From: Synechococcus sp. UW140
Lineage (GTDB): Bacteria; Cyanobacteriota; Cyanobacteriia; PCC-6307; Cyanobiaceae
DNA length: 62,992 nucleotides
Direction: 5' to 3'
Assembly: GCA_945875915.1 (NCBI GenBank)
Contig: CAMCMT010000013.1
Coordinates: 1-62,992 of the forward strand
This document shows, piece by piece, positions 1 to 62,992 of this stretch; within the stretch, counting starts at the first letter, position 1; each line of letters starts with the position of its first letter. The notes beneath the pieces were generated by a model. The model did no database searches, was not told where the DNA came from, and saw only the letters and a list, made by a program, of their open reading frames with translations. The translations under genes and the position numbers were made by a program.

Positions 1-2366
1 TTGTTGAAGTTGCGGGTGCTGGTGGAGAACACGGTGGTGTTGTCTTCGACCCGGGCCTGGTTGCCCATGCAGAGGGAGCAGCCGGGCATCTCCATGCGGG
101 AGCCCGCCTTTTCAAAGATGGCGTAATAGCCCTCGGTTTTGAGCATCTCCTCGTCCATGCGGGTGGGCGGGCAGACCCACAGCTGGGCCTCATTGGTTCC
201 CTGACCCTCGAGCACCTTGGCGGCGGCCCGGTAGTGGCCGATGTTGGTCATGCAGGAGCCGATGAACACCTCATCCACTGGCGTGCCGGCCTCGTCTGAG
301 AGCAGTTTGACGTTGTCGGGATCGTTGGGGCAGGCCAGGATCGGCTCGGTGATGTCATCGAGGTTGATCTCGATCACGGCGGCGTACTCGGCGTCGGCAT
401 CGGCCTCCAGCAGCACCGGATTGGCCAGCCAGGCCTCCATCGCCTTGATGCGGCGGGCCATGGTGCGGGCATCGCTATAGCCGCGGGCAATCATGTTCTT
501 GAGCAGGGCCACATTGCTGCGCAGGTATTCACTCACTGTCTCCACCGACAGCTTGATCGTGCTGCCGGCGCAGGAGCGCTCCGCCGTGGCATCGGTGAGT
601 TCAAAGGCCTGCTCGAGTTTGAGGTCGGGCAGCCCCTCGATTTCCATGATGCGGCCGCTGAAGATGTTGATCTTGCCGGCCTTGGCCACGGTGAGCAGCC
701 CCTGCTGGATCGCCACATAGGGAATGGCGTTGACCACATCGCGCAGGGTCACGCCCGGTTGCAAGGAGCCGGAAAAGCGCACCAACACCGATTCCGGCAT
801 GTCCAGGGGCATGGCGCCGATGGCGGCGGCGAAGGCCACCAGGCCCGAGCCGGCCGGGAAGGAGATGCCCAGGGGGAAGCGGGTGTGGCTGTCGCCACCG
901 GTGCCGACGGTGTCGGGCAGCAGCATGCGGTTGAGCCAGCTGTGGATGATGCCATCGCCCGGGCGCAGGGCGACGCCGCCGCGGGAGCTGATGAAATCGG
1001 GCAGTTCGGCGTGGGTCTTGAGGTCCACCGGCTTGGGATAGGCGGCGGTGTGGCAGAAGCTCTGCATCACCAGATCGGCCGAAAAGCCCAGGCAGGCCAG
1101 CTCCTTCATCTCATCGCGGGTCATGGGCCCGGTGGTGTCCTGGGAGCCCACGGTGGTCATCAGCGGTTCGCAGCTGGTGCCGGGCCGCACGCCCTCCAGG
1201 CCGCAGGCCTTGCCCACCATCTTCTGGGCCAGGGTGAAGCCCTTGCCCGTGTCGGCCGGGGCGCTGGGGCGGATGAACAGATCACTGGGGCCCAGGCCCA
1301 GCTGGCTGCGCACCTTGTCGGTGAGGGAGCGGCCAATCAGCAGGGGAATGCGGCCGCCGGCGCGCACCTCATCGGCGATCGTGCTGGGCTTGAGCTCGAA
1401 GCGGGCCACAATCTCGCCGGCGCCAGCCTGGCCGGCCGCCCGCTCGATCGTGCCGGCGTAGGGGCGAATCGTGATCACATCGCCCGAGTTCAGGGCCGAC
1501 ACATCACATTCAATCGGCAGGGCGCCGGAGTCTTCGGCGGTGTTGAAAAAGATCGGCGCAATCTTGCCGCCCAACACCACACCGCCACTGCGCTTGTTCG
1601 GCACGTGGGGGATGTCGGTGCCGGTGTGCCAGAGCACGGAATTGATTGCCGACTTGCGCGAGCTGCCCGTGCCCACCACATCGCCCACGTAGGCGACGGG
1701 ATGGCCCTGCTGCTTGAGCTGGCTGATCAGCTCCAGGCCGCCGGGCATGCGGGTTTCCAGCATCGCCATGGCGTGCAGGGGGATGTCCGGGCGGGTGGTG
1801 GCGTGGGTGGCCGGCGAGAGGTCGTCGGTGTTGGTTTCGCCCTCCACCTTGAACACGGTGACGGTGATCTCTGCGGGCAGCTCCGGCTTGGCGGTGAACC
1901 ATTCAGCGGCGGCCCAGCTGTCCACCACCTGTTTGGCGTAGGCGTTGGTTTCGGCCAGCTCCAGCACGTCGTGGAAGGCGTCGTACACCAGCAACGTGCG
2001 GCTCAGGCCCGTGGCGGCGGCGCTGGCGATGGCCGGATCGCCATGGGAGAGCAGGGCGATCAGGGCGCTGACGTTGTAGCCGCCGATCATGGTGGCGAGC
2101 AGGCGCACCGCCTCCAGGGGGCTCACCAGGGGGCTGGTGCTGCTGCCCTGGGCCACGGCGCTCAGCCAGGTGGCCTTCACATAGGCGGCCTCATCCACCC
2201 CCGGCGGGATGCGTTCGCCCAGCAGGTGCAGCAGCACGCCCTCTTCGCCGGCGGGCGGCGCCTGCAGCAGCTCGGTGAGGGCCTGGGCCTGCTCCGCCGA
2301 CAGGGGTAGCGGCGGCACACCCTGGGCTTCCCGTTCCAGGGCGGCCAGGCGATAGGCGCTGAGCAT
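1..2366 (-). CDS. acnB: Aconitate hydratase B (partial, C-terminus beyond left edge)
   Basis: Catalyses citrate to isocitrate through cis-aconitate in the cytosol, feeding 2-oxoglutarate, the carbon skeleton for ammonium assimilation. About 788 codons are present of a family length near 860, so roughly 75 C-terminal residues are missing. The B-type order is visible: helical N-terminal domain, swivel domain, then catalytic domains. All three [4Fe-4S] cysteines are seen, one in [11 protein letters not shown] and two in [11 protein letters not shown], as is [14 protein letters not shown]. The chosen ATG has a GGAGG eight bases upstream and begins MLSAYR as in relatives; in-frame starts also exist at 2381, 2396 and 2408. 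It diverges from the DAHP synthase gene across a long inverted repeat. Confidence 0.95.
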
Positions 2367-2422
2367 GCCGGAGGCCTCCATCGGGATGGGATTCACAGAT
2401 CCATCCATTCTTCTTGGCCGCG

Positions 2423-2462
2423 GGGCCGGCCTTTGGTGGCGATCGTTGCCAAAGGCCGGCCC
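2423..2462. repeat. 14-bp perfect inverted repeat between acnB and DAHP synthase gene
   Basis: The arm at 2423-2436 (GGGCCGGCCTTTGG) is the exact reverse complement of 2449-2462, with a 12-base spacer that contains GGCGATCG. It lies between two divergent genes, about 57 bp upstream of the acnB start and 63 bp upstream of the aroF-type start. There is no T-run on either side, so it does not look like an ordinary terminator. A dyad operator or an RNA hairpin in one 5' leader are both possible; this is inference. Confidence 0.7.
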
Positions 2463-2525
2463 AAACCCGACCCATTTCGTAGGCTGGATTGATCCCACCA
2501 GCTGTTGCAGCGCCCGCCTCCGGCC

Positions 2526-3596
2526 ATGATCCCCACCTCCGATTTGCACGTGGTGGAAACCCGGCCGTTGGTTCCCCCCGCCCTGCTTCACCGGGACCTG
2601 CCCTTAAGCGAGCGCTCCGTCGCCACGGTGCAGGGGGCCCGCGAGCGGATCAAGGCGATCCTGCGCGGCGACGACCCGCGGCTACTGGTGATCGTCGGCC
2701 CCTGCTCGGTCCACGACGTGGCCGCCGCTAAGGAGTACGCCAGCGCCATCGCCGCCGAGCAGGCGCTCCACAAGGACCAGCTCGAAGTGGTGATGCGGGT
2801 CTATTTCGAGAAGCCGCGCACCACCGTGGGCTGGAAGGGCCTGATTAACGATCCCCACCTCAACGGCAGCTACGACATCAACACCGGCCTGCGCCTGGCC
2901 CGGGAACTGCTGCTGCACCTGGCCGAACTGGGCCTGCCGGCAGCCACCGAACTGCTCGATCCGGTGGTGCCCCAATACATCGCCGACCTGATCAGCTGGA
3001 CGGCAATTGGCGCCCGCACCACCGAAAGCCAGACCCACCGGGAAATGGCCTCGGGGCTATCCATGCCGATCGGCTTCAAAAACGGCACCGATGGCAGTGC
3101 GATCACGGCGATCAATGCCATGGAGGCCGCCGCCCGCCCCCACCATTTCCTTGGCATCAACCACGAAGGCCAAGCCGCCATCGTCACCACCACCGGCAAC
3201 CCCGATGGCCACCTGGTGCTGCGCGGCGGCAAGAGCGGCACCAATTACCACGCCGAAGCCGTGCAGGAAGCAGCAGAAGCCCTGGCCAAGGACGGCCTGC
3301 CGCCCCGGCTGATGGTGGATTGCAGCCACGGCAATTCCAACAAGGATTACCGGCGCCAGGGCGTGGTGGCCACCCAGGTGGGTGAGCAGCTGGTGGCGGG
3401 ATCGCGCCACATCATGGGCGTGATGATCGAAAGCCACCTGGTGGCCGGCAACCAGAAGATCCCCTCAGACCTCTCCCAGCTCACCTACGGCCAGAGCATC
3501 ACCGACGCCTGCATCGACCTGGCGTCCACCCGGGAGGTGCTTGCCGGCCTGGCAGAAGCAATGGCCACGGCCCAACGGGGTCTGGTCAAGGCCTGA
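2526..3596 (+). CDS. 3-deoxy-7-phosphoheptulonate (DAHP) synthase, type I
   Basis: Condenses phosphoenolpyruvate with erythrose 4-phosphate in the first step of the shikimate pathway, in the cytosol. The 356-residue product has the class I motifs VGPCSVHD near residue 60, [16 protein letters not shown] near 165, GFKNGTDG and [10 protein letters not shown], and matches the AroF/AroG/AroH-type length. I prefer the ATG at 2526 ([15 protein letters not shown]) over one 21 bases upstream because relatives begin there. Which feedback class (Phe, Tyr or Trp sensitive) it belongs to cannot be read from the sequence. Its last 11 bases overlap the end of the convergent membrane kinase gene. Confidence 0.93.
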
Positions 3597-4329
3597 GCAG
3601 GCTCCAGAGCAGGCCCACCGCCAGGGGCACGCTCAAGTTGTCGAGGCCATAGGCGCTGAGCTGCTCCAGGCCAACGGCCAGCGCCGTGATCAGAAGGATT
3701 GCGAGGGCCGCCTGGGGCGGACCGGCCGCCGCCCAGTGCGCCAAGCCCGATCCCGATCCAGCGCCCGCAGGCCCCTGCAGGCTCCAAAGCAGGCCCAACA
3801 CAGTGGCACTGGCGATCGCCATCGCACTGGTGCCCACCAGGGATTTGCGCTGGCCAAGCAGGCTCCAGCTGGGGGATCGCACCAGGGGTCCCAGCAGGCC
3901 GGCCAGGCCATCACCAAAGGCCATCACCAGCACCCCGGCGGCCACGGCAGCGGGCTGGGCGGGCCAAAACAGGGCCAACAGCACGGTGATCGAAGCGCCG
4001 TAGGCGACCGTGCCGTAGCTGGGTCGGCCCACGTCCTCCACCGCTGGTAGCAGGCGAAAGCGATGGTTCAGGGCCGTGAGCAGGGTCACCGCCGCCGCCG
4101 CCGGCAAGGCGATCCCGCGCTCGATCTGCAGGGCCCAGGCGAGCAACACCACTGGGCCAGTGCCCATGTGAACCAGCTTGCGGCTCCACTCCCGCTGCTC
4201 GGGCCAACGGCGGCGCACCAGCAGGGCCAGGGCCAGAAGCCCAGCCAAATAGAGGACCACCACGGCAATCGCCAGGCTCTGGCCCTGGGGGCCGGATCCA
4301 GCCGCCCTAACCAGCTCAGGACTTACCAA
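3586..4329 (-). CDS. Phytol kinase / dolichol kinase family membrane protein (VTE5-like)
   Basis: A 247-residue polytopic membrane protein with about six or seven hydrophobic segments. It carries RKLVHMGTGPVV near residue 50 and the acidic MAFGDGLAGLLG motif near 140, both typical of the CTP-dependent phytol/dolichol kinase and CDP-diglyceride family. In cyanobacteria, members of this family phosphorylate phytol released from chlorophyll for tocopherol or chlorophyll salvage, so phytol kinase is the likely role; the substrate is inferred. The start is a TTG 25 bases after the sigma factor stop, on the same strand. The 3' end overlaps the convergent DAHP synthase gene by 11 bp. Confidence 0.8.
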   Translation of the reverse strand: MVSPELVRAAGSGPQGQSLAIAVVVLYLAGLLALALLVRRRWPEQREWSRKLVHMGTGPVVLLAWALQIERGIALPAAAAVTLLTALNHRFRLLPAVEDVGRPSYGTVAYGASITVLLALFWPAQPAAVAAGVLVMAFGDGLAGLLGPLVRSPSWSLLGQRKSLVGTSAMAIASATVLGLLWSLQGPAGAGSGSGLAHWAAAGPPQAALAILLITALAVGLEQLSAYGLDNLSVPLAVGLLWSLLRP

Positions 4330-4354
4330 CCGTCTGCGCTTCAGCCAGCGTTGA

Positions 4355-5395
4355 TCATGCCGCCCGCTCGAAGTTGGTCATCATCCGCAGCTTCAAGATC
4401 GCCTTGGCTTCCAGCTGGCGCACCCTCTCGCGGGACACATTGATCTGACGGCCAATTTCGGCCAGGGTAAGGGGCTCACTGCCCTCCAGACCAAAGCGCA
4501 TTTTGATGATTTTTTGTTCCCGTTCGTTGAGCTGGGACAGCCAGTTGCCGAGGTGCTCCTTCTGCAGCGTGCGGTCCATCGAATCCATCGATTCGCCGCT
4601 GGCGGGATCGGCGATCAGCTCGCCCAGGGTGCTGCGGTCCTCTTCGCCGCGGGCATGGGCATCGAGGGAGGCGCAGGGGGCGCTCTGGGAAATTAGATCT
4701 TCCAGCTCCTGGGGCGGCATGCCCATGGCATGGGCCAGTTCCAGCCGGTAGGGCTGACGGCCCAGGCGATGGGACAGCTCCCGGCTGATGCGCCGCATCT
4801 TCGAGAGTTTTTCGCTCACATGGATCGGCAGGCGGATTGTGCGCGCGCTGTTGTCGATGGCCCGGGTCATGCCCTGGCGAATCCACCAATAGGCATAGGT
4901 GGAAAATTTGTAGCCCATGGCCGGGTCGAACTTATCAACAGCCCGCTCCAAGCCGATCGCCCCTTCCTGCACTAGATCAAGCAGCTCTAGGCCCTGGTTC
5001 TGATACTTTTTAGCGACGCTAACAACGAGTCGCAGGTTGGCGGCCATCATGCGATTCCGGGCCCGGGTGCCCATGCGGATTTGGTGGCGCTGGCGGGGGG
5101 TGATCTGGTCGGCCGGCAATTCCCGCAGCTGCTTCATCGCCTGCACGTGGTGGGCGAGTTCGATTTCTTCGGCGGGGGTAAGCAAGGGAACACGGCCGAT
5201 CGTGCTCAGATACCAGCCGACCGAATCAGCCCCTAGTCGGCCACCTTGGCGACTGGCTACAGCTTTGGCCTGGGCAGATTTGCGGGCTGGCGCCGATTGG
5301 CGAGGTGCCGATTTTTCTGACGGCGAATGCCGCAAATGCCCGGGAGATAACTCCTGAGGGGGTGAAGACCCCGCGGAATGCTGAGGTATCCCCAT
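4355..5395 (-). CDS. Group 2 sigma-70 factor (RpoD/SigA-like, non-primary)
   Basis: A 346-residue alternative sigma factor that directs RNA polymerase to promoters resembling the housekeeping class. After a basic low-complexity N-terminus of about 55 residues come region 1.2 (VGWYLSTIGRVPLLTPAEE), region 2 with LLDLVQEGAIGLERAVDKFD and YAYWWIRQ, region 3, and a region 4 helix-turn-helix (LAEIGRQINVSRERVRQLEA). Its length and the lack of a long region 1.1 put it with cyanobacterial group 2 factors (SigB-SigE), not primary SigA. The ATG has an excellent AAGGAGG nine bases upstream. It lies downstream of ppk1 across 175 bp; which regulon it serves is not visible. Confidence 0.93.
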   Translation of the reverse strand: MGIPQHSAGSSPPQELSPGHLRHSPSEKSAPRQSAPARKSAQAKAVASRQGGRLGADSVGWYLSTIGRVPLLTPAEEIELAHHVQAMKQLRELPADQITPRQRHQIRMGTRARNRMMAANLRLVVSVAKKYQNQGLELLDLVQEGAIGLERAVDKFDPAMGYKFSTYAYWWIRQGMTRAIDNSARTIRLPIHVSEKLSKMRRISRELSHRLGRQPYRLELAHAMGMPPQELEDLISQSAPCASLDAHARGEEDRSTLGELIADPASGESMDSMDRTLQKEHLGNWLSQLNEREQKIIKMRFGLEGSEPLTLAEIGRQINVSRERVRQLEAKAILKLRMMTNFERAA

Positions 5396-5570
5396 GACCC
5401 CCTGCCTCCTTATTCAATTTTGCCCGAATGTAGCACCAAGACGCAATCAGCAAGGGTGTCAAATCGGAAAGGTTTCTCGGTTCAGCCCTGCTTTTTGCTG
5501 ATTTGCCCATCTGGCACCCGTCGCCGACAGCATATCTGGCCATTTTGCGCAGCCCATGGGTTGATCGAGG

Positions 5571-7706
5571 TCAGGACTCCGGCACCGCAAGAGTGCGCCA
5601 ACCCTGCATCAACTCATCTTGAATCCCATGCATCTCAGACTCGGGCTGACGCTGGCTAAACTGGCCATCAGGGGCCATATCCCAGGCGCTGCAGTTGTCG
5701 GCCAGGTAGGCATTCAGGAGATTTTGTAGTTGTTGACGCAGAATTGGCTCCTCGATTGGGGTAACTGCTTCGACCCGTCGATCTAGGTTGCGGGGCATCC
5801 AGTCAGCGCTGCCGAGATACAGCTCATCATCGCCGCCGTTGGTAAACCAGAACACCCTTGAATGTTCGAGAAAGCGGCCAATCACGCTCGAAACACGGAT
5901 ATTGTCGCTGATCCCGGCTAGCCCAGGCCGCAGGCTGCACATGCCCCGCACCAGCAGGTCGATCGACACGCCGGCCTGGGAGGCGGCATAGAGCCGCTGG
6001 ATGATGCGGGGATCCACCAAGGAATTCATCTTGGCCTTGATCTGGGCCGGCCGGCCGGCCTGGGCATGGGCCGTTTCCCGTTCGATCAGGGCCTCCATGC
6101 CGTTGCGCAGGGTTACGGGGGCCACCAGCAGCTTGCGGAAGCTCTGCTGTTTGGAGAAGCCGGTGAGGTAGTTGAACAGCTCGGCCAGGTCCTGGCCCAG
6201 CTCCGGCCTGGCCGTGAGCAGGCCCAGGTCGGTGTAGAGGTTGGAGGTTTTTGAGTTGTAGTTGCCCGTGCCGATGTGGGCGTAGCTGCGCAGCCGGTCC
6301 TTTTCCTTGCGCACCACCAGGGTCACCTTGGTGTGGGTCTTGAGGCCCAGCACCCCATACACCACATGGACACCGGAGCGCTCCAGCTGGCGGGCCCACT
6401 GGATGTTGTTGTCCTCGTCGAAGCGGGCCTTGAGCTCCACCAGGGTCATCACCTGCTTGCCGTTTTCGGCCGCCCGGATCAGGGCGGCGATGATCGGCGA
6501 GTTCTTGGAGGTGCGATAGAGGGTCATCTTGATCGCCAACACCGAGGGGTCATCGGCGGCCTGGTTGATGAACTCCTCCACCGAGGTGGAGAACAAATCA
6601 AAGGGATGGCAGAGCAACACATCGCCGCGGCGCAGCACCGAGAAAATGCTTCGAAATTCCTCCGGCTTGATCGAGCCATCGTCGAGTTGGCTCTTCTGGG
6701 CCCGGGCCAGGGCTGGGGCCGTGCGGCCCATGAAGGGCCTGTCCTTCAGCTGGGGCAGGGGCACCGCCTGCAGGCTCATCAGGTCATCGAGGCCGAGGGG
6801 ACCATTGATCCGGTAAAGGTCCTGGGGCTCCACCGCCGTGCCTTCAATCAGCAGGTCCACCACCTCCTGGGGCATCTCGTTGGCCACCTCCAGGCGCACC
6901 ACCTCACCACCTAGGCGGCGTTTGCGCAGGCCCTCCTGCAGGGCCAGCATCAGGTCGTCGGCTTCGAGATCCCGCAGTTCCAGGTCGGCGTCGCGGGTGA
7001 CGCGGAAGAAGTAGTGGCCCTCCACCACCATGCCCGGGAAGAGGCGCTGCAGGTTGAAAGACACCACCTGCTCTAGGGGGACGGCGGTGAACACCGGCGC
7101 TGGACGGCGTTCGCAGAGGTCGGTGGGAATCTGCACAAACCGGGGCAGGTTCTTCTGGGGCACCTTGATCCGGGCAAACTGAAGATGGCCCGTGTCGGGA
7201 TCGCGGATTAGGGCGGCGATGTTGAGGCTGAGGTTACTAATAAAGGGAAAGGGATGGGCCGGATCCACCGCCAGGGGCGTGAGGACCGGAAAGATCGCCT
7301 CATTGAAATAGGTATTGACCCAATCTTTTTGATTGCTATTCAACTGTTCGTAGTCGAGCAGCTGCACACCATGGTCAAACAGCTGGTGTTTGAGATAGAG
7401 GCGATAGTGGGCCTGCTGCTGGTCCAAAAGGGGTTGCAGCGCCGCCTGGATGTGGTCGAGCTGCTCCTGGGGCGTCAGGCCGTCATCGCTGAGGGTGGTG
7501 ATGCCGTGCTCCACCTGGGACTTCAGCGAAGCCACCCTCACCATGAAGAACTCATCGAGGTTGTTGCTAAAAATGGCGCTGAACTTGGCCTGCTCCAGCA
7601 GGGGCGTGTGTTCATCCAGGGCCAGGGCAAGCACCCGCTGGTTGAAGGCAATCCAAGCCAGCTCCCGATTGATGTAGAGCTCGGGGGGCAGAACGGGGTG
7701 GCTCAT
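5571..7706 (-). CDS. ppk1: Polyphosphate kinase 1
   Basis: Reversibly transfers the gamma-phosphate of ATP to polyphosphate, making the cell's phosphate and energy store. The 711-residue protein has the full PPK1 architecture, starting with the helical N-domain (LYINRELAWIAFNQRVLAL). The first catalytic domain carries the phospho-accepting histidine in YAHIGTGNYNSKTSNLYTD near residue 470. The last domain carries LYLGSADWMPRNLDRRVE near residue 630. Length and motifs are normal for the family. It is the first gene of a same-strand run that continues to the sigma factor and phytol kinase genes. No Pho box was recognised in the 129 bp upstream. Confidence 0.97.
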   Translation of the reverse strand: MSHPVLPPELYINRELAWIAFNQRVLALALDEHTPLLEQAKFSAIFSNNLDEFFMVRVASLKSQVEHGITTLSDDGLTPQEQLDHIQAALQPLLDQQQAHYRLYLKHQLFDHGVQLLDYEQLNSNQKDWVNTYFNEAIFPVLTPLAVDPAHPFPFISNLSLNIAALIRDPDTGHLQFARIKVPQKNLPRFVQIPTDLCERRPAPVFTAVPLEQVVSFNLQRLFPGMVVEGHYFFRVTRDADLELRDLEADDLMLALQEGLRKRRLGGEVVRLEVANEMPQEVVDLLIEGTAVEPQDLYRINGPLGLDDLMSLQAVPLPQLKDRPFMGRTAPALARAQKSQLDDGSIKPEEFRSIFSVLRRGDVLLCHPFDLFSTSVEEFINQAADDPSVLAIKMTLYRTSKNSPIIAALIRAAENGKQVMTLVELKARFDEDNNIQWARQLERSGVHVVYGVLGLKTHTKVTLVVRKEKDRLRSYAHIGTGNYNSKTSNLYTDLGLLTARPELGQDLAELFNYLTGFSKQQSFRKLLVAPVTLRNGMEALIERETAHAQAGRPAQIKAKMNSLVDPRIIQRLYAASQAGVSIDLLVRGMCSLRPGLAGISDNIRVSSVIGRFLEHSRVFWFTNGGDDELYLGSADWMPRNLDRRVEAVTPIEEPILRQQLQNLLNAYLADNCSAWDMAPDGQFSQRQPESEMHGIQDELMQGWRTLAVPES

Positions 7707-7835
7707 TGTTGTTCAGCCTTGCTTGGGAGGATAGGAAAAGGATGGGCTGGCCAAATGCAGTCAGCTGGTTCAATGGGAGCTTGACTGATCAGGATCAGGC
7801 TGATTGGGCCCACCCATTAAGGAAAGCATTCCTAT

Positions 7836-9089
7836 TTAGGTGGTTCTGTGTTCGCCTGTCTTGACACCGGGCAAACCGCCGGCCACCAGGATTGCCACAC
7901 CAATCAGCAGCAGGACCCCCAGCCAGAAGGGACTGCGTTGGCCGACGAGTTCATAGGCCGCACCAGCAAGGGGTGGCCCCAGGAAACTGCCCAGGCTTTG
8001 CAGTCCCTGCAGGCTACCGAGGGCTGCCCCTTGGCCATAGGAATCAAGCCGCCGCGACACCAGGCTGCGCAGGCAGGGGGTGACCAGGCCGGTGCCGAGG
8101 GCCAGCACGGCCACGGCGCCGAACACCACCGGTTGGGCGTTATTTCGGCTGGCCAGGGGAATCAGGCTGCAGCCGACGATCACAAAGCCCAGGCCCGCCA
8201 GGGTGAGGCGCCACTCGCCGAAGCGCTTCACCAGCGGGCCGATCAGCCCCCCCTGCACCACCGTGGCCACCACCCCCACGATTAAGAAGGCGGTGGTGGC
8301 CAGGCCCGGTCCCCAACCGAAGCTCTGTTTGAAATAGAGCACCAGCACGGCGGTGAAGCCGTTGACGGCCAGAAAGAAGAGAAAAAAGGCCAGGCACAGC
8401 CGCCGCACTTCCGGGTTGGTGAACACCCGATGCAGCTGGCTGAAGGGATTGAGCTCGCGCTTGCGCGGCAGGGGCCGCCGGGCCGCCACCGGGTGGGTTT
8501 CCGGCAAGAAGCCGATCACCAGGGCCAGGTTCACCACCGCAAAGCCCATGGCCGCCCACACCGGCAGGGTGACGCCGTAGCCGGCGAGAAAACCGCCGAA
8601 GGCGGGCCCAAGAATGAAGCCCAGGCCAAAGGCCACGCCGAGCAGGCCAAAGGCCTTAGCCCGGTTTTCCGGGGTGGAGATATCGGCCAACACGGCGCCG
8701 GCCGTGGCGGCGGTGCCCCCGCTGGCCCCATCCAGCAGCCGGGCGGCAAACAGCAAGACCAGGGGAATGGCGGTGCCGGCCGCCCAGGGAATTGCGGCCC
8801 AGTTGAGGCTGATCGTGATCGCAAAGAGGCCCAGCCCCAGCACCGAACCGGCCACGCAAACCGTGATCACCGGCTTGCGCCCATAGCGATCACTGAGGGC
8901 GCCGATCAGGGGCGTGACCGTGAACTGGGCTACGGCATAACTGCCCGCCAATAGCCCCAGGGTGCGCGCGTCCTGGGTGAAGCTCGCCAGCAGGAAGGGC
9001 AGCAAGGGAAACACGATGCTCTCCCCCAGCCGGTCGTTGAGCAGGGTGAGGAAGGCGCAGAAGATCGTCGATGGGCGGATCGAACGCAA
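7836..9089 (-). CDS. MFS transporter, tetracycline-resistance-like drug exporter family
   Basis: A 417-residue inner-membrane protein with about 12 hydrophobic segments. The MFS loop motif GALSDRYGRKPV follows segment 2, and LLDGASGGTAATAGAVLADI lies near segments 4-5, which resembles the Tet/multidrug proton antiporter group. A long basic central loop (RRPLPRKREL) separates the two six-helix halves. The substrate cannot be told from the sequence. The chosen start is a TTG. It diverges from moaC with 92 bp between; there is no sign that it belongs to molybdenum metabolism. Confidence 0.85.
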   Translation of the reverse strand: MRSIRPSTIFCAFLTLLNDRLGESIVFPLLPFLLASFTQDARTLGLLAGSYAVAQFTVTPLIGALSDRYGRKPVITVCVAGSVLGLGLFAITISLNWAAIPWAAGTAIPLVLLFAARLLDGASGGTAATAGAVLADISTPENRAKAFGLLGVAFGLGFILGPAFGGFLAGYGVTLPVWAAMGFAVVNLALVIGFLPETHPVAARRPLPRKRELNPFSQLHRVFTNPEVRRLCLAFFLFFLAVNGFTAVLVLYFKQSFGWGPGLATTAFLIVGVVATVVQGGLIGPLVKRFGEWRLTLAGLGFVIVGCSLIPLASRNNAQPVVFGAVAVLALGTGLVTPCLRSLVSRRLDSYGQGAALGSLQGLQSLGSFLGPPLAGAAYELVGQRSPFWLGVLLLIGVAILVAGGLPGVKTGEHRTT

Positions 9090-9181
9090 ACGGGCAGGCC
9101 CAAACTGACTTCAGGCTCCCATGGGAGCGGGCCCAGCTGGGGCTTGGGCTGGGGATGATGGGGCTCACGCTTCGCTGACGG

Positions 9182-9685
9182 ATGAACCACCCCAAGCCCG
9201 TGGAAGCTCCACGCCTGAGCCACCTCACCAGCTCCGGCGAGGTGCACATGGTCGATGTGGCTGATCGGCCGCAAACCCCAAGGGAGGCCGTAGCCGAAGG
9301 GTTCATCCGCATGGAGCCGGCCGTGTTGGCCCTGGTGCTGGAGGGGCGGGCCGCCAAGGGCGATGTGCTGGCGGTGGCCCGGGTGGCGGCGATCCAGGCG
9401 GCTAAGCGCACCTGGGAACTGATCCCCCTCTGCCATCCGATTGCCCTCAGCGGCGTGGGCGTGGTGATCGAGGCCGCTGCGGATGGCTCCGGGCTGCGCC
9501 TGCAGGCCTCGGCCCGCACAATCGGCGCCACCGGGGTGGAGATGGAAGCCCTCACCGCCGTGCAGGTGGGCCTGCTCACCCTCTACGACATGATGAAATC
9601 CGCCGATCCGGCCATGACCATCGGCCCGGTGAGGCTGCTGAGCAAGAGTGGCGGCCGCCATGGGGACTGGCGGCGGGATGGCTGA
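9182..9685 (+). CDS. moaC: Cyclic pyranopterin monophosphate synthase MoaC
   Basis: With MoaA it converts GTP to cyclic pyranopterin monophosphate, the first committed step of molybdenum cofactor synthesis. The 167-residue protein carries the family's HMVDV motif near residue 22, [13 protein letters not shown] near 80, [13 protein letters not shown] near 115 and [12 protein letters not shown] near 138, so the active site is complete. Its stop overlaps the start of moeA (ATGGCTGA), indicating translational coupling. It heads the molybdenum part of the nitrate region; the product is used in NarB. Confidence 0.96.
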
Positions 9686-10916
9686 ACCCTTTGGCCCGGA
9701 GGGCTTGCCCCTGGAGCAGGCCCGCGAGCTGATTCTGGCGGCCCTCCAGCCCCTGGGCGGGAGCGAAACCCTGCCCCTGGCCGCCTGCCTCGGCCGCGTC
9801 AGCGCCGCGGCGGTGCTGGCCAGGGAGGCGGTGCCGGGCTTCCGCGCCTCGATGATGGATGGGTATGCCATTCCTGGAGAGTCCCTCCCAGCCACTGGCA
9901 GCCGTTGGCGCCTGGTGGGTTGCTCTGCCCCAGCCGCCCCCTATGGCAGCAGCCTCGACCCGGGCGAGGCAATTCGCATCCTCACCGGGGCGCCTGTCCC
10001 TGAGGGCAGTGGCAAGGTGCTGCCCCAGGAGCTGGTGGAGCTCGCCGGCGATGGCGAGCTGGTGCTGGTGCAGGACAGCGGCGCCAACCCCTGGATTCGC
10101 CAGCCCAGCGAGGAGGCCGCCCCTGGCCAGGAATTGCTGGCTGGCGGCCAGCGCCTGGGGCCGGCCGACCTGGGCCGATTAGCCAGTTGCGGAGTGGATG
10201 CCATCGCCGTAACGCGGCGGCCGCGCCTGGGCCTGTTGATCAGCGGCGATGAGCTGCTGCCGCCTGGTGTGCAACGGGGTCCCGGCCAGATCTGGGAAAG
10301 CAACGGCACCCTGCTGGAGGCGTTGCTGCAGCGCTTGGGTTACCCGGTCGCACAGCAACTGGTGGTGGCGGACCAACCCGATCTGTTGCGCCACGCGTTA
10401 CGGGAGCTAGCCCAGTGCTGTGACGTTGTTGTTAGCACCGGCGGCGTCTCGGTGGGCGATAAGGACTGGATCCGGCCCCTGGTGGCGGAGCTGGGATCGG
10501 TGAGTTTCTGGAAACTGCATCTCAAGCCGGGCCGGCCCTTTGCCTGGGGCCAATTAGCGGACAAACCCTTCTTCGGGCTGCCGGGCAATCCCGTGGCGGC
10601 GGCCATCACCGCCCTGCAGCTGCTCTGGCCCGCCCTACAACAGCTCGAAGGCGGCCAGGTGCAACTTCTACCGCGGCTGCGGGTGCGCCTGGAGGCGCCC
10701 CTGCGGCGGGGAGGCGGCCGCCCCGAACTAGCCCGGGCCGCACTGGTGATTGGCCCCCAGGGTGAGTTGCTAGCCCGGGTGAGCGGCTCCCAGGCCTCCG
10801 CCCGCATCGGCTCCCTGCAGGGGGCCGACCTGCTGCTGGAGATCCCAGCCGAGCTGGACTCCCTGGAGGCGGGCCAGGAGCTCTGGGCCCAACTGCTGCA
10901 CCTACCCATCTTCTAA
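9678..10916 (+). CDS. moeA: Molybdopterin molybdenumtransferase MoeA
   Basis: Inserts molybdate into adenylylated molybdopterin to form Mo-molybdopterin. The 412-residue protein shows [10 protein letters not shown] near residue 55, the ATP/Mo-binding [11 protein letters not shown] near 255 and GLPGNPVAA near 298, the standard MoeA landmarks, with a C-terminal beta domain of normal length. I chose the ATG that overlaps the moaC stop by 8 bp (ATGGCTGA); in-frame starts 18 and 30 bases upstream would lie deeper inside moaC. Coupling to moaC suggests one two-gene transcript. Confidence 0.95.
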
Positions 10917-10985
10917 AAGGCATCCAGCCGGGGTGGCGGCCTGGCAAGCTCGGGACTTGGCAGGGAACTGGGCTTGACCCTGGTC

Positions 10986-11426
10986 TCAGAGGGGCGTATT
11001 CCCCGTGATCCAGGTGCCCTCGCCGCCGCTCCATTCCCGCTTCCAGAAGGGGGCGTCGTGCTTGAGCGCTTCGAGCAGCTCCTGGCAACAGCGTTGGGCG
11101 GGGCCGCGCCGATCGGCAGCCACGGCCACCAGCACGATCGCCTCCCCCGGCAACACCCGGCCGATGCGGTGCTCCACCAGCACGGCCTCCACGCCGTGGC
11201 GCTCGCCCATCTCCGCCGCCAATTGCTCCAGCTGGCGCTCGGTCATGCCGGGATAGTGCTCCAGCTCCAGGGCTTCAAGGGGTTGGCCGTTGGCGCAGGT
11301 GGCCCGCACCCGACCGATGAAGTGGGAGGCCGCCGCAGCCTGTCCCGGGCCTTGGCGCTCCCAAGCAACCAGGCTGGCGTGGGGATCGAAGCGGGCCGAA
11401 TGCAGCTGCACCTGCAGGTGGGTCAT
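10986..11426 (-). CDS. moaE: Molybdopterin synthase catalytic subunit MoaE
   Basis: The large subunit of molybdopterin synthase, which uses MoaD thiocarboxylate to add two dithiolene sulfurs to cPMP. The 146-residue protein has FIGRVRA near residue 37, LEHYPGM, HRIGRVLPGEA and the catalytic-lysine segment DAPFWKREW near 130. The preferred ATG is 5 bases after the moaD stop, with GGAGG at the end of moaD acting as ribosome site; a TTG nine bases upstream is possible. With moaD it forms a coupled pair running opposite to moeA. Confidence 0.95.
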   Translation of the reverse strand: MTHLQVQLHSARFDPHASLVAWERQGPGQAAAASHFIGRVRATCANGQPLEALELEHYPGMTERQLEQLAAEMGERHGVEAVLVEHRIGRVLPGEAIVLVAVAADRRGPAQRCCQELLEALKHDAPFWKREWSGGEGTWITGNTPL

Positions 11427-11431
11427 GGCCC

Positions 11432-11770
11432 TCAACCTCCGCTAATCGCAGGGAGATAGGCCACCTCATCGCCATCGACGAGCAGGTGGTCCCCGTTGGC
11501 AAAACTCTGGTTGACCGCCACCCGAACAGACTCGGGCAGGGGGCCAGCGGGCAAGGCCGATGCCGCTAGCTCCCTGTCCCCCGGGGCTTGCCAGGGCTGG
11601 CCGATCTGCAGGATCTGCCACAACCGCTCGGGGGTGGGGGGGTGGGGCCCGGCTGGCACAGGGACCTGGAGCCCATCCCAACCGGCTTGCTCCCGTAGGC
11701 CGGCGAACAATCTCACCACCACGGTGATAACCCGGCCCCTGGATTCAGGGCCAGGAACGGGGTCTGCCAT
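11432..11770 (-). CDS. moaD: Molybdopterin synthase sulfur carrier subunit MoaD
   Basis: A small ubiquitin-fold sulfur carrier. Its C-terminal Gly-Gly (ending PAISGG) is adenylylated and thiocarboxylated, and it then hands sulfur to MoaE. At 112 residues it is longer than the usual 80-90: there is an N-terminal extension of about 14 residues before the canonical VVVRLFAGLREQAG and a proline-rich insertion after it. A later GTG in the VVV stretch could be the true start. It is immediately upstream of moaE and diverges from moaB. Confidence 0.92.
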   Translation of the reverse strand: MADPVPGPESRGRVITVVVRLFAGLREQAGWDGLQVPVPAGPHPPTPERLWQILQIGQPWQAPGDRELAASALPAGPLPESVRVAVNQSFANGDHLLVDGDEVAYLPAISGG

Positions 11771-11823
11771 GGGAGTTGGAATCAGGCCATTAACCTAATT
11801 TGAATCTGTGGACAATCTGGCAA

Positions 11824-12324
11824 GTGAGCCTCTCGATTGCCCTTCTGACCGTCTCCGATACGCGCACCCTGGCTGAGGATCGCAGCGGCGATGCCCTACT
11901 CGCACGTCTCAGCACAGCCGGCCATCGGCTCATCGACAGGGCCCTGGTGCCCGATGACCGCTACCGCATTCGGGCGGCCGTTAGCCAATGGATTGCCGAT
12001 CCCGCCGTCCAGGTGGTGATTAGTTCCGGGGGCACGGGCCTCACCGGCCGCGACGGCACTCCGGAGGCGGTGGCGCCCCTACTCGACAAAACAATTGAGG
12101 GCTTTGGTGAGCTGTTTCGGGTGCTCTCCTTTGAAACGATTGGCACCAGCAGCCTGCAAAGCCGTTGCCTGGCGGGGGTGGCCAATGGCACGGTGATCTT
12201 CGTGTTGCCGGGTTCCATCGATGCGGTGCAAACCGCCTGGGATCGGTTAATTGCAGCCCAGCTCGACGCCACCACCAAACCTTGCAATCTGGTGCAATTG
12301 CTACCGCGACTCCAAGAAGTATAA
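11824..12324 (+). CDS. moaB: Molybdenum cofactor biosynthesis protein MoaB (MogA/MoaB family)
   Basis: Adenylylates molybdopterin before metal insertion by MoeA; cyanobacteria commonly use MoaB in place of MogA. The 166-residue protein starts SLSIALLTVSDTRTLAEDRSG, and the MPT-binding loop SSGGTGLTGRDGTPEA lies near residue 60, with LPGSIDAV near 130. The GTG chosen puts the start at the usual place; a TTG 24 bases upstream adds eight unconserved residues. The gene diverges from moaD and is followed by about 280 bp before the likely modA start. Confidence 0.93.
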   Translation: MSLSIALLTVSDTRTLAEDRSGDALLARLSTAGHRLIDRALVPDDRYRIRAAVSQWIADPAVQVVISSGGTGLTGRDGTPEAVAPLLDKTIEGFGELFRVLSFETIGTSSLQSRCLAGVANGTVIFVLPGSIDAVQTAWDRLIAAQLDATTKPCNLVQLLPRLQEV

Positions 12325-12604
12325 ACCGTGTAAATACCTTAAGCAGAAAGGACTAAATCTTAGCAATTGATTTCCATCACGATAAGAATAACTTGGCAGC
12401 CAATCATGGACTGGGCGTAGCACAACTCTTGCCATAGGCCATCCTGCATCATTAGAATAGACCAATCAAGCAATCCGTGAACCTAGTCCCGGCTTGCGAT
12501 CCCCACTAAATTGGCCCCTAATCGGGCAAAGGATTTTAAAGATCTCACAAAACAGCCCGATCATTATTTACCCACCCTTCAAGCTTACGATAAGATATAG
12601 AATT

Positions 12605-13429
12605 TTGGCCTACGCGCACAGCTCTCTAGGAGCCGCCTCCCTCTGCTTGCTGGTACTTGCTAGCGGCTCGCTGCTTGCCAGCCTGAAAAGAATTGGGAGC
12701 CTCCCGGTCCAGGCCGCCGAAGCCAAGCCGCTATTGGTGGGGGCGGCCAGCAGCCTCAGTGAACCACTTCAGGCCCTGGCCCCTAGCTTCGCGGCCGCTC
12801 AAAAGGTGCCAGTGCCAACCTTTTACTTCGCCGCCTCAGGCTTGTTACAGCAACAGATCCAAACGGGAGCGCCGATCGATGTCTTCGTGTCGGCTAGTGA
12901 GAAGCAGATGGACCGGCTGGAGAAGGCTGGCCTGCTGGTAGCCGGCAGTCGCCGGGTGATCGCTAGCAACCAGCTGGTGCTGGTGGTGCCCTACCGCTCG
13001 CCCCTGCACTCGCTACGGTTCAAGGGACTGGACAGCATGGCCATCCGTCGCATTGCCATCGGCGACAGCAGCGTGCCCGCCGGCAACTATGGACGTCAGA
13101 CCCTGGCCTACTACGGCCTCAGTGAAGCGGTGAAGACTAAATTGGTGCCCATGGGCTCGGTTCGGGCCGTGGCCAACGCCGTAGCCGCAGGCCATGTGGA
13201 TGCTGGCATTGTTTACAAAAGCGATGCCCGCAATGTGCCAAATCTGCGCATTGTGGCGGGCGCCCCCGAAGCCAGCCACGCACCGATTCGCTACAGCGCC
13301 GCCGTGATCACCGCCAGCCGCCAAGCGAAATTAGCCAGCACCTATCTGGGCAGCCTCACCACGGCCCAGGCGAGCCAGCAGTTTCGCCGCTATGGCCTGC
13401 TACCCCTGCCAGCGGCGGCGAAACGATGA
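12605..13429 (+). CDS. modA: Molybdate ABC transporter substrate-binding protein ModA
   Basis: A periplasmic binding protein that captures molybdate for ModBC. From the TTG chosen, a 274-residue precursor starts with a signal peptide (hydrophobic SLGAASLCLLVLASGSLLA) and a likely cleavage site after VQAAEA. The mature part has LLVGAASSLSEPLQALAPSF and YFAASGLLQQQIQTGAPIDV, the oxyanion-binding serines of ModA, plus SSVPAGNYG. An earlier in-frame TTG at 12494 would add 37 residues of poor coding character ahead of the signal peptide and is less likely. The stop overlaps the modBC start as ATGA. Confidence 0.93.
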   Translation: MAYAHSSLGAASLCLLVLASGSLLASLKRIGSLPVQAAEAKPLLVGAASSLSEPLQALAPSFAAAQKVPVPTFYFAASGLLQQQIQTGAPIDVFVSASEKQMDRLEKAGLLVAGSRRVIASNQLVLVVPYRSPLHSLRFKGLDSMAIRRIAIGDSSVPAGNYGRQTLAYYGLSEAVKTKLVPMGSVRAVANAVAAGHVDAGIVYKSDARNVPNLRIVAGAPEASHAPIRYSAAVITASRQAKLASTYLGSLTTAQASQQFRRYGLLPLPAAAKR

Positions 13430-15330
13430 ACGGGGCCAGCCCCGAGCTCTCTCCCCTATGGCTGTCGTTGCGTAGCGCCAGCCTGGCGGTGCTGCTGGTG
13501 GCACCCCTGGGCTTTGTCTGTGCCAGGCGTCTGCGTCAGTTGCGGGGCTGGCAGCGGGGCCTGGCCGAACTGGCGGTGCTGTCGCCCCTGGTGCTGCCGC
13601 CCACGGTGGTGGGCTTCATCCTGCTGCAACTGCTGGGCCGCTACGGGCCGATCGGCGGACTACTCAACCGCTTTGGCTTTGAGATGGTCTTCAGCTGGCA
13701 GGCCACGGTGTTGAGCTCAGTGGTGGCGGCCTTCCCGCTGATGGTGCGCTCCTCCCTAGCGGCCCTGGAGCAGATCGATGGGTCCCTGCCCCAGGTGGCC
13801 CGCAGCCTGGGGGCCAGTGAGGGGCGAATTCTGCGCCAGATCATCCTGCCCCTGGCCATGCCGGGCCTAGTGGCCGGGGTGAGCCTCAGTTTTGCCCGGG
13901 CCCTGGGGGAATTCGGCACCACCTTGATGCTGGCGGGCAACATCCCCGGCCAGACCCAAACCCTGCCCCTGGCAATCTTCGCCGCGGTGGATGCCGGTGA
14001 GGCGGGCCAGGCCTGGTTTTGGACCCTGCTGGTGCTGCTGCTCAATGGCTGCTGCCTGCTGGTGATGCAGCTGTTTGAAATACGAGCCAATCACCGTCCA
14101 CCCGGCCGAAACCGGCTTTGGGGGCTCGGCCGGCACCTGGGCCGCGTGGCCTGGACGCTGCGGCGCCAGGCCAGCCCCCTTGGCAGCCAAGGCACAAGCA
14201 GCAAGAACCACCAAGGGGGCCAAACGGTTCCCTTCTTGCTCGAGGTGGACCTGAATCACCAGCTGGGTCCCTTTGCCCTGCAATTGGCTTTCAGCAGCTC
14301 CAGCCGCAGGCTCGGCATCCTCGGGGCTTCCGGGGCCGGCAAAAGTCAGCTACTGCGTTGCCTGGCCGGGCTAGAAACACCGCAACGGGGTCGGATTGAA
14401 CTCAACGGCCGGGTGCTATTCGACAGCGAACGTAAGATCAACCTGCCGTTGCAAAGGCGGCGCATCGGCCTGGTCGTGCAGCACTACGCCCTGTTTCCCC
14501 ACCTCAATGTGGCGGAAAACGTCGGATTTTCTTTGTCAACGTTGCCACCCGAACAGCGACAAGAACGGGTTAGGCACCAACTCGAGCGGGTAGGGCTTCG
14601 CGAACTGGGCCATCGCTATCCCAGCCAACTCTCCGGTGGCCAACAGCAACGCATCGCCCTGGCCCGGGCCCTGGCCAGCGAACCGGACTTGCTCCTGCTT
14701 GATGAACCCTTCTCCGCCCAGGACACTTATCTGCGCCGTCAGTTACAGCAACAACTCGCCGACCTGCTACAGGTCTGCCAGGTGCCCGCCCTACTCGTAA
14801 CCCACGATCTCGAAGAGGCCTACCGGCTCAGCGACGATCTGCTGGTGATTGACCAGGGGAAAATACTGGCCCATGGGCCCAAACATGAGGTCTTTGACCA
14901 GCCCCAGAACCTGGAGGTGGCACGGCTGAGCGGCTGCAAAAATTTTTCCCGAGTTCGCCCGCTTTCCCCGACCACACTTTGGGCCCTGGATTGGCAGCTA
15001 GAGATCCACTGCCCAGAAGGGATGGATACCGAGATCAGCCATGTGGGCATTCGCGCTAACCATTTTAAACTGGTACCTGCAGATCAGATCCCCCAGCCCC
15101 TGACCAGTAATCAATGGCTGTGCCAATTGATCAAGGCAAGTGAGGGGCCCTTCCAGGTGAGTGCCTATGTGGTGTTAAACGACCACCCGGGCCCCAACCA
15201 GCAGCCAATCCAGGTGGAAGTGCGCCGCGCTGAATGGCAGCAGCTTTGCGCTCGTCGCCAACCCTGGGTGCTGCAGTTACCAGTGAAGCAGCTGATGCTG
15301 CTGCATTGCAGCGCAGGGAAGACCCGGTAG
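13426..15330 (+). CDS. modBC: Molybdate ABC transporter permease-ATPase fusion (ModB-ModC)
   Basis: A single 634-residue chain that joins the molybdate channel and its ATPase. Residues 1 to about 215 form a ModB-type permease with five or six membrane segments and the ModB signature [17 protein letters not shown]. After a basic linker, residues 265 to about 500 form ModC, with Walker [12 protein letters not shown], signature [15 protein letters not shown], Walker [13 protein letters not shown] and the switch THDLEEA. The C-terminal 130 residues resemble a regulatory TOBE/Mop region. It is translationally coupled to modA by ATGA. ModBC fusions are known in cyanobacteria. The two halves remain in one clean frame. 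Confidence 0.95.
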
Positions 15331-15365
15331 GGCTCACTATCCTAAGAGATCTAAGCCAGCTACCT

Positions 15366-16412
15366 TCAACCGCCCAAGTAGGCCATTTCCGCTGCTGATC
15401 TCCTGCGCACTGGACCATCTATTTGGCGCTCCTCGCTATAGCGATCCTGCCGCTGGCGCCAAAGCCGACCCAGGGCCAAGCTCAGGCCGCTGGGATTGGG
15501 AACTGGCCGCAACCAGGGGCGTAGGTCCGTTCCTTGGGAGGCAAAAAGGCAGGTGTAGACCTGGCCATCGGCCGTGATCCGCAAGCGGTTGCAATCCCCA
15601 CAGAACGGGGCACTGATTGAGGCCACCACCGCCAGCGCACCCTGGCCATCGCCATAGCGCCAACGGCTAGCCGTGCCATGGGCCGTTCTGCCCAGGGGCT
15701 CTAGGGGCCAGCGTTGACCAACCTGATGAACCATCTCGGCGGCCGGCATCACATCAGCCGGGCTCCAACCATTGCGCGTGCCCACATCCATCGTCTCAAT
15801 CAGGCGCAGCTCCACCCCTTGGTGGCGGGCCAGCTGGGCCAGGGGCAGCAGCTGGTCATCATTGCGTCCCCTCACAATCACGGCGTTGAGCTTGAGGGCA
15901 GCGCAAGCCGGATCGAAACCGGCGGCCTTGGCATGGTCGATCGCGGCCAGAATCCGCTTGAGGGCCTGCTCCCCCCTGGCCCTATCCCCAAGCCCGGCCA
16001 TCTGGGCCACGCTTTCTGCGGTGGTGCCATCGAGGCTGAGGGTGATCCGATCGAGCCCAGCTCGCCTGAGGGCCTGGGCCCGGGCCCGGTCCAGCAGGCT
16101 GCCGTTGCTGGTGAGGGCGATCTCGACAAGCCCCTGGTGGCGCAAGGGTTGCACAGCCTCGATCAAGTCCTCCAACTCCCGGTTAAGCAGGGGCTCCCCG
16201 CCCGTGAGGCGCAGGCTGGTCACCCCCAGGCCCACGGCGGCCCCAACCACCGCAACCCGTTCGGGAAGGGTCAACAGCCCAGCAGGCTCCTGGCCATCGG
16301 GAAGGCAATAGGGACAGGCAAAGTTGCAGCGGGCTGTCAACGACAGCCGCAGGACCCCAAGGGGCCGCTGGTGTTGATCCAGGGGGCGATCGGGCCGCAG
16401 GGAAGGAATCAT
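15366..16412 (-). CDS. moaA: GTP 3',8-cyclase MoaA
   Basis: A radical SAM enzyme that makes 3',8-cyclo-GTP, the substrate of MoaC. The 348-residue protein has the SAM cluster motif CNFACPYC near residue 29, TGGEPLL near 70, the second cluster in FCGDCNRLRITADGQVYTC near 265-290, and the essential C-terminal Gly-Gly (ending AYLGG). Length and motifs are complete. It runs convergently with modBC, leaving 35 bp between the two stops, and is followed upstream by 142 bp and mobA on the same strand. Confidence 0.97.
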   Translation of the reverse strand: MIPSLRPDRPLDQHQRPLGVLRLSLTARCNFACPYCLPDGQEPAGLLTLPERVAVVGAAVGLGVTSLRLTGGEPLLNRELEDLIEAVQPLRHQGLVEIALTSNGSLLDRARAQALRRAGLDRITLSLDGTTAESVAQMAGLGDRARGEQALKRILAAIDHAKAAGFDPACAALKLNAVIVRGRNDDQLLPLAQLARHQGVELRLIETMDVGTRNGWSPADVMPAAEMVHQVGQRWPLEPLGRTAHGTASRWRYGDGQGALAVVASISAPFCGDCNRLRITADGQVYTCLFASQGTDLRPWLRPVPNPSGLSLALGRLWRQRQDRYSEERQIDGPVRRRSAAEMAYLGG

Positions 16413-16554
16413 TCTGCTAGGGAATCTAATGGATTTTGAGGGTTATTAATTCGCCAGCAAAGTTTTCGTCAAAGCTGTGCCGGGCTGGCCCCCAAATGCT
16501 TTCATTCCGGAACGTGCGCCAAAGACAATCCATCCGACGAAGTCCAAGCCTTGT

Positions 16555-17175
16555 TCAGGTGTTCAACGCGGCATCCCAACCCCCAGCCCAGTCGGCTGGA
16601 TAGTTGCAGTTCCTCAGTTGATCGGCCGGCAATTCGATCTGATGGGGCCGCTCCTGCGCAAGCCAGGTTTGCAGCCGCCGTTCACCAGAGTCCAACAAGC
16701 GCCGCAGGTTGCTTCGACGTTGGGCCGTGGCGGGATAGCTCCCGAGCAAGGGCTGGGCACGGACGCCATCGTGGGCCAGCACGATGTCAGGCTGCTGGGC
16801 ACCTGCCTGCAGCAGCAATCGCAGTGACGATTCCCCTAGCCATGGCATATCCACGGGGCAAAGCAGCAGCAGGCAACCCGGGTTGCGTTCAAACAAGCGG
16901 TGCAGGGCTAGCAACGGCCCCTGCTGGGGAGCCTGCTCAGGAACGGGGTGAATCCATAGCTGACCCTGCCTGTTCAACTCTGCCGCCAGCTCTAGGTGGC
17001 TGCTGTGCCGGGTCAACAGGGTGACCGGTTCCCCCAGGCTGCTTAGCAGACGCAATTGGCGCTCCAACCAGCTGCCCCCCTCGGGATGGGGTAACAGGGC
17101 CTTGTCCTGGCCCATGCGCCGGCTGTTACCGCCACTGAGCAGGCAGGGCCTCAGGGGCCTGGGCGGGATCGACAT
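16555..17175 (-). CDS. mobA: Molybdenum cofactor guanylyltransferase MobA
   Basis: Transfers GMP to Mo-molybdopterin, giving the bis-MGD cofactor required by NarB. The nucleotide-binding loop LSGGNSRRMGQDKALL starts near residue 12, and the metal-binding PVDMPWL lies near 100. The chosen ATG (MSIPPRPLRPCLLSGG) gives 206 residues, close to the family norm; the frame stays open another 61 codons upstream but that stretch is unconserved and would run into narB. The gene diverges from narB, placing GMP-cofactor supply beside its consumer. Confidence 0.93.
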   Translation of the reverse strand: MSIPPRPLRPCLLSGGNSRRMGQDKALLPHPEGGSWLERQLRLLSSLGEPVTLLTRHSSHLELAAELNRQGQLWIHPVPEQAPQQGPLLALHRLFERNPGCLLLLCPVDMPWLGESSLRLLLQAGAQQPDIVLAHDGVRAQPLLGSYPATAQRRSNLRRLLDSGERRLQTWLAQERPHQIELPADQLRNCNYPADWAGGWDAALNT

Positions 17176-17258
17176 CAAGGGTTCTGGAACGGGAGCAGGC
17201 TGCAGCCCAAGCCGGGCTGGGGAGGCTGGCTGAACACTGGGTCGCCGACAGACAAGGC

Positions 17259-17280
17259 CTTGGTGGCAACCGCTACCAAG
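17259..17280 (+). promoter_or_regulatory. Candidate NtcA/Crp-type operator upstream of narB
   Basis: A dyad with perfect six-base arms, CTTGGT at 17259-17264 and ACCAAG at 17275-17280. It encloses GTGGCAACCGCTAC at 17263-17276, which fits the loose NtcA consensus GTN10AC. Its reverse complement, GTAGCGGTTGCCAC, matches the site upstream of nirA at 12 of 14 bases. It lies about 65 bp before the likely narB start. No good TAN3T -10 element is seen 22-23 bases downstream, so binding is inferred. Confidence 0.5.
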
Positions 17281-17341
17281 CGGGCCCCGGTGGCCTTGAT
17301 CGAATGGATTGCTCCTGCCCCGGCCCCCGGCCGCCGCCCCG

Positions 17342-19558
17342 ATGCCGCCGGTCGCCAACTCTGAATCTGCCTCCGCCCCTGGGGCCCGACCTGGGCCCGC
17401 CCGGGCCCAATGTCCCTACTGCGGCGTCGGGTGCGGCCTGGAACTCAAACCAAGCGATCCGGCCCCCGAACCCGGGCCCGCCAGCTGGAGCGTGCGGGGC
17501 GACCGCCAGCACCCCTCCTCCCTGGGCCAGGTGTGCATTAAGGGGGCCACGGTGGCCGAAACCCTCAACCACAACCGCCTGGTCCAACCCCAATGGCGCG
17601 AGCGCCTCGACCAACCCTTTCGCCCGATCGACTGGGAGCAGGCCTTCGCGATTCTGATCAACCAAATTCAACACACCCTCGCCAGCTCGGGCCCGTCGGG
17701 CTTGGCCATGTATGGCTCGGGCCAGTTCCTCACCGAGGATTACTACGTCGCCAACAAACTGTTCAAAGGGGCCCTGGGCAGCAACAACTTCGATGCCAAT
17801 TCCCGGCTCTGCATGAGTTCGGCGGTGTCGGGATACGCCCGCAGCCTGGGCTCCGATGGTCCGCCCTGCTGTTACGACGATCTCGATCTGGCCGATCTGG
17901 TGGTGCTGATTGGCACCAACACGGCCGACTGCCATCCGGTGCTGTTTCAGCGCCTGCTCAAACGCAAACGCAAGACCAAAGAAGCCCTGCAAATCGTCGT
18001 GGTCGATCCCCGCGCCACCGCCACCAGTGACGCCGCCGACCTGCACCTGGCGATTCGCCCTGGCACCGATTTGGCCTTGCTGCATGGCATCGGCCATCTG
18101 CTGCTGCGCCAGGGGGCCATCGATCGCGCCTTCGTTGATCAGCACACGCAAGGATTTGCTGCCCTGGACACGCTTTGGCAGGCCTGGACGCCGGAGCGAG
18201 TCAGCATCCTGTGTGGCATTGCGATCGCCCAACTGGAGCAGCTGGCCCAGCTCTGGGCGGGCAGCCAGGCCGTGCTCAGCCTCTGGTCGATGGGGGTGAA
18301 CCAGAGCCGCGAAGGCACCGCCACCGTGGGCGGCATCATCAACCTGCACCTGGTCAGCGGCCAAATCGCCCGCCCGGGGACCGGGCCCTTTTCGCTCACC
18401 GGCCAGCCCAATGCCATGGGCGGCCGCGAAGCCGGCGGCCTGGCCCAGCTGCTGCCGGGCTATCGCGCCATCGCCAACCCGGCGCACCGGGCCGAAGTGG
18501 AGCGCCACTGGGGCTTGGCCCCCGGCGCGATCGCCGCCGAGCCGGGGCTGGCGGTGTGGCAGCAGGTGGAGGCGATGGAGCGGGGCGAAATCGGCCTCTG
18601 GTGGGTGGCGGCCACCAACCCGCTGGTGAGCCTGCCTTGGCTGGATCGGGTGCGGGCCGCCGCCCAAAACTGCCCCCTAGTGGTGCTTAGCGAGGCCTAC
18701 GCCGGCACGGAAACGGCAGCGGTGGCCCACCTGCTGTTGCCGGCGGCCCAGTGGAGCGAAAAGGCCGGGGTGATGACCAATTCGGAGCGGCGCATCACCC
18801 TTTGCCCAGCCTTTCGCCAGGCCCCAGGGGAGGCCCGCGCTGACTGGGAGATTTTCGCCGAGCTAGGCCGGCGGCTGGGCTTTGTCAGCCAGTTCGGCTT
18901 CGACTCGGCGGCAGCGGTTTTTCAGGAGTTCAGCGCCCTCACGGCAGGCCGCATCTGCGATCTAAGCGGCATGAGCCATGGCCTCCTGGCCGATCACGGA
19001 CCCCAGCAATGGCCCTTCCCCCAGGGCTGCGCCCCGGGCGCCGGCCAGGCCCGTCTCTATGGCGATCGCCACTTTCCCACCCCCTCGGGTCGGGCCCAGC
19101 TGGTCGCCGAGCAACCCCTGGGCCTGGCCGAACCACCCTGCGACCAGTTCCCCCTCGTGCTCACGGTGGGCCGCTACCTGGGCCACTGGCACACGATGAC
19201 TCGCACGGCCCATGTCGAGCGGATCCGGCAGCGCCACCCGGTGCCCCTGCTGGAGGTGAATCCCGCCGATGCAGCACACCATGGCCTGGTCGATGGCGCC
19301 CTCGGCCAAGTGCGCTCCAGGCGCGGGGCCGTATCGGCCCAGGTGCTGGTCACCGATCGCATCCGGCCCGGCACGGTGTTTTTACCGATGCATTGGGGCG
19401 CCAGCCAGGAGCAGGCCTGCGAAGCCAATCGGCTCATGCACGAACTCGGCTGTCCAATCTCAAAACAGCCGGAACTCAAGGCTGCAGCGGTGACCCTGGA
19501 GCCCTTGACCCCGGAACCCGTGATCCAGGAAACCCCAACCCTCAAAGCCCTGGTCTAA
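17342..19558 (+). CDS. narB: Ferredoxin-nitrate reductase NarB
   Basis: Reduces nitrate to nitrite in the cytoplasm with electrons from ferredoxin. The 738-residue molybdoenzyme binds one [4Fe-4S] cluster through CPYCGVGCGLE near residue 25 and GQVCIKG near 65, and bis-MGD through DMSO-reductase-family segments such as CMSSAVSG, GTNTADCHP, GQPNAMGGREAGG and the C-terminal MHWGASQEQ. I chose the ATG giving MPPVANSESA; a TTG 33 bases upstream is possible. It diverges from mobA and ends 8 bp before the convergent regulator gene. NarM, the cofactors and nitrate uptake are all encoded nearby. Confidence 0.97.
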   Translation: MPPVANSESASAPGARPGPARAQCPYCGVGCGLELKPSDPAPEPGPASWSVRGDRQHPSSLGQVCIKGATVAETLNHNRLVQPQWRERLDQPFRPIDWEQAFAILINQIQHTLASSGPSGLAMYGSGQFLTEDYYVANKLFKGALGSNNFDANSRLCMSSAVSGYARSLGSDGPPCCYDDLDLADLVVLIGTNTADCHPVLFQRLLKRKRKTKEALQIVVVDPRATATSDAADLHLAIRPGTDLALLHGIGHLLLRQGAIDRAFVDQHTQGFAALDTLWQAWTPERVSILCGIAIAQLEQLAQLWAGSQAVLSLWSMGVNQSREGTATVGGIINLHLVSGQIARPGTGPFSLTGQPNAMGGREAGGLAQLLPGYRAIANPAHRAEVERHWGLAPGAIAAEPGLAVWQQVEAMERGEIGLWWVAATNPLVSLPWLDRVRAAAQNCPLVVLSEAYAGTETAAVAHLLLPAAQWSEKAGVMTNSERRITLCPAFRQAPGEARADWEIFAELGRRLGFVSQFGFDSAAAVFQEFSALTAGRICDLSGMSHGLLADHGPQQWPFPQGCAPGAGQARLYGDRHFPTPSGRAQLVAEQPLGLAEPPCDQFPLVLTVGRYLGHWHTMTRTAHVERIRQRHPVPLLEVNPADAAHHGLVDGALGQVRSRRGAVSAQVLVTDRIRPGTVFLPMHWGASQEQACEANRLMHELGCPISKQPELKAAAVTLEPLTPEPVIQETPTLKALV

Positions 19559-19566
19559 AAGGGCCT

Positions 19567-20190
19567 TCAGGTCTGCATCAACTTCGGCGCTAGCCGCAGG
19601 CCCCCACCAGCACAAGTCTGGGGACTAATCAGGCCTGCCTTGCGCCACTTGGAGAGTTGGCGGGTCACGGTCACCCGGGTGTGGCCACTGAGTTCGGCCA
19701 GCTGGGCATGGGTGAGCAGCATGGGCAGTTCATACCATTCACCGCAACGGCGCCCCAGCCGCTCCACCAGCAGCTGCATTAGGGCGGCGATGCGCTGTTC
19801 CGCCTCCCCCAGATGGCGAATCATCAATAGGGCCACTGTCCAATCATTGAGACTATTCGACCCTTCCGAGGGCAAGCGTTCCTCGTCATCCTTGAGCTCC
19901 ACGGGGAAAATGGCTTCTAGGTGAAGGCGCGAACGGCGCAGTAAATCAAGATTCAGCTGATCGCCCGCTTGGAGGAAACCCAAGGTGATGGCAGGGGCAT
20001 CGAGGGGCTCTAGCTCCAGCCCAGAAATGGCCACCCGTAGCAAGCCCTGGGCCACATTGAGACAGGAACTGCGTTGCAGCAAAGCAGCATCGAGAACCAT
20101 CGTATGGCCGACGGCAATCTGCAAGCTCAGGGCCGGGGTGAGGGACGGCGCTAGGGATAGGGCTTCTGTCTCAAGCATCATCATGGGCAT
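19567..20190 (-). CDS. Crp/Fnr-type transcriptional regulator in the nrt operon
   Basis: A 207-residue protein whose C-terminal 75 residues form a Crp-type winged helix-turn-helix (LTHAQLAELSGHTRVTVTRQ, then KWRKAGLI). The N-terminal part reads as a weakly conserved beta-roll and lacks an obvious cyclic nucleotide phosphate cassette, so the ligand, if any, is unknown. It is not clearly NtcA itself. The start (MPMMMLE) lies inside the last codons of nrtD, so it is translationally coupled and made with the nitrate transporter. Candidate targets are the narB, nrtA and nirA sites that share one motif; that link is inference. Confidence 0.8.
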   Translation of the reverse strand: MPMMMLETEALSLAPSLTPALSLQIAVGHTMVLDAALLQRSSCLNVAQGLLRVAISGLELEPLDAPAITLGFLQAGDQLNLDLLRRSRLHLEAIFPVELKDDEERLPSEGSNSLNDWTVALLMIRHLGEAEQRIAALMQLLVERLGRRCGEWYELPMLLTHAQLAELSGHTRVTVTRQLSKWRKAGLISPQTCAGGGLRLAPKLMQT

Positions 20191-21019
20191 GGCGCCGGAA
20201 TAGAAAATCAAGGGCGTGGTTGCGCAGCTCGCCATAGCGGGGATCGGCCTGAATCGCCTCAAAGCAGCGGGGGCGCTCAAAGGGCACCGGCACAATTTCG
20301 CCAATGGTGGCCGCTGGGCCATTGGTCATCATCACCACCCGATCGGCCAGGAAGAGGGCTTCATCAATGTCGTGGGTGATCATCAAGACGGTGGGCTTCT
20401 GTTCCCGCCAGATGGTCAGCAGTTCTTCCTGCAGCTCTTCTTTCGTGATCGCATCAAGGGCCCCGAAGGGTTCATCGAGCACCAGCACTTGGGGACTAAC
20501 GGCAAAGGCGCGGGCGATGGCGACCCGCTGACGCATGCCACCGGAAATCTCGTCGGGTCGCTTCGAGCGGGCCTCGATCAGACCCACCATCTCCAGGTGG
20601 TGTTCGACCACCGCGGCCCGCGCCTGCACCGGCAGCTCCGGCCGGGCCGAGCGCACGGCTAGATCGACGTTCTGCTCAACGGTCTGCCAGGGCAACAGGG
20701 AATAGTTCTGAAACACCACCATCCGATCGGGGCCAGGGCGGCCAATCGGTTCTCCCCGCAACAACACCTCTCCGCTTGAAGGCTTCAAGAAGCCCGAAAC
20801 CATATTGAGCATGGTCGATTTGCCGCAACCGGAATGGCCGATCACACAGACAAACTCGGATTGTTTGACCTGCAGATTGATCTGGCTAAGGGCTTCAAAG
20901 GGGCCGCGTTGGGTTGGAAAAACCTGGCCCACCTGCCTGAATTCCAAGAAGGGCTGGTTGCCTGCTTGACCATCGGCACCAGGGACAGGGGCGACGTCTG
21001 GGCTGATCTGGGTAGACAT
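20171..21019 (-). CDS. nrtD: Nitrate/nitrite ABC transporter ATP-binding protein NrtD
   Basis: One of the two ATPases of the nitrate importer. The 282-residue protein has Walker A GHSGCGKSTMLNM near residue 66, the Q-loop VFQNYSLLPW, signature ISGGMRQRVAIARA and Walker B VLVLDEPFGALD. Unlike NrtC it has no substrate-binding-like domain. The ATG chosen is one base after the nrtC stop; an ORF extension 60 bases upstream would overlap nrtC. The stop region overlaps the start of the Crp-type regulator gene. Confidence 0.95.
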   Translation of the reverse strand: MSTQISPDVAPVPGADGQAGNQPFLEFRQVGQVFPTQRGPFEALSQINLQVKQSEFVCVIGHSGCGKSTMLNMVSGFLKPSSGEVLLRGEPIGRPGPDRMVVFQNYSLLPWQTVEQNVDLAVRSARPELPVQARAAVVEHHLEMVGLIEARSKRPDEISGGMRQRVAIARAFAVSPQVLVLDEPFGALDAITKEELQEELLTIWREQKPTVLMITHDIDEALFLADRVVMMTNGPAATIGEIVPVPFERPRCFEAIQADPRYGELRNHALDFLFRRHAHDDA

Positions 21020-21020
21020 C

Positions 21021-23066
21021 TCAGGGGGAAGACAGGGAACGGTCGGCCGAGGCGCTATCGGGCAGCAGGAGACTCGCAACCACGGGCTGGCCCGCGAAGG
21101 GAAGGGACTTCAGGTAGGCAAGCGGGTCGTCCTGGTCAAAACGGAGGCCGTCAGCGAGGGCAAACGGTTTGCGGTCGGTGGGGAGGGCAGGGAAGCCGGC
21201 CCGCTCCAAGGCCGCCGCACAGAGGTCGCTGCGGTAAACGCGGCTGAGCAGCTCCACCCGGTTGCTCGGAAAGGGGCTCCAACCCCAGCGACTGAATTGG
21301 CTGAGAATCCAGCAACCCTCGACGGGATTGGCGCTATGGGCCCGATCGGAGTGGTAGCGGTTGAGGGGCAGGCGATCCCCGGCCGGTTCGCCAGTGCCGA
21401 GATCGAACTGGCGCTGCAAGGCCACGGCCGTAGCCAGCCCCAGCCACTGGGGCTGGCTCAACAAACCCACCAGCGCCTCCCGTTGGCCGCCGTCGTCGCA
21501 GAGCTGGCCGGCCCGCATTAAGGCTGCACAGAAGGCCAGCAGGCTGTCCTGGTGACTCTCGGCCCAGCCCTCGTGGCAGGTGAGCACCTTTTCAGGATGG
21601 CCACTCCAGATGTCGAGATCGGTGGCCAGCCCATAGGCAAGACCCGCCTCCACGGCCTGGGCAACCCGGTAACGGCCAGCGATGAAGCCATCGAGCTCGC
21701 CATTCAGCAGGGCCGATTGCATCGCCAATGGCGAAAGGGTGATCCAGCTCACCTGGCGATCGGGATCCATGCCAGAGCTCGCCAACCAATGGCGCAGCAA
21801 CAGCTCCTGCATGCTGCCCATCTGGCCAATACCCAGCCTCAGGGGGGCCGCTTGGGCCTGGAGCAAGGCAGCTAGTTCGCGGCCATTGCGCACCCCCGCA
21901 TCGAGGTAGCGGCGGGCCATGCAGAGGGCATTGCCATTGCGGGTGACGGTCATCGGCGTGACCGCCGGCCAGGCTGGCTTGCCGTGGAGGCCGAGGGTCA
22001 GGGCGAGGGGCGTGGTTGCCGATGTAATCGCCCCATCGAGGTCGCCGGCCTTAAGTTTTTCCTCCAGTTGTTGCCAACGGCTGAAGACAATCGGCACCAC
22101 GTTGAGGTTCTGCTCGCGGAAGAAGCCGCGATCCAGGGCCAAGGCCAAGGGGGCAATATCAAGCCCTGGCAAATAGCCCAAGCGGATCGTGGTCGGCGCA
22201 GCAGAAACCGGGGCAGCGTTGCCTTGGCGAGCGCCAGTGCCAGCCCCTGCAAGCCTGGGTGCCTTGGCTTCGCCCCGGCGCTGCCTGAGGCGGCGTTGTT
22301 GTTGCAGAAAGCCAATCAGTTCGCCGCGCAGGGCGTAATAGGCGGGGTGCTCCATCACCTCCAGGCGTTGGCGCGGCCGGGCCAAGGGCACCTTGAGAAT
22401 CTGGCCGATGCCGGCCTCCGGGCCGTTGGTGAGCATCACAACCCGATCGGAGAGCAGCAGGGCCTCATCCACATCGTGGGTGACCATCACCGTGGTGACC
22501 CCAGCCTCCTGGCAGATCTGCATCAGTTGCTGCTGGAGATTGCCCCGGGTGAGGGCATCCAAGGCACCAAAAGGCTCATCCAGCAGCAACAGCTTGGGCC
22601 GGATCGAGAGGGCCCGGGCTATGGCAACCCGCTGCTTCATGCCACCGGAGAGTTCGGCCGGGCGTTTATCCGCCGCTGGGCTGAGTCCCACCAGCTTGAT
22701 GTTGGCCTCCACAACCGCGGAGCGTTCCTCCCGGCTGGCATCCGCCATGACGGCATCCACAGCCAGGGCAATGTTCTGGCGAACGCTTTGCCAGGGCAGC
22801 AACGAGTAGTTCTGGAACACCACCATGCGATCAGGACCCGGATCGGTGATCTGGCGGCCGTTCATCAAGATGCCGCCCTGACTGGCCTGGGCCAGGCCCG
22901 CCATCAGGTTGAGCAGGGTAGATTTACCACAGCCGGAGTGGCCGATCAGTGAAACAAATTCACCGTCTTTGATCTCCAGATCAATATCCTTAATGGCAAT
23001 ATAGTTGCTGCCATTGGGCAAAGCAAAACTCTGGGTAACATTATCAACGGTCAAAAGAGCTGTCAT
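21021..23066 (-). CDS. nrtC: Nitrate ABC transporter ATPase with NrtA-like regulatory domain, NrtC
   Basis: A 681-residue two-part protein. Residues 1 to about 260 are an ABC ATPase with GHSGCGKSTLLNLM, signature LSGGMKQRVAIARALS and [13 protein letters not shown] basic linker follows, and residues about 300-670 resemble the NrtA solute-binding fold (IRLGYLPGLDIAPLALALD). In Synechococcus elongatus this domain is known to mediate ammonium inhibition of uptake, so post-translational nitrogen control is likely here too. The start is one base after the nrtB stop, with the same tight spacing at nrtD, so nrtBCD are co-translated. Confidence 0.96.
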   Translation of the reverse strand: MTALLTVDNVTQSFALPNGSNYIAIKDIDLEIKDGEFVSLIGHSGCGKSTLLNLMAGLAQASQGGILMNGRQITDPGPDRMVVFQNYSLLPWQSVRQNIALAVDAVMADASREERSAVVEANIKLVGLSPAADKRPAELSGGMKQRVAIARALSIRPKLLLLDEPFGALDALTRGNLQQQLMQICQEAGVTTVMVTHDVDEALLLSDRVVMLTNGPEAGIGQILKVPLARPRQRLEVMEHPAYYALRGELIGFLQQQRRLRQRRGEAKAPRLAGAGTGARQGNAAPVSAAPTTIRLGYLPGLDIAPLALALDRGFFREQNLNVVPIVFSRWQQLEEKLKAGDLDGAITSATTPLALTLGLHGKPAWPAVTPMTVTRNGNALCMARRYLDAGVRNGRELAALLQAQAAPLRLGIGQMGSMQELLLRHWLASSGMDPDRQVSWITLSPLAMQSALLNGELDGFIAGRYRVAQAVEAGLAYGLATDLDIWSGHPEKVLTCHEGWAESHQDSLLAFCAALMRAGQLCDDGGQREALVGLLSQPQWLGLATAVALQRQFDLGTGEPAGDRLPLNRYHSDRAHSANPVEGCWILSQFSRWGWSPFPSNRVELLSRVYRSDLCAAALERAGFPALPTDRKPFALADGLRFDQDDPLAYLKSLPFAGQPVVASLLLPDSASADRSLSSP

Positions 23067-23067
23067 T

Positions 23068-23910
23068 TCAACGCCTCTTTCCACTAACTCGATCACCAAC
23101 CATGCCCACAAGGCGATCAAGGATCAAGCCCACAATACCAACGTAAAAAATGGCGAGAATGATTTGACTGGTGCTGGTATCGCCGCCGGCGTTATAGGCA
23201 TCCCAGATAAAGAAGCCAATGCCACCATCGGCCTTGAGCATCTCGGCGGCCACAATTGCCAACCAGGCTAGGCCGACGGAAATGCGCAGGCCCGTGAACA
23301 CATAGGGAGCCGTGGCCGGCATTAAAATGTCGCGGAGATAGCTGATCTTGCCGAGCCGCAGCACCCGGGCAACATTAATGTAATCCTGGGGGATTTCGCG
23401 AATGCCCACCGCCGTATTAATGATGATCGGCCAGATCGCTGTGATAAAGATCACAAAGATGGAGGCCGGGTCTGCCTGCTGCATCAGCAGCAGGGAGATC
23501 GGCAACCAGGCCAAAGGGGGCACGGTGCGCAGCACCTGAATCAGGGGATCAAAGCCCCGCCGCAGGAAATCATTGAGGCCAATGGCCAATCCAGCCGCCA
23601 CACCCACCACGGCGGCCAAGCTGTAGCCAATCGCGACCCGTTGCAGCGAAATCCAAATTTGAAGCACTAGGCCTTTGGCCGTGCCCCCATCGTCGTAGAA
23701 GGGTTGGCTGATATAGGGAGTCCAGGTTTGGCTTATCACCTGAATCGGACCCGGAAAACCATCAGGATTGGGCAGGCAAAGCAATTGCCAAAGGGCCAGG
23801 GTCAACCCAATGCAAACCACCGGGGCCTTGATCTGGCGTGCCAGAGGCGATCGCAACCAGGCAGCACGGGATCGCCGCGTCCTGCGGCTCGGGTCAAGGG
23901 TAGTGGTCAT
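23068..23910 (-). CDS. nrtB: Nitrate ABC transporter permease NrtB
   Basis: A 280-residue inner-membrane channel subunit with about six hydrophobic segments. The ABC-permease EAA-type loop reads near residue 195 as DILMPATAPYVFTGLRISVG. The basic N-terminus (RRTRRSRAAWLRS) should be cytoplasmic. The protein matches the NrtB/SsuC/TauC permease family in length. It follows nrtA after 71 bp and precedes nrtC by one base. It is predicted to work as a homodimer with NrtC and NrtD, fed by NrtA. Confidence 0.95.
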   Translation of the reverse strand: MTTTLDPSRRTRRSRAAWLRSPLARQIKAPVVCIGLTLALWQLLCLPNPDGFPGPIQVISQTWTPYISQPFYDDGGTAKGLVLQIWISLQRVAIGYSLAAVVGVAAGLAIGLNDFLRRGFDPLIQVLRTVPPLAWLPISLLLMQQADPASIFVIFITAIWPIIINTAVGIREIPQDYINVARVLRLGKISYLRDILMPATAPYVFTGLRISVGLAWLAIVAAEMLKADGGIGFFIWDAYNAGGDTSTSQIILAIFYVGIVGLILDRLVGMVGDRVSGKRR

Positions 23911-23981
23911 GAATCAGGTGGGGATCATTCAAAAGAGGGAAGAGCCTTGCGGATCTCCCCCAAGAACTAGGGCACTAGCCC

Positions 23982-25286
23982 TTACTTCATCGCCTTGATC
24001 TTGAGGCTATTGAGATAGGCCGAAGGATTGCTGGGGTCAAACTTGACGCCATCAAAGAACTTCTCCACACCGCGGCTATCACTGGTTGGAATATTGGTAT
24101 AGCCATTGGCCTTAGCAGCCTTCCGCCACAGATCCGAACGGTTCACTTTGTCAACGAGGGCCTTGGCATTGGTGCCCTTAGGCAGATAACCCCAGCGCAT
24201 ATCTTCGGTCACAAACCAGATGTCATGGCTCTTATAGGGGAAGGAGGCATTGGTGGCCCAGAACTTCATCTTAAAGCGGCTGTTCTTCACCACCTTGCCG
24301 GTGCCATAGTCAATCGTTCCCTGCAGGCGGGGCAGCAGGTCCTCGACCGAAGCCTTCACATACTTATCTTCGGAGAGCAGTTTGGCAAGCTCCGGGGTGT
24401 TAGCCGGGTCATCGGCCCACTTCTGGGCCTGTTGAACGGCCATCAGCAGCCGCAGGGCCGAATTGGGGTTCTTCTTGACCCAATCAGCCCGCATGGCGAA
24501 GGCTTTTTCGGGATGGTCGTTCCACAGCTCACCGGTGACCAGGGCTGTGTAGCCCAGCTTCTTATTCACTAGGCGCTCATTCCAAGGCTCACCCACGCAG
24601 AAGGCATCCATGGTGCCGGATTGCATGTTGGCGACCATCTGGGGGGGCGGAATCACCACCAGGCTGGTGTCCTTATTGGGATCGACGCCGTTGGCGGCCA
24701 GCCAGTAGCGCATCCAGAGGTCGTGGGTGCCGCCAGGGAAGGTGACAGCCGCCTTGAACTTACGGCCGGAGGCGCCGCCCTTGGCGATGTCTTTTGCGAG
24801 GGAAAGATCCTTCAGGGTGAACTGCTCATCAAGGAATTGCTTGGAGAGTGAGATCGCCTGGCCGTTAACATTAAGACGGGCCAAGATATTCATCGGCACC
24901 GGCTGCTTGCTCTTGCTGATCGCCCCTGTGGTGAGCAAGTAGGCCATCGGAGATAGCAGGTGGGCACCATCAATGCCGCCGCCGCCACTGCCCAGCTCCA
25001 GGTTGTCACGGGTCACCGCCCAGGACGTTTGCTTCTTCAGCTCCACGCCGTCCATGCCTTGCTTGGCGAAGAAACCCTTCTCCTTCGCCACAATCAGGGG
25101 CGCCGCATCGGTGAGGGCGATGAAGCCCAGGGTGGCGGAGCTGGTTTCAGGCTTACCGGGGGCCGCCGGGGCCGCCTGGGCCGGCAGGCCGCCCAGCAGG
25201 GTTGAGAGCGTGCCCAATTGCAGGGCAACGCCCACGCCGGCGGCGCAGGACGACAACAAAAAGGAGCGGCGCTTGAAGGTCGACAT
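23982..25286 (-). CDS. nrtA: Nitrate/nitrite-binding lipoprotein NrtA
   Basis: The periplasmic nitrate receptor of the importer, first gene of the nrt operon. The 434-residue precursor starts MSTFKRRSFLLSSCAAG: twin arginines followed by a hydrophobic run suggest Tat export, and LSSC fits a lipobox, so the mature protein would be anchored by Cys14. A long proline/alanine linker leads into the binding domain (LGFIALTDAAPLIVAKEKGFF). Known cyanobacterial NrtA proteins are lipoproteins of this length. It is preceded by a leader of roughly 240 bases with hairpins and a candidate regulator site. Confidence 0.96.
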   Translation of the reverse strand: MSTFKRRSFLLSSCAAGVGVALQLGTLSTLLGGLPAQAAPAAPGKPETSSATLGFIALTDAAPLIVAKEKGFFAKQGMDGVELKKQTSWAVTRDNLELGSGGGGIDGAHLLSPMAYLLTTGAISKSKQPVPMNILARLNVNGQAISLSKQFLDEQFTLKDLSLAKDIAKGGASGRKFKAAVTFPGGTHDLWMRYWLAANGVDPNKDTSLVVIPPPQMVANMQSGTMDAFCVGEPWNERLVNKKLGYTALVTGELWNDHPEKAFAMRADWVKKNPNSALRLLMAVQQAQKWADDPANTPELAKLLSEDKYVKASVEDLLPRLQGTIDYGTGKVVKNSRFKMKFWATNASFPYKSHDIWFVTEDMRWGYLPKGTNAKALVDKVNRSDLWRKAAKANGYTNIPTSDSRGVEKFFDGVKFDPSNPSAYLNSLKIKAMK

Positions 25287-25344
25287 GCAACAAAATGCGG
25301 CGCGTAATCGCCGGAAGTGGGGTTTGTTGGGCCAGCAATAAATA

Positions 25345-25368
25345 GTTTCAGGTCTAGTGTCCTGAAAC
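25345..25368 (-). other. Hairpin in nrtA 5' leader
   Basis: GTTTCAGG at 25361-25368 (minus-strand reading) and CCTGAAAC pair perfectly over 8 bp around an 8-base loop, 58 bases before the nrtA ATG. The sequence after it is TATTTATTG rather than a T-run, so a plain terminator is unlikely. A stop codon (TAG) falls inside the loop. Its role is unknown. Confidence 0.55.
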
Positions 25369-25533
25369 CGCCATCACCATGACTGTGGGAGTGGCAAAGA
25401 CCGAATGGTCCGGTGGCAAGTGCCTGGGATCCCTGGAACCGATCCAGCTCAGGTTCGGCTGGAAAAGGGAAGAGATGGCGGCGCACAAGCTGACCGACCA
25501 ATAGATAGAACCACAGCCACGGTGGGACCGTGC

Positions 25534-25547
25534 GTCGTAATTGCTAC
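25534..25547 (-). promoter_or_regulatory. Candidate NtcA/Crp-type site upstream of nrtA
   Basis: On the minus strand it reads GTAGCAATTACGAC, a GTAN8GAC sequence one base off the perfect NtcA consensus. It shares 10 of 14 bases with the nirA-upstream site. About 26 bases downstream is TATCTA, a plausible but slightly misplaced -10 element. Confidence 0.5.
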
Positions 25548-25626
25548 AGATTTGCAAGCGACCCAGGGGCTGCAGGGACGGGCACCGCCTCCAAGCAGCG
25601 CTGGGTCGTCCCAACGGCGAGCTGCT

Positions 25627-26142
25627 CTAGGACGCCGCCACCCCAGCCGTCACGCCAAACTCCGCCAGGGCCAGGGGCAAATTGCGATGTTCATGGCCCC
25701 CCTGGCTCAACTTCACCAAGGCAAAGCGTTGTAATTCGCTCAGACCGGCCCAGGTTGGGTTACTGAGCAGGACGCCCTGATCGCTACAGGCCCGGTGGAC
25801 CGCCGGCGGTGTTTGCTGCTGCTGCTGCCAACTCTCCTGGCAGGCGATTGGCAGGGTGCGGGCCACTCCGGCGGTTTGCTGGGCGGTGCGCGCCAGTAAC
25901 CAGAGGTGCAGCTCCGCCACGGCAGCGGACCCATCCGGCCAAGCCAGCAGCAGCTGCCGTTCGGCCGCCGTCAGCCCGTTCCAGTGCACCAATTTGAGCT
26001 TGACCCCGGCAAGATCGAGCTTGCGCCGCACCGCCATCGGGATGCAGCGCAGGTCCGCCGTGAACTCGGCTTCGAAGCCAAAACAGGTCTGGGCGTTTCT
26101 AAAGCCCTCGCCCTCGGAACCTGAAACACCATGGGTGGTCAT
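25627..26142 (-). CDS. narM: Nitrate reductase-associated protein NarM
   Basis: A cyanobacterial protein needed for active NarB, thought to act in assembly or activation of the molybdoenzyme; the mechanism is not established. The 171-residue product has the family hallmark CFGFEAEFTADLRCIPMAVR near residues 20-40, followed by KLDLAGVKLKLVHWNGL. A glutamine-rich stretch near residue 110 and about 20 C-terminal residues look poorly conserved. The start overlaps the TrpD2-like gene stop as ATGA, so the two are co-translated. It lies upstream of nrtA on the same strand, separated by the nrtA control region. Confidence 0.93.
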   Translation of the reverse strand: MTTHGVSGSEGEGFRNAQTCFGFEAEFTADLRCIPMAVRRKLDLAGVKLKLVHWNGLTAAERQLLLAWPDGSAAVAELHLWLLARTAQQTAGVARTLPIACQESWQQQQQTPPAVHRACSDQGVLLSNPTWAGLSELQRFALVKLSQGGHEHRNLPLALAEFGVTAGVAAS

Positions 26143-27233
26143 GGCATGGCGGCCAGCAGGGCCAGGCCGGCGCGGGCCTTAAGCAGGGCTTCGCTTTGGT
26201 CGAGGGCGGCGACAAACGTGTCGTGGTCGCCGGCGAACCAGAGATAGGCGGCCACATTCCAGCGCAGGGCATCGGCCAAGGGTCCGGCGCCGGCCAGGGC
26301 CTCGCCGGCCTGGCGGCGCCAACAATCCAGGTCGCTCCAGCGCACCTCCTCGGACTGGATGCCGTGTTCGCGGGGATGGAGCAGGATCCGCTCGCTGACG
26401 CCATGGCGCAGGCGGGCCGTAATGCCGGCCCGGGTGGTGGGCAGGTCGGTGGAGCCCTCCAGGCCCTTAACCGTGAGCACATCGGTTTCGGCCGCGGCCG
26501 TGAGCGCCTCCCAGGCCCGGGCTTCGGTGGGGGGATGGACAAAGCCACTAACCAGCAGATGGTCCCCCTGGTGGGGAGTCCAAAGCAACTCCAGGCTGGC
26601 GACCGGAGGCCGCTTGCCGATCGCATCGCGCACCGGCAGCAGTCGCTCCGCCGCCGGGAAGTGGTCCGGTTGGTGGGTGAGGGCCAGGCCATGGCGGTCG
26701 AGCCGGTCCTGCACCTGGGCCAAGGCCAAACCAACCCAGTTGATCCCCAGGGCCGCGAACAGTTCGGCGAGGGTCACCCCGTATTTCACCGGCATCGGTC
26801 CGCCGCCATGGAGCACCACCGGCAGGCCCGCCGCGGCCAGCACCAGGGCCACCAGGGGCAACAGGGGGGCCGTGCGGCTGCGGCCGTCGTAGGGCACGCC
26901 GAAACAGAGGGCCCGTCGGCCCGGGGTCGCCAAGGTTGGGCCATGGTGGCGATAGCTCTCGAGCATTCCGGTGAGCTCGAGCGGTAAGGGACGGCGGATG
27001 CGGTGCGCAATCAGGAAGGCCCCGAGCTGGGCCTCACTGGCCTGGCCCGCCAGCATCAGGTCCATCGCCTCGCGGGCTTCCTGGCGCGAGAGCCCGGTGC
27101 TGGTGTGTTCGCCGCTGCCAACCTTGCCCAGCAAGTCGCGAAAGCGCAGGGCCTCCGAACTGAGGCTGCCCCCCCGACCTGGGGACAGGGGTCCTGGCAG
27201 GGGCTCGGGGATGGGTGTAGCGGCCGCACCCAT
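26139..27233 (-). CDS. TrpD2-like anthranilate phosphoribosyltransferase family protein
   Basis: A 364-residue protein with the overall fold order of TrpD: a small helical domain (EAREAMDLMLAGQASEAQLG, AFLIAHRIR), then the large alpha/beta domain. The canonical TrpD PRPP loop GTGGD is replaced by GVPYDGRSRTAPL, and the KTFN-like anthranilate region is not recognisable, so tryptophan synthesis is unlikely. It resembles the TrpD2/YbiB branch, whose members are of uncertain function. The ATGA overlap with narM and divergence from nirA over 76 bp tie it to nitrate reduction by context only. Confidence 0.8.
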   Translation of the reverse strand: MGAAATPIPEPLPGPLSPGRGGSLSSEALRFRDLLGKVGSGEHTSTGLSRQEAREAMDLMLAGQASEAQLGAFLIAHRIRRPLPLELTGMLESYRHHGPTLATPGRRALCFGVPYDGRSRTAPLLPLVALVLAAAGLPVVLHGGGPMPVKYGVTLAELFAALGINWVGLALAQVQDRLDRHGLALTHQPDHFPAAERLLPVRDAIGKRPPVASLELLWTPHQGDHLLVSGFVHPPTEARAWEALTAAAETDVLTVKGLEGSTDLPTTRAGITARLRHGVSERILLHPREHGIQSEEVRWSDLDCWRRQAGEALAGAGPLADALRWNVAAYLWFAGDHDTFVAALDQSEALLKARAGLALLAAMP

Positions 27234-27238
27234 TAGTT

Positions 27239-27252
27239 GTAGTGGTTGCGAC
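27239..27252 (+). promoter_or_regulatory. Candidate NtcA/Crp-type site upstream of nirA
   Basis: GTAGTGGTTGCGAC fits GTAN8GAC, one base off the NtcA consensus, and lies 58 bp before the nirA ATG in the divergent spacer. The position 22 bases downstream reads CAAATT, a poor -10. It matches the reverse complement of the narB-upstream site at 12 of 14 bases. Confidence 0.45.
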
Positions 27253-27309
27253 AGGAGCGCCCCAGTCCGCTGGCCAAATTGTCCATCCGGTTGGCGTTCT
27301 AGTTGCTTG

Positions 27310-28893
27310 ATGGTATCCGCTGCATCGCAGGAATTTCAGGCCGATGGGGTGGAACCAGGCCAAGCAGGAGCTAAGTCTGCGACCAAATTGAGCAAGGTTG
27401 AACAGGCAAAAGCAAGGTTCTGCGGCCTCGATCTCGAGCCCCGCCTCGCCGACCTCGCCGCCCAAGGTTGGCAGTCCCTTGACGAAGAAACCCTGACCAT
27501 CCATCTCAAATGGCTGGGCATCTTTTTTAGGCCCGTAACCCCCGGGCGTTTCATGGTGCGGCTGCGGCTGCCCAATGGGGTGATCCGCGCCGACCAGCTA
27601 AACGTGCTGGCCGATGCCCTGGATCGTTGCGGCGAGGAGGGCTCCGCCGATATCACCACCCGCCAGAACCTGCAAATGCGCGGGTTGCTCTTGGAAGACA
27701 TGGCGCCCTTACTTGTGGCCATGGAGGCGGTAGGCCTAACCAGCCGCCAATCCGGCCACGACAATCCCCGCAACATCACCGGCAATCCCCTGGCTGGTAT
27801 CGATCCGGAGGAAGTGATCGACACCCGGCCCCTGGTGGCCGCCATCCAGGCCCGACTGCTGGGACCGGAGGGCCCGCGCAACTTACCCCGCAAGTTCAAT
27901 GTGGCCGTGGGCGGAGCCGCCGACAGCTTCCTCCTCCATAACGACCTGGCCTTTCTGCCCTGCCACCGCGAGGGGGAGCTGGGCTTCACGGTGATGGTGG
28001 GAGGCTTTTTTTCGGCCCAACGCAATGAACTGGCCGTGCCCCTGGGCCTATGGCTGCGAACCGAGCATCTAGCCGATTTCAGCCTGGTGGTGTTGCGCCA
28101 TTTCGAACGCCACGGCAATCGCGCCGCCCGCACCAAAAGCCGGCTCTTTTATCTAATCGAGCAACTGGGCCTGGAGACCTACCGGGGGGAGCTGGTGGCT
28201 GAATTGGCAGCCCTTAGCGCCGAAGTCCTGCCCCACGACGGCAGCCATCTGGTGACCCGGGCGCCCCGCTCCGGGCTGGGGGTGCAGGCCCAGAAGCAGC
28301 CCGGCTTGCACTGGGTCGGCCTCAGCGTGCCCATGGGCCGGCTCGATGCGGACGCCATGGTCGAGCTGGCCCGCCTGGCCAAAATCTATGGCCAGGCGGA
28401 GCTGCGCTTCACCGAAGCCCAGAACGTGCTGATCCCGGGGGTGGCCACGGACCAGGTGGGGGCGTTGCTGGACGAACCGCTGCTGCAACGCCTGCGGCCC
28501 GACCCCGGCCCCCTCGAGGCCGAAGCCGTGAGTTGCACCGGCAACCGCTACTGCAGTTTTGCCCTGATTCCCACCAAAACCACCGCCCAGGCGGTGGTCG
28601 AGGAGCTGGAGCGGCGGCTGGAGTTGCCCCAGGCGGTCCGCAGCCACTGGACCGGCTGTCCGAATGCCTGCGGCCAGCCCTACATGGGCGACATCGGCCT
28701 CATGGGCGCCAAGACCCGCCTAGACGGCCAGATGGTGGAAGCCGCCAAGATTTTCCTGGGGGGATCGATGGGAGCCGAGCCCCAGTTGGCGGCCCTGCAC
28801 GGCACGGCCGTTCCCCTGAGCGCCCTGCCTGATGTGCTGGAAACCCTGCTGGTGGAGCGTTTCGGAGCCCGGCGGCGCAGCCAAACCCCCTGA
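27310..28893 (+). CDS. nirA: Ferredoxin-nitrite reductase NirA
   Basis: Six-electron reduction of nitrite to ammonium using ferredoxin, siroheme and a [4Fe-4S] cluster. The 527-residue protein has both halves of the sulfite/nitrite reductase repeat. The cluster/siroheme cysteines are CTGNRYC near residue 410 and WTGCPNACGQPYMGDIG near 450. The frame is open about 110 codons further upstream, but that stretch overlaps the TrpD2-like gene and is unconserved; the ATG at 27310 gives normal family length. Genes for siroheme synthesis follow on the same strand. Confidence 0.97.
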   Translation: MVSAASQEFQADGVEPGQAGAKSATKLSKVEQAKARFCGLDLEPRLADLAAQGWQSLDEETLTIHLKWLGIFFRPVTPGRFMVRLRLPNGVIRADQLNVLADALDRCGEEGSADITTRQNLQMRGLLLEDMAPLLVAMEAVGLTSRQSGHDNPRNITGNPLAGIDPEEVIDTRPLVAAIQARLLGPEGPRNLPRKFNVAVGGAADSFLLHNDLAFLPCHREGELGFTVMVGGFFSAQRNELAVPLGLWLRTEHLADFSLVVLRHFERHGNRAARTKSRLFYLIEQLGLETYRGELVAELAALSAEVLPHDGSHLVTRAPRSGLGVQAQKQPGLHWVGLSVPMGRLDADAMVELARLAKIYGQAELRFTEAQNVLIPGVATDQVGALLDEPLLQRLRPDPGPLEAEAVSCTGNRYCSFALIPTKTTAQAVVEELERRLELPQAVRSHWTGCPNACGQPYMGDIGLMGAKTRLDGQMVEAAKIFLGGSMGAEPQLAALHGTAVPLSALPDVLETLLVERFGARRRSQTP

Positions 28894-29042
28894 AGCCCCA
28901 ACCGCTTCCGGCCGGCCCCCGATTCCCCTCGCTCTCTTGCTGATCCGTGTCCAAGCCGCACCTGCCGCCGGCACCAACCGGTTCAACGCGCGGCCAGGTC
29001 GCTGCAACTGCCAGGGTGGATCCAGCTGCCCGGTGGCTGACC

Positions 29043-30479
29043 ATGCTCCGCCTGGGATCTGAATCGTCTGACCCGCCGCCCTTGCCGCCCGAGGGCAGCC
29101 TGGAGCGCTGGCAGCTGCTCCAGGAGTTGGGACGCAGCACCAGCGACCTCGGCCCCTGGCTGGCTGGCCTGGCCTCGGGCAACCTGGCCCCCGAGGTGGA
29201 TCTGCTCGTCACCCTGGCCGGCCGGGTGGACCCGGGAGGCGCCGAACGCCTGCTGCTCCTGGCGGCCGATTTTGGCCCGCCACTGCTGCTCCAGGCCCTA
29301 GGGCAGGCCCTACCGGCCCTGCCCGCCGCCACCCGGACGGTGTGGCTGGAGCCCCTGCTGAGCCTGGCTCCGGACGGGCCGGGCTGGCTGGCCCTGCTGG
29401 GGGCCTTCCAAGACCCCCGCGTGGCTGAACGACTGCGGCAGGCCCTGGACCACTCCCTGGACGCCCAACTGCTGGAGCGACTCGGCCATCAACGGCAGGG
29501 CGAGGATGGCGCCCTACTCCTCACAATCAGCCTGGCGCCCGGCCCCCGATCCCTGCGCCATGGGGCCTTGGAAGGGCTGGCCCTGGGCCTGTCGGCCTGG
29601 CCCCTGGAGCCCCTGCAATCCGGCCTGGCGGCCCTGGCGGAAGATCTCGATCCCGCCCTAGCCGCCAAGGCGGTGGATCTGCTGGCGCGCTTACCCCAGG
29701 GCCAACGCCAGTTGCGGCGTCTGGCCCAACGCCCCCTGGCGGCCCCGATGCAAGGCCGGCTGCAGCGGCGCCTACGGCGCTCCCCCCTGGTGCTGGTGGT
29801 GCATGGCCGCAGTGGTGGCCTGATCCCTGAGGAGCTGCAGGATTGGGCCCGGGAACTGGAGCAGCGGCGCGGCGCCCCGGTCCTCCTGCAAGCCCTCAGC
29901 AGCGGCGCCCCCGACCCAGGCCCAGGCTTCTGGGCGGGAGCCCAGCGGGCTGGATCAGTGGGCCTGGTGCCCTTACTGCTCCTGCCTGGGGGCCACGTGC
30001 GCAAGGACGTGCCGGCGATCGCCCGCGCCTGGCGCAGCCGCCTGGGCCCGGGCCCGGCGATCGCGCTCCAGCGCTATCCCTTCCTGGGCTCCTGGCCGGC
30101 CTGGCAGCACCTACTGGCTGGGCAACTGGCGGATCGCCAGGCGTTTGGGGCGATCCACTGGCTCCACCACCCGCTCGACGGCCCCCTGGCCCAGCGCTAT
30201 CTGGACCACCTGGGCGCCGTGCTGGGCAGTCCTGGACTGGCCACTCCATACACTGCACAACTGGCGGATCTGGTGTTGCCTGTGGATCGCCCCGAACCGG
30301 GAAGCGTGGCTGTGCTGCCCCTGACCCTGGCCAGTAACCGGCTCACCGACACGCTTGAAGCCGGCCAAAGGCTGGCTCTCCCCCCGGGCCAAGCCCGCCC
30401 CCCCCAGCCCCTTCCTCCCCTTTTGCAGCAGCCCGCCATCCGCCAGTTCCTGCTCACGGCGCTTGGGGCCTTGCCATGA
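29043..30479 (+). CDS. CbiX/SirB-type sirohydrochlorin chelatase with long N-terminal extension
   Basis: Likely inserts iron into sirohydrochlorin to make siroheme for NirA. Of 478 residues, the last 220 or so carry a CbiX-like chelatase domain with the metal-site histidines in VVHGRSGG near residue 250 and LLLPGGHVRKDVPAIA near 315. The N-terminal 230 residues are leucine-rich helical repeats, perhaps HEAT-like, a layout I infer from periodicity. An upstream GTG at 28947 would add 32 residues. The stop overlaps the cobA start (ATGA), and nirA lies just upstream, so the three genes form a siroheme/nitrite unit. Cobalt chelation cannot be excluded. Confidence 0.82.
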   Translation: MLRLGSESSDPPPLPPEGSLERWQLLQELGRSTSDLGPWLAGLASGNLAPEVDLLVTLAGRVDPGGAERLLLLAADFGPPLLLQALGQALPALPAATRTVWLEPLLSLAPDGPGWLALLGAFQDPRVAERLRQALDHSLDAQLLERLGHQRQGEDGALLLTISLAPGPRSLRHGALEGLALGLSAWPLEPLQSGLAALAEDLDPALAAKAVDLLARLPQGQRQLRRLAQRPLAAPMQGRLQRRLRRSPLVLVVHGRSGGLIPEELQDWARELEQRRGAPVLLQALSSGAPDPGPGFWAGAQRAGSVGLVPLLLLPGGHVRKDVPAIARAWRSRLGPGPAIALQRYPFLGSWPAWQHLLAGQLADRQAFGAIHWLHHPLDGPLAQRYLDHLGAVLGSPGLATPYTAQLADLVLPVDRPEPGSVAVLPLTLASNRLTDTLEAGQRLALPPGQARPPQPLPPLLQQPAIRQFLLTALGALP

Positions 30480-31336
30480 GCAGCGCTGCGAGCGGCCCCA
30501 ACGCCAGTGGCTCCGAACCCGGGGAGCAGGCTGTTCTGGGGCCCGATGGCTTAGGCAACAGCCTGCCGGGCACGGTGTATCTCGTGGGGGCCGGTCCAGG
30601 CGATCCCGACCTGCTCACCCTCAAGGCCCATCGGCTGCTCAGCCGCTGCGATGCCCTCGTCTACGACTCCCTGGTGCCCCGGGCCCTGCTCGACCTGGTG
30701 CCAGAGGGCTGCGAGTGCCATTTCGTCGGCAAGCGCCGCGGCCACCATTCCGTGCCCCAACCCACCACCAATGCGGTGCTGGTGGAGCTGGCCCAACGCC
30801 ACCGCTGCATCGTGCGACTCAAGGGGGGCGATCCCTTCCTGTTCGGCCGCGGCGGCGAGGAGGCGGCCCATCTGGTCAAACAGGGGGTGGCGGTGCAGGT
30901 GGTGCCTGGGGTGACGGCGGGTATCGCCGCGCCGGCCTACGCGGGCATCCCCGTGACCCACCGGCGGGCCGGCTCAAGCGTCACCTTCGTGACCGGCCAT
31001 GAGGAGATCGATAAGGGTCGCCCCGGTGTCGACTGGCGCGGCCTGGCCCGCAGCAGCGATGGGCTAGTGATCTACATGGGCCTGCACAACCTGACCCAAA
31101 TCTGCGCAGAATTGATGGCCGGCGGATTGGCCGGCAGCACCCCGGCGGCGGTGGTGCAGCAGGGCACCGTGACCGGCCAACGCCAATTGATCACCACCCT
31201 CGCCGACCTAGCTGAGCGGGTCGAGGCCGAAGGCTTCGGTTCCCCCGCGATCGTGGTGATCGGTGCCGTGGTGGCGGAGCGGATTCCCCAGTGCGCCCCG
31301 GAACCGGCACTGGTGGAGATGCCAATTCCCTTCTAA
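30476..31336 (+). CDS. cobA: Uroporphyrinogen-III C-methyltransferase CobA (SUMT)
   Basis: SAM-dependent methylation of uroporphyrinogen III to precorrin-2, the branch point to siroheme and cobalamin. The 286-residue protein has VGAGPGDPDLLTLKA near residue 38, RLKGGDPFLFGRGGEE near 120, VVPGVTAGIAAPAYAGIPVT near 142 and the VTGHE segment, all typical of the single-function SUMT. About 30 unconserved residues precede the domain. Translation is coupled to the chelatase by ATGA. The oxidation of precorrin-2 would need another gene, not in this window. Confidence 0.95.
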   Translation: MSSAASGPNASGSEPGEQAVLGPDGLGNSLPGTVYLVGAGPGDPDLLTLKAHRLLSRCDALVYDSLVPRALLDLVPEGCECHFVGKRRGHHSVPQPTTNAVLVELAQRHRCIVRLKGGDPFLFGRGGEEAAHLVKQGVAVQVVPGVTAGIAAPAYAGIPVTHRRAGSSVTFVTGHEEIDKGRPGVDWRGLARSSDGLVIYMGLHNLTQICAELMAGGLAGSTPAAVVQQGTVTGQRQLITTLADLAERVEAEGFGSPAIVVIGAVVAERIPQCAPEPALVEMPIPF

Positions 31337-31346
31337 AGCAACACCC

Positions 31347-32258
31347 CTACTCGAGCCGCAACACCCCCTGGGTGCGCTCCCGGCGCTGCTGGTCCAGGGC
31401 CCGGTAGGCCTCCTGGCAGCCGTCCCGGGGGGACAGCACACAACTCACGTAGTTGGAGGCATCAATTAGGGCGGCGCGGATCGCCTTCGCCGCAGGCGTG
31501 CGCTGGGACTGGCTGTTGTTCGAGCCAAATTGCAGGGTGCCGGCGGCGGCGGTGAGGGCCTGACCGGTAGTGCCCATATTGGGAGCCAGCCAAAGGGCTA
31601 GACCGGCGGCGGGCGCCAGGCTGCCGCCATTGGCGCGGGCTTCAGCCGTGTTGCTGGCCCGCCCCTCGACGGTGCGCGCACCGATGATCTCACCGGTGCT
31701 GCTGTCGACAATGCGGATATCGAGGGCGACGTAATCCCTGGTTTCCAGCTGCTGCTTAGCGGTGCCAAAACCGAGCAGGCCGAAGTTGCTGCCGGACTGT
31801 TTGTTCTCCACGTTGTTGTCGTAGGCCGTGAGGGTGCCCAGCACGATGTAGCGGGCGCCGGTCATCTGGCCCTTTTTAGCGGCGTTGCTGCCCTTTTTGA
31901 CGATGCCCAGTTCGGCCAGCTCCTGCTCGGACAACACCTGCTTGAGGTTGCTGCGCTCCACCACCTGGATGTCACCCGTGGCGGAGAGTTCATTGGCCAA
32001 AGTGGCGGCCAGGTCCTGGGCCACCGATCCCTGCCACCACCAGGTGGGCTGGGTCACGGTGTTCTTGAACTCCGGCACCGACACGGTGGGCTTGCTCCAG
32101 GGGCGTGCCGGGCGGGGCTGTTGATAAGGCTGTTGATAGGGCTGCTGATAGGGCTGTTGGGGCAGGGGCTGGGGATACTGCTGGGCCCCTGCGGGCAGGC
32201 CCGCAGTCCCGACAAGCAAGCAGGCGAACAGGCAGGCACTGCGGCGGTTTGGGGTCAT
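31347..32258 (-). CDS. CsgG/HfaB-family secreted protein
   Basis: A 303-residue exported protein starting with a signal peptide (NRRSACLFACLLVGTAGLPAGA). A glutamine/proline/tyrosine repeat (four PYQQ-type units) follows, then a CsgG-like domain: VSVPEFKNTV, LANELSATGDIQVVERSNLKQVLSEQE, ARYIVLGTLTAYD. CsgG proper forms the curli secretion pore, but cyanobacterial relatives lack known curli genes and often lack its lipobox; no lipobox is seen here, so pore formation is uncertain. The stop is 10 bp from the convergent cobA stop. It starts 83 bp after the DUF2126 gene on the same strand, so co-transcription is possible. Confidence 0.8.
   Translation of the reverse strand: MTPNRRSACLFACLLVGTAGLPAGAQQYPQPLPQQPYQQPYQQPYQQPRPARPWSKPTVSVPEFKNTVTQPTWWWQGSVAQDLAATLANELSATGDIQVVERSNLKQVLSEQELAELGIVKKGSNAAKKGQMTGARYIVLGTLTAYDNNVENKQSGSNFGLLGFGTAKQQLETRDYVALDIRIVDSSTGEIIGARTVEGRASNTAEARANGGSLAPAAGLALWLAPNMGTTGQALTAAAGTLQFGSNNSQSQRTPAAKAIRAALIDASNYVSCVLSPRDGCQEAYRALDQQRRERTQGVLRLE
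32116..32163 (-). repeat. 12-bp tandem repeat inside the CsgG-like gene
   Basis: Four consecutive 12-base units close to GGCTGTTGATAG (plus-strand reading), the last one diverged. They encode repeated Gln-Gln-Pro-Tyr just after the signal peptide. The copy number is likely to vary between strains by slippage; the frame is kept because the unit is four codons. Confidence 0.85.
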
Positions 32259-32341
32259 TGCTGCCGAATAAAAGGGACGATCCATCAACCCATGCTGGCC
32301 TGGAGCGGGCGACCTGGCTTGGGGCTCCAATCATCAAGCCA

Positions 32342-34588
32342 TCAGGGCAGCCGCAGGTCCACGGTCACGGCATCGGGGCTAGCTCCACGCCAGGGGGCTG
32401 CCGCGGGATCCAGCGGAGCTTCAGCACCGGTGGGCTCCTGGGGCAGGAAGCCCCCGTCTTCGCTGAGCAGGGACCAGCGCTGCAAGATCGGGCCAGCAGT
32501 TTGGGAGCCGCCCGCTTGGCTGGAGCCGAACTCGCCGCCCTGGCCCGAACCGGCCTCGGGGCGGGCCACCAGGGCCAACTCCAGGGGCAGGTGGGGCGCA
32601 AGCGTGGGGTGCAGGCAGGGGTAGAGGCGCTCCAACCGGTAGCGCACGGCCACGGACCGGGAGGCCTCAACGGCGGGCAGGGCCAGGGGGCGTCCCTGCA
32701 GCACCAGCCCGTAGCGCTGGCGGAAAGCCGGCGAGGTGATCACCTCAAAGCGGCGCAGGGAGCTGTCAACGAAGCGGCTGGTGCTGCCCCCTTCCACCGG
32801 GGTGTCACAGAGCAGGGGCCAGGGTTCGAGGCTGCGGCGGATCTCCAGCTCCGCCTCGCCCTGGCACCAGTGCAGCAGCTGGGGGAAACGCCACTGCCAA
32901 ATTTGGCGGAACAGGCCGGCATCGAGGGCCAAGCCATCGGCCGCCAGCAAGGCCAGCACCTGTTCCAGATCGGCCCAGAGCTCGCTGGGCAGCAGGCAGC
33001 GATCATGCAGGGCCTCGCCCCAGGACCGCATCTGCCCGGGCCGATGGGCGGGCTCGAGCAGGTGGGCGGCTAGGGCGCTCCAGAGCAGGGCGATCGCCGC
33101 GCTCCACTGGTGCTGGGGCAGGGTTTCCATGGCCCGGAACTCGAGCAGCCCCTGGCAGCCAGCGGCCCAGGCCGGGTTCCAGAACTTATCGAGGCTGATT
33201 TCGCTGCGATGGGTGTTGCCGCTTTTATCGGCGTGGAGGTGGCGCAGGGTTTCGCTGATCGCCACCCGCTGGTCGCCCTCGGGCAAACCGGCCAGCACCT
33301 GGTGGGCGAGCTGCAGGTCGAGCCAGGCGGCGCTGCCCTCATCGGGCCGGGGCGCCTGGGAGGCCGGCCCCACCGAGTTGCCACTAAATAGGTAGGCCAG
33401 GCTGGGGTGCTGCTGCCAGAAACGCAGCAGGCCCACCAGCCAGGCGGGCCGGCCGAAGATGGGGTTCTGCTCCAGGCTGGGGCCGCCCCAAAGCAGGTGG
33501 TTGCCGCCGCCGCTGCCCTCCTGGCTCAGGCCGGCCCGGTTTAGGCCAGCCAGGTTCAGGGCCCCCTGGCTTAGGCGCTCCAGGCTGGGGTCCCCTGGCT
33601 TGGGCAGCTCCGGGGCGGGCTGTCGCTGCTTCCAGGAGCGCAGGCCCACGGCCGCACCGCCTTCCTCCAACAGGCGCATCCAATCGGCATAGGCATCCCA
33701 ATTCGGGCAGACGGGCAGATTCACCTCGAGCACGCCCGGATCAGCGGTTAGGCCGAGCACCTGCCAGGCGCCACCGATATCGAGGGGCAGTACGCCGCTG
33801 AGGTTGGGCTGGCTCCAGGCGCCACTGGCGCTGGCGATCACGCCCAGCAGCTGCTCTAGGGGCTGCCGGGCCAAGGGCGGCAGGAACAGGCTCCAATCGG
33901 CGGGTCCCACCTCCAGGGTGAGCACCTGGCGCAGCACCCCCTCGGGGAAGTGCTGCAGGGGCAGGCGCAGGCCTGCCGGGCCGGGGGCACCCAGCAACTC
34001 GCGCAGCTCCGTATCCAAGGGCCAGGCCGCCGGCTGCCAGCCCAGCGGGCCAAACACCGTCTCATCGAGACCATCGTTGAAGCTCAGGGGGGCCGCCCAG
34101 ACGCTGCGCTCCCCATCGAGGGGATCGCGCAGTTCCAGGGGCTCCAGCTGGCAGCCGAGGCCGCGGCCGATCGCCGCCAGGAAGCCTGCGGCCGCCCCAG
34201 CCGGCAGCTCGGGCCGGGCGGCCCCATCGCTCTGGGGCCAGGCCACCACCGGCTCGCCAGTCGGCCCCGTGAACAGGCGCAGGGCCCAACGGGGGTTGAC
34301 CTCGCCGTCGTAGCGCTTGCCGGGGCAGTACATCAGGGTGCTGCCAGGCCAGGCCCGTTGCTGCAGCTGGGCCGCCAGGGCCCGGGCATAGCCCAGCTTG
34401 GTGGGGCCATCGGCCGCAAACGCCCATTCCGCCCCCTCCGGTTCGTTCGGCACGTAGGTGGGTTCACCGCCCAGGGTGAGCTGCACCCCGGCGGCGACCA
34501 GGCGCTGCTCGATCAGCGCACTCACCTGGGCAGGCTCCATGGGGCTGGGGAGCTGGGGGGCTGGAGCGTCCAAGGCTGGAGGGGTCAC
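32342..34588 (-). CDS. DUF2126 protein of the transglutaminase/ATP-grasp cluster
   Basis: A 748-residue protein of the DUF2126 family, usually fused to or beside a transglutaminase-like domain. Features seen are LGGEPTYVPNEPEGAEWA near residue 40, YCPGKRYDGEVNPRWALRL near 90, LPVCPNWDAYADWMRLLEE near 315 and SGNTHRSEISLDKFWNPA near 495. There are no membrane segments or signal peptide. The GTG chosen overlaps the stop of the transglutaminase gene as GTGA; an ATG 48 bases further in is an alternative. The molecular role is unknown; family context points to synthesis or processing of a peptide. Confidence 0.88.
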   Translation of the reverse strand: MTPPALDAPAPQLPSPMEPAQVSALIEQRLVAAGVQLTLGGEPTYVPNEPEGAEWAFAADGPTKLGYARALAAQLQQRAWPGSTLMYCPGKRYDGEVNPRWALRLFTGPTGEPVVAWPQSDGAARPELPAGAAAGFLAAIGRGLGCQLEPLELRDPLDGERSVWAAPLSFNDGLDETVFGPLGWQPAAWPLDTELRELLGAPGPAGLRLPLQHFPEGVLRQVLTLEVGPADWSLFLPPLARQPLEQLLGVIASASGAWSQPNLSGVLPLDIGGAWQVLGLTADPGVLEVNLPVCPNWDAYADWMRLLEEGGAAVGLRSWKQRQPAPELPKPGDPSLERLSQGALNLAGLNRAGLSQEGSGGGNHLLWGGPSLEQNPIFGRPAWLVGLLRFWQQHPSLAYLFSGNSVGPASQAPRPDEGSAAWLDLQLAHQVLAGLPEGDQRVAISETLRHLHADKSGNTHRSEISLDKFWNPAWAAGCQGLLEFRAMETLPQHQWSAAIALLWSALAAHLLEPAHRPGQMRSWGEALHDRCLLPSELWADLEQVLALLAADGLALDAGLFRQIWQWRFPQLLHWCQGEAELEIRRSLEPWPLLCDTPVEGGSTSRFVDSSLRRFEVITSPAFRQRYGLVLQGRPLALPAVEASRSVAVRYRLERLYPCLHPTLAPHLPLELALVARPEAGSGQGGEFGSSQAGGSQTAGPILQRWSLLSEDGGFLPQEPTGAEAPLDPAAAPWRGASPDAVTVDLRLP

Positions 34589-35523
34589 TGGGGAGCTCCC
34601 GAGGGGAACTGGGGCAGCAGGTGCACCTGGGTGGACTCCTTGGCTTCCGCCTCGGGCTCCCGGGGCAGCACCAGCACCTCGGCCTGGATATCCCACTTGA
34701 AGATGCTCTTCACCCCCGGGGGGCCGGAGAAGGTGCCCGTAATCGCAGCGGTGAGATCGGACTGGGAGGAGGTGGCCAGGGGGATATAGCGCTCATCCAC
34801 GGCCCCCTGGCCGCTGGCATCAAACCCACGCCAGCCGGCCCCCTGCAGGTAGACCTCGGCCCAGGCGTGCAGGTCGTAGCGATTCGGTTTGGGCTCCACC
34901 AGGTGATAGCCGCTCACAAACCGGGCCGGTAGGCCAACGCTGCGGCAGCACTCGATCATCAGCATGGCCAGGTCCCGGCAGGAGCCAACCCGCTCCTTGA
35001 GGGTGCGGCCGGCGGGCCAGGCGGGACCCACATGGCGCTGGGTGTATTTGACCCGGTCCTGGATGATTCCAATTAATTGTTGGAGGAAGGTGAGGCTGCG
35101 CTGGTCGCTGCCCATCAGGGCTTCCTGGGCCAGGTCTACCGCCGCTGGGTCGTGCTGACCATTGGGCAACCAGCCCTGCAGGCAGGAGAGCAGGTCGGGA
35201 TTGAGCCGGCCGATCGGCACCGGCAGGCGCGCCATGTCCTGATCGAGGCTTGCCTCGATCAGGGGGGGCTGCCAGGTTTCCACGTCTGAAGTGGCCTCGA
35301 CCCGAAAGATCCGCGTTTCCTTGAGGAAACGGGCCCGGGTGATCGTGTCGCCGCCGGCGGCTAGCAGGTCATAGCGCTGGCTGGGATCGGGGCTGATCGT
35401 CAGGCTGTAGTCCAGCAGGCGCTGGAAGCCGTGGGGCCGCGGCCGCAGGCAGAAGCGATGGGGGCCGAGCAGCACCGGATCGCTATAGCGGTAGTAAAAG
35501 ATGTGGGTTAGGCGGGCACGCAT
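34585..35523 (-). CDS. Transglutaminase-like cysteine protease family protein
   Basis: A 312-residue cytosolic protein. The N-terminal beta-rich domain (LTHIFYYRYSDPVLLGPHRF) is the usual bacterial transglutaminase N-region. The papain-like core has a complete triad: Cys in VGSCRDLAMLMIECCR near residue 185, His in YDLHAWAEVYL near 220 and Asp in FDASGQ near 236. Such proteins usually hydrolyse or transfer amide bonds. It overlaps the alpha-E gene upstream by 16 bp and the DUF2126 gene downstream by 4 bp, in a strictly conserved neighbourhood type. Confidence 0.9.
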   Translation of the reverse strand: MRARLTHIFYYRYSDPVLLGPHRFCLRPRPHGFQRLLDYSLTISPDPSQRYDLLAAGGDTITRARFLKETRIFRVEATSDVETWQPPLIEASLDQDMARLPVPIGRLNPDLLSCLQGWLPNGQHDPAAVDLAQEALMGSDQRSLTFLQQLIGIIQDRVKYTQRHVGPAWPAGRTLKERVGSCRDLAMLMIECCRSVGLPARFVSGYHLVEPKPNRYDLHAWAEVYLQGAGWRGFDASGQGAVDERYIPLATSSQSDLTAAITGTFSGPPGVKSIFKWDIQAEVLVLPREPEAEAKESTQVHLLPQFPSGAPQ

Positions 35524-36497
35524 GCCGGATTAGAGCTCGACTCGGAGGGGGACGGGGTGGGCATCACAAAGTAACGGTCATGGATCAGCCCATGGAGCCG
35601 GTTCAGATCGCTCTGGAAATGGTCGATGGCCTCATGTAGGCCCTGGCCAATCAGGTCGTCAATTCGCACAAAACTCCAGCTGGCGAGCATCAAACCGCTG
35701 AGGCATTCCAGGTCATCGGGCGGACCGGGCACCGCACTGCTCCGGATCACGCCCAGGGCCTTGCTGATGCCTTCGAGGCAATAACGCACCGAACGCGGAA
35801 AGATCGGATCGAGCAGCAGAAACGCTGCCACCGCCCGTGGGGTGATGCCCTGCTGCTGGGCCTGGCGGAACATCTGGTAGGCGCCGGCCGTGCGTAGTAG
35901 CGAGATCCACTGCAACTCATCGAGCACGCCGCCCACTTCCTCGGGGCTGGGCAACAGCAGGAAATACTTCACATCAAGGATGCGGGTCGTCTTGTCGGCC
36001 CGCTCGATCAGGCGACCCAGGCGGCTGAATTGCCAGGAGAGATCCCGGCTGAGCGTCGCATCGGTCACACCATAAAAAAGCTGGCAGGCGCGCCGAATTT
36101 CGCGCAATTGCTCCTGGGGCTGGAGCTGCCAAAACGCATCGCTCTCCTGCAGGGTCCAGTGCAGATCATTGATCTGCTCCCACATTTCCGTGGTGATCAC
36201 CTCGCGGATCTGGCGAGCATTCTCCCTAGCGATGGCGATGCAATTGACGATGCAGCTGGGGTTCTTCGGTTCGCGCACCAAAAAACGCACCACATCCTCA
36301 GGGGTGGCCTGGGGATAGAAGGTGTCGAACAGGTCCCGATCGCCGCAGGCATCGATCAGGGGCAGCCAGGGTTCGGCGCTGCCGGGCGGGCAATCGAGGG
36401 CCATGGCCTCGCTCACCTCGACAAAGCGGGAGATGTTCTCGGCCCGTTCAACGTTGCGATTGATCCAGTAGAGCGAATCGGCGACGCGGCTCAACAT
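35508..36497 (-). CDS. Alpha-E domain protein (DUF403)
   Basis: A 329-residue all-helical protein starting MLSRVADSLYWINRNVERAENISRF, the hallmark of the alpha-E family, with many conserved Glu and Arg residues (LGRLIERADKTTRILDVKYF near residue 155). No enzyme motif is known. In many bacteria it accompanies a circularly permuted ATP-grasp protein and a transglutaminase, as here, where it overlaps the ATP-grasp gene by 7 bp and the transglutaminase gene by 16 bp. A partner or substrate-handling role is the most that can be inferred. Confidence 0.92.
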   Translation of the reverse strand: MLSRVADSLYWINRNVERAENISRFVEVSEAMALDCPPGSAEPWLPLIDACGDRDLFDTFYPQATPEDVVRFLVREPKNPSCIVNCIAIARENARQIREVITTEMWEQINDLHWTLQESDAFWQLQPQEQLREIRRACQLFYGVTDATLSRDLSWQFSRLGRLIERADKTTRILDVKYFLLLPSPEEVGGVLDELQWISLLRTAGAYQMFRQAQQQGITPRAVAAFLLLDPIFPRSVRYCLEGISKALGVIRSSAVPGPPDDLECLSGLMLASWSFVRIDDLIGQGLHEAIDHFQSDLNRLHGLIHDRYFVMPTPSPSESSSNPACVPA

Positions 36498-37930
36498 GGC
36501 GAATCCTCCACGATCCAGGTGTCCTTGCAGCCGCCGCCCTGGGAGGAGTTCACCACCAGGGAGCCCCGGCGCAGGGCCACCCGGGTGAGGCCGCCGGGGC
36601 TCACCCAGGCACCCTTGCCGCGCAGCACGTAGGGCCGCAGGTCCACATGGCAGGGGTAGAGCTCCCCCTGGCTCAAGGACGGCACGGTGGAGAGATCCAG
36701 GGTGGGCTGGGCAATGAAATTACGGGGATCGGCTTCGATCTTGGCGGCAAATTCCAAAATCTCAGCCTGATCGGCATGGGGCCCAATCAGCATTCCGTAG
36801 CCCCCCGCCTCCGCCACCGACTTCACCACCAGGTCCTTGAGGTGGGCCAGCACATAGGCGCGATCGTCGGGCCGGGAGCACAAATAGGTGGGCACATTTT
36901 CGATAATCGGCTCCTCACCCAGGTAGTAGCGGATCATCTCGGGCACATAGGCGTAGATGAGCTTGTCATCGGCCACGCCGCAGCCCGGCGCATTGGCGAT
37001 CGCCACCCGCCCGGCCGCATAGGCCGCCATCAGGCCGCTCACCCCCAGCATCGAATCGCTGCGGAACACGGCCGGATCGAGGAAGTCGTCGTCGATGCGC
37101 CGGTAGATCACATCCACCGCTTCGAGGCCGGCGGTGCTGCGCATCCAGACCCGGTCGCCCTCGCAGACCAGATCGCGCCCTTCCACCAGCTGGATGCCCA
37201 TCTGTTGCGCCAGGTAGCTGTGCTCGAAGTAGGCGCTGTTGAACACCCCAGGCGTCAATAACACCACCTTGGGCTGGTTGGTCCAGGGGGCCAGCTCCCG
37301 CAGGGTCTGGAGCAAATGGGAGGGATAGTCGTCGATCGGCTGAACGGTGCGACCGGCGAACAGGCTCGGGAACATGCGCTTCATCACGCGCCGGTTCTCG
37401 AGGAAATAGGCCACCCCCGACGGGCAGCGCAGGTTGTCCTCCAGCACCCGCCAGGTGCCGGCGCCATCGCGAATCAAGTCCAGGCCGGAGATGTGGCACC
37501 ACTTGCCCAGGGGTGGCTTGAAACCCTGCAGCTGGGGCCGCCAGCCCTGGGAACTCTCCACATCCTCCCGGGGAATCACCCCGTCATTGAGGATGCGCTG
37601 GTCGCCGTAGACATCGGCCAGGAACAGGTCGATCGCCTCCAGACGTTGGATCAGACCCCGTTCCAGGGTTTGCCATTCGCCGGTGCGGATTAGCCGGGGC
37701 AGGGGATCAAAGGGCAGGATCCGTTCAGTCCCTTTATCGCCGGAATCGTTGAGCCGGAAGGTGGCCCCCAGGCGCTTGAGCAACATGCCGGCGGCGACAT
37801 GGTTGCGGTTCAGCTCCTCGATGCCCAGGGTGCCCAGGGAGGAGATCAGGGGCTGGAGGGCCTCGCGGGGTTCGGCACTACCACTGAAATATTCGTCGTA
37901 GCCCTTGCTGGGCTTATAGGCGGTAAACAT
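36491..37930 (-). CDS. Circularly permuted type 2 ATP-grasp protein
   Basis: A 479-residue ATP-grasp enzyme of the DUF404/DUF407 type, predicted to form peptide or amide bonds from ATP, an acyl donor and an amine. Visible parts are YDEYFSGSAEPREAL at the N-terminus, VLEDNLRCPSGVAYFLENR near residue 170, PGCGVADDKLIYAYVPEMI near 325 and VVKSVAEAGGYGMLIGP near 390, which carries nucleotide-binding residues, plus the family C-terminus. It is first in a four-gene overlapping operon. The ligated substrates are unknown. Confidence 0.92.
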   Translation of the reverse strand: MFTAYKPSKGYDEYFSGSAEPREALQPLISSLGTLGIEELNRNHVAAGMLLKRLGATFRLNDSGDKGTERILPFDPLPRLIRTGEWQTLERGLIQRLEAIDLFLADVYGDQRILNDGVIPREDVESSQGWRPQLQGFKPPLGKWCHISGLDLIRDGAGTWRVLEDNLRCPSGVAYFLENRRVMKRMFPSLFAGRTVQPIDDYPSHLLQTLRELAPWTNQPKVVLLTPGVFNSAYFEHSYLAQQMGIQLVEGRDLVCEGDRVWMRSTAGLEAVDVIYRRIDDDFLDPAVFRSDSMLGVSGLMAAYAAGRVAIANAPGCGVADDKLIYAYVPEMIRYYLGEEPIIENVPTYLCSRPDDRAYVLAHLKDLVVKSVAEAGGYGMLIGPHADQAEILEFAAKIEADPRNFIAQPTLDLSTVPSLSQGELYPCHVDLRPYVLRGKGAWVSPGGLTRVALRRGSLVVNSSQGGGCKDTWIVEDSPC

Positions 37931-38034
37931 GGCTGCCCCAGCGTGGCCCCGATCATGCTGAGCGAGCGGGACGATCCCGGTCTTCGTTGCTACGGAACCC
38001 CAGGCCCCTCTGGCCGGGCCCCGGGGGCGCCTGC

Positions 38035-39759
<1,725 letters not shown>

Positions 39760-39819
39760 GGCCTCTCTGGCGGCGGGGGAGGGAAAACGGGAATCGGAAC
39801 GGGGAGGAGCTTGGCGCCC

Positions 39820-40137
39820 CTAATCCAGGGGTCCGTTAATGCGGCCGTTGAAGCCGAACACCCGGCGCGCCCCGGCGTAGGGCAACAGGTTCACCTCGCG
39901 GCTGTCGCCCGGTTCAAAGCGGATCGCCGTGCCGGCGGGGATGTCGAGCCGCAGGCCGCGGGCGGCCTCGCGATCGAACAGCAGGGCGGCGTTGGCCTCA
40001 AAGAAATGGAAATGGGAGCCCACCTGCACGGGTCGGTCGCCACTGTTGGCCACGCTGAGGGTGGTAACCGGGCGACCGGCATTGAGTTCAAGCGTGCCGG
40101 GTTCGCTGAACAGTTCGCCGGGAATCAGGGGAGCCAT
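39820..40137 (-). CDS. ureB: Urease beta subunit UreB
   Basis: A 105-residue structural subunit of urease. It starts [21 protein letters not shown] and has [17 protein letters not shown] near residue 42 and [17 protein letters not shown] at the end, matching the family along its whole length. It lies between ureA (60 bp) and ureC (60 bp). It packs with UreA and UreC into the (UreABC)3 enzyme. Confidence 0.97.
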
Positions 40138-40197
40138 GGCGGGAAGGGCTGGGGTGGGAAAGGGCTGCCGAGGGGAAAAGGCGGAAGGGGGTCCGGC

Positions 40198-40500
40198 TCA
40201 GCGGATCGGGTCGTGCAGGGTGACGAGCTTGGTGCCATCGGGGAACACCGCCTCGATCTGCACCTCCTGCACCAGCTCGGCGATGCCCTCCATTACTTGG
40301 TCGCGGCCCAGCCAAGTGGTGCCCTCGGCCATCAGCTCGGCCACGCTCTTGCCATCGCGGGCGCCCTCGATCACCAGAAAGCTCAACCAGGCCACCGCCT
40401 CGGGGTAATTGAGCTTCAGGCCCCGGTTGAGGCGCCGTTCCGTCAGCAGGGCCGCCGTAACGATCAGGAGCTTGTCCTTTTCCTGGGGGGTGAGGTGCAT
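40198..40500 (-). CDS. ureA: Urease gamma subunit UreA
   Basis: A 100-residue structural subunit of urease. It starts [19 protein letters not shown] and includes [20 protein letters not shown] near residue 30 and [16 protein letters not shown] at the end, as in other bacterial gamma subunits. No good Shine-Dalgarno sequence is seen before the ATG. It follows the accessory gene ureD by 105 bp on the same strand. Confidence 0.97.
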
Positions 40501-40605
40501 GCAAAGGAGGTGGCCAGGGCCACTTTGGCAGCGGCCGTGGCTGCGGAAGCGTTCATGAAGAACGGTTGACGCCGCTTGCGGTGGCGGAGCTGGGGGCCTG
40601 GGGGC

Positions 40606-41517
40606 TCAGGAATCGGTCGAGATCCAGGGGGTTTCCTGGAAGGGCCAAACCCGGGGCAGCTGGGGCGATGCCAGCCCCCGCTGCTGGCGGATCCGCGCCC
40701 AGATGCGGCTGAACCAGTAGCGGGCCGCCTGGCTGGAGGGGCCCCGGTAGCGGGCCACCAAACCCTGGTCGAGGGGGCCGCAGGCCAGCTCACCCTCGAG
40801 GCCGGCGCGGTCGTCGCGGCAGAGGCTGGCTAGGGCCTCGAGCTCGGCCGCGCCTAGGGGCTCGGGCGCCACCCAAACCAGGCTGCCAAACACCGGCTGG
40901 CCGGCCAGGCCGTGGTCGCCCTCGAGGCTGGCACCGCCCAGCTCCAGCCGGTCGACCAGTTCCCAGCGACTGGCCGGCCCCTGCAGGCGCCGGATCTCTA
41001 GTTGGGAACGCCAGCGGCCCTGGCCCAGGCCTTCGCCGGCGGCGCTGCGGCCCAAGCGCACCACCTCGGCGCCGAGCCAGCTAGCCCCTGGCGCCAGCTC
41101 CACCCGGCAGGTCTGCTCAAACAGGCCATCGGCAAACAGCACCAGCTCCTGGGGCAGCCACTCGAGATCGGCGCCGGCGGCCAGCTGGAACAACAGCTCC
41201 TGCTGGGCCCAACGCCCCTGGGGCGCCAGGCGGCTGCGGCCCACGGAGCCATAGACCTTCTGGGCCGCCACGCTGGTGAGCAGCACCCGGCTACCGGGCG
41301 CCAGGGTGGCCTGCACACCAATCCGATCCCCCCCCACCAGGCCACCGGCGGTGTGGAGCAGGGGCAATTCACAGCGACCATCGGCCTGCTGGAAGGCCCG
41401 CTGGATCTTCAGGGGCGAAGTGGCACCGCCTTGATAGATCGTGCGGGGCGGGGCATCGGGACCAGCCGCCTGCAAGCTGAACTGCAGCCGGGCTTCGGCC
41501 TGCCAGGAGTCGGTCAT
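40606..41517 (-). CDS. ureD: Urease accessory protein UreD
   Basis: A 303-residue scaffold that with UreF and UreG delivers nickel to apo-urease. Recognisable family segments are ARLQFSLQ at the N-terminus, LLHTAGGLVGGDRIGVQA near residue 55, LLTSVAAQKVYGS near 78 and LEWLPQELVLFADG near 117. The chosen ATG gives MTDSWQAEARL; an upstream in-frame start adds 18 unconserved residues. It diverges from ureE across 114 bp, probably sharing a control region with it. Confidence 0.94.
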   Translation of the reverse strand: MTDSWQAEARLQFSLQAAGPDAPPRTIYQGGATSPLKIQRAFQQADGRCELPLLHTAGGLVGGDRIGVQATLAPGSRVLLTSVAAQKVYGSVGRSRLAPQGRWAQQELLFQLAAGADLEWLPQELVLFADGLFEQTCRVELAPGASWLGAEVVRLGRSAAGEGLGQGRWRSQLEIRRLQGPASRWELVDRLELGGASLEGDHGLAGQPVFGSLVWVAPEPLGAAELEALASLCRDDRAGLEGELACGPLDQGLVARYRGPSSQAARYWFSRIWARIRQQRGLASPQLPRVWPFQETPWISTDS

Positions 41518-41631
41518 CGGCGGAGGGTGGCGGCGGACTTTGAATGCGGCCGCGGCGGTGTCCCGTTGCAATCAACACACTTTGCCGGCCCCTGGGCCCG
41601 CGAGGCTGTCGCTCCCCTGCAGGCTTGGGCC

Positions 41632-42192
41632 ATGGAAGATTCCCTGGCGTCCCTGGTCCTGGTCCACCGGCTGGCTGCTGGCGAGCAGGGTGACGTCGGC
41701 GAGACCTTGCGGCTGCTGCTCACGGCCGACCAACGCACCAGCCTGCGGGGCCATCGGGTCAGCGCTTGCGGCCGGGACCTGGTGCTGCAGCTGCCCCGGG
41801 GTGCGGCGCTGCAACCCGGCGAATGGCTCTCCACCGCGTCAGGAGATCGGCTGGTGCGGGTAGAGGCGGCGCCGGAAGCGCTGCTGCTGGTGCGCAGCCC
41901 CGACCCCCTGGCCCTGCTGCAGGCGGCCTATCACCTCGGCAACCGCCATGTGGCGATGGAATTGCACCCGGGCGAGCTGCGAATCCTGGAGGATTCGGTA
42001 CTCGCCGACCTGTTGCGTCAGCGGGGCTTAGCAGTGGAAGCGCTGGAGGCGCCCTTTGAGCCGGAGGCGGGGGCCTATGCGGGGGGTCACAGCCATAGCT
42101 CCGGTCATAGCCACAGCCACAGCCATCGCCATGGAGATAGCCATGGAGCAAGCCCCAACCCCGATCCCCACCAGGGCGCCGACCAGCCATGA
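41632..42192 (+). CDS. ureE: Urease accessory nickel chaperone UreE
   Basis: Binds nickel and passes it to UreG. The 186-residue protein has the UreE N-domain, the GNRHVAMELH motif with the conserved metal histidine near residue 104, and a histidine-rich tail starting near residue 148 (GGHSHSSGHSHSHSHRHGDS), which should bind several extra nickel ions. The frame is open upstream on the plus strand but that part is antisense to ureD. It is translationally coupled to ureF by ATGA. Confidence 0.94.
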   Translation: MEDSLASLVLVHRLAAGEQGDVGETLRLLLTADQRTSLRGHRVSACGRDLVLQLPRGAALQPGEWLSTASGDRLVRVEAAPEALLLVRSPDPLALLQAAYHLGNRHVAMELHPGELRILEDSVLADLLRQRGLAVEALEAPFEPEAGAYAGGHSHSSGHSHSHSHRHGDSHGASPNPDPHQGADQP

Positions 42193-42890
42193 GCACGGCC
42201 CAGTTGCACCTGTTCCAGCTGGTCAGCCCGGCCCTGCCGGTGGGGGCCTTCAGCTATTCGGAGGGCCTGGAGGTGCTGGTGCAAGCGGGCCGGATCACCA
42301 CGCCTGCAGCCCTGGAGGCCTGGCTGCGGGCCGAGCTGGAGCGGGGCGCCCTTGGGGTGGAAGCGGCGGCCCTGGTTCCCCTGGCGGCAGCCCTGAACCG
42401 GGCCCGCTCGGCGCTGGCGGCAAGCATGGAAGGGGAGTTAGCCGCGGCCCTAACGGAGCTACGGGAACTCGATGGCTGGCTGTTGGCCGCCCGCGAATCG
42501 GCGGAGCTGCGCGCCCAGCAGCGTCAGATGGGCCAGTCGTTGCTGCGCCTGCTGGCCGATCTGGGTTGGCCCCTGCCCAGGGGGAGTGACGGGCTGGCCT
42601 GGCCGGCCGCCTGGGCCTGGGCCGGCGTCTGCCTGGACCTGCCCCCGGCCGACCTGGTGGAGGCCTACCTCTACGGCTGGGTCGCCAACCAAATCAGCGC
42701 CGCCGTGCGCCTAGTGCCCCTCGGCCCCACCCAGGGCCAACGGCTTCAACTGGCCCTAGCCCCACTGATCACAGAGCGGGCCAGCGCCCTCGGGGCAAGC
42801 GATCCCAGGCGTCTCTGGAGCGGTGGCGTCGGCGCCGGCCTGGCCCAGCTCAGCCACCGGGAGCTCTACTCGCGCCTCTTCCGCAGCTAA
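42189..42890 (+). CDS. ureF: Urease accessory protein UreF
   Basis: Part of the UreDFG nickel-insertion complex, thought to act as a fidelity gate for the UreG GTPase. The 233-residue protein is largely helical and alanine/leucine-rich. It starts LHLFQLVSPALPVGAFSYSE, the most conserved UreF segment, and includes AYLYGWVANQISAAVRLVPL near residue 160. It overlaps ureE by 4 bp. A gap of 94 bp leads to a small ORF and then ureG. Confidence 0.95.
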   Translation: MSTAQLHLFQLVSPALPVGAFSYSEGLEVLVQAGRITTPAALEAWLRAELERGALGVEAAALVPLAAALNRARSALAASMEGELAAALTELRELDGWLLAARESAELRAQQRQMGQSLLRLLADLGWPLPRGSDGLAWPAAWAWAGVCLDLPPADLVEAYLYGWVANQISAAVRLVPLGPTQGQRLQLALAPLITERASALGASDPRRLWSGGVGAGLAQLSHRELYSRLFRS

Positions 42891-42984
42891 GCGGCATGGC
42901 CAACCCAGTCTGGGGTTGGTTCTAGTCAAAGCGACCGGGCCTGGATGCCCCGAATCGGCCTGACAAGCGGGTCATAATTTGCCG

Positions 42985-43140
42985 ATGTTTTCCCTTGGTA
43001 CGGGGCCTACGACCAGGGGCGGGGCGGCCGGCAAGCTGGTGGTGCGCATCCCCAAGGGCGAATCCCCAGCCTCCATGCCCTTTGAACCCCTCACCCCAAC
43101 CACCCTGCTCCTGCAGGCCGACACCCTGGTGACGCCATGA
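42985..43140 (+). CDS. Small ORF of 51 codons between ureF and ureG
   Basis: Starts at an ATG ([18 protein letters not shown]) and ends on a TGA that overlaps the ureG ATG as ATGA, the same junction type used between ureE and ureF. The predicted peptide is basic in the first half and proline/threonine/leucine-rich in the second, with no membrane segment or motif I recognise. GC-rich third positions match the neighbours. A CATAATTT sequence just upstream could be a -10 element. It may be a real small protein, a leader that couples ureG translation, or a chance frame. Confidence 0.45.
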
Positions 43141-43739
43141 GCAGCCGCCTGCGGGTGGGGGTGGCCGGACCGGTGGGGTCTGGCAAAACGGCCCTAGTCG
43201 AAGCGCTGTGCCGGCGCCTGCGCGACAGCCTGCAGCTGGCGGTGGTCACCAACGACATCTACACCCAGGAGGATGCCCAGTTCCTGACCCGGGCCGGGGC
43301 CCTGGAACCGGAGCGGATCCGCGGGGTGGAAACGGGCGGCTGCCCCCACACGGCGATCCGGGAGGACTGCTCGATTAACCGGGCGGCGGTGGAGGAGCTA
43401 GAGCGGGCCTTCCCAGGCTTGGACCTAGTGCTAGTCGAAAGCGGCGGCGACAACCTGGCGGCCAGCTTCAGCCCCGAACTGGTGGACCTCTGCATCTACG
43501 TAATCGATGTGGCCGCCGGCGACAAGATCCCCCGCAAGGGCGGGCCTGGCATCACCCGCTCCGACCTGCTGGTGATCAACAAGGTGGACCTGGCCCCCAT
43601 GGTGGGCGCCAGCCTGGACGTGATGGCGCAGGACACCGAGCGCATGCGGGGCGGCAGGCCCTGGTGCTTCACCAACCTGCGCAGCGGCGAGGGTCTCGAC
43701 CAGGTGGTGGCATTTTTGTTGCAACAGATACCGAATTAG
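43137..43739 (+). CDS. ureG: Urease accessory GTPase UreG
   Basis: A SIMIBI-class GTPase that powers nickel delivery to urease. The 200-residue protein has the P-loop [16 protein letters not shown] near residue 11, [13 protein letters not shown] near 39, the nickel-binding Cys-Pro-His in [17 protein letters not shown] near 68, [15 protein letters not shown] near 103 and the guanine-specificity NKVD near 150. Length and motifs are complete. Its start overlaps the stop of the 51-codon ORF. The urea transporter promoter begins about 50 bp downstream. Confidence 0.98.
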
Positions 43740-43788
43740 GGCCCCAGCAGCCTGCAGCAGGCCGGGCTTGTGTGTGGTTGGGCAAATT

Positions 43789-43831
43789 GTATAAATGGAT
43801 ACAAAGTGCCCGGAGGCACACTCCCTATCTT
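43789..43831 (+). promoter_or_regulatory. NtcA-activated promoter of urtA
   Basis: GTATAAATGGATAC at 43789-43802 is a perfect GTAN8TAC, extended to TTGTA...TACAA. Exactly 23 bases later is TATCTT at 43826-43831, matching the TAN3T -10 element of class II NtcA promoters at the standard 22-23 base spacing. A start of transcription near 43838 would leave a 40-base leader. A GTGCC-CGGA-GGCAC dyad lies between the two elements. Confidence 0.85.
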
Positions 43832-43877
43832 CCGCATAACCGCTGTTACGCGGATTTCCCAGAGGAGTTTCTTTGTG

Positions 43878-45176
43878 ATGAAGACCTTGTCGATGCGCCA
43901 AGCGTCCCGCGCCCTCTTCGGTGGCGCGGCCCTGCTGGCCACGTCCGTCTCCCTCGTCGCCTGTGGCGGTGGTGACCAGACCGCCGAGGGTGGCAAGTTT
44001 GACGGTGAAGTGAAGGTCGGCATCCTTCATTCCCGCTCCGGCACCATGGCCATCTCCGAAAACACGGTGGCCGAAGCCGAGTTGATGGCGATCGAAGAGA
44101 TCAACGCCGCCGGTGGCGTCACGATCGACGGCAAGAAGCTGAAGATCGTTCCCGTTGAAGAAGATGGCGCCTCCGATTGGCCCACCTTCGCCGAAAAATC
44201 CAAAAAACTGATCGATCAAGACCAAGTTGCCGTTGTCTTCGGTGGCTGGACCTCCGCCAGCCGCAAGGCCATGCTGCCGGTGTATGAGGCCAAGGACGCC
44301 TTCCTCTACTACCCGATCCAGTACGAAGGCCAAGAGTGCTCCAAGAACATCTTCTATACCGGCGCTACCCCCAACCAGCAGGCCGAGCCCGCTGTTGAGT
44401 GGCTGCTGAAGAACAAGGGCAAGGACTTCTTCCTGGTTGGTTCGGACTACGTGTACCCACGTACCGCCAACACGATCATGAAGGAGCAGCTCAAGGTCCA
44501 GGGCGGCAAGCTCGTGGGTGAGGACTACCTGCCCCTCGGCAACACCGAGGTGGCTCCGATCATCGCCAAGATCAAGCAGGCCCTGCCCAAGGGTGGCGTG
44601 ATCGTCAACACCCTCAACGGCGATAGCAACGTTGCCTTCTTCAAGCAGATGAAGGCCGCGGGCATCACCCCCGCCAACGGCTACTCGATCATGAGCTTCT
44701 CGATCGCCGAAGAGGAGATCGCCGCCATTGGTCCTGAGTACCTCGAAGGCACCTACGCCGCCTGGAACTTCTTCCAGAGCCTCGACACCCCCGCCTCCAA
44801 GAAGTTCACCGCCGACTTCAAGGCCAAGTATGGCGAGAAGCGCGTCACCAGTGACCCTGCTGAAGCTGCCTACGCCATGGTCTACCTCTGGGCCAAGGGT
44901 GCCGAGAAGGCCAACAGCGTCGACAACGCCAAGGTTCGCGAAGCCCTGATCGGCGTCAAGTTCGATGCCCCTGAGGGCCCGGTTGAAGTGCAACCCAACC
45001 ACCACATCTCCAAGCTGGTGCTGATCGGCGAAGTTCAGAAGGACGGCATGTTCAAGATCCTTGAGAACAAGGGTGTGGTGAAGCCGCTGGCCTGGAACCA
45101 GTTTGTGCCCGAAACCAAGGGCTTCACCTGCGACTGGACCCAGAAGCGTCCTGACGCCGGCAAGTTCAAGATGTGA
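43878..45176 (+). CDS. urtA: Urea ABC transporter substrate-binding lipoprotein UrtA
   Basis: A high-affinity periplasmic urea receptor. The 432-residue precursor has a signal peptide ending in the lipobox LVAC near residue 29, so it is probably membrane-anchored, followed by a glycine-rich linker. The mature domain is of the amide-urea binding type: VGILHSRSGTMAISE, VVFGGWTSASRKAMLPV and FYTGATPNQQAEPAVEW. AGAGGAG lies 10-16 bases before the ATG. It has a class II NtcA promoter and is followed by a strong terminator hairpin before urtB, so it should be made in excess over the other subunits. Confidence 0.97.
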   Translation: MKTLSMRQASRALFGGAALLATSVSLVACGGGDQTAEGGKFDGEVKVGILHSRSGTMAISENTVAEAELMAIEEINAAGGVTIDGKKLKIVPVEEDGASDWPTFAEKSKKLIDQDQVAVVFGGWTSASRKAMLPVYEAKDAFLYYPIQYEGQECSKNIFYTGATPNQQAEPAVEWLLKNKGKDFFLVGSDYVYPRTANTIMKEQLKVQGGKLVGEDYLPLGNTEVAPIIAKIKQALPKGGVIVNTLNGDSNVAFFKQMKAAGITPANGYSIMSFSIAEEEIAAIGPEYLEGTYAAWNFFQSLDTPASKKFTADFKAKYGEKRVTSDPAEAAYAMVYLWAKGAEKANSVDNAKVREALIGVKFDAPEGPVEVQPNHHISKLVLIGEVQKDGMFKILENKGVVKPLAWNQFVPETKGFTCDWTQKRPDAGKFKM

Positions 45177-45237
45177 TTTCGCCTGGGGGTACCAAGCCTT
45201 CGGGCTCCGGTCCCCCATCGAAACGCTCAACAGCTTG

Positions 45238-45264
45238 GGGGGGAGAGCAATCTCCCCCCTTTTT
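45238..45264 (+). terminator. Rho-independent terminator/attenuator between urtA and urtB
   Basis: GGGGGGAGA at 45238-45246 pairs perfectly with TCTCCCCCC at 45251-45259 around a GCAA loop, followed by five T residues. It lies 61 bp after urtA and 105 bp before urtB. Partial read-through would give high UrtA and lower UrtBCDE, as is common for binding proteins. No separate urtB promoter was clear. Confidence 0.88.
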
Positions 45265-45369
45265 CAATTCAAACCAACCTTTAAATCTGGTGGTCACTGC
45301 CGCCCCTCTCTTGCTCGAGGGTTTGGTGGTGCTGCTCCTTCCACCTTTGCCTGATCCCTGCAGGTCGCA

Positions 45370-46527
45370 ATGGATCTCCTCTACGAAACACTTTTCAATG
45401 GCCTGGCCATTGGCTCGGTTCTGGTGCTGGCAGCCCTGGGACTAGCCGTGGTTTTTGGTCTGATGGGTGTCATCAACATGGCCCATGGCGAGTTGATGAT
45501 GCTTGGTGCCTACACCACCTTTGTGGTGCAGAACATCTTCAAGGCCGTGGTGCCTGAAGCCCTCTTCCCGATTTACATTCTGGTGGCCATTCCCCTGGCC
45601 TTTGTGGTCAGCGGCCTGGTTGGTTTGCTCCTGGAGAAAACGGTCATTCGCCGTCTCTACGGACGGCCCCTGGAAACCCTGCTGGCCACCTGGGGGGTGA
45701 GCCTGATCCTGCAGCAATTCGTGCGCTCGGTCAGCAGTGCCTTTGCCCTCGGCCTGCTCGTGACCGTGGTCGGCGGCTTGCTGATCCCGCGGCTCACGCC
45801 CAAAGCCTGGTGGCACCAGCGCTGGACTCCCCTGCTTGGTTCCGGCAGCTGGATCGGTTCCGGCCTGGTGGGCATTGTGGTGGCCTCGGTTCTGGGCCAA
45901 CAACGGGTGTTGGACCAGCCCTGGTTCAGCGCCCGCAACATCGATGTCACCGCACCCACCTGGCTGCGCGGCTCGATTGATGTGGGCGCAGTCAACATGC
46001 CTACGGCACGCCTGTTCATCATTGCGCTCACGGCCATCGCCCTGATTGGGGTGACCTGGTTCCTGCAAAAGAGTGTTTGGGGCATCCGCATCCGCGCCGT
46101 CACCCAGAACCGCTCGATGAGCAGCTGCCTGGGCATCCCCACCGAAAAGGTGGACGCCCTCACCTTCCTGATCGGCTCCGGCCTGGCGGGTGTGGCTGGC
46201 GTGGCCGTCACCCTGCTCGGTTCGGTGGGCCCCAACCTGGGCGGCAACTACATCGTCGACTGCTTCATGGTGGTGGTGCTTGGCGGCGTCGGCAAATTGG
46301 CCGGCACGGTGCTGGCGGCTCTTGGCATCGGCGTGCTCAGCTATCTGATCGGCTCCGGCTCCCTGCTCTTGGTCTGGCCAGCCATGCCGGCTGGGCTGAA
46401 TGAATTGATCACCTTCTTTGCCACCACCTCGATGGCCAAGGTGTTGGTCTTTGCCCTGATTGTGGTGTTCCTGCAGGTCAGACCGGCCGGTCTGTTCCCG
46501 CAGAAGGGTCGCATGGTGGAGGCCTAA
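45370..46527 (+). CDS. urtB: Urea ABC transporter permease UrtB
   Basis: A LivH-like inner-membrane permease of 385 residues with about nine or ten hydrophobic segments. It starts MDLLYETLFNGLAIGSVLVL and shows GVINMAHGELMMLGAY near residue 35, GIRIRAVTQNRSMSSCLGI near 238 and the C-terminal VFLQVRPAGLFPQKGR. A hydrophilic central insert (residues 140-210) makes it longer than LivH, as usual for UrtB. It pairs with UrtC to form the urea channel; the gap to urtC is 3 bp. Confidence 0.96.
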   Translation: MDLLYETLFNGLAIGSVLVLAALGLAVVFGLMGVINMAHGELMMLGAYTTFVVQNIFKAVVPEALFPIYILVAIPLAFVVSGLVGLLLEKTVIRRLYGRPLETLLATWGVSLILQQFVRSVSSAFALGLLVTVVGGLLIPRLTPKAWWHQRWTPLLGSGSWIGSGLVGIVVASVLGQQRVLDQPWFSARNIDVTAPTWLRGSIDVGAVNMPTARLFIIALTAIALIGVTWFLQKSVWGIRIRAVTQNRSMSSCLGIPTEKVDALTFLIGSGLAGVAGVAVTLLGSVGPNLGGNYIVDCFMVVVLGGVGKLAGTVLAALGIGVLSYLIGSGSLLLVWPAMPAGLNELITFFATTSMAKVLVFALIVVFLQVRPAGLFPQKGRMVEA

Positions 46528-46530
46528 TCA

Positions 46531-47718
46531 ATGGCGGATTTCGCTTCGTCCCTGTTCTCCTCCCGCAACCTGCGCCGCAGCCTGCCCTGGCTAGTGATCG
46601 TGGTGGCCGCCCTGGTGCTACCGGCGGTGTTGCCCCCCTTCCGGCTCAACCTGCTGGGCCGCTTCCTCTCGCTTGGCATCGTTGCCCTCGGCGTTGATCT
46701 GATCTGGGGCTACACGGGCATGCTCAGCCTGGGCCAGGGCATCTTTTTTGCCCTGGGCGGCTATGCCCTCGGCATGTATCTCCAGCTCGACAGCCTGGAG
46801 CCGGGCCAATTGCCGGAGTTTTTCGGTCTCTACGGGGTCAAGGGCCTACCGGCCTTCTGGCAGCCCTTCAGCTCACCTGTCTTCACCCTTTTCGCCGTCT
46901 GGGTGATTCCGGCCCTGGTGGCAGGCCTGCTCGGCTACCTGGTGTTCCGCAACCGCATCAAGGGGGTCTACTTTTCGATCCTCACCCAGGCGGCCCTGCT
47001 GGTGTTTTTCAACTTCTTCAATGGCCAGCAGAAGTTGATCAACGGCACCAACGGCCTCAAAACCGACACCGCCCACATCTTTGGGATCCTGGTGGGCAGC
47101 GATGGCATGCAGCGCAACCTCTTCTGGGTCACGGTGGTGCTGGTAATCGGCGCCTGGTTCCTCTGCCGCTGGCTCACTACCGGTCGCTTCGGCGATGCCC
47201 TAGTGGCGATCCGCGACGATGAACCGCGGCTGCGCTTCACCGGCTACAACCCCACCGCCTACAAGACCCTGGTGTTTGCCGTGGCTGGGGCCCTGGCCGG
47301 CGTCAGTGGCGCCCTCTATACGGTGCAATCGGGCATTGTGTCGCCCCAGTTCATGGCGGTGCCCTTCTCGATCGAGATGGTGATCTGGGTCGCCGTCGGC
47401 GGCCGCGGCACCCTGATCGGAGCCATTCTTGGAGCCGTCCTGATCAATTACGCCAAAAGCCTGATCAGCGAACAACTTCCCGAAACCTGGCTCTTCATCC
47501 AGGGAGGCCTGTTCCTGCTGGTGGTGACCGCCTTACCTGATGGTCTGGTGGGCTGGTGGCGCCAAGGGGGCCCGGGCCGCCTGCTCGCCATGGTGGTCTT
47601 GCCGCAGCGCTCGCTCACCTATCCGGCCCTGGATCTCGACCCCGAGGTCCAGGCTGAACACAGTCAGTTCGATACCCAAGGTTCTGAGTCGCAAGGCTCC
47701 AAAGGAGGTCCGCGATGA
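46531..47718 (+). CDS. urtC: Urea ABC transporter permease UrtC
   Basis: A LivM-like second permease of 395 residues with about ten hydrophobic segments. Recognisable parts are VDLIWGYTGMLSLGQGIFFALGG (two conserved pieces) near residue 50 and LVAIRDDEPRLRFTGYNPTA near 225. The C-terminal 50 residues are hydrophilic and acidic and look poorly conserved. It follows urtB after 3 bp and overlaps urtD by 4 bp (ATGA). Confidence 0.96.
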   Translation: MADFASSLFSSRNLRRSLPWLVIVVAALVLPAVLPPFRLNLLGRFLSLGIVALGVDLIWGYTGMLSLGQGIFFALGGYALGMYLQLDSLEPGQLPEFFGLYGVKGLPAFWQPFSSPVFTLFAVWVIPALVAGLLGYLVFRNRIKGVYFSILTQAALLVFFNFFNGQQKLINGTNGLKTDTAHIFGILVGSDGMQRNLFWVTVVLVIGAWFLCRWLTTGRFGDALVAIRDDEPRLRFTGYNPTAYKTLVFAVAGALAGVSGALYTVQSGIVSPQFMAVPFSIEMVIWVAVGGRGTLIGAILGAVLINYAKSLISEQLPETWLFIQGGLFLLVVTALPDGLVGWWRQGGPGRLLAMVVLPQRSLTYPALDLDPEVQAEHSQFDTQGSESQGSKGGPR

Positions 47719-48464
47719 ATCTGCTCGAACTGCGGGGCGTGAGCGTCAGCTTTGATGGCTTTCTCGCCCTCAATGACCTCAATCTCCAGCTCGCCCCAGG
47801 TGAATTGCGGGCCGTGATCGGCCCCAACGGCGCTGGCAAGACCACCTTCCTCGATGTGATTACCGGCAAGCTGAAACCGACCAAAGGGGATGTGTTATTC
47901 CGCGGCAAGTCGTTGGTGGGCCAGAGCGAACACCACATCTCGCGCTTAGGCATCGGCCGCAAATTCCAGACCCCCCGGGTGTATCAAAACCTCACGCCCC
48001 GGCGCAACCTGGAGCTGGCGGTGCGGGGTCCCCATGGACCGTTTGACCTGCTGTTCGGTCGCCTCAGCAGCGAGCAACGGGATCGGGTCCAGCACCTGCT
48101 CGGCGTTGTCGGCCTGGAATCCCATGCCGCCCAACAATCCGGTGGCCTCTCCCACGGCCAAAAGCAGTGGCTGGAGATCGCCATGTTGGTGGCCCAGGAT
48201 CCCGAGTTGCTGCTCGTGGATGAACCGGTGGCCGGCCTCACCGATGGGGAAACCGAGCGCACCGGCGAATTGTTGCGCCAACTGGCTGGCGACCACACCG
48301 TGCTGGTGATTGAGCACGACATGGACTTCATCCGCGATCTGCAGGCGCCCGTCACGGTGCTGCATGAGGGCCACGTGCTCTGTGAAGGATCGATGGACCA
48401 GGTGCAGAACGACCCACGGGTGATTGAGGTGTATCTCGGCAGCGAAACCCAGGAGGCCCCATGA
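47715..48464 (+). CDS. urtD: Urea ABC transporter ATP-binding protein UrtD
   Basis: A LivG-like ATPase of 249 residues. It has Walker A GPNGAGKTTFLDVITG near residue 36, signature SGGLSHGQKQWLEIAM near 138 in the LivG/UrtD style, Walker B LLLVDEPVAGLTD and the switch IEHDMDF. It overlaps urtC and urtE by 4 bp each, so translation of urtCDE is coupled. It pairs with UrtE on the cytoplasmic face. Confidence 0.97.
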   Translation: MNLLELRGVSVSFDGFLALNDLNLQLAPGELRAVIGPNGAGKTTFLDVITGKLKPTKGDVLFRGKSLVGQSEHHISRLGIGRKFQTPRVYQNLTPRRNLELAVRGPHGPFDLLFGRLSSEQRDRVQHLLGVVGLESHAAQQSGGLSHGQKQWLEIAMLVAQDPELLLVDEPVAGLTDGETERTGELLRQLAGDHTVLVIEHDMDFIRDLQAPVTVLHEGHVLCEGSMDQVQNDPRVIEVYLGSETQEAP

Positions 48465-49231
48465 CCAGTTCCAACCTGGTACAGACCAACAACCAGGCGG
48501 GCGGCCCGGGCTCGGGCCCAGGCTCGAACCTGCTGCAATTGCGCGGGCTGAATGTCTATTACGGCGAGAGCCACATCCTCCGCGATGTGGATCTGAGCGT
48601 GGCCCCGGGCCAGATGGTTTGCCTAATCGGCCGCAATGGCGTCGGTAAAACCACCCTGCTCAAGACCGTGATCGGCCTACTGCGCCAACGCAGCGGCTCG
48701 GTGCAACTGGATGGGCGGGAGCTCTCGCCCCTGGCCCCGCACCAGCGGGCCCGCAGGGGCATCGGCTATGTGCCCCAGGGCCGGGAAATTATTGCCCAGC
48801 TCACGGTGCGCGAAAACCTGCTGCTCGGTCTCGAGGCCCTGCCCGGCGGCCTGGGCCAGACGCGCCATATCGATCCGCTGGTGTTCGAGTTGTTCCCGAT
48901 CTTGGAGACGTTTCTCAACCGCCGCGGCGGCGACCTCTCCGGCGGTCAGCAACAACAACTGGCGATCGCCCGGGCCCTGCTCGGTAAGCCCAGGCTATTG
49001 CTGCTGGATGAACCCACCGAAGGCATCCAGCCCTCGGTGGTATTGGACATCGAGCGGGCCGTGCGCCGCATCATCGAAACCACCGGCATCAGCGTGCTGC
49101 TAGTGGAACAACACCTCCACTTCGTGCGCCAGGCCGACTGGTACTACGCAATGCAAAAGGGCGGCGTGGTGGCCAGCGGCCCCACGGGTGATCTCAGCAA
49201 GGAGGTTGTGGATCGCTTCTTGAGTGTTTAA
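48461..49231 (+). CDS. urtE: Urea ABC transporter ATP-binding protein UrtE
   Basis: A LivF-like ATPase of 256 residues. It has Walker A GRNGVGKTTLLKTVIG near residue 55, signature LSGGQQQQLAIARAL near 157 and Walker B LLLLDEPTEGIQP near 180, with the switch VEQHLHF. A 20-residue N-terminal extension rich in Gly, Ser, Asn and Pro precedes the domain. It is the last gene of the urt operon; the next gene converges after 73 bp. Confidence 0.97.
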   Translation: MTSSNLVQTNNQAGGPGSGPGSNLLQLRGLNVYYGESHILRDVDLSVAPGQMVCLIGRNGVGKTTLLKTVIGLLRQRSGSVQLDGRELSPLAPHQRARRGIGYVPQGREIIAQLTVRENLLLGLEALPGGLGQTRHIDPLVFELFPILETFLNRRGGDLSGGQQQQLAIARALLGKPRLLLLDEPTEGIQPSVVLDIERAVRRIIETTGISVLLVEQHLHFVRQADWYYAMQKGGVVASGPTGDLSKEVVDRFLSV

Positions 49232-49304
49232 AGAGCGCTGCGATCCAGGCTGGCCCACAGTGCTGGGCTGGCTTGGACCCGGCACAAATTAACCGAGGAA
49301 ACCA

Positions 49305-49778
49305 CTAAGGCTTTTTGGCGATCTTGCGATCATCAAAATCTCCTTGCCTGCATAGGTTCTCATGTAAACGGCCAAGCCAGGCACCTGGATCTTTGCCCAT
49401 TTTCAACTCCTTGCGTCCGTCAAAATAAAACAGGACCTGCCAACTGGTATCACCCTTGCGCCCTTCTGCTGCGGCAGCACTACGCACTGGGGTGCCGTAA
49501 AGGTTGTCGTAGTTGGGCCACTTTGGTTCATCGGGGATGCTGCAAATCGCGTTCACCTCAAGCAATTGCTCAGGCTGGCCGCCGCCAATGATCTTGACGA
49601 CGCCATCAAACAGGCCATTGGGTTCTCCGCCGCGGAAGGGCTCCACCAGCACCACCCGCTGCTCACCCACTTGCACCAGCAGGTCGCCGGGTTTGGCGCT
49701 GGACTGGGGCTGCTCCCTGGTGAACAAGCCACAGCCGCTGAGGGCCAGCAGGCCCACCAGGCCAAGGCAACGGCCCAT
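49305..49778 (-). CDS. Hypothetical lipoprotein
   Basis: A 157-residue protein starting MGRCLGLVGLLALSGCGLF, a clear signal peptide with lipobox LSGC. The mature part (VGEQRVVLVEPFRGGEPNGL, CSIPDEPKWPNYDNLYGTP) is not from a family I recognise. The conserved-looking tryptophans and two later cysteines suggest a folded periplasmic domain. Earlier in-frame starts would add about 20 residues ahead of the signal peptide. It converges with urtE; nothing in context assigns a function. Confidence 0.75.
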   Translation of the reverse strand: MGRCLGLVGLLALSGCGLFTREQPQSSAKPGDLLVQVGEQRVVLVEPFRGGEPNGLFDGVVKIIGGGQPEQLLEVNAICSIPDEPKWPNYDNLYGTPVRSAAAAEGRKGDTSWQVLFYFDGRKELKMGKDPGAWLGRLHENLCRQGDFDDRKIAKKP

Positions 49779-49915
49779 CCCTAGGGAAAGACGGGGAAGG
49801 CCTGGCTTTCCACTGACTTGGCTCCCCATTCCATCTCTTCCCAATGAAGATCCAACCTATCGAGCGGGCGGCAACGCCGATCACCACTCCAGGGCCGGGC
49901 TAGGCGAGCCCAGGC

Positions 49916-50932
49916 CTAGGCCAGCAGGCTGCGCCAGAACGATTCCGCCAGGGCGCTGGCCCCGTGAGGGTCGCCAGCCGGCTGGCCGGCAGCTGCCACG
50001 GCCTGGCCATTCACAGCCCGAATCGGCCGGCAGCCCAGGCTGTTGAGCAACAGGGCCGCGCTGACTGAAGTCTTGGTTGGGTCGTTGATGGAGTCGTTGG
50101 TTGGGTGCTTGATGGAGTCGTTGATGGGCTGGAGCAGGAGCCCCGGATCGAGCGTTGCTTCCCGCGCCAGGCCGAGCTCCAGGGCCCGGCCCCGCATCAC
50201 CCCCGGCAGGCAGCCACTGGCTAAGGGTGGCGTCAGCCAGGTGGCGTCGATCAACAGCAAGAGGTTGGCCGTGGCGCCACAGCAGAGTTCCCCAGCCGTG
50301 CCCAGCAGCAGGGCCTCCTCGGCCCCGGCGCTGCGGGCCTCGCGCCGGGCCTGGATCGCCTGGCCATAGGCAAAGGTTTTGCACTGGCTCAAGAGGCTGG
50401 TGCCCTGGCGTCGTTCCAGCTGGCTGATCCACACCGTTACTGGCCGGAAGCTGGGCTGGAGCGGCGTGAACAGCAACCAGAAGCGGTGCAGCAGGGGCGG
50501 CTCGCCCTCGGCGGGTAGATCGATCCCCCGGGCTGGGGCAGACCCCCGGCTCCAGTTCAGGCGCAAGGCCCCGTCCAAGGCCCTCTCCCCAGCCTGGCAA
50601 CGCTCCAAGGCCGCCGCGATCAGGGGCTCGAGCCCTTGCCGGTTGGGGGGCACCTCCATGCCCAGGAGGGCGGCAGAGCGGTGCCAGCGCTCGAGATGGG
50701 CATCCAGCAGCCGGGCTTGCCCCTGCTCCACCAGCACCGTTTCAAACAGGCCATCGGCCAGGGTCAGGCCGCGATCATCGAGGGGCAGGCTCAACTGGTC
50801 GGGCCGGCCCCACTGGCCCCGCTGGGGCGGCTGGCTGGGGTCGCCGATCCAGGCGATCGGCTGGGGCTGGCCCGAGCCAGGGTCTGGAGTCGCTGGAGCA
50901 GGACTGGTTGGGATGTCTTGGCCGCCGCTCAT
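49916..50932 (-). CDS. pabC: Aminotransferase class IV, probable aminodeoxychorismate lyase PabC
   Basis: A PLP enzyme of 338 residues, likely splitting 4-amino-4-deoxychorismate into p-aminobenzoate and pyruvate for folate. It shows LADGLFETVLVEQGQARLLD near residue 55, the PLP lysine in SQCKTFAYGQAIQARREA near 190, and GATANLLL and LASGCLPGVMRG near 235-255. The start overlaps the pabB stop as ATGA, which supports the PabC reading over D-amino acid or branched-chain aminotransferase. A 24-bp direct repeat inserts extra residues near the C-terminal domain (residues 271-286). Confidence 0.87.
   Translation of the reverse strand: MSGGQDIPTSPAPATPDPGSGQPQPIAWIGDPSQPPQRGQWGRPDQLSLPLDDRGLTLADGLFETVLVEQGQARLLDAHLERWHRSAALLGMEVPPNRQGLEPLIAAALERCQAGERALDGALRLNWSRGSAPARGIDLPAEGEPPLLHRFWLLFTPLQPSFRPVTVWISQLERRQGTSLLSQCKTFAYGQAIQARREARSAGAEEALLLGTAGELCCGATANLLLLIDATWLTPPLASGCLPGVMRGRALELGLAREATLDPGLLLQPINDSIKHPTNDSINDPTKTSVSAALLLNSLGCRPIRAVNGQAVAAAGQPAGDPHGASALAESFWRSLLA
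50075..50122 (-). repeat. Two tandem 24-bp units inside pabC
   Basis: Units at 50075-50098 and 50099-50122 differ at two adjacent bases only. Each encodes eight residues, giving NDSINDPT and NDSIKHPT in a row. The length keeps frame. It probably forms a surface loop; related shorter fragments flank it. Confidence 0.85.
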
Positions 50933-52251
50933 GCCAGGGCCTCCAGCAGGGGTTGGAGTTTCCAGCCCAGTTCCTCCGCTTCTCCAGCCGGATCGGAATC
51001 GGCAACGATGCCGCAGCCGGCGTGGACCCGCAGGCGCTGGCCCTTGACCATGACGCTGCGGATCAGGATGTTGCTGTCGAAGCTGCCATCGGCGCCGAGG
51101 CGGAACAGGGAGCCGCAGTAGGGGCCCCGCGGCACCGGCTCGAGCTCGCTCAAGCGTTGGCAGGCGCGCACCTTGGGGGCACCGGTGATCGAGCCCCCCG
51201 GCCAGCTGGCCCGCAGCAGGTCCACCAGGCCCAGGCCAGGCCGCAGCTGGCCCCGCACCACCGAGGTGAGGTGGTGCACCTGGCGGTAACTCTCCAGCCC
51301 CACCAGTTGATCCACCCGGATCGAGCCCGGCTGGCAGACCCGGCCCAGGTCGTTGCGCATCAGGTCGACGATCATCACGTTCTCGGCCCGGTCCTTGGGG
51401 TTGGTGACCAGGTCGGCGGCGGCATCGGCATCGGCCAGGGGATCGCTGCTGCGGGGGCGGGTGCCCTTGATCGGCCTGGTCTCCACCGCGCCGCTCGCCG
51501 AAACCTGCAGAAACCGTTCCGGCGAGGCCGACAGCACGGCCTCCAGGCTGCTGCAATCACCTGCCCTGGCAGGGCCACCAACGCTGGCGGCACTGGCGCC
51601 GCCAATCGCCAGCCCGGAGAAGGGGGCCGGGCAGTGGCGGCGCAACCGGCCATAGAGGGCCAGGGGATCGGCAGGAGCTGTCAAATCCTGTTCGCAACAG
51701 GCGCTGAGGTTGGCCTGAAACAAATCGCCCCTGGCGATCAAGTCGCGCACCTGGCCCACTTGGTCGGCAAAGCGGCCGGCGCTGGTGTGCCAATGCCAGG
51801 CCCCCACGGGAATGGCGGCGGCTTCGGGGGGCGCCCGGTGGGGCAGGGCCTCGATCACGGCGGCCAACTCGCCAAAGAGGGCGCTGTCGCTGCCCTCCAG
51901 CCACAGCCGCTGCTCCTGTTGGTCGAGCCGCAGCACCGGGTCATGGCGGGCCGCCCAGAGCACGGCCATGTCGCTCTGGCGCCAATGGGCGCCCGGTTCC
52001 ACCCAGGCACCGGCCCCGTAGGCCAACCAGCCCATCCAGTGGCCGCCGCCCGCCGCCAGGGCCCCTAAGGCCCCAAAGGGGTCCTGATCGCGGCAGACGA
52101 CCAGCTCCTGGGGCGCCACCCCCAACACACTCCAACGGCCCAGGTCGCTGCCGTCGCCATCCAGCCACACCAGCCCTTCCCGGCCAAAGCGTTCGGCCAA
52201 GCCCCAGGCCAGCGGCCAGGGATCGCGCCAGGGCAGCTCCAGGCACCTCAT
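50929..52251 (-). CDS. pabB: Aminodeoxychorismate synthase component I (PabB)
   Basis: Converts chorismate and ammonia (from a PabA-type amidotransferase not in this window) to 4-amino-4-deoxychorismate. The 440-residue protein has the chorismate-binding core: [13 protein letters not shown] near residue 185, ASPERFLQ near 242, RPIKGTRPR near 260 and [12 protein letters not shown] near 355. The lysine in PIKGT is the feature that separates PabB from anthranilate synthase, which has PIAGT. It overlaps queC upstream and pabC downstream by 4 bp each. Confidence 0.92.
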
Positions 52252-52949
52252 CGACTCCGATGGCGGCCCTGGCGGCCCAGGGGGGTGGCCAGCTCCGGAT
52301 GGCCCGCGTCGATCAGGGCCGCATCACGGATGCGGCAGCTATCGCAAAGGCCGCAGGGCTCCTGGCCACCGCTGTAGCAACTCCAGGTTTGGGCGATCGG
52401 CACCCCCAGCCGCAGGGCCTCAGCCACGATGCGGGTCTTCTGCCATTCCACCAAGGGGGCCCAGAGCTGGGCGCCCCGGCCTTCCCGGCCAGCCTTACTG
52501 GCGAGATCGGCCAGGGTCTGGAAGGCCCCCAGGTAATCGGGCCGGCAATCGGGATAGCCGGAATAATCCACCGCATTGACCCCCAGCACCAAGCGCTCGG
52601 CGCCGCGGGCCTCGGCCAGGCTCAGGCCCAGGGCGATGAACACGGTGTTGCGGCCCGGCACGTAGGTGGAAGGAATCACCCCGGCCTCCACCCCGGCGCT
52701 GGGCAGGGCGATGGCGGCATCGGTGAGCGACGAGCCGCCCCAGGCCGCCAGGTTGACGGCAATTGTGTGGTGTTCGGCCAGACCCAGCACCCCCGCCAAC
52801 CGATCGGCCGCCACCAGCTCGCGGCGATGGCGCTGGCCGTAGTCGAAGGAGAGGCCGATGACCCGCTGGCCCGCCTCCACCGCCAGGGCCGCCGCAGTGG
52901 CCGAATCAAGCCCGCCGGAGAGCAGGGCGATGGTGGTGGGAGTGCTCAA
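52248..52949 (-). CDS. queC: 7-cyano-7-deazaguanine (preQ0) synthase QueC
   Basis: ATP-dependent conversion of 7-carboxy-7-deazaguanine to preQ0 for queuosine in tRNA. The 233-residue protein starts [20 protein letters not shown] with the PP-loop near residue 10, and ends with the zinc-binding cysteines in [15 protein letters not shown] near 200. The TTG chosen gives [13 protein letters not shown]; the frame is open 20 codons further upstream without conserved residues. The stop overlaps the pabB ATG. Confidence 0.95.
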
Positions 52950-53030
52950 GGACAGGGGGCAGACGGAAAGCCGGAGGCAGGAGTGACCAACCCCATGATG
53001 GCGCCGCAAAGTGCCGCCACCAGGGCCCGT

Positions 53031-53699
53031 TCAGCGCACGCCCAGCCATTTGTGGGTCTGCAGGCTGAGGCGCCAATCGGGCCGGGACTGCACAAAGGCA
53101 ACCGCAAGCTGCTGGCCCTCGGGGCAGTCGTAGCCGGGTTGCAGCAGCAACAGGGGGCCAGGGGATTGGCCCTGCAGCCCGGCAGAGGGGTCGCTCACCC
53201 GCCGGGCGGTGGCAGCAGCAGCCATGGCCTGGGCGAAGTCCAGATCGGCAGGGCTGTGCACCACAACCTTGAGCTCATCGCAACGGGCTACCAGCTCGGC
53301 CCTAGGCGGCCGATGGGCCTTAGGGGAGAGGGTGATCCAATCGAAACGACCGCTCAGGGCGTTGACACCGCTGGTTTCCAAATGCAGGGGCAGCCCGGCG
53401 GCGGCCAGGGCGGCGCAGAGGGGCCCCAAGTCGTGTTCGAGGGGTTCCCCACCCGTGATCACCACAAAGCCGGCTCCAGCAGCGGCGGCCGCCCGAACCT
53501 CAGCCACCAGCCCGGCAAGCGGGCGCTGGGGATGGCTCTGGGCCGGCCAGGAGTGTTTGGTGTCACACCAGGGGCAGCCCACCGAGCAGCCGGCCAGGCG
53601 AATGAAGAAGGCACTGCGGCCGGCGTGGACCCCCTCCCCCTGCAGAGAATGGAAGGTTTCCACCACCGGCAGGCTGGCGCTACATGGGGCGATCGCCAC
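53031..53699 (-). CDS. queE: 7-carboxy-7-deazaguanine synthase QueE
   Basis: A radical SAM enzyme making the 7-deazaguanine ring from 6-carboxytetrahydropterin, the step before QueC. The 222-residue protein has VVETFHSLQGEGVHAGR near residue 12, the cluster motif CSVGCPWCDTKHSW near 38 and TGGEPLEHD near 82. The start is a GTG three bases after the pyrG stop. It lies 81 bp upstream of the queC start on the same strand. QueD is not in the window. Confidence 0.95.
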   Translation of the reverse strand: MAIAPCSASLPVVETFHSLQGEGVHAGRSAFFIRLAGCSVGCPWCDTKHSWPAQSHPQRPLAGLVAEVRAAAAAGAGFVVITGGEPLEHDLGPLCAALAAAGLPLHLETSGVNALSGRFDWITLSPKAHRPPRAELVARCDELKVVVHSPADLDFAQAMAAAATARRVSDPSAGLQGQSPGPLLLLQPGYDCPEGQQLAVAFVQSRPDWRLSLQTHKWLGVR

Positions 53700-53702
53700 G
53701 GC

Positions 53703-55340
<1,638 letters not shown>

Positions 55341-55413
55341 TCAGGCGAAATCCCAATTTATCGGTTCATGACAAAGGCCCGGCAGGCCGGACCAGGCCGA
55401 ACCCAAGGGTGCC

Positions 55414-55914
55414 TCAGCCCTCCAGGAGGCTGCGCAGCATCCAGGCGGTTTTTTCGTGGATCTGCAGCCGCTGGGTGAGCAGGTCGGCGCTGGGTTGGTC
55501 GCCGCAGTCATCGGCCAGCACAAACACGGCCCGGGCGGTGCGGGCCACGGCCTCATGGCCCAGCACCAGCTCCCGCACCATGGCGGTGGCAGCCGGAATC
55601 CCCTCGCTTTCGCTGATCGAAGCCAGGCTGGCAAAGCTGGCGCCGCCAAAGGGGGCCGGACAGCCAAGCGAGCGGATCCGCTCAGCAATCCCATCGAGGG
55701 CATTCCAGAGCTCGATGTACTGCCCCTCGAACATCAGGTGCAGGGTGTTGAACATCGGCCCGGTCACGTTCCAATGGAAGCCGTGGGTCTTGCCGTAGAG
55801 CACGAAGGTGTCAGCCAGCAGGCGCCCCAGGCCTTCGGCGATCTGCAGGCGCTGCTCTTCAGGCAGGCCGATGTCAATCGGCTGGGCGCTGCTGGAGAGG
55901 GGGGCGGCGGTCAT
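55414..55914 (-). CDS. Dps-family ferritin-like protein
   Basis: A 166-residue four-helix-bundle protein that likely forms a dodecamer storing iron and detoxifying hydrogen peroxide. The Dps ferroxidase region is visible: [20 protein letters not shown] near residue 40 and [20 protein letters not shown] near 60. The N-terminus is short and not lysine-rich, so DNA binding is uncertain. The gene stands alone between aspS and pyrG, all on the minus strand. An oxidative or iron signal for its control was not visible. Confidence 0.92.
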
Positions 55915-56071
55915 GGGGAGGCAATCGCAATGGACAGCCCCGGCTGCTGGGGCGATCCAAGGGTTCTAGCCCAAGCCGAACCCGTCAGTCGGTCGCGCCC
56001 GCCGCCTCAGCAAGGAGCAAGACCCAACTGGCACAACCGCTGGTTGGGTGTTGGGTTGGGGCCGCCAGCCC

Positions 56072-57904
56072 TTACTCGTCGGCGGTCCAGGTGCTGGCCA
56101 CATGCAGCTCCTCGAGCTGCTTCAGGCTCACATCCGCCGGCGCCTGGGTCATTAGGCAGCGGGCCTGCTGGGTTTTGGGGAAGGCGATGGTGTCGCGGAT
56201 CGACTCCTCGCCGGCCAGCAGCATCACCATCCGGTCGACCCCGAAGGCCAAGCCGCCGTGGGGCGGGGCGCCCATGTCGAGGGCCTCCATCAGGAAACCG
56301 AACTGGCGGTTGGCCTCCTCCAGGGGCAGGCCGATGGTTTCCAGCACCTGGCGCTGCAGGGCCGAATCGTGGATGCGCAGGGAGCCACCGCCCAGCTCCA
56401 GGCCATTGAGCACCAGGTCGTAGGCCTGGGCCCGGGCCGTCGGCAGGGTGGCGGCCCACTGGGCCGGCTCGCTGCCGAGGTCGGCAACGTTCGGTGCGCA
56501 GAAGGGGTGGTGCAACGCTTCGAGGCGGTTTTCGCCGGCGTTGAACTCGAACATCGGGAAATCGACCACCCAGAGGAAGTTCCAAGCGGCGTTGGCCCGA
56601 TCGGCGGCCACCAGGCCCAGCTCCTTGGCCAGGAACTGGCGCACCCGATCAAGGGCCTTATTCACCGTGGCCGTGTCACCGGCCCCAAAGAGCAGCAGGG
56701 TGCCGGGCACGGCGCCGGTGCGCTCCAGCAGTTCGGCCTTGGCTTCGGCTGAAAGGTTGTCCTTGATGGCGCCGATCGTGTCGATCTCGCCGCCCTCGCG
56801 CACGCGGATGAAGGCCAGGCCGCCGGCTCCAGCCTTTTGGGCCTCACTAAAAACATCGCCGCCGGGCTTGATGCGCACGTTGCTGAGGGCCTCGTTACCG
56901 CCGGGCACGGCGATGCACTTCACCGACCCGCCGGCGGCCACGGCGCCGGAGAACACCTTGAAGCCCATGCCGGCCACCAGGTCGCTCACGTTCACCAGCT
57001 CCATGCCATAGCGGGTGTCGGGCCGGTCGGTGCCGTAGCGATCCATGGCCTCCTGCCAGGTGAGGCGCGGGAAGGGCTGGGGCAGCGCGATGCCCTTCAC
57101 GGCCTTCCAGATCGCACAGATCAGCTGTTCGTTGAGGGCCAGGATCTGCTCCTGGTCCATGAAGCTCATCTCCATGTCCAGCTGGGTGAACTCCGGCTGG
57201 CGATCGGCGCGCAGGTCTTCGTCGCGGAAGCAGCGGGCCACCTGGTAATAGCGCTCCAGGCCGCCCACCATCAGCAGCTGCTTGAACAGTTGGGGCGACT
57301 GGGGCAGGGCGAACCATTCGCCACCACAAACCCGCGAGGGCACCAGGTAATCGCGGGCGCCTTCGGGGGTGGAGCGGGTCAGCACCGGCGTTTCCACCTC
57401 GATGAAGCCCTGCTCTTCGAGGAAGCGGCGGGCGGTTTGGATCGTGAGGTGACGCAGGCGCAGGTTGCCGTTCATGCGCTCGCGGCGCAGATCCAGGTAG
57501 CGGTGGCGCAGACGCAGCTCCTCGCGGGTGTTCTCCTCGTCGTGCACCGACACCGGGAAGGGCAACGTGCCCTTCACCGCGTTGAGCACGGTGATGGCGC
57601 TGGCCAGCACCTCGATATGGCCGGTGGCCAGGCGCTCGTTGAGCGATTCGGCCGGGCGGGCCCGCACCCGGCCCCTCACCTGCAGCACCGTTTCGCTGCG
57701 CAGGTGTTCGGCCACGGCGAAGGCCTCGGCGCCCAGATCCGGATCCACCGTGATCTGCACCGTGCCGCTGCGGTCGCGCAGGTCGATGAAAATCACGCCG
57801 CCATGGTCGCGGCGCCGGTCCACCCAGCCGCACAAGCTCACGTCCAAACCGATGACGTCCTGAGCCAGATCACTGCGCAGATCGCCGCACCCGTGGCTGC
57901 GCAT
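56072..57904 (-). CDS. aspS: Aspartyl-tRNA synthetase (bacterial type)
   Basis: Charges tRNA-Asp, and possibly tRNA-Asn if the organism uses the amidotransferase route. The 610-residue protein has the N-terminal OB-fold anticodon domain ([20 protein letters not shown]), motif 2 region [20 protein letters not shown] near residue 220, the bacterial GAD insertion domain, and motif 3 [15 protein letters not shown] near 550. The ATG chosen gives [10 protein letters not shown]; a longer start adds six residues. Confidence 0.97.
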
Positions 57905-58001
57905 GGCGGAACTCGAAATCAATTGGCGATTTTCCCATGGCGAGCGGTATTAGCCCAAGCGCTGGGGCTTCCATTTCGGTCGGATCAGCCCCCGTCCGGC
58001 C

Positions 58002-59219
58002 TCAGGGGCGCCGATAAAAAGGCCGTTTCACCACCGTGGCCGGGGCCGCCTTGCCGCGGATCTCCACCGCCAGTTCGGTGCCAAGCTTGGCGGCATCACT
58101 GGGCACATAGGCCAGGGCGATGGCCTCCCCCAGGGTGGGGGACCAGGTGCCGCTTGTAATCACGCCAACGCTCTGGCCGTCCCTCAACACTGGATAGCCG
58201 TGGCGGGCGATGGCCCGGCCCTCGAGCTTCAGGCCCACGAGTTTTCTGGTCACGCCCTCGGCGCCCTGGCGCTCGAGCACCTCGCGGCCGATGAAGGCTT
58301 TGGGCATCTCCAGGTGCACCAGCCAGCCCAGGCCGGCCTCCAGGGGGGTTGTGCTGGCATCCAGCTCACTGCCATAGAGGTGCATGGCCGCCTCCAGGCG
58401 CAGGGTGTCGCGGGCACCCAAACCGCAGGGCACCACCCCTTCCTCAAGGAGTTGCTGCCAGAGGGCCAGGCCGGCCTCATGGTTCAGCAGCAATTCAAAG
58501 CCGTCTTCGCCGGTGTAGCCGGTGCGGCCCACAAACAGCTCAGCGCCGGCGGCGGCCCCCTGGGCCGTGCCGTCCAGGCGCAACTGGCGATGGCCGAAGC
58601 GGGGCAGGCCGGCCAGGGAGACGCCACTCAGAGCTTCCAGCCGGCTCGCTGCCTCGGGGCCCTGCAGGGCCAGCAGCACGCCCTCACCCTTGTGATCGGT
58701 CACTTCAATGCCCCTGGGTTCGAGCTGGGCCCGGATCCAGGCCGTGTCGGCTTCAGCGCAGGCCGCATTGATCACCACCAGCAGCCCGTCGGTTTCGGCG
58801 CCTGGGACCAGCTCGCCAGCCACCACCCGGCCCTGGTCGTAGACGATCAGGTCATCACGGATGCCGCCCGCTTCGTTGAGAAGCACCGTGTAGCAGGCCT
58901 CACCGGGGCCGATGCGGAACAGGTCGGTGGGCACCAGGGCCTGGAGGGCATCCTTTGCGCCATCGCCGCGCAGACGCAGCACCCCCATGTGGGAAATATC
59001 AAAGAGGCCGCAGCCGCTGCGCACCGCCGAGTGCTCTGCCACAAGACCGCCGAACTGCACCGCCATTTCCCAGCCGGCGAAGGGCACCAGGCGCCCACCG
59101 GCCGCCCGGGACGCCTTGAATAGGGGCGTGCGCCGCAGGCCTGGAACGCCGCCAGGGTCCTGGTCCGAGGGGCCTAAGGAGGCTCCTGGGGAAGGGGCAG
59201 CCAGCGGAAGGTCGGCCAT
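58002..59219 (-). CDS. gcvT: Glycine cleavage system aminomethyltransferase (T protein)
   Basis: Moves the methylene group from the H-protein lipoyl arm to tetrahydrofolate, releasing ammonia; in cyanobacteria it helps process photorespiratory glycine. The 405-residue protein starts with about 28 unconserved residues, then RRTPLFKASRAAGGRLVPFA, GCGLFDISHMGVLRLRG near residue 70, YTGEDGFELLLNHEAG near 235 and LGARDTLRLEAAMHLYG near 265. The other Gcv genes are not in the window. Confidence 0.95.
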   Translation of the reverse strand: MADLPLAAPSPGASLGPSDQDPGGVPGLRRTPLFKASRAAGGRLVPFAGWEMAVQFGGLVAEHSAVRSGCGLFDISHMGVLRLRGDGAKDALQALVPTDLFRIGPGEACYTVLLNEAGGIRDDLIVYDQGRVVAGELVPGAETDGLLVVINAACAEADTAWIRAQLEPRGIEVTDHKGEGVLLALQGPEAASRLEALSGVSLAGLPRFGHRQLRLDGTAQGAAAGAELFVGRTGYTGEDGFELLLNHEAGLALWQQLLEEGVVPCGLGARDTLRLEAAMHLYGSELDASTTPLEAGLGWLVHLEMPKAFIGREVLERQGAEGVTRKLVGLKLEGRAIARHGYPVLRDGQSVGVITSGTWSPTLGEAIALAYVPSDAAKLGTELAVEIRGKAAPATVVKRPFYRRP

Positions 59220-59518
59220 GGCAGCGATGCCGCTCAGATCAAGCGAATCCTATGGAGCCCAGTTCACGGGCTGGCAGGGCGAAAGCCAGAACGGCCATAA
59301 CCAAGAGATCGCTAACCCTCGCTAGGCCAGGTTGGCTTCCTAGCGATCAGGGCAAAGCGACGAACATCACCAAGCGCCGGACCCCAGCCTAAGCTAAGTT
59401 TGGTAACATTTTATACATAACTACCGGGCTAGCGGGCTCTCTTGTATCGCAGCTGCCACTGCTGCCGCCCCCTAGTCGTAATAATGATTTCAATAAATCG
59501 ATACTTGAGGTTGGGTGA
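59220..59518. other. Non-coding region between gcvT and cyclic-nucleotide-domain gene
   Basis: 299 bases, turning AT-rich towards the right. It holds a perfect GTAN8TAC site (59403-59416) and an imperfect dyad around 59325-59346 (GCTAGGCC... and ...TAGCGATC) of unclear meaning. No gene, tRNA or terminator with a T-run was recognised. Confidence 0.5.
59403..59416. promoter_or_regulatory. Candidate NtcA site upstream of cyclic-nucleotide-domain gene
   Basis: GTAACATTTTATAC is a perfect GTAN8TAC with an AT-rich centre, like the urtA site. It lies 102 bp before the start of the plus-strand gene at 59519. No TAN3T element is found 22-23 bases downstream; TATCGC at 59445-59450 is the nearest -10-like sequence, 28 bases away. 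The site is palindromic, so it could also serve gcvT, about 185 bp away. Confidence 0.5.
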
Positions 59519-59917
59519 TTGTCCATAACGCCAGGCCTGGCATCGCCGGTTGATCTCCTTGCCACCCAGGTGGACTGTGAGCGGCTCACCTATCCCACGG
59601 GAGCGGAGATCTTTACTAGTGGTGAGCGGGCAACCTCAATTTTTGGCGTTTTGCAGGGCTTGGTCGAGCTGATCGATGCCGACGGCAACCGGCTCTGCCA
59701 TCGCCCTGGTGAAGTATTCAGCTATCAGGACATTGCCTGGCGAGAAGGCCGCTTCCGCAATGACGCCGTGGCGCGCACGCCCGTGGAGCTAGTGAAACTA
59801 GGCCGGCCCCACTTCCTCAACCTGCTCCACAAGCACCCCACCATGGCGGTGATGCTGATCTCCCAGCAACATGAACGCATGCGCGAACAGCGCGATAGTG
59901 GCACGATTTGCTATTGA
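59519..59917 (+). CDS. Cyclic nucleotide-binding-domain protein without DNA-binding domain
   Basis: A 132-residue protein that is essentially one Crp-type beta-roll: LTYPTGAEIFTSGERATSIF, GVLQGLVELIDADGNRLCHR and PGEVFSYQDIAWREGRFRND, then a helix (KHPTMAVMLISQQHERMREQ) where Crp proteins have their dimer helix. It stops there, so the winged helix-turn-helix of Crp/NtcA is absent. The phosphate-binding Arg-Ala-Ser type cassette is not obvious, so cAMP binding is doubtful. The start is a TTG. It may be a truncated regulator, or a partner that forms mixed dimers; both ideas are inference. Confidence 0.75.
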   Translation: MSITPGLASPVDLLATQVDCERLTYPTGAEIFTSGERATSIFGVLQGLVELIDADGNRLCHRPGEVFSYQDIAWREGRFRNDAVARTPVELVKLGRPHFLNLLHKHPTMAVMLISQQHERMREQRDSGTICY

Positions 59918-60139
59918 TTAGAGCCGAGGTCGATGCCCCAGGCCAACCTAATACAGGCAAGCGTAATAATAAAGAATAATCATTAATACACCATACGTCC
60001 CGTGGGCAATTAGGGGATCACCTGAGATTACTATCTTAGAAAGAGATAGAGGACAATCTGGCCTCAATGCACGGAATGCATTAAACAGCTACAGTCAGTC
60101 TTAACACCCAAGAAGGGCAGAACAAAACCAGCAAGGAGC

Positions 60140-60235
60140 ATGATCAACCAACAGCGCCCACAGGGCTGGAACAGGCTAGGGGAGGACGTCCGAGCGACAT
60201 GGGAGCATCCCCAAACAAAAAAGCCCCGGCCCTAG
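60140..60235 (+). CDS. Possible 31-codon small ORF
   Basis: ATG preceded three bases upstream by the end of AAGGAGC, then 31 codons (MINQQRPQGWNRLGEDVRAT...) ending in TAG within the terminator stem of the opposite gene. The peptide is basic and has two tryptophans. The Shine-Dalgarno match is good but too close to the ATG, and the frame is short enough to arise by chance. Confidence 0.15.
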   Translation: MINQQRPQGWNRLGEDVRATWEHPQTKKPRP

Positions 60236-60244
60236 GGCCGAAGC
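60217..60244 (-). terminator. Rho-independent terminator of the large surface-protein gene
   Basis: Read on the minus strand, GCTTCGGCCC-TA-GGGCCGGGGC forms a GC-rich hairpin, with a six-pair perfect core CGGCCC/GGGCCG, followed by TTTTTTG. It lies about 105 bases after the stop of the gene ending at 60350. Confidence 0.85.
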
Positions 60245-60349
60245 TTGATCCCGGTTGAGCGGGTGTTTGTTTAGATTGGGCTGGCGATAGAAGTGATCAA
60301 ACACCAGCAAAGAATGACCACACAGTAAAAAGTTTGCTGGTCTGCTTAT

Positions 60350-62992
60350 TTAGGCAATGGTGTCAAACTTAAAGACGAGAACATTATCATCAAAGTCAAG
60401 GTCACCGCCATCAAGCATATCTTCCAGGCCGAACATATTTGTACCAAGAACCCGGAAGTGGCTGATTTTATCCGTATTAGCAGCGGCAAAACCGAAGAAG
60501 GTGTTGCCATTCACCTGGGCGAAGGGTGCCAGGAAGGTCGTTTCGCTGAGGTCGATGGTTTTTGAGGACGTTAACTTATTGCCAACGCTCATGCCAGAAA
60601 GGCTGTCCACACGATTTGCAGTGCTGATGGCTGCAGCGGCGTAACCAACATCTTCAGGACGCAGTACGAGCCCACTGGCCGTACGCACGGAGCCACTCGA
60701 ATCTAGGGTTCGGTAAAAGCCGGTTATGGAATCGTAACTGGCTTCGCGACCCATATGAAGGGTGCCTTGAACAGCTTCACCCGTGGTGAATGATGAGAAA
60801 TCAAGCACAGCTGCTGTGCCCTGCTCCTGGCCAATCAAGGCACTGAGACCTTGATTACTGTCTTGCAGGTTGAGGATGAAGCGAACACCACTAGACGAAG
60901 AGAACTCGGCAGAGCTTTGGTTCTTCAAGGTTGCCGTGAAGAAGCTCAGACGGGGGTCCATCGAACTGGTGAGTTGATCTAGGGTGCCGTCAGCCACTTC
61001 AAAGAAACGTACATTCTGGTTATTAAGGAGCAGAATGTCTTTACTGAAAGTGGTGCTAGATGGCAGAACCAAATCATTATTTTCAAGTGTAGAGAATAAG
61101 ATTTGAGATTGACTACGGATTGTGGCTAGATCTAGGGAAGCTGCGCTCGCTACTTGGCTCTCTTCAAGCAACAAATAACCAATTTGATTGGCGCTGGCTG
61201 GAAGGGTTTGCAGGGATGCTTTTAAGAACAAGCTAGCCGCTGCGGTGGTATTGTTTGGATCCGATGCTTTTAAAATGCTGAGCGCGCCAATCTGAAGCAC
61301 AGGATCTATATCAACAGTGCCAACCGTCGAAGGGTCAACAATCGTGCCGTTAACAGTTCCATCCTTATCACCATAGCCTCCATCAATCAGCTTGAGGCTG
61401 ACGAAATCAGCAACACCATCGCCGCTACGATCGTAAAAACGAGCACCACCACCCTTGAGGGGGTTATAGGTGAGAGGAGCAACCTTACCTTGAGAATCAA
61501 TGGAGTAATAGGTAAGATGCTTTGAGGCGGCTGGAAGGGTATTGATGAAAGCGCCTAAATCCATACCAACGTTAAAGGCCGAAATCTTCGCTTCAATATC
61601 GGCCTCGAAGTTCAAGGCCCTTTCAGAAAGAGTTACAGCAGCGTTGGTAACGTGATCTCGATAACTTGTGTCTGCCTTATTAACTTTCTCGCCTGCGTCC
61701 ATCAGTTGGGCAGATTTCTCAGGATTAAAGTTGCCTCCATAATGTGTTACGGCGAAGGTTTTGACTTCACCAGTTGGGGTGGTCACGCCCAAAACGGATG
61801 TATTCGCGGGTTGCGGAGGTGCCTCCTTAAAGAGCAACTTAGGACTGTATGGGGTGATGACTTTACCGTCATAGAACCCCAGCTCAAGACCGAGCGCAGC
61901 CACATCTTCAGCCTTGAGGCCTTTAGGTGTCTTGATACTGATGTTGGGGCCATCATTGGTGATCCAATCCGGTCCGCGGAGTACAACCAGGCTCAACTGA
62001 TCGCCGTCTAGGTCTTGCCCGTAGGTCGACGATGGAGCTATCAGGGCGTTGACGCCGGGAACAAGATTTAGCGTTGCACCCGAGGCTGCCTCTGTGAGGG
62101 TCGGTGCTGAGTTGATACTAACTCCGGCCTTCAGCAGCTCTTCTTTAGCGGCTTGCCAGTTGCTAGAAACCAACTTGCCATCAATCAAGGCCTGATCAAT
62201 ACCGATCTCGAAATCAACGATGGACACTCTGCTGGTGCCACCAGTAACTGCATCGGAGAGAATGTAGAACTTATCTGGGGTTTGATCGATAATTGCAGCT
62301 GTTGGATAGGGGATGCTTGAGCGCGGCCCTGTGGCATCGCTGATCAGCAGTCCGCCAATCACGACATCATTACTGGCATTCAGGTAAAAAGTGTCATAAC
62401 CGAGACCGCCAACCAGGCGGTTGCTGCCCTGGCTATCGGTGTTAAACAGCTCGTCGCTTCCGCCGGCTGCGTCAATAAGCGATCCCACACCAGCAAAGAT
62501 ACGATCCGCGCCATCAGAACCCTGAATCGTGACGTCGGCAAACTGCACGCCATCGCGGGGAGCGCTGGCATAGGACGCGGGGTTGAGCCTTGTCACGGTG
62601 CCGGCACCATCCACGGCAACACCGAGGACTAGATCAAGCTCACGCCAGGTGGGTTCCCAGCTGATTTGCCGGTTCACGTTGAGGTTGAAATCGCGGGTCG
62701 CGACTACTGTTTCGCTGCTCCATTGGGACGCGCCTGAGTTGGCATCGAAGCCATTCAACAATTGGAAGTTTCCCTTGGCCTCTTCTGCCGTGACCGTGAG
62801 ATCTAGGAAGCCGCGGCGATTCAGATCGGCATACTTCAGGCCACTCACATAACCACTGAACAGCCCATCAAGGCCATCCACGGCCGGGTATTTGCCACGG
62901 ATGTAAGCATCATCGCCGGGAAAATATTTCTCAAGCCCAGGGGACGTGACACCTGGGGTGGCAAATTCCACACCCGCCACCGTGCCAGCTGG
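60350..62992 (-). CDS. Large RTX-like/DUF4114 surface or secreted protein (partial, N-terminus beyond right edge)
   Basis: The last 880 residues of a protein whose frame is open to the window edge. Near the start of this fragment is a degenerate RTX-like stretch (GSDGADRIFAGVGSLIDAAG, GSNRLVGGLGYDTFYL) that may bind calcium. The middle is rich in Ser, Thr, Asn and Asp. The C-terminus has the DUF4114-type ending GLEDMLDGGDLDFDDNVLVF. Cysteine is absent or very rare, as in secreted acidic proteins. A cell-surface or exported role, such as adhesion or an outer layer, fits; the export route cannot be seen. Base composition is clearly lower in GC than the other genes, suggesting a different history. 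Confidence 0.8.
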   Translation of the reverse strand, partial: PAGTVAGVEFATPGVTSPGLEKYFPGDDAYIRGKYPAVDGLDGLFSGYVSGLKYADLNRRGFLDLTVTAEEAKGNFQLLNGFDANSGASQWSSETVVATRDFNLNVNRQISWEPTWRELDLVLGVAVDGAGTVTRLNPASYASAPRDGVQFADVTIQGSDGADRIFAGVGSLIDAAGGSDELFNTDSQGSNRLVGGLGYDTFYLNASNDVVIGGLLISDATGPRSSIPYPTAAIIDQTPDKFYILSDAVTGGTSRVSIVDFEIGIDQALIDGKLVSSNWQAAKEELLKAGVSINSAPTLTEAASGATLNLVPGVNALIAPSSTYGQDLDGDQLSLVVLRGPDWITNDGPNISIKTPKGLKAEDVAALGLELGFYDGKVITPYSPKLLFKEAPPQPANTSVLGVTTPTGEVKTFAVTHYGGNFNPEKSAQLMDAGEKVNKADTSYRDHVTNAAVTLSERALNFEADIEAKISAFNVGMDLGAFINTLPAASKHLTYYSIDSQGKVAPLTYNPLKGGGARFYDRSGDGVADFVSLKLIDGGYGDKDGTVNGTIVDPSTVGTVDIDPVLQIGALSILKASDPNNTTAAASLFLKASLQTLPASANQIGYLLLEESQVASAASLDLATIRSQSQILFSTLENNDLVLPSSTTFSKDILLLNNQNVRFFEVADGTLDQLTSSMDPRLSFFTATLKNQSSAEFSSSSGVRFILNLQDSNQGLSALIGQEQGTAAVLDFSSFTTGEAVQGTLHMGREASYDSITGFYRTLDSSGSVRTASGLVLRPEDVGYAAAAISTANRVDSLSGMSVGNKLTSSKTIDLSETTFLAPFAQVNGNTFFGFAAANTDKISHFRVLGTNMFGLEDMLDGGDLDFDDNVLVFKFDTIA

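Follow-up and report, generated by a model that had tools for sequence, protein, structure and literature searches.

The window, as the whole stretch of 62,992 nucleotides analysed here is called, contains a picocyanobacterial nitrate cluster. The gene under study lies within this cluster, beside narM and nirA:

17309-19558, plus strand: narB, molybdopterin oxidoreductase, with Pfam Molybdopterin, Molydop_binding and Fe4S4 domains (name taken from context)
20171-23120, minus strand: nrtC and nrtD, ATPases, nrtC with an additional binding domain (assigned from Pfam and position)
23068-23910, minus strand: nrtB, nitrate ABC transporter permease (TIGR01183, 322.6 bits, cut-off 209)
23982-25286, minus strand: nrtA-like binding protein (PF13379), downstream of narM
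25627-26142, minus strand: narM, nitrate reductase maturation protein (TIGR02664, 144.9 bits, cut-off 110)
26139-27233, minus strand: most likely a cnaT orthologue (NF005635/PRK07394), a complete open reading frame of 364 amino acids with the TrpD fold
27310-28893, plus strand, divergent from cnaT: nirA, ferredoxin-nitrite reductase (NF007125, 629 bits, cut-off 594)

The gene diverges from nirA, with 76 bp between the two ATG codons used, and its stop is overlapped by the start of narM over 4 bp, in line with the divergence from nirA and the co-translation with narM given in an earlier note on this DNA; nrtA, nrtB, nrtC and nrtD come after narM. Because the family profile leaves the first 29 residues of the product unmatched, translation may really begin further in. 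Its closest named relatives by protein are Synechococcus sp. Baikal-G1 (97% identity) and Synechococcus sp. UW140 (86%). We take the frame at 17309-19558 to be nitrate reductase narB; the NCBIfam equivalogs all scored below their cut-offs, the top nitrate model being NasC at 463 against 1100 bits. The nrtA-like protein matched no model in an NCBIfam search at 1e-20. Elsewhere in the window, a 510-residue protein between nirA and sumT (28947-30479) carries a CbiX domain at residues 295-385 only, its long N-terminal half having no assignment, and is perhaps a siroheme chelatase serving nirA. A single frame at 13426-15330, with moeA- and moaA-like genes nearby, fuses ABC permease and ATPase domains and looks like a fused molybdate transporter for the nitrate reductase cofactor.

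The product of the gene is a member of the family described by NCBIfam model NF005635/PRK07394, which carries the name "hypothetical protein" only. With 459 bits it clears the cut-off of 287, and five further members score 407-555 bits. It stays below the cut-offs of the YbiB equivalog NF006005 (122.5 of 185 bits) and of TrpD (TIGR01245, 74.5 of 199 bits).

CnaT is a known but poorly understood regulator. It has reportedly been recognised as a nitrate regulator since 2003, when Frias is said to have given Anabaena cnaT, in the title of a paper, as required for expression of the nir operon; it is not known to have been given a settled mechanism in the later work of Frias and Flores. The neighbourhood of the gene was compared in 81 loci, comprising the window and a single locus apiece from 80 genomes, which mostly represent one genus each, over stretches of mostly 8 kb either side, nine of the 80 being shortened by contig ends. 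Of the 66 loci outside the window's family, 50 have an NtcB-like LysR gene (with Pfam HTH_1 and LysR_substrate domains in the one representative checked) on the same strand no more than 1 kb away, and across all 81 loci, the window's family included, one lies within 6 kb in 51. The 16 of 66 loci outside the family with no NtcB gene within 1 kb count against a simple picture, as does the limited linkage to nitrate genes: the stretches compared contain nirA in 31 of 81 cases, at least one gene of the nir, nar or nrtA kinds in 35, and one of those or ntcB in 66.

In five loci (L062, L063, L088, L114 and L125), the order is nirA< nirB> ntcB> cnaT>, where "nirB" is a HEAT-repeat protein named by position. 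PMC7699953 places the Nostoc 7120 nir operon at alr0607-alr0612, nirB at all0605 and ntcB, a LysR regulator, at all0602. Because the recurrent order fits this numbering, all0601 would be the gene after ntcB. Our literature search met the name cnaT for this gene in one paper, PMC9430850. There all0601 is cited under that name, and the cnaT of Synechococcus WH7803 is placed in a nitrate region and said to act positively on expression of the nirA operon. Since the NtcB-adjacent place matches all0601 and all0601 is named cnaT in print, the window gene is most likely a cnaT orthologue; this assignment draws on gene order and printed naming, with all0601 compared by position, and the equation of the NF005635 model with CnaT is our own identification from gene order. 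The earlier note had rightly linked the gene to nitrate or nitrite and had overlooked cnaT with its published role. An "anthranilate phosphoribosyltransferase" is listed among "unrelated genes" flanking nrtABCD in PMC10161378, and we take it to be cnaT because strain CCY 0621 of that study has cnaT beside nrtA (L045). The letters "cnaT" in PMC7744380 and PMC11156908 stand for other things.

The family model exceeds its cut-off in 145 of 339 cyanobacterial genomes and in one of 14 control genomes, which we take to be Synechococcus elongatus. Three genomes outside the window's class (G004, G021 and G032) match at about 1e-33, below the cut-off, and are not counted as carriers; a tblastn search of plasmids and phages at 1e-5 gave no cnaT match. 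Co-occurrence was counted over the genomes of the class, at least 166 of the 339, as both genes, cnaT only, the other gene only and neither. The counts are 139/6/5/at least 16 with nirA (Fisher 1.7e-13), 134/11/5/at least 16 with narB (2.5e-11) and 133/12/7/at least 14 with narM (8.3e-9), all with kinship ignored and the genomes phylogenetically non-independent. Further genomes of the class without cnaT may exist, and those with none of the genes would change no count but the fourth. Weak narB matches in two genomes outside the class (G021 and G029) were excluded.

The co-occurrence of cnaT with nirA, narB and narM, which the earlier note had suggested checking, is thus clear but not strict, with exceptions in both directions. 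Among the 145 carriers, 11 lack narB and 6 lack nirA, and the gene therefore occurs apart from nitrate reduction, which the earlier note had named as counting against its proposal, in a minority only; one of these genomes, G147, has a broken narM only, at a contig end, which may be an assembly gap. Five genomes (G046, G081, G108, G159 and G217) carry cnaT without nirA, narB and narM. Specifically, G046 and G081 belong to a family other than the window's and keep NtcB, and departures from the conserved columns number 0 in L075 (G046), 1 in L086 (G081), 4 in L132 (G159) and 6 in L127 (G108), some of them conservative. The gene does not look decayed in these copies and may have a role beyond nitrate.

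In the other direction, five genomes (G155, G203, G253, G288 and G278) hold nirA, narB and narM without an intact cnaT, which shows that a genome can retain the reductases in the absence of CnaT. The first four belong to one genus, have genomes of 1.6-1.7 Mb and contain no cnaT at E <= 1e-30; none was seen in the nitrate cluster of G155 itself. In G278 (L165, 7969-8779), residues 1-178 of ntcB and residues 259-346 of cnaT remain side by side, which looks like a natural loss of both regulators through one deletion.

Several copies of cnaT lie near sumT-like genes or occur as second copies. In the small genomes G108 (L127), G159 (L132) and G217 (L168), the neighbour of cnaT is a sumT-like gene of opposite orientation. 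A second paralogue occurs about 10 kb from the main copy in G298 (C1:2394463-2395488) and G308 (L169 1159-2157), the latter 54% identical to the window copy and beside sumT/cbiX-like matches, and Cyanobium Cruz CV13-4-11 (L059) has a similar 54% copy near a sumT-like gene.

NtcB was sought in the 339 genomes with the L076 LysR protein as single query at E <= 1e-60. Matches were found in 113 genomes: every one of the 111 genomes that carry cnaT and belong to other families than the window's, plus G121 and G278 with its truncated gene. The window's own family, the picocyanobacteria, is represented by 48 genomes; these gave no match with this one query at that threshold, and 34 of them carry cnaT. 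Because of this, CnaT in picocyanobacteria would act without NtcB, unless a much diverged NtcB was missed, and its role in Anabaena may not carry over to the window, in whose lineage no NtcB was found. At the end of the run of nrt genes, the window also encodes a 251-residue Crp-type HTH protein (19567-20322) that matches the PtrA model weakly (39.6 of 300 bits) and might be a nitrate regulator particular to a lineage that lacks NtcB.

The spacer between cnaT and nirA holds two candidate control elements:

27239-27252: NtcA-like site GTAGTGGTTGCGAC, one mismatch to GTAN8TAC
27275-27280, plus strand: -10-like CAAATT, 22 bp after the NtcA-like site toward nirA, one mismatch to TAN3T

The NtcA-like site sits 5 bp ahead of the first ATG in the cnaT frame. 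A site with one mismatch is present in the cnaT-nirA spacer of all 19 loci in which nirA could be anchored, the window included, out of 25 tried. Shuffled spacers contain such a site in 21-61% of cases per locus, which predicts 8.6 sites among the 19 loci. The six loci without a nirA anchor (L034, L041, L042, L043, L047 and L136) were not counted, and the first four of them also have a one-mismatch site. The recurrent forms are GTAGYGRTTGCRAC in 9 of 19 loci and GTARCAGTGACGAC in 7 of 19, plus three near variants, and GTAGYGRTTGCRAC includes, or is within one base of, the site GTAGCGATTGCAAC predicted upstream of WH7803 nrtP in PMC9430850. Because the loci are related, the recurrence of this putative NtcA site is support rather than proof.

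CnaT adopts the whole TrpD fold. An AF2 model of the window protein, built with 58 sequences, has a pLDDT of 92.2 and a pTM of 0.89, and among the best 50 rows of a structure search it matches TrpD and YbiB entries at Z 31.4-34.9. The top rows are TrpD (Z 34.9, over nearly the whole length), and YbiB, at Z 31.9, has the highest identity among those 50 rows (26%); it is also the best single-sequence PDB match, in keeping with the TrpD2/YbiB kinship that the earlier note had recognised. Four features of the former ligand-binding segments are located as follows:

26862-26900, minus strand: rewritten PRPP loop GVPYDGRSRTAPL, residues 112-124, aligned with TrpD GTGGD
26784-26786, minus strand: codon of invariant K150, which aligns with YbiB R123
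26628-26630, minus strand: codon of invariant R202, which aligns with the first Arg of TrpD LRRxLGVRT
26442-26468, minus strand: KGLEGSTDL, residues 256-264, at the place of the TrpD DE metal motif

The earlier note had reported a replaced GTGGD loop in an otherwise kept fold. Both statements hold, but the loop is not the sole change. With the ligand motifs of TrpD taken from PMC9835598, the window protein reads GVPYDGR in place of GTGGD and GLEGSTDL at the DE site, with D changed to T and E to D. Across the family, GTGGD becomes GxPYDGR, HGNRxxSS mostly HGGxxMPxK and the metal-binding DE mostly (S/C/T)D. Because the residues that hold PRPP and metal are lost, CnaT is very unlikely to be a phosphoribosyltransferase. 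The rewritten loop is a family rule, with P114 and D116 in all of 103 sequences and G117 in 99%. Conservation was scored over 103 CnaT and 15 TrpD-type rows, with L035, L038, L053, L095 and L111 (partial or duplicate) and L060 left out; L038 and L053 were left out of a further 106-row set.

The segments that are catalytic in TrpD remain under constraint in CnaT. Specifically, conservation of 95% or more is reached by 22 of their 48 columns, compared with 44 of 258 in the rest of the protein (p 3.5e-5), and at 19 switch columns the residues have been exchanged between TrpD and CnaT and not degraded. Because the changed segments are more conserved than the rest, the pocket looks like a new binding function and not decay. 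R202 and R208 of the RxxxGxR segment and N326 are kept from TrpD. K150, R202, K207 and R208 are present in all sequences, K256 in 99% and R120 in 95%, and R118 is invariant in the 58-row alignment; an anion or nucleic acid might be held by these seven basic residues. By our own equation, R202 is taken as the anthranilate-binding Arg, R193 of the M. tuberculosis enzyme in PMC9835598. The overall pI was tried as a test of DNA binding and proved uninformative, both values being about 6.6.

These features suggest that the window gene is cnaT, a positive regulator of the nirA genes that works without PRPP, and we hold this reading with good, though not full, confidence. Family membership, fold, loss of motifs, linkage, co-occurrence and the recurrent site are direct observations, and the positive regulatory role is carried over from what is printed for Nostoc/Anabaena. 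That the window copy plays the same role without NtcB, in a non-enzymatic mode, is our inference; the sequence favours non-PRPP binding over catalysis. Nitrogen shortage would activate NtcA, which would bind the site shared by cnaT and nirA, as the site itself and the published work suggest, and both genes would then be transcribed. Facing nirA across this site, cnaT could be switched together with it when nitrogen is short. Once its rebuilt cleft is occupied by a ligand or nucleic acid, CnaT would boost nirA expression further; its positive role follows the Nostoc literature, and the part of the cleft is proposed. As a non-enzymatic co-activator, it would bind a small anionic ligand or nucleic acid and help NtcA, and NtcB where present, to raise nirA transcription. 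Its target in the boosting step may be DNA, NtcA, PII/PipX or a signal that it makes. The five genomes that keep the gene without nirA, narB and narM stand against this reading as a full account and point to a further role.

A bolder extension is that CnaT is a sensor derived from an enzyme. Since the pocket keeps the putative anthranilate-holding Arg and gains invariant basic residues, it might read a small anion, such as nitrite or a metabolite of nitrogen status, and in picocyanobacteria, with no NtcB detected, CnaT might provide the sole nitrate/nitrite response of nirA through the shared NtcA site. We regard this combination as a long shot, somewhat below the enzymatic alternative considered below.

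CnaT may alternatively act as a nucleic-acid binder of the TrpD2/YbiB type, its basic groove binding DNA or RNA at the nirA promoter or transcript. This is a finer version of the same regulatory reading, and its odds overlap with those given above. YbiB is the best single-sequence PDB match, at E 4.9e-21 against 2e-14 for the best TrpD, and heads the best 50 structural rows by identity. According to PMC10123104, the conserved Arg92 and Arg123 mark the basic groove of YbiB; R123 aligns with the invariant K150, and R92 with S119, between R118 and R120. TrpD2 proteins, according to PMC9835598, have no PRPP motif and bind DNA. However, the window protein is below the YbiB equivalog cut-off, the family profile is nearer to a TrpD than to YbiB (112 vs 96 bits), the L066 protein scores higher against TrpD than against YbiB, and TrpD heads the structural list. 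In a tree of 29 CnaT, 13 TrpD (recovered from 14 loci tried) and one YbiB sequence, CnaT forms one clade (support 0.885) and TrpD another (0.995), and the single YbiB, which the tree cannot place, is about equally far from both, at median distances of 4.07 from CnaT and 4.02 from TrpD. The binding by YbiB also appears sequence-independent in PMC10123104, which would be odd for a specific activator. We therefore entertain this version tentatively, as a possibility with the balance against it.

The rebuilt pocket could also house a new enzyme, in which the kept Arg and the new basic residues bind another substrate, phosphorylated or carboxylated, so that nitrogen status is signalled by what the enzyme makes or by how that product is turned over. 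The strong constraint on the pocket, its 19 switched columns and the retention of R202 and R208 would suit such an activity, and 16 of the 81 loci have an inorganic pyrophosphatase gene within 6 kb of cnaT, as might be expected if the reaction set pyrophosphate free, although it is mostly on the other strand and may be there by chance. The metal-binding DE has mostly become (S/C/T)D, the PRPP loop is replaced, and the recurrent neighbours that were identified, part of the neighbour clusters, include no obvious pathway partner. We judge a catalytic role unlikely.

Linkage to narM bears on a role in maturation of nitrate or nitrite reductase, which the earlier note had proposed together with a fixed pairing of the two genes. 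The pairing holds in some picocyanobacteria: narM was detected in 11 of 28 named close loci, and in 9 of the 28 it is the very next gene after cnaT in the same orientation, as it also is in the window and in L136. It directly follows cnaT in none of the 66 loci outside the window's family. The 28 named loci represent 27 genomes, L038 and L060 being pieces of one assembly, and large negative gaps between cnaT and narM are artefacts of choosing the longest frame and no real overlaps. The overlap with narM within the window's subgroup speaks for maturation, and the lack of a directly following narM outside the family speaks against it, as do G155, G203, G253 and G288, which have nirA, narB and narM without cnaT, and G278, which retains a 3' remnant only; the proposal is highly improbable.

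The least credible alternative, a second working anthranilate phosphoribosyltransferase, has the TrpD fold and the published label of PMC10161378 (if the entry there is the same gene) in its favour and can practically be set aside, because the score is far below the TrpD cut-off, the PRPP, ribose and metal residues are replaced, and a separate TrpD is present in the window's own genome (365 bits, with GTGG, KHGNRS and DE intact) and over cut-off in 12 of 12 other genomes tested, 10 of them cnaT carriers.

Other genes recur around cnaT. In 9 of 15 loci of the window's family, cnaT is followed by an MFS transporter, a polyphosphate kinase (both by Pfam) and a sigma factor. In the window, Pfam places the MFS transporter at 7836-9089, the polyphosphate kinase at 5571-7706 and the sigma factor at 4355-5395, the nearest of them 17 kb past cnaT on the same strand with nitrate genes between. 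In 7 of 81 loci (L061, L072, L096, L103, L115, L118 and one more; cluster 20), the co-oriented gene after cnaT encodes a MobA-like NTP transferase (Pfam), at a median gap of 106 bp, a possible tie to the molybdenum cofactor. Many loci, among them L067, L068, L069, L079, L083, L119 and L125, share a run of three genes that lies downstream of cnaT and is encoded on the other strand: first a metallo-beta-lactamase-like gene, then aspartate decarboxylase, then inorganic pyrophosphatase.

Taken as cnaT, a regulator of nirA without PRPP chemistry, the gene raises several points of wider interest. The literature search, with most subscription papers beyond its reach, found no published link between CnaT and TrpD2/YbiB. 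Against the literature consulted, the new elements are the TrpD2-like PRPP-less pocket under apparent constraint, cnaT without a detected NtcB in all picocyanobacterial carriers tested, natural genomes with the reductases minus an intact cnaT, and the recurrent NtcA-like site common to nirA. A PRPP-less TrpD fold with a constrained pocket makes ligand binding at that pocket a direct question, and a lineage with cnaT minus a detected NtcB is a setting in which NtcB cannot confuse the effects of CnaT. The identification also bears on annotation, since the family model reads "hypothetical protein" and PMC10161378 has "anthranilate phosphoribosyltransferase" among "unrelated genes".

CnaT resembles three known systems to different degrees. 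It shares with TrpD the whole fold, R202 and R208, and N326, and differs from it in the replacement of GTGGD, HGNRxxSS and DE and in a score of 74.5 of 199 bits. It shares with YbiB/TrpD2 of E. coli the TrpD fold without the PRPP motif, and basic residues both where the loop used to be and at the K150/R123 position, but it falls below the cut-off of the YbiB family, and DNA binding by CnaT is putative. It is likest the CnaT of Anabaena/Nostoc sp. PCC 7120 (all0601) and of WH7803, through the place of its relatives' copies beside ntcB and its own in a nitrate cluster. Unlike the Anabaena gene, the window copy is found in a genome without a detected NtcB, faces nirA directly and overlaps narM.
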